Below are positions 1 to 20,304 of a DNA stretch of 20,304 nucleotides, piece after piece. The translations under genes were made by a program, and so were the position numbers. A model generated the notes under the pieces. It saw only the letters and a list, made by a program, of their open reading frames with translations. It was not told where the DNA came from and ran no database searches. Origin of the DNA: Pararhodospirillum photometricum DSM 122 (lineage in GTDB: Bacteria; Pseudomonadota; Alphaproteobacteria; Rhodospirillales; Rhodospirillaceae). How positions within the stretch are numbered: the first letter of the stretch is position 1; each line of letters begins with the position of its first letter. Where the stretch lies: the NCBI RefSeq assembly GCF_000284415.1, contig NC_017059.1:2362962-2383265 (forward strand), read 5' to 3'.

Positions 1-603
1 CGCGTGCAGTTCTTGCAAAGCGGCAAGGTGGACCTGCTGATCGCCAACATGCAGTGGACCCAGGAGCGTAGCGAAGCCCTGAGCTACGCGCCCACGCCCT
101 ACGACAAGGTGGGCGGCGGGCTGCTGACGGCCAAGGGCAACGGCATTACCACCTGGGCTGATCTCAAGGGCAAGGTGGCCTGCATCTCCCAGGGCAGCAA
201 CTTCGCCAAGCCCTTGGCCGAGACCTACGGCGCCGTCGTCAAGGGCCTGCGCACCGTGCCGGACTCCCTGTTGGCCCTAAAAGGCGGGAGTTGCGATGCC
301 TCGGTGCACAACTTCCCCACCCTTTATGACACCGTGGCCAACGATCCTACCGGAGAGTGGACGGCCTTCCACTTGCCCACCCAAGAGCAGCTTCTGTCGG
401 CCTTCAGTGTGGTTTGGACCCGGAAAGGACAAACCGACACCAGGGCGTTTGCCGATGCCGCCGTGCGGGAGTGGTTGCAAAGCGGCGTGCTGGAGCGGTT
501 GGCCCAAGAGGCCCGCATTCCAGGGGACTACATCCCGAGCGCCACGCGTGCCGCCCGCGCCGGGGCCTTTGATCAGGCGCCGGCCGAGCCGGGGGCCAGC
601 TAG
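1..603 (+). CDS. Amino-acid ABC transporter substrate-binding protein, C-terminal part (5' end outside window)
   Basis: About 200 residues of a family 3 periplasmic solute-binding protein (SBP_bac_3) that captures an amino acid for the permease and ATPase genes at 3336-5695. The stretch SGKVDLLIANMQWTQERSEA followed by SYAPTPY matches the family hallmark (a Gly-Lys-x-Asp segment, then Thr-x-Glu-Arg, then a hydrophobic residue and Pro-Tyr). The hinge-region segment with Asp-Leu-Lys-Gly-Lys-Val is also present. The frame is open to base 1, so the signal peptide and N-terminal lobe lie upstream; the GTG at 4 is internal, not a start. The substrate cannot be read from the sequence; the neighbouring cystathionine-lyase-like gene suggests a sulfur amino acid, but that is inference. 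It ends in a low-complexity Ala/Pro tail. Confidence 0.85.
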   Translation, partial: RVQFLQSGKVDLLIANMQWTQERSEALSYAPTPYDKVGGGLLTAKGNGITTWADLKGKVACISQGSNFAKPLAETYGAVVKGLRTVPDSLLALKGGSCDASVHNFPTLYDTVANDPTGEWTAFHLPTQEQLLSAFSVVWTRKGQTDTRAFADAAVREWLQSGVLERLAQEARIPGDYIPSATRAARAGAFDQAPAEPGAS

Positions 604-624
604 GGGACGGGAGCAGGGGGAAGT

Positions 625-649
625 CTGGGGAGGCGGGAGCCCTCCCCAG
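625..649. repeat. GC-rich intergenic palindrome (diverged copy of the 33-bp element)
   Basis: CTGGGGAGG at 625-633 is the inverted complement of CCTCCCCAG at 641-649, with a 7-base loop. It lies in the 88-base gap between the binding-protein gene and the dehydrogenase gene. The loop is longer and the right flank (CCCCGCC) differs from the other copies in the window. No T-run follows, so strong termination is unlikely; an mRNA-stabilising or attenuating hairpin after the highly expressed binding-protein gene is possible. Confidence 0.7.
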
Positions 650-691
650 GCCCCGCCGTTCCTTGGGGGAGAGGTCCTGGGAGGTTTTGAG

Positions 692-2104
692 ATGACCGAG
701 TTGTTAGAGGCTCTGCAAGAAACGCTGGGGCCGTCGCACGTTCTGACCGGAGCCGAGGCGGCGCCCGCGTTGATTGATCCGTTGGGTCTGTTTCAGGGAC
801 GCGCCCTGGCGGTGGTGCGGCCGGCCGATTCCGGGGAGGTCGCGGCCGTGGTCAGGCTGTGCCGAGACGCTCGTGTTCCCATCGTGCCCCAGGGCGGTAA
901 CACCGGGTTGGTGGGCGCCGCCACTCCCGATGCGAGCGGTCGGGCGGTGGTGCTGTCGTTGGGGAGACTCAACCGGATCCGGGCCATTGATCCCGACAAC
1001 GATACCCTGACCGTCGAGGCCGGCTGCGTTGTCGCCCAGGTTCAGGCGGCGGCCGAGGCGGCCGGACGCCTCTTTCCCCTCAGCTTGGGGTCGGAGGGGA
1101 GTTGCACCATCGGCGGGACCTTGGCCACCAACGCCGGAGGACTCCAGGTCCTGCGTTATGGCACGGCGCGCGATCTTGCCTTGGGCCTGGAGGTGGTGAC
1201 GGCCGAAGGCGAGATCTGGGATGGCTTGCGGGGGTTGCGCAAGGACAATACCGGCTATCGCCTGCGCGATCTTTACATCGGCAGCGAGGGCACCTTGGGT
1301 GTGATTACCGCCGCGACCTTGAAGCTGTTTCCGCGTCCGGCGTCGCGTGCCCTGGCCTTTGTCAGCCTGCCCTCCTTGGAAGCGGCCGTCGCCTTTCTTG
1401 CTCAGGCCCGTCTTCATGTGGACGGGGGGCCCAGCGCCTTTGAGATCATCAGCCGCCCGCTGCTTGATCTGGTGAGCCGCCACGCCCCCGAGGAGCGCCT
1501 GCCGCCCCTGGGGGGTGGCGTTCCCTGGTTCGCTCTGTTGGAGGTTTCCAGCACCACCCCCAAAGAGGGGGCGCGGGCGGTGCTGGAGGAGGTGACAGCG
1601 GCGGCTCTCGACGCCGGCTTGGTGGTGGACGCGGTCGTGGCCCAGGATCTGGCCCAGGAACAGGCCTTGTGGCGTCTGCGCGAGCACGGGCTGGGAGCGG
1701 CCATGGCGCGTCAGGGGCGCACCCTCAAGCACGACGTTTCCCTGCCGCTGTCGCGGATCCCGGCGTTCATGAGCGCGAGCGCCGCAGCGTTGCGTGCCCA
1801 GTTCGGGGCGGTACGGCCCTTGGTGTTTGGTCATCTCGGGGACGGCAACCTGCACTACAACGTCGCCCACGATCCAGCCCAGTCGATCGACCGGTTGGTG
1901 GCGCAGGCCGAGGCGATCCATCAGCTGATCCACGACATGGTTCACGCCCACCAAGGCTCGATCAGCGCCGAGCATGGCATCGGCCAGCGCAAGCGTGATC
2001 AGTTGCCCCGCTACAAGAGCGCGCTGGAACTGAGCCTCATGAGCCGCCTCAAGCAGGCGCTCGACCCTCTGTCCCTCATGAATCCCGGAAAGGTCCTGCC
2101 ATGA
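692..2104 (+). CDS. FAD-dependent D-2-hydroxyacid dehydrogenase (D-2-hydroxyglutarate dehydrogenase / GlcD family)
   Basis: 470 residues, the usual size for the family (FAD_binding_4 then FAD-oxidase_C). It oxidises a D-2-hydroxy acid to a 2-oxo acid, probably passing electrons to a quinone or flavoprotein acceptor. The N-terminal PCMH-type FAD domain has PQGGNTG at residues 66-72, a Gly-Ser-Glu-Gly-Ser segment leading into TNAGG, and GTLGVIT. The C-terminal domain has HLGDGNLH at 381-388 and EHGIG at 427-431, the metal and substrate region of D2HGDH/GlcD enzymes, and ends in NPGKVLP. The ATG at 692 has a GGGAGG Shine-Dalgarno. The same frame is open upstream to 296, but that part overlaps the binding-protein gene and does not look like the family. 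The stop overlaps the next start by four bases (ATGA). The exact substrate is unknown; because the next gene is an aminotransferase, the oxo acid may be converted to an amino acid. Confidence 0.88.
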   Translation: MTELLEALQETLGPSHVLTGAEAAPALIDPLGLFQGRALAVVRPADSGEVAAVVRLCRDARVPIVPQGGNTGLVGAATPDASGRAVVLSLGRLNRIRAIDPDNDTLTVEAGCVVAQVQAAAEAAGRLFPLSLGSEGSCTIGGTLATNAGGLQVLRYGTARDLALGLEVVTAEGEIWDGLRGLRKDNTGYRLRDLYIGSEGTLGVITAATLKLFPRPASRALAFVSLPSLEAAVAFLAQARLHVDGGPSAFEIISRPLLDLVSRHAPEERLPPLGGGVPWFALLEVSSTTPKEGARAVLEEVTAAALDAGLVVDAVVAQDLAQEQALWRLREHGLGAAMARQGRTLKHDVSLPLSRIPAFMSASAAALRAQFGAVRPLVFGHLGDGNLHYNVAHDPAQSIDRLVAQAEAIHQLIHDMVHAHQGSISAEHGIGQRKRDQLPRYKSALELSLMSRLKQALDPLSLMNPGKVLP

Positions 2105-3339
2105 CCGCCTTGTTTCCCGAGCGGCTGGCGCGACGCGCGCGCGGTGCGACCTTGTCGCCCATTGCCCAGGCCAGCCAAAAGGCCGCGCACTTGGCCCAGA
2201 GCGGCCGCCGCATCCTGAGCCTGACCACCGGCGAGCCCGATTTTGATACGCCCGAGCCGATCAAGGAGGCGGCGCGGCGCGCCCTGGCCGCCGGGGCGAC
2301 CAAATATACCCCAACAGCCGGCACCCTGGCCCTCCGCCACGCGGTGGCGGCGAGAGTGGCAGAGGATACCGGTCTTGCCGTCGGTCACGACGAGGTCCTG
2401 ATCTCCAACGGCGCCAAGCAGGCGATCTACACCGCGTTTGCTGCGACCGTGGACGAGGGGGACGCGGTGGTGATCCCGGCGCCGTACTGGCCGACCTTTC
2501 CGGCCAGCGCCCGGATCAACGGTGCCACGCCGGTGATCGTTGAAACCACTCGGGCCACGGGCTTCAAGCTGACCCCGGACCTCCTGGCGGCGGCCCTCTC
2601 GCCCCGCACGAAATGGCTGGTGCTCAATTCCCCAGGCAATCCGACCGGGGCGCTCTACGACGACGAGGAGATCGACGCCCTGGCCCGGGTGCTGCGCGCC
2701 CATCCCGGGGTTTTGGTGCTTTGGGATCAGATCTATGGCCGGATCCGCTTCCAGCCGGGCCCGTCCTGTCCCTGGCTGCGCCAAGCCCCGGATCTCCGGC
2801 CCCGCACCTTGATCATCGACGGCGTCTCGAAAAGCCATGCCATGACCGGGTGGCGCATTGGCTGGGGCGTGGGGCCAGCCCCCTTGATCGCCGCGATGGA
2901 AGCCGTCCAATCCCAGGTGTCGTCCGGTCCCAGCGCCGTGGGCCAGGCGGCGGCGCTGGCCGCCCTTGATCCGGCCGCCGACGTCTTCGTGGACGAGGCC
3001 CGGGCCGTCTATGCCCGCCGCGCCGCTCGGGTGGCCGCAGGGCTGGCGGGGCAGGCCGGCCTCGTGGCCGTCGCTCCGCAGGGCGGCTTTTTCTCGTGGG
3101 TCGATGTGACGGGGCTGTTGGGCCGGCGTACCCCTGAAGGCCGGAGGCTGGACACCGACCAGGACGTCGCCGACTGGCTGCTGGAAGGCCACGGGGTGGC
3201 GGTGGTGGCGGGCGCCGCCCATGGCCAGTCTCCGGCGTTGCGTCTGTCGTTTGCCACCGACGACGCCACCTTGGACGAGGCCCTGGCGCGGATCGCCGCA
3301 GCCGTGGCGTCCCTATTGCCCGAGGAGGATCTTGCATGA
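2101..3339 (+). CDS. Class I/II PLP-dependent aminotransferase (aspartate aminotransferase-like)
   Basis: 412 residues, a fold-type I aminotransferase. The PLP Schiff-base lysine is K244 in SVSKSHAMTGWRIGW, the standard Ser-x-x-Lys...Gly-x-Arg-x-Gly pattern. GNPTG carries N180, which contacts the pyridine O3'. D209 and Y212 in WDQIYGR match the cofactor-binding Asp and Tyr, and R381 in ALRLSFA is the substrate carboxylate arginine. All key residues are intact, so it should be active. It is translationally coupled on both sides by ATGA overlaps (2101-2104 and 3336-3339). Amino donor and acceptor cannot be assigned. The position between a hydroxyacid dehydrogenase and transporter genes suggests interconversion of a 2-oxo acid and an amino acid handled by this transporter. 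Confidence 0.9.
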   Translation: MTALFPERLARRARGATLSPIAQASQKAAHLAQSGRRILSLTTGEPDFDTPEPIKEAARRALAAGATKYTPTAGTLALRHAVAARVAEDTGLAVGHDEVLISNGAKQAIYTAFAATVDEGDAVVIPAPYWPTFPASARINGATPVIVETTRATGFKLTPDLLAAALSPRTKWLVLNSPGNPTGALYDDEEIDALARVLRAHPGVLVLWDQIYGRIRFQPGPSCPWLRQAPDLRPRTLIIDGVSKSHAMTGWRIGWGVGPAPLIAAMEAVQSQVSSGPSAVGQAAALAALDPAADVFVDEARAVYARRAARVAAGLAGQAGLVAVAPQGGFFSWVDVTGLLGRRTPEGRRLDTDQDVADWLLEGHGVAVVAGAAHGQSPALRLSFATDDATLDEALARIAAAVASLLPEEDLA

Positions 3340-4076
3340 GCGACGCTGTGTTGAGCGATCTCGTGGCCCTGCTCAAGACCGTGGGCCTCAATTACGCCTT
3401 TGTGCTTGATGTCAACGACCGGGCCGCTTTCGTGCGCGGCCTGGGGGTCACCGTGCAGCTCTGCCTTGCCTCCTTGCCGCTCAGTTTGGGGGTGGGAGGG
3501 ATCTTGGCCGCCTTTCTTGTCAGTGGCCACCCGGCGCTGGCGGGGGCGGCGCGGGCGTTGGTCGAACTCACCCGCAATACGCCCACCTTGGTGCAGATCT
3601 ACATCGCTTTTTTTGTGGTCAACATGCTGATCCGCGAGACGGCCCCGGCGTTCAGCCATCTGATTGGACCGTTTTCGTGGGTGGTGATCGTGATCTCTCT
3701 GCACAAGGGGGTCTTTCACGCCGAGGCCCTGCGGGCCGGCTTGCAGGCCGTGCCCACCGTTACCCTGGAGGCGGCGCGCTCCCTGGGGCTTTCCCGGTTT
3801 CAGGTTCTGACCCGTGTGCGCTTTCCCCTGGCGCTGCGCTTTGCCTTGCCGGCCTTGGTCAACAACACCGTCGATCTCGTCAAGATGACCGCGCTGGCCT
3901 CGGCCATTGCGGTGGGGGACGTGACCTATGAGGCCATCATGATCTGGTCCCACCGCGACACGGTTTTGGAGTTGATGATCCTTCTTCTTCTCTATTTCGG
4001 CCTCCTGACCTGGATGGTCAGCATGGCGGGCCGCTGGTTGGAAACCCGTTTGAGGATGCACGGTTATGGCCATTGA
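3336..4076 (+). CDS. Amino-acid ABC transporter permease, first subunit (HisM/GlnP family)
   Basis: 246 residues, inner-membrane subunit of a polar amino-acid importer. It shows several hydrophobic segments, the ELTRNTPTLVQIYIAFF segment conserved in His/Glu/Gln-type permeases, and a cytoplasmic EAA loop (LEAARSLGLSRFQVLTRVRF) that docks on the ATPase. The start overlaps the preceding stop by four bases, and the end overlaps the second permease by 11 bases. This is one half of a probable heterodimer. Confidence 0.9.
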   Translation: MSDAVLSDLVALLKTVGLNYAFVLDVNDRAAFVRGLGVTVQLCLASLPLSLGVGGILAAFLVSGHPALAGAARALVELTRNTPTLVQIYIAFFVVNMLIRETAPAFSHLIGPFSWVVIVISLHKGVFHAEALRAGLQAVPTVTLEAARSLGLSRFQVLTRVRFPLALRFALPALVNNTVDLVKMTALASAIAVGDVTYEAIMIWSHRDTVLELMILLLLYFGLLTWMVSMAGRWLETRLRMHGYGH

Positions 4077-4872
4077 TCTGGCGATCCGGGGCTGGCGCTC
4101 CGGGGGGCCGCCGGTGTCGCTACGCGATCCCTGGCTGGCCCTGTTCCTGGGCCTGGGACTGCTGTCCCTGGGGTGGTGGGTGACCGACACCACCCCGGTG
4201 GCGGTGGCCTTTGTTTGGAAATGGGCTCCGGCCCTGGCCCTGGGCATGGGGACCAACATTCAAATCAGTGTGGTCGCCATGGCCCTGGGCACCGTTTTGG
4301 GGTTGGTGATCGGGGTCTTGTCCCTTTCTCCGGGGCGTGGTGTCCGCCTGCTTGCCCGGTGGTATGTGTTGAGCTTTCGCAACGCGCCTTTGTTGGTGCT
4401 GATCTTTTTTACCACCTATGTGTTCCCGTTCGAGATCGTGCTGGGGGCTTGGCGCTTTCCCTTTCCCGACTGGGTCAAGGCAGCCTTGGGCTTGGCCTTG
4501 CCGGCCAGTGCCAACGTTGCCGAGATCTTTCGCGGCGCCATCCAGTCCATTCCCAGCGCGCAGGGCGAGGCGGCTCGTTCCCTGGCCCTCAGTCGTGCCC
4601 AGGTGTTCCGTCTGGTCATCTTGCCGCAGTGCGTGGGACGCATGCTGCCCTCGTGGATGAACCTCTATGCCAGCATCACCATGGGCACGTCTCTGGCGTC
4701 GCTGGTGGGGGTGCACGATGTGGTCCAGGTCGCAACCCAGGCTAGCCACACGGTGCAGCGCGTCGATTGCATCATCATGTCTTACGTCGTCTTGCTGCTG
4801 ATCTTTTTTGTCTACTGCTACCCCCTCTCACGAGTGACACGATACCTGGAGCGCCGCCATGAGCATGCCTGA
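4066..4872 (+). CDS. Amino-acid ABC transporter permease, second subunit (HisM/GlnP family)
   Basis: 268 residues and a paralogue of the preceding permease. It carries SFRNAPLLVLIFF, equivalent to the RNTPTLVQIYIAFF segment of its partner, and an EAA loop (GEAARSLALSRAQVFRLVIL). The N-terminus has an extra hydrophilic stretch of about 20 residues before the first membrane segment. The start lies 11 bases inside the first permease gene, and the gene ends 14 bases inside the ATPase gene, so expression is coupled. Confidence 0.9.
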   Translation: MAIDLAIRGWRSGGPPVSLRDPWLALFLGLGLLSLGWWVTDTTPVAVAFVWKWAPALALGMGTNIQISVVAMALGTVLGLVIGVLSLSPGRGVRLLARWYVLSFRNAPLLVLIFFTTYVFPFEIVLGAWRFPFPDWVKAALGLALPASANVAEIFRGAIQSIPSAQGEAARSLALSRAQVFRLVILPQCVGRMLPSWMNLYASITMGTSLASLVGVHDVVQVATQASHTVQRVDCIIMSYVVLLLIFFVYCYPLSRVTRYLERRHEHA

Positions 4873-5695
4873 GCCGGTGGAGGCGCTGTCTCCTGAAACC
4901 CCCCTGGTTTCCTTGCACAATGTCCATTTGTCCTTTGGCGACACCGAGGTGCTGCGCGGCATCACGATGGAGGTCTTTCGTGGACAGGCGGTGTCGGTGA
5001 TTGGTCCGTCGGGATCGGGTAAGTCATCAATCTTGCGCTGCATCACGGGGCTGTTGCGGCCCCAACGCGGCGAGATCCTGGTTGACGGTTTTGACGTCCA
5101 GTCCCTGAAGGCCGAGGCCGACCTGATCGCCCTGCGCAAGCGGGTTGGGTTCGTGTTTCAGCAGTACAACCTGTTTCCCCACCTCAGTGTTTTGGAGAAC
5201 CTGATTTTGGCCCCTGTCCATGCGGTGGGGATCAGCCGGCAGGAGGCGCGGGCCCGGGCGCGCGCTCTGCTGGCCAAGGTGCATCTGGAAGACAAGGAAA
5301 ATGCCTATCCCGGCCAGTTGTCCGGCGGCCAGCAACAACGCGTCGCTATTGCCCGCGCCTTGGCCATGCGCCCGGACCTGATCTTGTTCGACGAGGTGAC
5401 CTCGGCCCTGGATCCCGAGACGGTGGGCGAGGTCCTGGGGGTGATCCGGGAACTGGTGGAGGACGGCATGACCTGTGTCCTCGTCACCCATGAAATGGCG
5501 TTTGCCCGCGAAGTCAGCGATCAGGTCTATTTCACCGAGGGCGGCCGCATCGTGGAATCTGGTCCTCCGGAGCGGTTGTTCACCGATCCTCGGTGCGAAC
5601 GAACCCGGGTCTTTTTACGCCGGGGGGTGGGGCAGGCGGCGCCCCGGCCGCCGCTTGTCTTTGCCCCCACCGGGGAGGGGGAGCGCTTGGCATGA
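4859..5695 (+). CDS. Amino-acid ABC transporter ATP-binding protein (GlnQ/HisP family)
   Basis: 278 residues; the cytoplasmic ATPase that powers the importer. Visible motifs are Walker A GPSGSGKS (49-56), a Q-loop in VFQQYNLFPHL, the signature LSGGQQQ (154-160), Walker B LILFDE (174-179) with the D-loop SALD, and the switch histidine H211 in VTHEMAF. It is longer than typical GlnQ (about 240) because of an N-terminal leader of about 15 residues and a Pro-rich C-terminal tail. A second ATG lies six bases inside and could be the real start. Its stop codon overlaps an ATG at 5692 in the ATGA arrangement used elsewhere in this operon, which bears on the start of the next gene. Confidence 0.92.
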   Translation: MSMPEPVEALSPETPLVSLHNVHLSFGDTEVLRGITMEVFRGQAVSVIGPSGSGKSSILRCITGLLRPQRGEILVDGFDVQSLKAEADLIALRKRVGFVFQQYNLFPHLSVLENLILAPVHAVGISRQEARARARALLAKVHLEDKENAYPGQLSGGQQQRVAIARALAMRPDLILFDEVTSALDPETVGEVLGVIRELVEDGMTCVLVTHEMAFAREVSDQVYFTEGGRIVESGPPERLFTDPRCERTRVFLRRGVGQAAPRPPLVFAPTGEGERLA

Positions 5696-5735
5696 CGGAC
5701 TCTTCGCGTTTTGACTCCCCCATCTTCAGACCACC
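5692..5735 (+). other. Apparent original start of the cystathionine-lyase gene, out of frame by one base
   Basis: The ATG at 5692 overlaps the ATPase stop (ATGA) and has a purine-rich GGGGAGGGGGAG upstream. Its frame reads 15 codons and stops at 5737-5739. The downstream enzyme frame, read backwards from 5736, gives Leu-Gln-Thr-Thr before Leu-Ile-His-Thr-Gly, which looks like a genuine family N-terminus, and closes at a stop at 5712-5714. The two frames would join if the C5 run at 5717-5721 had one more C (equivalent to a -1 slip). This is either a sequencing or mutational loss of one C, or ribosomal slippage. Confidence 0.6.
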
Positions 5736-6875
5736 TTGATCCATACTGGTGCCCCGGCTGTCGGTCCGGTCAATGTTCCGGTCGTGCGCACCAGCACGGT
5801 ACGCTTTCCCGATACCGAGACCTATGCCGCCCAGCATCATCGCCGGGCGGCCGGAGAGCGGGTCGCCACCTACGGCCGTCATGGCACCGAGACCCACCGC
5901 GCCCTGGAGGCGGCAGTCTGCGCGCTGGAAGGGGGGCACGAGAGCTTTCTCGCGCCGTCCGGCCTTTCGGCGATCGTCATGGTGTTTCTCGGGCTCTTGT
6001 CGGCGGGAGACCACGCGCTGGTCGCCGATAACGTCTATGCTCCGGTTCGGCGCACGGACAAGGCCCTGTTGCAGCGCTTTGGCATCACGGTGGACTACTT
6101 TCGCCCGGGCCGTGAGCCCCTGGCCCAGCTTGTGCGGCCCAACACGCGGCTGGTTTATCTGGAATCCCCGAGTTCCTTGTTGTTTGAGGTGATTGATCTG
6201 CCGGCCCTGGCCCAGGAAGCCCGGGCCCTTGGCCTGATCGTGGCTGTGGACAATACCTGGAGCGGGGGACTGTTTTATCGTCCCTTGTCCCTGGGTGCCC
6301 ATCTGAGCGTGCAGGCCGCGACCAAATACTTGGCCGGACACTCGGATGTCATGCAAGGGGTGGTCACCGTAGACTCCCCGGCGTTGGGGCAGCGGATCCA
6401 GGCGGCCTATGATGCCCTGGGGCTGTCGGTCGGCGCCGACGATGCCTATTTGGTGCTGCGGGGGGTGCGGACCTTGGAGGTGCGCCTAACCCGCCATTTC
6501 GCCAATGCCCTCCAGGTCGCCGAGGCCCTGGCCGGTCATCCGGCGGTCGCCCGGGTTTATTATCCGGCCTTGCCGTCCGACCCGGGCCATGCCGTGTGGC
6601 GCCGTGATTTCACGGGAGCGTCCGGGTTGGTGTCTTTTGCGCTGCGTTCCCCCGATCCCTCGGCCGGGGCGCGGGTGATTGATGCCTTGGCGTTGTTTGG
6701 GCTGGGGGCCTCGTGGGGCGGCTATGAAAGCCTTGCCTTGGAAGCCGCGCCCGAACGGCTGGCGGAGCATGGCTGTTGGGACCGGGCCCCGGGCGCCGTG
6801 ATCCGCCTGCATGTCGGCCTGGAACATCCTCAAGATCTAATCGCCGACGTGGAACAGGCATTGCGCCGCCTTTGA
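5736..6875 (+). CDS. metC: Cystathionine beta-lyase-like PLP enzyme (MetC type), start probably frameshifted
   Basis: 379 residues from a TTG at 5736; with the out-of-frame start at 5692 repaired it would be about 394. It belongs to the Cys/Met metabolism PLP family and would cleave the C-S bond of cystathionine, or a related thioether, to homocysteine, pyruvate and ammonia. MetC-type features are YGRHGTETHRALE near the N-terminus, the cofactor aspartate in VDNTWSGG, the PLP lysine K197 in ATKYLAGHSDVMQG, and the WGGYESLALEA segment near the C-terminus, close to the MetC WGGFESL motif. The TTG has no Shine-Dalgarno. The gene is last in the transporter operon, suggesting that the imported amino acid is a thioether or disulfide such as cystathionine or cystine (inference). 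It converges on the minus-strand MetY-like gene with 51 bases between them. Confidence 0.82.
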   Translation: MIHTGAPAVGPVNVPVVRTSTVRFPDTETYAAQHHRRAAGERVATYGRHGTETHRALEAAVCALEGGHESFLAPSGLSAIVMVFLGLLSAGDHALVADNVYAPVRRTDKALLQRFGITVDYFRPGREPLAQLVRPNTRLVYLESPSSLLFEVIDLPALAQEARALGLIVAVDNTWSGGLFYRPLSLGAHLSVQAATKYLAGHSDVMQGVVTVDSPALGQRIQAAYDALGLSVGADDAYLVLRGVRTLEVRLTRHFANALQVAEALAGHPAVARVYYPALPSDPGHAVWRRDFTGASGLVSFALRSPDPSAGARVIDALALFGLGASWGGYESLALEAAPERLAEHGCWDRAPGAVIRLHVGLEHPQDLIADVEQALRRL

Positions 6876-6890
6876 CCACCAAGAAGGACC

Positions 6891-6924
6891 GAGGGGCCTG
6901 GGGAGGCCGCGCCTCCCCAGCCTT
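6891..6924 (+). repeat. 33-bp palindromic element between convergent genes
   Basis: The arms CTGGGGAGGC (6898-6907) and GCCTCCCCAG (6911-6920) are perfect 10-bp complements around a 3-base loop, flanked by GAGGGGC on the left and CCTT on the right as in other copies. It sits between the stops of the two convergent trans-sulfuration genes (6875 and 6927), a natural place for a bidirectional terminator, although no T-run follows on either strand. Confidence 0.75.
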
Positions 6925-6926
6925 GA

Positions 6927-8105
6927 TCACACGGTCTTCAACGCCTGAAGAAGATCGCCGGCCACGTCGTCGGCATGCTCCAGGCCGACCAGAACCACCA
7001 CCCGCGGCGCCGGCAGGGCAAAGAGACATGCCGCGCTGCGGGCGCCGCCTAGGGTGGGGCGAGCCTGGATCAGGGTCAGCGCTGCGAGAAAAGCCTGAGC
7101 CTGCGTTTTCGTGGCAAAATCCAGGCCCACCAAAGCGCCCGGAGTGCGTCGAACTCCGGTCAAGGCCGGGTGGCCCTCCAGGGCCTCGGCGAGGTATGCG
7201 GCGGTCGCTGCCTGGGCCGGAACCCGTAGCGGTAGGGTTTCCACCCCTTGCAAAAGCTGGAAGGCGGCCAGGGGGCTGATCGCCGCCCCAAGATCGCGCA
7301 AGGGATTGCCCCGCGCCCGGGCGGTGTAGGGCGAGGCCTGCCAGGGGCGCACCACATCGGTCCACACCGCGCCGTGGTAGGACGGGTCGGGGGTGTTGAG
7401 CGCCGGCACGCGCTCGGGCCGGGCTTCCCAGGCGAGGGCGCCGGTGTCGAGTAACAGCCCTCCGGCTGTGGTGTCCGAGCCGCTCAGGACCTCAGCGGCC
7501 GAATAGACCACCACGGCGGCCCCGTCGTCACCCGGCCTGACGGTGAGCGGCAGAAAGGTGTTGTCGATGATCACCGGGATGCCCTCGGCCTGGGCGGCCA
7601 CAGCGCGCACGGGAAAGAGCTCAAGCCGGGGCAGGCTCAGGCTTTCGGCCACCCAGGCCCGGGTGGAGGCGTCGCTTAGGCGGGCGAAACTGGCGGGATC
7701 ACTTGGGTCCGCCCAGCGCACATGCAGGCCGAAGCGCTCTAAGGTGCCGGGCAGGCAGGCATGAGGTCCGGTGCCGAGATCGCGCGACACCACCACCGAG
7801 TCCCCTCGACCGGCCAGGGTGAGGACGGCGTTGAGGAGGGCGGCCGCCCCGGTGGCGACAGCCAGGGCCGCCTTAGCGCCCTCGACGGCGCTTACCCGCC
7901 GTTCCAGGAACTCTCGGGTGGGATTGATGGTGCGGGTGTAGGTATAGCCCACCTCCTTGAGGGCAAACAGCCGGGTGGCGTGGTCGGTGTCGCGAAACTG
8001 GTAGGAGGTGGTCTGGTAGACCGGCGGCGTGACCGCCAGGGTGGCCGGGTCAGCACGAAAGACGCCGCCGTGCAGGGCCAGGGTTTCAAGGTGAGGGCGG
8101 GACAT
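6927..8105 (-). CDS. MetY-like trans-sulfuration family protein lacking the PLP lysine (probable pseudoenzyme)
   Basis: 392 residues from the ATG at 8105, which has GGAG six bases upstream; a TTG at 8132 is possible but adds residues unlike the family. The N-terminus (ETLALHGG, then TPPVYQTTSYQF, then YTYTRTINPT) matches O-acetylhomoserine/O-acetylserine sulfhydrylases. The cofactor aspartate of IIDNTF (D181) is kept. At the lysine position the family SATK...GG block reads SAAEVLSGSDTTAGG, with glutamate at residue 205 (codon GAG, plus-strand 7491-7493). The PLP-stacking Tyr of the LYGGT segment is replaced (DLGTGPH), and the arginine expected before the C-terminal VGLE is a valine. It is therefore unlikely to form the internal aldimine. 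It may be a regulatory or structural relic, or use altered chemistry. It is the last gene of a minus-strand unit, 33 bases after the cupin gene. Confidence 0.85.
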   Translation of the reverse strand: MSRPHLETLALHGGVFRADPATLAVTPPVYQTTSYQFRDTDHATRLFALKEVGYTYTRTINPTREFLERRVSAVEGAKAALAVATGAAALLNAVLTLAGRGDSVVVSRDLGTGPHACLPGTLERFGLHVRWADPSDPASFARLSDASTRAWVAESLSLPRLELFPVRAVAAQAEGIPVIIDNTFLPLTVRPGDDGAAVVVYSAAEVLSGSDTTAGGLLLDTGALAWEARPERVPALNTPDPSYHGAVWTDVVRPWQASPYTARARGNPLRDLGAAISPLAAFQLLQGVETLPLRVPAQAATAAYLAEALEGHPALTGVRRTPGALVGLDFATKTQAQAFLAALTLIQARPTLGGARSAACLFALPAPRVVVLVGLEHADDVAGDLLQALKTV

Positions 8106-8138
8106 GGCACGCTCCAGGCCAGAGAGGACCAAAGGGGA

Positions 8139-8762
8139 TCAGGCCGGGGACTCGGCCCAAACCGAGGGGGATTGGATGTCCCCGCTCCAGGTGTACAGAG
8201 CCAGCAAGGGCTCGGTCCCTGTGCGCATGGCGTGCACCGCCTGGGACGGATGAAGGATAAAGGCGCCTGGTGGGGGCTCGGTGGTGAGGCCCTCCCCCCA
8301 CCAGAGCGCGTGCCCAGCCAGCACCAGGTACACCTCGACCGCCGGGTGACGATGGGGCAGGTAGTGGGTGTTGGGCCCGATCACGGTCAGGCCCAGGCAG
8401 ATGGACGAACTGAGGAACGGGGCCTCGGGGCCGACCAGTTCGGCCCAGCCCATGCGGTTTTCCAGGCCCGGCGCATCGGAACGCGGGGCATAGCCGTAGC
8501 GCCAGGGCAGGTGCGGGCCGATAATCCGAAGCACCCCCGCCAGATCGGGATCGCCGACGTCGGCCAAGGCGGCATCCAGGATCGGACCGAGAGGGGAGGG
8601 GGACTGGGGCCACGGCCGGGGAGAGTTCCCGACATGGTCCAGTCCGGCCTCGATCCGCTGGATCTCCGCCGCCACCGCGTCGCCCCGCCCCCGGCCGGCC
8701 CGCAGATGGCGCCACAGCAGGGCCAGAAGCTGGCGCAGCAAGACGGCGTCGCGCGGGGTCAT
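8139..8762 (-). CDS. DMSP-lyase-family cupin (DddL/DddQ-like)
   Basis: 207 residues. The C-terminal half is a metal-binding cupin: G129...H137-x-H139-x3-E143-x6-G150 fits cupin motif 1, with neighbouring Y134 and Y145, and a second motif has PPPG (163-166) followed by H171 and H177. The block LGLTVIGPNTHYLPHRHP, followed by Ala-Val-Glu-Val-Tyr and an Ala-Leu-Trp-Trp end, resembles the DMSP lyase family, whose members use a bound metal and a Tyr base to split dimethylsulfoniopropionate into DMS and acrylate. The N-terminal helical part and the ENRMGWAELVGPE segment are also DMSP-lyase-like. The start overlaps the methyltransferase stop by four bases. Family assignment is from recall; the substrate may be another sulfonium or thio compound. 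A different organosulfur cupin is known in Rhodospirillum (methylthioxylulose-5-phosphate methylsulfurylase), which is an alternative. Confidence 0.72.
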   Translation of the reverse strand: MTPRDAVLLRQLLALLWRHLRAGRGRGDAVAAEIQRIEAGLDHVGNSPRPWPQSPSPLGPILDAALADVGDPDLAGVLRIIGPHLPWRYGYAPRSDAPGLENRMGWAELVGPEAPFLSSSICLGLTVIGPNTHYLPHRHPAVEVYLVLAGHALWWGEGLTTEPPPGAFILHPSQAVHAMRTGTEPLLALYTWSGDIQSPSVWAESPA

Positions 8763-9736
8763 GGCCGCCTCGCGTGCAGGACCGCCACGGTGTGGCCGAG
8801 GGGCTCGCCGTGGCGCACGAGGTCACGGGCTGCCGCCGCGCTGAGGCGGTGGGGCTGAAGCTTGCGTTCGAAGGCCAAGGCGTTGGTTCCGGCATCGGCC
8901 GGATCCACGCCGTCAAAGATCGTCTCCAAAACCCGGGCTGGGTAGAAGTGGAAGGGGCCCAGGCCCTGGCGCTCCCACGCGGCGTAGGCACCGACCAGAT
9001 CCTCGGGGTCGGTTTGGAGCTTCCAGCCGTAAGTCAGGAAATCCGCCGTGTACCCGGCCGCCTCCGCCATCGCCAAAACGGTGGACAAGGGCATGCGGGC
9101 CCCCAAGGTGGCGACAAACGCGCCCGAGGGACTGAGCAGCGGGCCCGCCTGGATCAGGGCGAGAAAGTGCAAGACGAGCAGGGCGTTTTGCACAAACCCC
9201 GGGACCGGTTCGGGGCGGGGCGGCACGAAGGCGGCGCTGTTGCGGCCGTCCTCCAGGCGCATCCCCTCGACCAGGGGAAGGTTGGGGAGGTTTTCAAAAA
9301 TAATGTCGTAGCGCTCCGGCCGGTCGCGCAGCGGCGCCAGGAGATCCCCCGCCCCCGCCACCACCCGCAGCGGATGCTCGGGCCGGGTGTTGCGCTCAAC
9401 GTTGCCGACGGCGGCGCGGACCACATCGTCGAACAGATCGGTGAGGCCAAGCGTTTCGGCCCCCAGGATCTCGATCGCCGCCAAGGCATCGAGACCCGCG
9501 CCGGTGCCCAGCGCGCAGAAAGAGCGGCAGTGCTCCGCACCCCGGCGCGCGCGCAGCAGGCGAAACGCCGGGACCGCGATGCTGGCCACCCAATCGCGCC
9601 GGGGGTCGTCGAGGGCCGGCAGGAAGGCGCGTGCGGCCAGTTCCAGGTGGAGGGGGGCTCGCACACGGACCGGGGTCGTGTCACCGAAGGTGTTCCGGCT
9701 CTCCACCGTGAGGAGGGGGAAGGGGGAAGAGTTCAT
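8759..9736 (-). CDS. SAM-dependent methyltransferase resembling the methionine S-methyltransferase N-domain (MmtN-like)
   Basis: 325 residues, a class I Rossmann methyltransferase. Motif I is FCALGTGAGLDALAA (73-87), the motif II acidic residue is D100 in LTDLFDD, and the motif IV position reads DIIFENLPNLP (144-154), like the NPP/IPQ loop of amino- and thioether-methylating enzymes. The second half carries LGARMP, then YGWKLQTDPEDLVGAYAAWE and GPFHFYP, which recall the conserved tail of plant MMT and bacterial MmtN (Gln-Thr-Lys...Asp-Thr-Asp-x-x-x-Leu and an aromatic-rich end). Those enzymes make S-methylmethionine. This is recognition by eye, not an alignment. It is the first gene of the minus-strand unit, with GAGGA upstream, and is coupled to the cupin by an ATGA overlap. 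An N-, C- or O-methyltransferase role cannot be excluded. Confidence 0.65.
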   Translation of the reverse strand: MNSSPFPLLTVESRNTFGDTTPVRVRAPLHLELAARAFLPALDDPRRDWVASIAVPAFRLLRARRGAEHCRSFCALGTGAGLDALAAIEILGAETLGLTDLFDDVVRAAVGNVERNTRPEHPLRVVAGAGDLLAPLRDRPERYDIIFENLPNLPLVEGMRLEDGRNSAAFVPPRPEPVPGFVQNALLVLHFLALIQAGPLLSPSGAFVATLGARMPLSTVLAMAEAAGYTADFLTYGWKLQTDPEDLVGAYAAWERQGLGPFHFYPARVLETIFDGVDPADAGTNALAFERKLQPHRLSAAAARDLVRHGEPLGHTVAVLHARRP

Positions 9737-9882
9737 GGTGTCCTCGTCTCGGAAGTGTCTTGGCCGTTATATCATCCTATAAAAGCTATGGGCTAAAAAT
9801 TTTTAATGGAACGAGCGGGGCGGCTGTGCCAAGCATGCGCTTGGTCCCTGGGGCATGGACCACCGACGACAAGGAGAACACG
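9737..9882. promoter_or_regulatory. Divergent promoter region between the methyltransferase unit and the DUF1847 gene
   Basis: These 146 bases separate two divergent starts. An AT-rich core at about 9766-9808 (with TTATAT at 9768-9773, TATAAA at 9778-9783 and an A/T run around 9794-9808) stands out in GC-rich surroundings and is the likely site of one or both promoters. No well-spaced -35/-10 pair could be fixed. A small inverted repeat (TGGTCC at 9842-9847, GGACCA at 9857-9862) lies just upstream of the DUF1847 ribosome-binding site AAGGAG (9871-9876). Confidence 0.4.
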
Positions 9883-10560
9883 ATGACGTATGACGATGAG
9901 GGGGCGGGTCAGGGGCTCAGTTGCGCCGATTGCCGCCAATTGCACTGCCATCGCCACGACAAACGCTATCCCGGCTTTTGTCCGACCGAGAGCTTGGATC
10001 CACACGAGCGTGAAGACTTGGTGGATCTGTACAGTAGTGATGGACCCGATGGACGGCTGGCCCGCGCGGCGGCGGAAGTGGAAGGGGCGTATTATGGTAA
10101 GCTCACCCGGGTCGAAGAAACCGTGGCCTTTGCCCGGCGCTTGGGCGTGACGCGCATCGGCATCGCCAGTTGCTTGGGGTTGATCGAGGAAACCCGGGTT
10201 TTGGTGCGTATCATCAAGTTGGCGGGCTTTGAAACTGTGGCCGCCCTGTGCAAGGTGGGCTCGGTTGACAAGACCGAGATCGGGATCCCCGAGACGCTTA
10301 AGATCAAGCAGGGGGGCTTCGAGGCCTGTTGCAATCCGGTCTTGCAAGCACGCCTGCTCAATCGGGAAAACACGGGGCTAAACATCATCATGGGCCTGTG
10401 CGTCGGCCATGATGCCCTGTTTTGCCGCCACGCCGAGGCGCCCACCACCACCTTGGTCGTCAAGGACCGGGTGCTGGGCCACAATCCCGTGGCTTGTCTT
10501 TACACCGTGGGCACCTACAGCGCCCGCCTGCTTGATGAATCCCGCCTGCGCACCCTTTAA
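9883..10560 (+). CDS. DUF1847 family Cys-rich, probably metal-binding protein
   Basis: 225 residues with 11 cysteines (14, 17, 22, 33, 97, 123, 149, 150, 173, 181, 205). The N-terminus has CADCRQLHC and then FCPT, a zinc- or Fe-S-like cluster of cysteines with histidines. The body holds ASCLGL, CKVGSVDK, EACCNP and GLCVGHDALFCRHAEAP, the pattern I associate with DUF1847, whose biochemical role is unknown. The ATG at 9883 has AAGGAG six bases upstream; the open frame starts further up at 9760, but those codons look non-coding. It is divergent from the methyltransferase unit and followed by a terminator, so it is probably monocistronic. The conserved cysteines suggest a metal- or thiol-dependent function; no more can be said from sequence. 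Confidence 0.75.
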   Translation: MTYDDEGAGQGLSCADCRQLHCHRHDKRYPGFCPTESLDPHEREDLVDLYSSDGPDGRLARAAAEVEGAYYGKLTRVEETVAFARRLGVTRIGIASCLGLIEETRVLVRIIKLAGFETVAALCKVGSVDKTEIGIPETLKIKQGGFEACCNPVLQARLLNRENTGLNIIMGLCVGHDALFCRHAEAPTTTLVVKDRVLGHNPVACLYTVGTYSARLLDESRLRTL

Positions 10561-10579
10561 CCCCCTCCCTTCTTGCGAT

Positions 10580-10620
10580 GAGGGGCCTGGGGAGGCCTGC
10601 CTCCCCAGCCTTCTTTTTTT
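10580..10620 (+). terminator. Rho-independent terminator formed by a 33-bp palindromic element
   Basis: CTGGGGAGGC (10587-10596) and GCCTCCCCAG (10599-10608) form a perfect 10-bp stem around a 2-base gap. It is followed by CCTTC and a T7 run ending at 10620, 20 bases after the DUF1847 stop. The left flank GAGGGGC matches the other copies of the element. Confidence 0.85.
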
Positions 10621-10639
10621 GTCCCCTTACCCCCCGCTC

Positions 10640-10784
10640 CTCGTTTAAGCCACCCTCTGCCCACGCATTAATTTTTCTAAGGCACCACGCCCTTGACCTC
10701 GGGCTTAAAGCGTAATATCCACAAAATCCATGGACTGATTAATTTAATTCGGCCCCGGTAGCTTCCCAGCGCAAGAGGTGTGTC
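10640..10784 (+). promoter_or_regulatory. AT-rich leader and candidate promoter of the sulfonate-type ABC transporter
   Basis: This is an AT-rich leader after the terminator. TTGACC at 10693-10698 and TAATAT at 10713-10718 resemble -35 and -10 boxes, but the 14-base spacer is short. Two TTAAT-containing blocks (about 10667-10676 and 10738-10750) and the palindrome TCCATGGA (10727-10734) could be activator or repressor sites; none is a recognised operator. The AAGAGGTG ribosome-binding site lies just before the ATG at 10785. Confidence 0.35.
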
Positions 10785-11933
10785 ATGTGCGATTGCGGCG
10801 TTGACTTTGCCCTTCACCATCTTGAAGAAACCCGGGCGAAAGGCCTGCGGGGCATCGGCTGCGATCTCAGCTTGGACCGGCGCAGCCTGCTCAAGGGAGT
10901 TGCCGCCGGCCTGCTCGCCGCCTCCTTGCCCAGCGCCCTGGCCACCCCGGCCCGGGCGGCGGAGTCTGGCCGCTTTCGCGTCGGCTTCATTGCCGAGCCG
11001 GCGCACGGCCTGCACTTCCTGGCCAAGGAGAAGGGCTACTTTCGCGACCAAGGGCTGGACGTCGAGCTTTCCCAGTTCAAGTCGGCGGGCGAGGGGGTGA
11101 TCGCCCTCAAGGCCGGGCAACTCGACATCGGCACCTTTGGCTCGGCCGCGCCGCTCCTTTACATCTCGCAAGGGGTGCCCTTCACCATCTTCGGCGGCAT
11201 GATGATCGGCGGCCAAGCCATCATCACCCGCCCCGAGCGGCTGGAAGAACTGAAATCCCTGGAGAACTACCGGGGGAAAAAGGTGGCGCTGGTGCGCTTG
11301 TCCACGGGCGACGTGGTGTTCCGCCTCGCCCTGAAAAAGGCCGGCCTCGACCCCCGCCAGGACTTCACCCGCCTGGAGTTTCCCTCGCCCGGCACGGTGG
11401 TCGAGGCGGTTTTGAAAGGGGAGGTGGACGCGGGCATCGTGTTCTCCCCCCACTTCTCGCTGGCCGAAAAGCGGGGGCTGGCGGTAGCCCACTTCATTGC
11501 CGACTTCCACCCGAATTACACCTGCTGCCGCCTGACCGCTAACACCGCCGATTTCCAGCAGCGCCCGGACGAGTACGGCCGTTTCCTCACCGCCCTGATC
11601 CAGGCCTACCGCTTCTATCGCACCAACCCGGACGAGACGGTGCGCATCTTCACCGACGCCCTTAAAATTGACGAAGACGTGATTCGCAAGGACACCTACA
11701 CGCGCAAAGTCTTCGATTCCAACCCCGACCCCTTGCGCAAGGGCACGCTGGAGTTCTGGCAGGCCATGGTCGATGCTGATTTCGTGGCCAACAAGGGTTA
11801 TCCGGTCGGCGACCACATCAATACCAGCGTCTACAAGACCGCCTTGGATGCCGTTACCGCCACAGCGCCGCAAGACCCCGTGTGGGCCGAGATGCAGGCC
11901 TACTTCAGCGCCAACAACACGGAACGGGGATAG
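10785..11933 (+). CDS. ABC transporter substrate-binding protein, nitrate/sulfonate/taurine type, Tat signal
   Basis: 382 residues. A twin-arginine signal (D31-R-R-S-L-L-K-G, then a hydrophobic stretch and ARAA near 57-60) directs it folded to the periplasm. The mature part starts RVGFIAEP...HFLAKEKGYFRDQGLDVEL, typical of the NMT1/SsuA-like family that binds sulfonates, taurine, nitrate or thiamine precursors. GEGVIALKAGQLDIGTFG is the first-lobe loop of that family. Before the Tat motif there is an unusual extension of about 30 residues with Cys at 2, 4 and 26; AAGAGGTG upstream of the ATG at 10785 supports this start, so the extension looks real. It is first in a three-gene transport operon. 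The ligand is not readable; organosulfur is plausible from the neighbourhood. Confidence 0.85.
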   Translation: MCDCGVDFALHHLEETRAKGLRGIGCDLSLDRRSLLKGVAAGLLAASLPSALATPARAAESGRFRVGFIAEPAHGLHFLAKEKGYFRDQGLDVELSQFKSAGEGVIALKAGQLDIGTFGSAAPLLYISQGVPFTIFGGMMIGGQAIITRPERLEELKSLENYRGKKVALVRLSTGDVVFRLALKKAGLDPRQDFTRLEFPSPGTVVEAVLKGEVDAGIVFSPHFSLAEKRGLAVAHFIADFHPNYTCCRLTANTADFQQRPDEYGRFLTALIQAYRFYRTNPDETVRIFTDALKIDEDVIRKDTYTRKVFDSNPDPLRKGTLEFWQAMVDADFVANKGYPVGDHINTSVYKTALDAVTATAPQDPVWAEMQAYFSANNTERG

Positions 11934-11935
11934 CG

Positions 11936-12898
11936 ATGAGCGGAGTCTTGGAGCAAGGTCTGACTTGGCGCGGCTGGCGCTGGGTGGTGCGGGAGGGGAA
12001 AACCCTCCCGACCTTTCCGCATGCGGTGTTCCTGGCCGGAGTGGCCGCGTTGATGTGGCCCACGGCGGAGGCGCCGCCTTGGCGGGTTTTGACCCTCATC
12101 ACCCTTATCGACGCGGGTGTGCTGGCGGCCGGGCTGACGGCGCGGCGTCCCGAGATCCGGGTGGCGGCCGGCGATGTTGGGGTGGTGTTATTCGTGCTGC
12201 TGCTGGCTTGGCACGGCGTCACGGCGTGGGCCGGGCTGGTCGATCCGCTGCTCATCCCGGCGCCCGAGGTCATCTTGGCCCTCTTCGTCGCCGAACTGCC
12301 CGACATGACGGCCGGCTTATGGGGATCCTTGGCCCGCCTGGGCCTGGGGGTTGGCCTCGCCCTGGTCACCGCCATCCCCTTGGGCCTGATCGTCGGCTGG
12401 AACCGCCGCTTGTTTCGCGCTGTGCACCCTTTCACCAAGGTCCTGGGGACCATTCCCCCGGTGGTGTACATCCCCTACGCCATCCATTTCCTGCCATCGT
12501 TCAAGCTGGCGGCTATTTTGGTGGTATTCGTTGGCGCGTTCTGGCCGCTGTTTATCAATACCCTACGCGGTGTTGCTCATATTCCCGGCCCGGTGATTGA
12601 TGCCGCGCGTGTATTGACCTTGCGGCCGGTTCCCTTGCTGCTGCGGGTCATCCTCCCGGCCACCTTACCGTCGATCTGCACCGGCGCCACCTTGGCCTTG
12701 TGCTTTTCGTTCCTGATGCTGACGGCGGCCGAGGTGATTGGCGGCAGTTCAGGGATTGGCTGGTACGTCAACAACTTTGCGGATTTCGCCGACTATCACC
12801 GGGTGATCGTTGGCATCTTGTTCATTGCCCTGGTGGTGAGTGTCGTGACCTGGGGCACCGAGCGCCTGGAACGTCGCTTGCTGCGCTGGCACCGGTGA
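11936..12898 (+). CDS. ABC transporter permease (SsuC/TauC family)
   Basis: 320 residues, an inner-membrane permease of the nitrate/sulfonate/taurine class. The core (GSLARLGLGVGLALVTAIPL, then GTIPPVVYIPYAIHF, then an EAA-type loop around VIDAARVLTLRPVPLLLRVI) is typical of SsuC/TauC. It is longer than the usual 250-270 residues because of two extra hydrophobic segments in about the first 100 residues. It starts two bases after the binding-protein stop; the same frame is open upstream to 11882, but that part overlaps the binding-protein gene. It ends 14 bases before the ATPase start. Confidence 0.88.
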   Translation: MSGVLEQGLTWRGWRWVVREGKTLPTFPHAVFLAGVAALMWPTAEAPPWRVLTLITLIDAGVLAAGLTARRPEIRVAAGDVGVVLFVLLLAWHGVTAWAGLVDPLLIPAPEVILALFVAELPDMTAGLWGSLARLGLGVGLALVTAIPLGLIVGWNRRLFRAVHPFTKVLGTIPPVVYIPYAIHFLPSFKLAAILVVFVGAFWPLFINTLRGVAHIPGPVIDAARVLTLRPVPLLLRVILPATLPSICTGATLALCFSFLMLTAAEVIGGSSGIGWYVNNFADFADYHRVIVGILFIALVVSVVTWGTERLERRLLRWHR

Positions 12899-12912
12899 GA
12901 GAGGAGGCGGTC

Positions 12913-13710
12913 ATGCTCAGTGTGCGCGTTGAGGGGGTCAGCTTTGCCCACGGGGCCCAAACGGTGCTGCGCGACATTCATCTCGCGGCGCGTCCGGGCG
13001 AGTTCGTGTGTCTGCTCGGCCCCTCGGGCTGCGGCAAAAGCACCTTGTTGCGCTTGCTGGCCGGTCTGGAGCGCCCGGATCGCGGCCGTATCTTGGTCGA
13101 TGGTCGTCCGATCAAGGGGCCGGGCCTCGATCGGGCGGTGGTCTTTCAGGACTATTCGCTGTTCCCTTGGCTGAGTGCCGGGGAGAACGTCTTGATGGCC
13201 GTGCGTCAGGCCTTTCCCGACCGCTCGCGCGCCTTCCACCACGAAACGGCCCGCGCCCATCTGGCGCGGGTTCATTTGGAGGACGCGTTCGACAAAATGC
13301 CGGCCCAGTTGTCGGGCGGCATGCGCCAACGGGCCGCCATCGCCCGCGCCCTGGCGCAAGATGCCCCGGTCCTGCTGATGGACGAGCCCTTCGGCGCCCT
13401 GGACGCGGTGACCCGCACCGTGTTGCAAGATCAGTTGCTGGAGCTGTGGCAAGGCGAAGGCCAGGAAGAGCCCCAGCGCAAGACGGTGTTCTTCGTGACC
13501 CACGATGTTGAGGAAGCCTTGCTGCTGGCGACCACGGTGGTGGTGATGGGGACCCGCCCGGGGACCATCAAGGGGGTGTTCGCCATCGACTTGCCGCGTC
13601 CGCGCGTGCGCCGGTCCTTGTATCCCACCGTGACCTTCCAGACCCAGCGTCAAGCGTTGGTCGATCTTCTGCACCAGGGCTTGCCGCTCGACGCGGACCG
13701 GGCCGCCTGA
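12913..13710 (+). CDS. ABC transporter ATP-binding protein (SsuB/TauB family)
   Basis: 265 residues; the ATPase of the preceding importer. It shows Walker A GPSGCGKS (36-43), the Q-loop and DYSLFPWL segment typical of SsuB/TauB/NrtD, the signature LSGGMRQR (from 133), Walker B LLMDEPFGALD with D157/E158, and the switch histidine in VTHDVEEA. GAGAGAGGAGG upstream of 12913 is a strong ribosome-binding site. The frame is open upstream to 12700 inside the permease gene, which is not coding. It is the last gene of the operon, and a terminator follows about 60 bases downstream. Confidence 0.92.
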   Translation: MLSVRVEGVSFAHGAQTVLRDIHLAARPGEFVCLLGPSGCGKSTLLRLLAGLERPDRGRILVDGRPIKGPGLDRAVVFQDYSLFPWLSAGENVLMAVRQAFPDRSRAFHHETARAHLARVHLEDAFDKMPAQLSGGMRQRAAIARALAQDAPVLLMDEPFGALDAVTRTVLQDQLLELWQGEGQEEPQRKTVFFVTHDVEEALLLATTVVVMGTRPGTIKGVFAIDLPRPRVRRSLYPTVTFQTQRQALVDLLHQGLPLDADRAA

Positions 13711-13766
13711 CCCCTTTGGGGCTTGGCACCGGTGGAAGATTTGGATAGCCGGCGGCTAAAATAGCC

Positions 13767-13808
13767 CAGCGGTCTGGGGAGGCTCGCCTCCCCAGCCTTA
13801 TTTTTTGG
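13767..13808 (+). terminator. Rho-independent terminator formed by a 33-bp palindromic element
   Basis: CTGGGGAGGC (13774-13783) and GCCTCCCCAG (13786-13795) form a perfect 10-bp stem, followed by CCTTA and T6 (13801-13806). It ends the transporter operon. The remaining 120 bases to 13928 are relatively AT-rich and must hold the promoter of the thioesterase gene; no clear -35/-10 pair was identified. Confidence 0.85.
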
Positions 13809-13928
13809 TTTGTCCCTTCGCATCCTTCGCAAATTCCCCTTAATTCACAACCATCCCTTTGCCTTTTCAGTCCTTTTAGCAGTTCGCCGAAAGCGTATCG
13901 TGTCCTTACACAACAGGAAGGACAGGCG

Positions 13929-14294
13929 ATGAGCGCATCGGAAAGCCGCTTTGTGGAAATGGTCTTCCCCGAACAGGCCAATCATTACGGAACCTTGTTT
14001 GGCGGAACCGCCCTCAACCTCATGGGGCGAGCGGCCTTTATCGCCGCCACCCGGGTGGCGCGCCAACCGGTGGTTATGGCCGCTTCGGAGCGGGTGGATT
14101 TCCGCGTTCCGGTCAAGGTGGGCCAGCTCATTGAACTGGTGGCCCGGGTCGAGCGGATCGGCCGCAGTTCCCTGACCGTCTCGGTCGAGATGCTGGCGGA
14201 AACCCTGACAACCGGCGAGCGGATCCTGGCCATCCAGGGGCGCTTCATCATGGTCGCGGTGGATGCCGAGGGCCATCCGGTCCCGGTGGCCTGA
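13929..14294 (+). CDS. Hotdog-fold acyl-CoA thioesterase (YciA/ACOT-like)
   Basis: 121 residues, one hotdog domain. [16 protein letters not shown] (11-26) matches the ACOT/YciA entry motif, and [17 protein letters not shown] is the central strand. These enzymes hydrolyse acyl-CoA thioesters to free acids and CoA. In YciA-like enzymes an Asp follows Met in the WMD motif and is catalytic; here the position reads LNLMGRAA, with glycine at residue 33. I have the impression that an alphaproteobacterial subgroup shares this change, so it may define a variant, not a broken gene. The ATG at 13929 has AGGAAGGACAGG upstream. It sits 44 bases before prpD, which suggests a link to propionyl- or methylcitryl-CoA handling, but the substrate is unknown. 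Confidence 0.8.
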
Positions 14295-14338
14295 GCCGCC
14301 CCGTCTCCCTTTTTGTCCCCTCGCTTCAGGGAAGCCTC

Positions 14339-15841
14339 ATGATTTTGCACACTGTTCGCCCCGTTCGCTCGGAGGAAGGCCTGCCGCGCGACCAGCAACT
14401 GGCTTGGAAGATGGCCGAGGTCGCCGCCGATCCCACCCCGGTGGAGCCCGAGGTGGTGGAAATGATCATCAATCGGGTGATCGACAATGCCGCCGTCGCC
14501 GTGGCGTCGCTGGCCCGCCGCCCGGTGATCAACGCCCGGGCGCAGGCGGTTGCGCATCGTACCGCGCCGGGGGCTACGGTCTTCGGTTTGCCTTCGTCCA
14601 CCCGGGTGACGCCGGCCTGGGCCGCCTGGGCCAATGGGGTGGCGGTGCGTGAACTGGACTACCACGATACCTTTTTGGCCGCCGACTACTCCCACCCCGG
14701 TGATAACATCCCGCCGGTGCTCGCGGTGGCCCAGCATTGCGGCCGCTCGGGCAACGACCTCGTGCGCGGGTTGGCCACGGCCTACGAGATCCAGGTCAAT
14801 CTGGTGAAGGGCATTTGCCTGCATAAGCACAAGATCGACCACATCGCCCACCTTGGCCCCTCGGCGGCGGCGGGGATTGGCAGCCTGCTGGGGCTGGATC
14901 CGGCTGTGACCTTCCAGGCCATCGGTCAGGCCCTGCACGTGACCACCACCACGCGCCAGTCGCGCAAGGGCGAGATCTCAAGCTGGAAGGCCTATGCCCC
15001 GGCGTTTGCCGGCAAAATGGCCATCGAGGCCGTGGACCGGGCCCTGCGTGGCGAAGGCTCCCCCAACCCGATTTACGAAGGCGAAGACGGCGTGCTGGCC
15101 TGGATGCTTGATGGCCCCGGCGCTGTCTACACCGTGCCGCTGCCGGCGCCGGGCGAGCCCAAGCGCGCTATCTTGGAAACCTACACCAAGGAGCACTCGG
15201 CCGAGTACCAGAGCCAAGCCCTGATTGATCTGGCGCGGCGCCTGGGGCCCCGGGTCGGCGATTTCGAGCAGGTCCAGTCCATCGTCATCCACACCAGTCA
15301 CCACACCCATTACGTGATCGGCACCGGAGCCAACGACCCGCAAAAGCTGGACCCTCGGGCCAGCCGCGAGACCCTGGACCACTCGATCATGTACATCTTT
15401 GCCGTGGCTTTGCAGGACGGCGGCTGGCATCACGAGCGCTCCTATGCCCCCGAGCGCGCCGCCCGGCCCGACACCGTGCGCCTGTGGCACAAGATCACCA
15501 CCCTCGAGGATCCCGCGTGGACCCGGCGCTACCACGCCACCGATCCGGCGGAAAAGGCCTTCGGCGGGCGGGTCGTGGTGACGTTGGCCGATGGCCGGGT
15601 GCTGGAAGACGAAATCGCGGTGGCCGATGCCCATCCCCTGGGCGCTCGTCCCTTTGCCCGTGCGCAGTACATCGCCAAGTTCCGCACCCTGGCCGAGGGC
15701 ATTGTGGCGCCTTCCGAGCAAGAGCGCTTCCTGGCGGCGGCGCAGCAGATCACCGCGCTGGAGCCCGGCGACCTCGGCGGCCTCACCGTATGCGTCGATC
15801 CCGCCCAGTTGGGCGCGGCGCCGGGGCGGGGGCTGTTCTGA
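14339..15841 (+). CDS. prpD: 2-methylcitrate dehydratase (PrpD, MmgE/PrpD family)
   Basis: 500 residues, close to the usual 480-490. It dehydrates 2-methylcitrate to 2-methyl-cis-aconitate in the methylcitrate cycle. Conserved family blocks include [21 protein letters not shown] (acidic residues and His near the active site), [34 protein letters not shown] and [26 protein letters not shown] precedes the ATG at 14339. Its stop overlaps the prpB start by one base (TGATG), so the two are translationally coupled. No aconitase-type AcnD is present in the window, consistent with the PrpD-dependent version of the pathway. Confidence 0.93.
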
Positions 15842-16734
15842 TGCTGCACGCGCGCACGTCTGTTCAAGACCGGCGCCGGCGTCTGCGGGCCGGCCTTGCC
15901 TCCGGAAACCTGCTGCGCCTGCCCGGGGCCTTCTCGCCCCTGGTGGCCCGAGAGATCGAGGCCCAGGGGTTCGAGGGAGTGTACATCTCGGGGGCGGTGT
16001 TGGCCGCTGACCTTGGTCTCCCCGACATCGGCCTCACCACCTTGACCGAAGTCGCCCAGCGCGGCCACCAGATCGCCCGGGTGACCAACCTCCCGGCCCT
16101 GATCGACGCCGACACCGGCTTCGGCGAGCCGATGAACGCGGCGCGCTGCGTTCAGGTGCTAGAGGACCTGGGGCTGGCCGGCTGCCACCTGGAAGATCAG
16201 GTCAACCCCAAGCGCTGCGGCCATCTTGATAACAAGGCCGTGGTCCCGACCAGCGAGATGGTGCGCCGCCTCAAGGCCGCCGTCTCGGCCCGGCGCGATC
16301 CCGACTTCGTGCTGTGCGCCCGCACCGATGCCCGCGCGCTGGAGGGGCTAGACGGCGCCATCGCCCGCGCCCAGGCCTACGTGGATGCCGGCGCCGACCT
16401 GATTTTTGCCGAGGCTCTCGCCGACGAACGCGAGATCGAGGCGTTCCGTCGTGCCGTGTCGGCGCCGTTGCTCATCAACATGACCGAGTTCGGCAAGTCC
16501 CGGCTGCTGCCGGCCGACACCCTGCGCAACCTCGGGGTCAATGTGGTGATCTACCCGGTCACCACTTTGCGCCTCGCCATGGGCGCCGTCACCGCTGGTC
16601 TCGCCACCGTGAAGGCGGCGGGAACCCAAGAGAGCTTGCTCGACGCCATGCAGCACCGCAAGGACCTCTACCGGCTCCTGGCCTACGAGGAATATGGCGT
16701 CTTTGACGAGAATGTTTTCAATTTCAAGGTGTAG
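15841..16734 (+). CDS. prpB: 2-methylisocitrate lyase (PrpB)
   Basis: 297 residues, isocitrate-lyase/PEP-mutase superfamily. It splits 2-methylisocitrate into pyruvate and succinate. The superfamily motif is KRCGH with catalytic C126. DADTGFGEP holds metal-binding aspartates, LEDQ the following acidic residue, and CARTDARA and NMTEFGKS are PrpB-like. The start at 15841 shares a base with the prpD stop; the open frame runs upstream to 15484 inside prpD, but that part is out of frame with prpD and not coding. A pair of inverted palindromic elements separates it from prpC. Confidence 0.93.
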   Translation: MLHARTSVQDRRRRLRAGLASGNLLRLPGAFSPLVAREIEAQGFEGVYISGAVLAADLGLPDIGLTTLTEVAQRGHQIARVTNLPALIDADTGFGEPMNAARCVQVLEDLGLAGCHLEDQVNPKRCGHLDNKAVVPTSEMVRRLKAAVSARRDPDFVLCARTDARALEGLDGAIARAQAYVDAGADLIFAEALADEREIEAFRRAVSAPLLINMTEFGKSRLLPADTLRNLGVNVVIYPVTTLRLAMGAVTAGLATVKAAGTQESLLDAMQHRKDLYRLLAYEEYGVFDENVFNFKV

Positions 16735-16756
16735 AGAGCCGTTTTTTGGATAAGGC

Positions 16757-16854
16757 AAGGCTGGGGAGGCGCGGCCTCCCCAGACCCCTCGTTTCGTTGG
16801 TTCCATGACCCCAAAGGAAAGGAGGGGTCTGGGGAGGCGAGCCTCCCCAGCCTT
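16757..16854. repeat. Head-to-head pair of 33-bp palindromic elements (BIME-like) before prpC
   Basis: The left copy (16757-16790) reads on the minus strand and the right copy (16822-16854) on the plus strand. Each has its own 10-bp hairpin (16761-16783 and 16829-16850), and together they are inverted repeats about 31 bases apart that could form a long cruciform. The flanking ACCCCTC and GAGGGGT segments are part of the repeated unit. Within the 152-base prpB-prpC gap this could cause partial termination or mRNA processing, changing the prpC to prpDB ratio. Confidence 0.8.
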
Positions 16855-16886
16855 CCTCTTCCCAGTAAAAAAACAGGGAGAATACA

Positions 16887-18029
16887 ATGACGGCACACCT
16901 TCCCGAGATCCGAAAAGGACTGGCCGGCGTGGTGGTGGACACCACCGCGATCTCGAAAGTGATGGAGGAGACCAATTCCCTGACCTACCGGGGCTACCCG
17001 GTTCAGGATCTGGCCGCCAGTTGCTCGTTCGAGGAAGTCGCCTTCCTCATCTGGCACGGCGAACTGCCCAATGCCGATGAACTGCGGCGCTTTATGGAGC
17101 GCGAGCGGGCCCGCCGCAGCCTCAGCCGCAGCCAAATCGCCCTGCTGTCGCGCCTGCCCGACACCTGCCACCCCATGGACACCCTGCGCACGGCGGTCAG
17201 CCTGCTCGGCGCCGAGGACCCCGAGGCCGAAAACCCCGACCCAACCCTGGCCCACACCAAGGCCCTCGACCTCCTCGCCAAGCTGCCCACGGTGGTCGCG
17301 CTCGATCTGCGCCGGCGTCGGGGCGAAGATCCCATCCCCCCCAACCCCCGTCTCGGCTTCGCCGCCAACTTCTTTCATATGTGCTTCGGCGTGGTCCCCG
17401 AGCCCGAGGTGCTGCGGTGCTTTGAGATCTCGCTGATCCTCTACGCCGAGCACAGCTTCAACGCCTCGACCTTCACCGCCCGGGTTGTCACCTCCACCTT
17501 GTCGGATATGTACAGCGCCGTTACCGCCGCCATCGGCGCCCTCAAGGGCTCGCTCCACGGCGGGGCCAACGAGGCGGTCATGCACATGATGCTCGAAGTC
17601 GGCGACCCCGGCCGCGCCGACGGCTGGCTGCGCCAAGCCCTGGCCGAAAAGCGCAAGATCATGGGCTTCGGTCATCGGGTCTACAAGCACGGCGATTCCC
17701 GTGTTCCGACCATGAAGCAGGCCTTCCTCGCCATGGCCGAGCGCCGCCACGGCCAGAAGTGGGTGGAAATCAGCGAGGCCCTAGAGCGCGCTATGCTGGA
17801 GGAAAAGGGCATCCACCCCAACCTCGATTTCCCCACCGGCCCCGCCTACTACCTGATGGGCTTCGATATTCCCCTGTTCACGCCCATTTTCGTCATGAGC
17901 CGCATCACCGGGTGGACGGCCCACATCATCGAGCAGGCCGAGGCCAACGCCTTGATCCGGCCCTTGAGCGCCTATTCCGGCGCCGCGCAGCGGGCGGTTC
18001 CGGCGCCGGCTTTGCGGTTGGCGGGGTAG
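16887..18029 (+). CDS. prpC: 2-methylcitrate synthase (PrpC, citrate synthase family)
   Basis: 380 residues, the size of PrpC, not of the longer hexameric citrate synthases (about 430). It condenses propionyl-CoA with oxaloacetate. The catalytic triad is visible: H224 in GSLHGGANEAVM, H263 in GFGHRVYK and D314 in NLDFPTGPAYYLMG. The N-terminal RKGLAGVVVDTTAIS and ETNSLTYRGYPVQDLA blocks are typical of short citrate/methylcitrate synthases. CAGGGAGA precedes the ATG at 16887. It is placed after prpD and prpB, which points to PrpC, but a secondary citrate synthase activity is normal for the family. No prpR or other regulator gene is in the window. Confidence 0.9.
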   Translation: MTAHLPEIRKGLAGVVVDTTAISKVMEETNSLTYRGYPVQDLAASCSFEEVAFLIWHGELPNADELRRFMERERARRSLSRSQIALLSRLPDTCHPMDTLRTAVSLLGAEDPEAENPDPTLAHTKALDLLAKLPTVVALDLRRRRGEDPIPPNPRLGFAANFFHMCFGVVPEPEVLRCFEISLILYAEHSFNASTFTARVVTSTLSDMYSAVTAAIGALKGSLHGGANEAVMHMMLEVGDPGRADGWLRQALAEKRKIMGFGHRVYKHGDSRVPTMKQAFLAMAERRHGQKWVEISEALERAMLEEKGIHPNLDFPTGPAYYLMGFDIPLFTPIFVMSRITGWTAHIIEQAEANALIRPLSAYSGAAQRAVPAPALRLAG

Positions 18030-18044
18030 GGAAGGGGAAGAGGG

Positions 18045-18140
18045 AAGGCTGGGGAGGCTCGCCTCCCCAGACCCCTCCAATCCTGGGGCCCCGAGGGGAC
18101 GAGGGGTCTGGGGAGGCGAGCCTCCCCAGCCTTGCTTTTT
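18045..18140. repeat. Second head-to-head pair of 33-bp palindromic elements, right copy a likely terminator
   Basis: The left copy, 18045-18077, and the right copy, 18101-18133, are perfect inverted complements over 33 bases, separated by 23 bases; each also contains its own 10-bp stem (18049-18070 and 18108-18129). The right copy is followed by a T5 run (18136-18140), so it should terminate prpC transcription. The rest of the gap to 18221 contains a small hairpin (TACCC at 18189-18193, GGGTA at 18201-18205) and the ribosome-binding site of the TIR gene. Confidence 0.85.
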
Positions 18141-18221
18141 GCCCCGTATGGGGGAGAGAAGTCCGTTGCCCTCCTTTTGCGATGTCGATACCCTTCGCAG
18201 GGGTAAGGGCACGGAGGGGCT

Positions 18222-20304
18222 ATGGCTGAGGCAAGGTATGAAGTGTTTTTCAGCTACGCGAGCGCCGACCGGGCGAGGGCGGAAGTGGTGGTGGCGGCTC
18301 TGCGCGGCGAAGGGCTGCGGGTGTGGTTCGATGATGGCAGTATCCCCACCTTTGCGGACATCCCGGATCGGATCAAGACGGGGCTCGCTTACAGCAAGGT
18401 CTTGGTCGCCCTTTATTCCAAGACCTATGGCACCCGCCGTGCCTGCGATTGGGAGTTAGCCGCCGCTTTGATTGCGGCGGGTCGCGAGTGGCAGCAGCGG
18501 GTGCTGATCCTTAATCCCGAGGCCTCGGCCGACCATTTGGTGCCGCGTCGGTTGACTGGTGCACGGTGGTCGCCTTTATCGGACGATCCCGATGCGCTCG
18601 GCGTTTTGGTCCAGAAGATCAAGGACTCGGTTTGCGCAATCGAGGCGCCGTTGGGCAGGGGGGCGGCGCCCCCTAAACGGTGGGTTGGCTTACCCTGCAA
18701 CGGTGGGCCTCAGCATTTTATCGGGCGGCATCGCGAGATTTGGGCGGTGCACGACGGGTTGGCCGAAGGCTCGGTGCTGCTGGCTCCCACCACCCATGGT
18801 TTGGCCCCGCGCAACGGCGAGGCCGTGGTTCAGGGAATGGGCGGCATCGGCAAGTCCTTGTTGGCCGAAGAATACGCCCGGCGCTTCGCCGCCGCGTGGC
18901 CGGGCGGTGTGTTTTGGCTGCGAGCCGGCGGCGGTCGCGCTGAAGATTCCCAACATGGCGCGGGAGAGGCCCGGCTGGACGACGCCTACCGCACCGTGGC
19001 CACGGCCCTCAGGCTTGCGGTTCCCAAAGGCGATCCCGATGCCCTGCATCAGGCAGTCGTTTCGGCGCTCGACCACCAAGCACAGCCCTATCTCTGGGTG
19101 GTGGATGATCTGCCCTATGGCCTGACGGCCGATCAAGCCAAGGCATGGTTCGCCCCGACAAGGGCGGGACGCACCTTGATGACCACCCGCGATCGCGGCC
19201 TCGGCGAAATTGCCACCCCAATCGACCTCGGCGCCTTGTCCGACACCGAAGCCTATACCCTGCTGACCCTCAATGCCCCGCCGAAAAACGATCAGGAAGA
19301 GGCCTGGGCGCGGTCGATTGTCAAAGAGTTGGCCGGGCATGCCCTGGCGGTCGATGTGGCGCGGCATTTGGTCGAGAAACGGGGCTATCGGACGGTCTGG
19401 GAGGGGATACAAAAGCGGGATGTCGCGGCCCTCCACTTGGCGGAGCGGCTGCGCCTGGAACTGCCCAACGGTCATGATGTCAGCATTGCCAACACCTTAC
19501 TGTCCAGCCTGACCCTTTTATCGGATGAGGAACGGGATGCCTTGCGCCTCGCCGCCTGCGGCGCCCCCTCTCTTCCCCTGCCGCTTGATTTTTTGGCAAA
19601 GGTGATCGCGCAGACGGACGGGCACAAACCCAACGAGGACGATGCCTTTGTCGCAGCAGACGGCGCCGCCTCTCACTCCCTGTGTGAGGTCGCCGACGGG
19701 ATGTATCAGGTCCACCCTCTGGTCTGCCGCACCGTCCTGCACGCCTATACCGATGCCCGGCAAAGCCAACTGCGAGAGGCCATGGTCACGGCACTCCAGA
19801 AGATTCTACCCGCCGTGGCAGATATCCGATCCCACAGCGACCTCGCCCCCCTCATTCCCCACGCTCAAGCCCTGACCGCTGCCCCAAAGACAGAAGCGGA
19901 GGCTGGTGTGTTGGGGTGGGTTGGCTGGTTTTACTCGGAGGCCGGCCTCGCCGGTCCGGCTCGGGACGCATACCATACCGTGGTCGAAACGCACCGCCGG
20001 CTTTTGGGTCCTGAGCATCCGGCCACCTTGAGCAGCCAGAACAATCTGGCGGAAACCCTGCGCGCCCAGGGCGACCTTGCCGGGGCGCGGGCGTTGCAGG
20101 AGGAGGTTCTTTCTGTTCGTCGTCGCGTTCTTGGTCCTGAGCATCCGGCCACCTTGACCAGCCAGAACAATCTGGCGGGAACCCTGAAAGCCCAGGGCGA
20201 TCCTGCCGGGGCGCGGGCGTTGGAGGAGGAGGTTCTTTCTGTTCGTCGTCGCGTTCTTGGTCCTGAGCATCCGGACACCTTGAGCAGCCAGAACAATCTG
20301 GCGT
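18222..20304 (+). CDS. TIR - NB-ARC - TPR protein (STAND NTPase, probable immune sensor), 3' end outside window
   Basis: An uninterrupted frame of 694 codons runs off the window. The ATG at 18222 has GGAGG four bases upstream. Residues 6 to about 140 form a TIR domain (YEVFFSYAS, then LRVWFDD, then VALYSKTY), with the putative NAD-cleaving glutamate E78 in ACDWELAAAL. Then comes an NB-ARC NTPase: Walker A GMGGIGKS (205-212), Walker B LWVVDD (291-296), an RNBS-B-like RTLMTTRDR (317-325) and a GLPL-like ELAGHALAV. From about residue 580 there are tetratricopeptide repeats with a 42-residue period centred on LGPEHPATL. In characterised relatives the repeats sense a trigger, the NTPase oligomerises and TIR consumes NAD+. 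No partner gene is visible upstream; any downstream one lies outside the window. Confidence 0.88.
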   Translation, partial: MAEARYEVFFSYASADRARAEVVVAALRGEGLRVWFDDGSIPTFADIPDRIKTGLAYSKVLVALYSKTYGTRRACDWELAAALIAAGREWQQRVLILNPEASADHLVPRRLTGARWSPLSDDPDALGVLVQKIKDSVCAIEAPLGRGAAPPKRWVGLPCNGGPQHFIGRHREIWAVHDGLAEGSVLLAPTTHGLAPRNGEAVVQGMGGIGKSLLAEEYARRFAAAWPGGVFWLRAGGGRAEDSQHGAGEARLDDAYRTVATALRLAVPKGDPDALHQAVVSALDHQAQPYLWVVDDLPYGLTADQAKAWFAPTRAGRTLMTTRDRGLGEIATPIDLGALSDTEAYTLLTLNAPPKNDQEEAWARSIVKELAGHALAVDVARHLVEKRGYRTVWEGIQKRDVAALHLAERLRLELPNGHDVSIANTLLSSLTLLSDEERDALRLAACGAPSLPLPLDFLAKVIAQTDGHKPNEDDAFVAADGAASHSLCEVADGMYQVHPLVCRTVLHAYTDARQSQLREAMVTALQKILPAVADIRSHSDLAPLIPHAQALTAAPKTEAEAGVLGWVGWFYSEAGLAGPARDAYHTVVETHRRLLGPEHPATLSSQNNLAETLRAQGDLAGARALQEEVLSVRRRVLGPEHPATLTSQNNLAGTLKAQGDPAGARALEEEVLSVRRRVLGPEHPDTLSSQNNLA
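20007..20304 (+). repeat. 126-bp in-frame tandem repeats encoding TPR units
   Basis: Units start at 20007, 20133 and 20259 (cut by the window end), each beginning GGTCCTGAGCATCCGG. The period is exactly 126 bases (42 codons). The units are nearly identical at DNA level, differing at only a few positions such as CGCGCC/AAAGCC and the CAG/GAG codon before GAGGAG. They code for the Ala-rich helix pairs of a TPR_12/kinesin-light-chain-like array. Confidence 0.95.

Follow-up and report, generated by a model that had tools for sequence, protein, structure and literature searches.

A conserved, uncharacterised methyltransferase–cupin gene pair that probably serves to cut sulfur from methylthio compounds

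The described enzymes closest to the methyltransferase examined here are MmtN and the plant MMT. The available passages of one MmtN study (PMC9135737) put the identity of Group II proteins to known MmtN at roughly 30% or above, and the available portions of the MmtN literature describe no cupin partner for the enzyme. The neighbouring cupin resembles the cupin DMSP lyases DddQ, DddW and DddL. In anaerobic methionine salvage, a sulfhydrylase performs the last step (available passages of PMC5893883), the pathway is known to be fed by 2-(methylthio)ethanol derived from MTA (available passages of PMC5893883 and PMC12552129), and methylthio-alkane reductase (Mar; 9fmg) converts dimethyl sulfide (DMS) to methanethiol in vivo (available passages of PMC12552129). 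Type 1 mlp clusters (Kountz and Balskus, PMC10418091) encode UroD-type methyltransferases, a corrinoid protein and an activase, and their non-selenium clade includes MetY, CysK and Mar; the main text of that paper mentions no cupin, DMSP, sulfonium or DUF1847.

Here we analysed a stretch of 20,304 nucleotides from the genome of Pararhodospirillum photometricum DSM 122 (the window; Table 1), in which a methyltransferase (MT) gene and a cupin gene overlap and are followed by a third gene of the O-acetylhomoserine sulfhydrylase type. The MT–cupin pair is probably an uncharacterised way to cut sulfur from methylthio compounds, and we found no description of it in the titles, abstract starts and passages of the open-licence PMC literature.

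Table 1. Features of the window, with position, strand and supporting matches.
Feature	Coordinates	Strand	Basis
FAD-linked oxidase-like gene, peripheral	692–2104	+	Cluster c22; FAD_binding_4 and FAD-oxidase_C on the L046 member
Class I/II aminotransferase, peripheral	2101–3339	+	PF00155, 1.1e-70; cluster c8
Cystathionine-beta-lyase-like PLP enzyme, convergent with the module, peripheral	5736–6875	+	TIGR01324, 386 bits, above the cut-off of 366
O-acetylhomoserine sulfhydrylase paralogue without lysine (third gene)	6927–8105	−	PF01053, 200 bits; TIGR01326 below cut-off
Cupin	8139–8762	−	207 aa
Methyltransferase (MT)	8759–9736	−	325 aa
DUF1847 protein, divergent from MT	9883–10560	+	PF08901, 2e-59
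NMT1/SsuA-like ABC substrate-binding protein	10785–11933	+	PF13379/PF09084; TIGR01728 under cut-off; cluster c5
ABC permease, same transporter as 10785–11933	11936–12898	+	Cluster c7; BPD_transp_1 on the L012 member; start from gene call
ABC ATPase, same transporter as 10785–11933	12913–13710	+	Cluster c3; ABC_tran on the L065 member; start from gene call

The methyltransferase–cupin pair

The MT and cupin genes overlap by four bases, and the cupin stop is followed after 33 bases by the third gene (start at 8105), confirming the overlap and spacing given in the preliminary description. We compared the window with the best 80 of 116 relatives from GTDB, which gave a set of 81 MT loci (L001, a duplicate of the window, was excluded from the counts, and L018 and L020 come from the same strain). 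A cupin lies behind the MT in 58 of the 81 loci and is encoded on the same strand in all 58; the gap between the two genes is below 50 bases in 56 of these linked loci and exactly −4 in 18. The arrangement is not a product of chance but a conserved module, and the gene order, whose absence from relatives would have spoken against the preliminary description, is conserved. Paired loci were found in Pseudomonadota, Fibrobacterota, Verrucomicrobiota, Acidobacteriota, Myxococcota and Bacillota. The hosts include the strict anaerobes Fibrobacter, Butyrivibrio and Oxalobacter, which argues against a cupin that uses O2. Judging by their names, many hosts are soil, gut or freshwater bacteria.

Judged from its sequence, the MT is a class I SAM-dependent methyltransferase that is MmtN-like, yet belongs to a separate, unnamed family. 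It matched no Pfam or NCBIfam family at E ≤ 0.001, and at E ≤ 1 the sole Pfam match was PrmA (E = 0.016, residues 72–149). When the MT profile was compared with the PDB, the top match was MmtN (7vvv), a weak one (E = 0.001) that ranked ahead of release-factor and L11 methylases, in keeping with the S-methyltransferase-like character assigned beforehand. An rRNA or protein methylase was rejected as an identity for the MT, given that the PrmA and HemK-type matches are weak and confined to the SAM core. Alignment to the MmtN family with hhalign gave probabilities of 94–95% (95.4% over 246 columns, extending to the C terminus). A control with an unrelated class I methyltransferase reached 75.6% and covered 90 columns, which lie in the N-terminal half; the homology of the MT to MmtN thus runs along the protein beyond the SAM core. 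A search with the single MT sequence returned no MmtN match. The GxGxG SAM motif, LP[NQ] and G-x-R align with those of MmtN (7vvv) and plant MMT, as do a conserved Gln following G-x-R and a conserved C-terminal His. In contrast, the MT family does not conserve the residues with which MmtN binds SAM and Met (Cys121, Glu127, Arg132 and Glu250): an invariant Asn149 occupies the place of Cys121, Arg160 of the window MT aligns with Arg132 at a position that varies in other members, and neither place of the two Glu residues holds a conserved acid. With Met-binding residues not conserved and an identity to MmtN of 20–23% in profile alignments, under the ~30% level of Group II, the MT is by these comparisons not an MmtN; its predicted acceptor is a thioether sulfur.

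The cupin was assigned to the Pfam family DMSP_lyase (PF16867; E = 2.8e-24, 86.1 bits against a gathering cut-off of 27) as its best match, agreeing with the earlier proposal of a DMSP-lyase-like protein and not with a non-sulfur cupin family; NCBIfam gave no family, and the top PDB matches were the DMSP lyases 4b29, 5cu1 and DddQ chains. Its residues Y134, H137, H139, E143, Y145 and H177 are in register with Tyr120, His123, His125, Glu129, Tyr131 and His163 of DddQ and are invariant in 58/58 MT-linked cupins. The same six residues are kept in all eight unlinked DMSP_lyase-family cupins that were compared, and are therefore no proof of DMSP-type cleavage. The cupin is predicted to be a metal-dependent sulfonium lyase. 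Unlike the described DMSP lyases, the 58 linked cupins lie directly behind an MT, and in this set Asp96 is found only in MT-linked cupins (55/58), being missing from 8/8 unlinked cupins and from both DddQ sequences; Asp96 could hold an amino group, a role that is a guess. In a quick tree with long branches, in which DddQ was the one characterised DMSP lyase represented, two DddQ fragments branched outside all 66 other cupins. The genomic contexts of the eight unlinked cupins are, by eye, mostly devoid of sulfur genes.

The preliminary description had the cupin possibly acting directly on S-methylmethionine. S-methylmethionine is chemically awkward for DMSP-lyase-type elimination; for this reason, and because the MT family does not conserve the Met-binding residues of MmtN, that suggestion is not supported.

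Sulfur genes around the pair

Neighbours at other MT loci include a sulfhydrylase, MetNIQ, corrinoid methyl-sulfur genes and mar genes, and in 34/58 loci the pair is directly adjoined (≤250 bases, same strand) by a PLP gene of Cys/Met metabolism. An MtaA/CmuA-type methyltransferase cluster occurs in six loci, four of which also have corrinoid-protein and RACo clusters. The three kinds of gene that characterise type 1 mlp clusters (UroD-type methyltransferase, corrinoid protein and activase) are all present at L011, L022, L035 and L081, and some of them at L012 and L051. The window's genome differs from these clusters in having no activase: RACo (PF14574) gave no match there (1 of 14 control genomes has one). 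A riboswitch search of 30 sources, namely the window plus 29 of the 80 loci, found none in front of an MT gene; a SAM_alpha element, seen in L046 only, precedes another sulfhydrylase-family gene, not the MT.

Within the window, the DUF1847 gene (alternative start at 9835 in the gene call, 98 bases from the MT) has counterparts that adjoin the MT in 5/81 loci and lie within the locus in 10/81; in Magnetospirillum fulvum (L002) it stands between the MT and marBHDK. The substrate-binding protein cluster recurs in 18/81 MT loci and the FAD-linked oxidase cluster, perhaps a 2-hydroxyacid oxidase, in 6/81 (the window and five others). The nearest tree row to the cystathionine-beta-lyase-like enzyme is an MT neighbour in Siculibacillus (L005). 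Identification of clusters c22 and c8 near the MT as PrpD and PrpC was rejected, as Pfam gives an FAD-linked oxidase and an aminotransferase; the methylcitrate-type genes (14.3–18.0 kb) thus fall outside the conserved set, as far as the clusters show. The enzymes that would link S-methylmethionine to DMSP had been described as missing from the window. This holds for a decarboxylase and an aldehyde dehydrogenase (ten window proteins searched against families, the others judged by eye or by cluster), whereas a class I/II aminotransferase is present.

The window's genome carries marBHDK at ~3.76 Mb, outside the window, with a MarD that scores 1038.7 bits to 9fmg_A and a MarK that scores 888.3 bits to 9d9u_C, whose sequence 9fmg also contains. 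As in anaerobic methionine salvage with Mar, mar genes occur close to the module (≤10 kb) in 4/81 loci, two of Magnetospirillum and two of Rhodopseudomonas. MarD was sought at E ≤ 1e-80 in the genomes of 49 of the 80 loci (G400, at 7.5e-42, was not counted), and a homologue was found in 13/39 cupin-linked genomes (10 at ≥54% identity and 3 at 36–46%) versus 0/10 PALP-clade genomes; at this threshold none was found in 26/39 cupin-linked genomes, many of which are draft MAGs. Among alphaproteobacteria, with the window's own genome excluded, MarD was present in 8/17 MT genomes versus 0/371 genomes drawn from the class, an enrichment that is confounded by shared ancestry. The 199 genomes of the host's order contained the MT in five, MarD in four and both in three; MarD is missing in two of the five MT genomes, and a relative from the same genus has MarD without the MT. 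The order search and the MT-locus search share genomes (G605 and G614 look the same as G389 and G385, the L006 and L002 genomes, by coordinates), and the two tests are therefore not independent.

The third gene scores 294.7 bits against TIGR01326, under the cut-off of 495.1, and Glu replaces its PLP-binding Schiff-base lysine. This lysine is replaced in 8/66 family members at MT loci, and the lysine-less members form one clade in the tree, sister to lysine-bearing sulfhydrylases (the two changes counted for the lysine-less state are inflated, as row L088_G000 duplicates the window's sequence). The protein is sulfhydrylase-like, but an ordinary sulfhydrylase or methionine gamma-lyase was rejected because the catalytic lysine is missing; the product is possibly, from its sequence, a non-catalytic partner subunit. 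A lysine-bearing sulfhydrylase is encoded ~49 kb from the third gene in the same genome, and the two products probably pair; no mar genes were seen at the locus of this sulfhydrylase when its gene list was inspected by eye. Overall, the sulfonium or volatile-sulfur interpretation of the preliminary description gains partial support: the sulfur and methyl neighbours fit it, whereas the third gene does not encode an ordinary enzyme.

Proposed mechanism and alternatives

From the protein families, the conserved residues, the conserved linkage and the presence of mar genes, we infer, with a probability of roughly 0.5, a module that methylates and then eliminates, the resulting DMS being recaptured to methionine. 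With SAM as the donor, the MT would add a methyl group to the sulfur of a small methionine-family methylthio acid, and the dimethylsulfonium compound so formed would carry a good leaving group. The cupin would bind the carboxylate of this sulfonium at its metal and eliminate DMS to leave an unsaturated acid. The substrate may be methionine, in which case S-methylmethionine would be cleaved once converted to the 2-oxo acid, or 3-methylthiopropionate, which would be converted to DMSP and then to acrylate. In the window's host and in some relatives, methylthio-alkane reductase would turn DMS into methanethiol, a step for which other relatives would use corrinoid methyltransferases. Methionine would then be made from methanethiol by a sulfhydrylase, the lysine-less subunit pairing with the lysine-bearing one. 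In contrast to known anaerobic methionine salvage, separate methylation and elimination would here supply the DMS. Release of DMS would waste sulfur in hosts that have no recapture enzyme, which counts against the mechanism. A broader reading, which we offer tentatively and with the odds somewhat against it, is that of an undescribed, widely transferred salvage that combines a SAM-made sulfonium, O2-free elimination of DMS by a cupin, and recapture by a nitrogenase-like reductase or corrinoid enzymes together with a sulfhydrylase, which in some hosts would be a heteromer of catalytic and lysine-less subunits.

The module may instead dispose of methyl groups to balance methionine and SAM, an unlikely but credible account in which the MT would make S-methylmethionine and so drain SAM to homocysteine and, through reverse transsulfuration, to cysteine; the cupin or a CBS-like partner would clear the product, with DMS as a by-product. 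Consistent with this, a CBS/CysK-like gene (cluster c4) occurs in 24/81 MT loci (directly behind the MT in 14), a SAM synthetase cluster in 17/81 and MetI directly upstream in 8/81; Streptomyces loci carry MTHFR, ARD and MtnB-like genes, and S-methylmethionine cycles are proposed for Group II MmtN hosts in the available passages of PMC9135737. However, such a cycle needs no DMSP-lyase-type cupin, no homocysteine S-methyltransferase was found among the ~30 annotated neighbour clusters, and the linkage to Mar favours recapture of methyl sulfides.

We consider it quite unlikely that the cupin is a helper or another metal cupin instead of a sulfonium lyase, with the MT methylating a thiol or other acceptor in methionine salvage. 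DMSP_lyase-type cupins are far commoner than the MT (51/385 alphaproteobacterial genomes at E ≤ 1e-10 versus 1/385), and the eight unlinked relatives retain the active site mostly outside a sulfur-gene context, but the strict operon pairing, the kinship with MmtN and the methyl-sulfur neighbours speak for a lyase.

Streptomyces and other hosts carry a second MT clade, in which the cupin's place is usually taken by a cystathionine-synthase-like PLP gene; the product may therefore differ from a DMSP-like acid in some hosts. An improbable account is that the MT acts on S-methylcysteine or cystathionine, methylating the sulfur of a cysteine thioether whose sulfide is then removed by beta-elimination or replacement by the cupin or, in Streptomyces and others, by the CBS-like PLP enzyme. 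In its favour, the gene behind the MT is a cupin in 58/81 loci and a beta-replacement-type PLP enzyme in 14/81, largely in two MT clades, and Asp96 could suit an amino group. Against it, that role of Asp96 is conjectural, and the PLP gene could simply encode a normal cystathionine synthase; at L011 and L012 it also follows the cupin.

If methylation followed by elimination is the true function, the pair would release DMS by a DMSP-lyase-type reaction outside marine settings and, via Mar, give rise to methane; methylthio-alkane reductase can turn such a DMS supply into methanethiol and methane. It would also give DMSP-lyase-type cupins a role in soil, rumen, termite-gut and freshwater bacteria, and provide an oxygen-free means of breaking methylthio C–S bonds. 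The third gene and its lysine-bearing counterpart would, in addition, form a pseudoenzyme pair in methionine synthesis that is open to testing.

Conservation of the methyltransferase–cupin pair

We compared the gene neighbourhoods of 81 methyltransferase (MT) loci (the best 80 of 116 MT relatives in GTDB genomes, plus the window), assigning neighbour gene families by checking one member per cluster. A cupin was present at 58 of these loci, on the MT strand in every case (58/58), and a Cys/Met-family PLP gene lay flush with the pair in 34 of the 58. Other neighbours included NMT1-type binding proteins (18/81 loci), SAM synthetase (17/81), MetI immediately upstream (8/81) and MtaA/CmuA-type genes (6/81), four of the last set (L011, L022, L035 and L081) also having corrinoid-protein and activase clusters. 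DUF1847 occurred at 10 of the 81 loci (adjoining MT in 5) and lies between MT and the methylthio-alkane reductase genes marBHDK in Magnetospirillum; it may have a role in methyl-sulfur metabolism.

The 23 loci without a cupin had either a cystathionine-synthase/CysK-like gene in its place (14) or neither gene (9). In the MT tree, these 14 rows and 4 of the 'neither' rows formed one clade of 18 (95*), and a set of 62 combined 57 of the 58 cupin rows with the other five 'neither' rows; L024, the last cupin row, branched beside the 18-row clade (the trees were quick ones, with some weak forks). At many Streptomyces loci (L010, L014, L016, L036 and others), MT heads a candidate methyl-cycle cluster in which a cystathionine-synthase-like gene, an EamA transporter, a second methyltransferase and SAM synthetase follow, often joined by MTHFR and a PfkB kinase. 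Divergent from this run are MtnB-like and ARD genes.

The window covers bases 2362962–2383265 of a single-contig genome (3,876,289 bases). The DUF1847 gene is divergent from MT, as is an NMT1/SsuA-like ABC transporter, and a sulfur-looking run is convergent with the PLP-fold gene; by eye, a rhodanese-like protein (L097:17100–18602) is divergent from that run. The PrpD-like gene near the module scored 903 bits against NF042438 (cut-off, 950) and is followed, by eye, by methylisocitrate lyase-like and methylcitrate synthase-like genes; this set showed no conservation with MT in the gene clusters of the MT loci.

Features of the window in and around the MT–cupin module
Feature	Position	Strand	Remark
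MT	8759–9736	minus	first of three-gene set
Cupin	8139–8762	minus	4-base overlap with MT
PLP-fold third gene	6927–8105	minus	33 bases beyond cupin; lysine-less clade
DUF1847 gene	9883–10560	plus	divergent from MT
Sulfur-looking run	4–6875	plus	solute-binding proteins, FAD-linked oxidase-like, aminotransferase, ABC and cystathionine-beta-lyase-like genes
PrpD-like/methylcitrate-type set	14339–18029	plus	
Tandem repeat	20007–20303		126-base unit, 2.4 copies, 94% match; reaches nearly to window end

Family relationships of the three proteins

MT had no match at E ≤ 0.001 in either Pfam or NCBIfam; at E ≤ 1, the best match was a weak one to PrmA covering the SAM core. At least 125 homologues were found among 8000 candidates scored. 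When a profile of 22 of them was compared with solved structures, the top match was MmtN (7vvv; E = 0.001), and chains of the release-factor and L11 methylase types came next, with E values starting at 0.006. Alignment by hhalign gave a probability of 94.2% over 227 columns for MT against 20 MmtN relatives and of 95.4% over 246 columns, reaching the C terminus, for the 81 MTs against 120 MmtN relatives; for the control, an unrelated class I methyltransferase from the Streptomyces loci, the alignment spanned 90 columns of the N-terminal half, with a probability of 75.6%. Invariant features common to both families beyond the SAM motif are LP[NQ], G-x-R followed further on by a Gln, and a C-terminal His. 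The methionine-binding residues named for MmtN in PMC9135737 (Glu127, Arg132 and Glu250) have no conserved counterpart in the MT family, although the window's MT itself has Arg at the Arg132 place. Given the profile kinship and shared invariants but unconserved methionine-binding residues, MT represents a sister-type family of MmtN and not MmtN itself.

The cupin belongs to Pfam DMSP_lyase (2.8e-24), matched no NCBIfam family and has DMSP lyases as its closest solved structures. Its Y134, H137, H139, E143, Y145 and H177 align with the DddQ active-site residues named in PMC4437653 and are invariant in all 58 MT-linked cupins. All six were also present in each of eight unlinked cupins (L111–L118), chosen among the best-scoring ones without MT from other alphaproteobacteria; the residues are thus a mark of the cupin family and not of the substrate. 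Asp96 was found in 55/58 linked cupins versus 0/8 unlinked cupins and 0/2 DddQ. The stretches around the unlinked cupins contained no MT (0/8) and, by eye, mostly no sulfur genes, with a possible one-carbon context for L118; the Pfam name may overstate functional knowledge of these cupins. Across 385 alphaproteobacterial genomes (E ≤ 1e-10), DMSP_lyase-type cupins occurred in 51 (A2 cupin profile) and an MT profile match in one, the strain's own.

The third gene lacks the Schiff-base lysine that is present in 58 of 66 family members at MT loci. In the other eight (the window, L002, L003, L004, L006, L013, L042 and L074), it is replaced by Glu (4), Thr (2), Ser (1) or Ala (1), and a conserved Tyr, Asn, Asp and C-terminal Arg are also altered. 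The conserved Tyr and Arg of a Y-x-R motif are retained; in this fold, that motif contacts the phosphate of the cofactor in the adjacent subunit. These eight proteins fall in a single clade. Its sister group consists of lysine-bearing sulfhydrylases, among them L084, about 49 kb away in the strain's own genome, and the paralogues that directly follow the lysine-less gene in four Rhodoblastus loci. On the simplest reading, the two paralogues form a candidate pseudoenzyme/enzyme heteromer.

Association with methylthio-alkane reductase

The strain's genome has 12 matches to nitrogenase-like components in six pairs, and NCBIfam names ten of the 12 matches; the pair without a fitting equivalog (L106/L107) scored 1039 and 888 bits against solved methylthio-alkane reductase (9fmg and 9d9u, respectively, with 9fmg identified as this enzyme in PMC12552129), with MarH-like and MarB-like genes alongside, by eye. 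The mar genes lay within 10 kb of MT at 4 of the 81 loci (L002, L006, L007 and L042), and L066 had only a NifE-like gene within that distance. The order in L002 is marK-D-H-B, one small gene and DUF1847, then divergently MT, cupin and the lysine-less sulfhydrylase; in L042, marDK follow the lysine-less gene about 5 kb from MT.

We searched for MarD in the genomes of 49 of the 80 loci. Homologues (E ≤ 1e-80) occurred in 13/39 cupin-linked genomes versus 0/10 genomes of the cystathionine-synthase/CysK-like clade (Fisher p = 0.045), and of 199 genomes from the order, 5 had MT, 4 had MarD and 3 had both (p = 3e-5), both p values being inflated because of shared ancestry and of genomes shared between searches. 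Identity was at least 54% for 10 of the 13 homologues. Among alphaproteobacteria, MarD occurred in 8/17 cupin-linked genomes versus 0/371 genomes drawn from the class (E ≤ 1e-40, own genome excluded). Two MT-bearing genomes of the order lack MarD, and a relative in the same genus (G528) has MarD and no MT.

Proposed function

Among the open-licence papers matched, no title, abstract opening or passage described the MT–cupin pair. The hosts include Fibrobacter, Butyrivibrio and Oxalobacter, which are anaerobes. In the likeliest role of the pair, MT would methylate a methylthio acid and the cupin would then eliminate dimethyl sulfide (DMS) from the product. With 3-methylthiopropionate as the substrate, the lyase step would be DMSP cleavage. 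With methionine, lyase chemistry on the derived sulfonium would work best with the 2-oxo acid, which would give a role to the aminotransferase and oxidase found near MT at some loci. The DMS would then be recaptured as methanethiol and, from there, as methionine.
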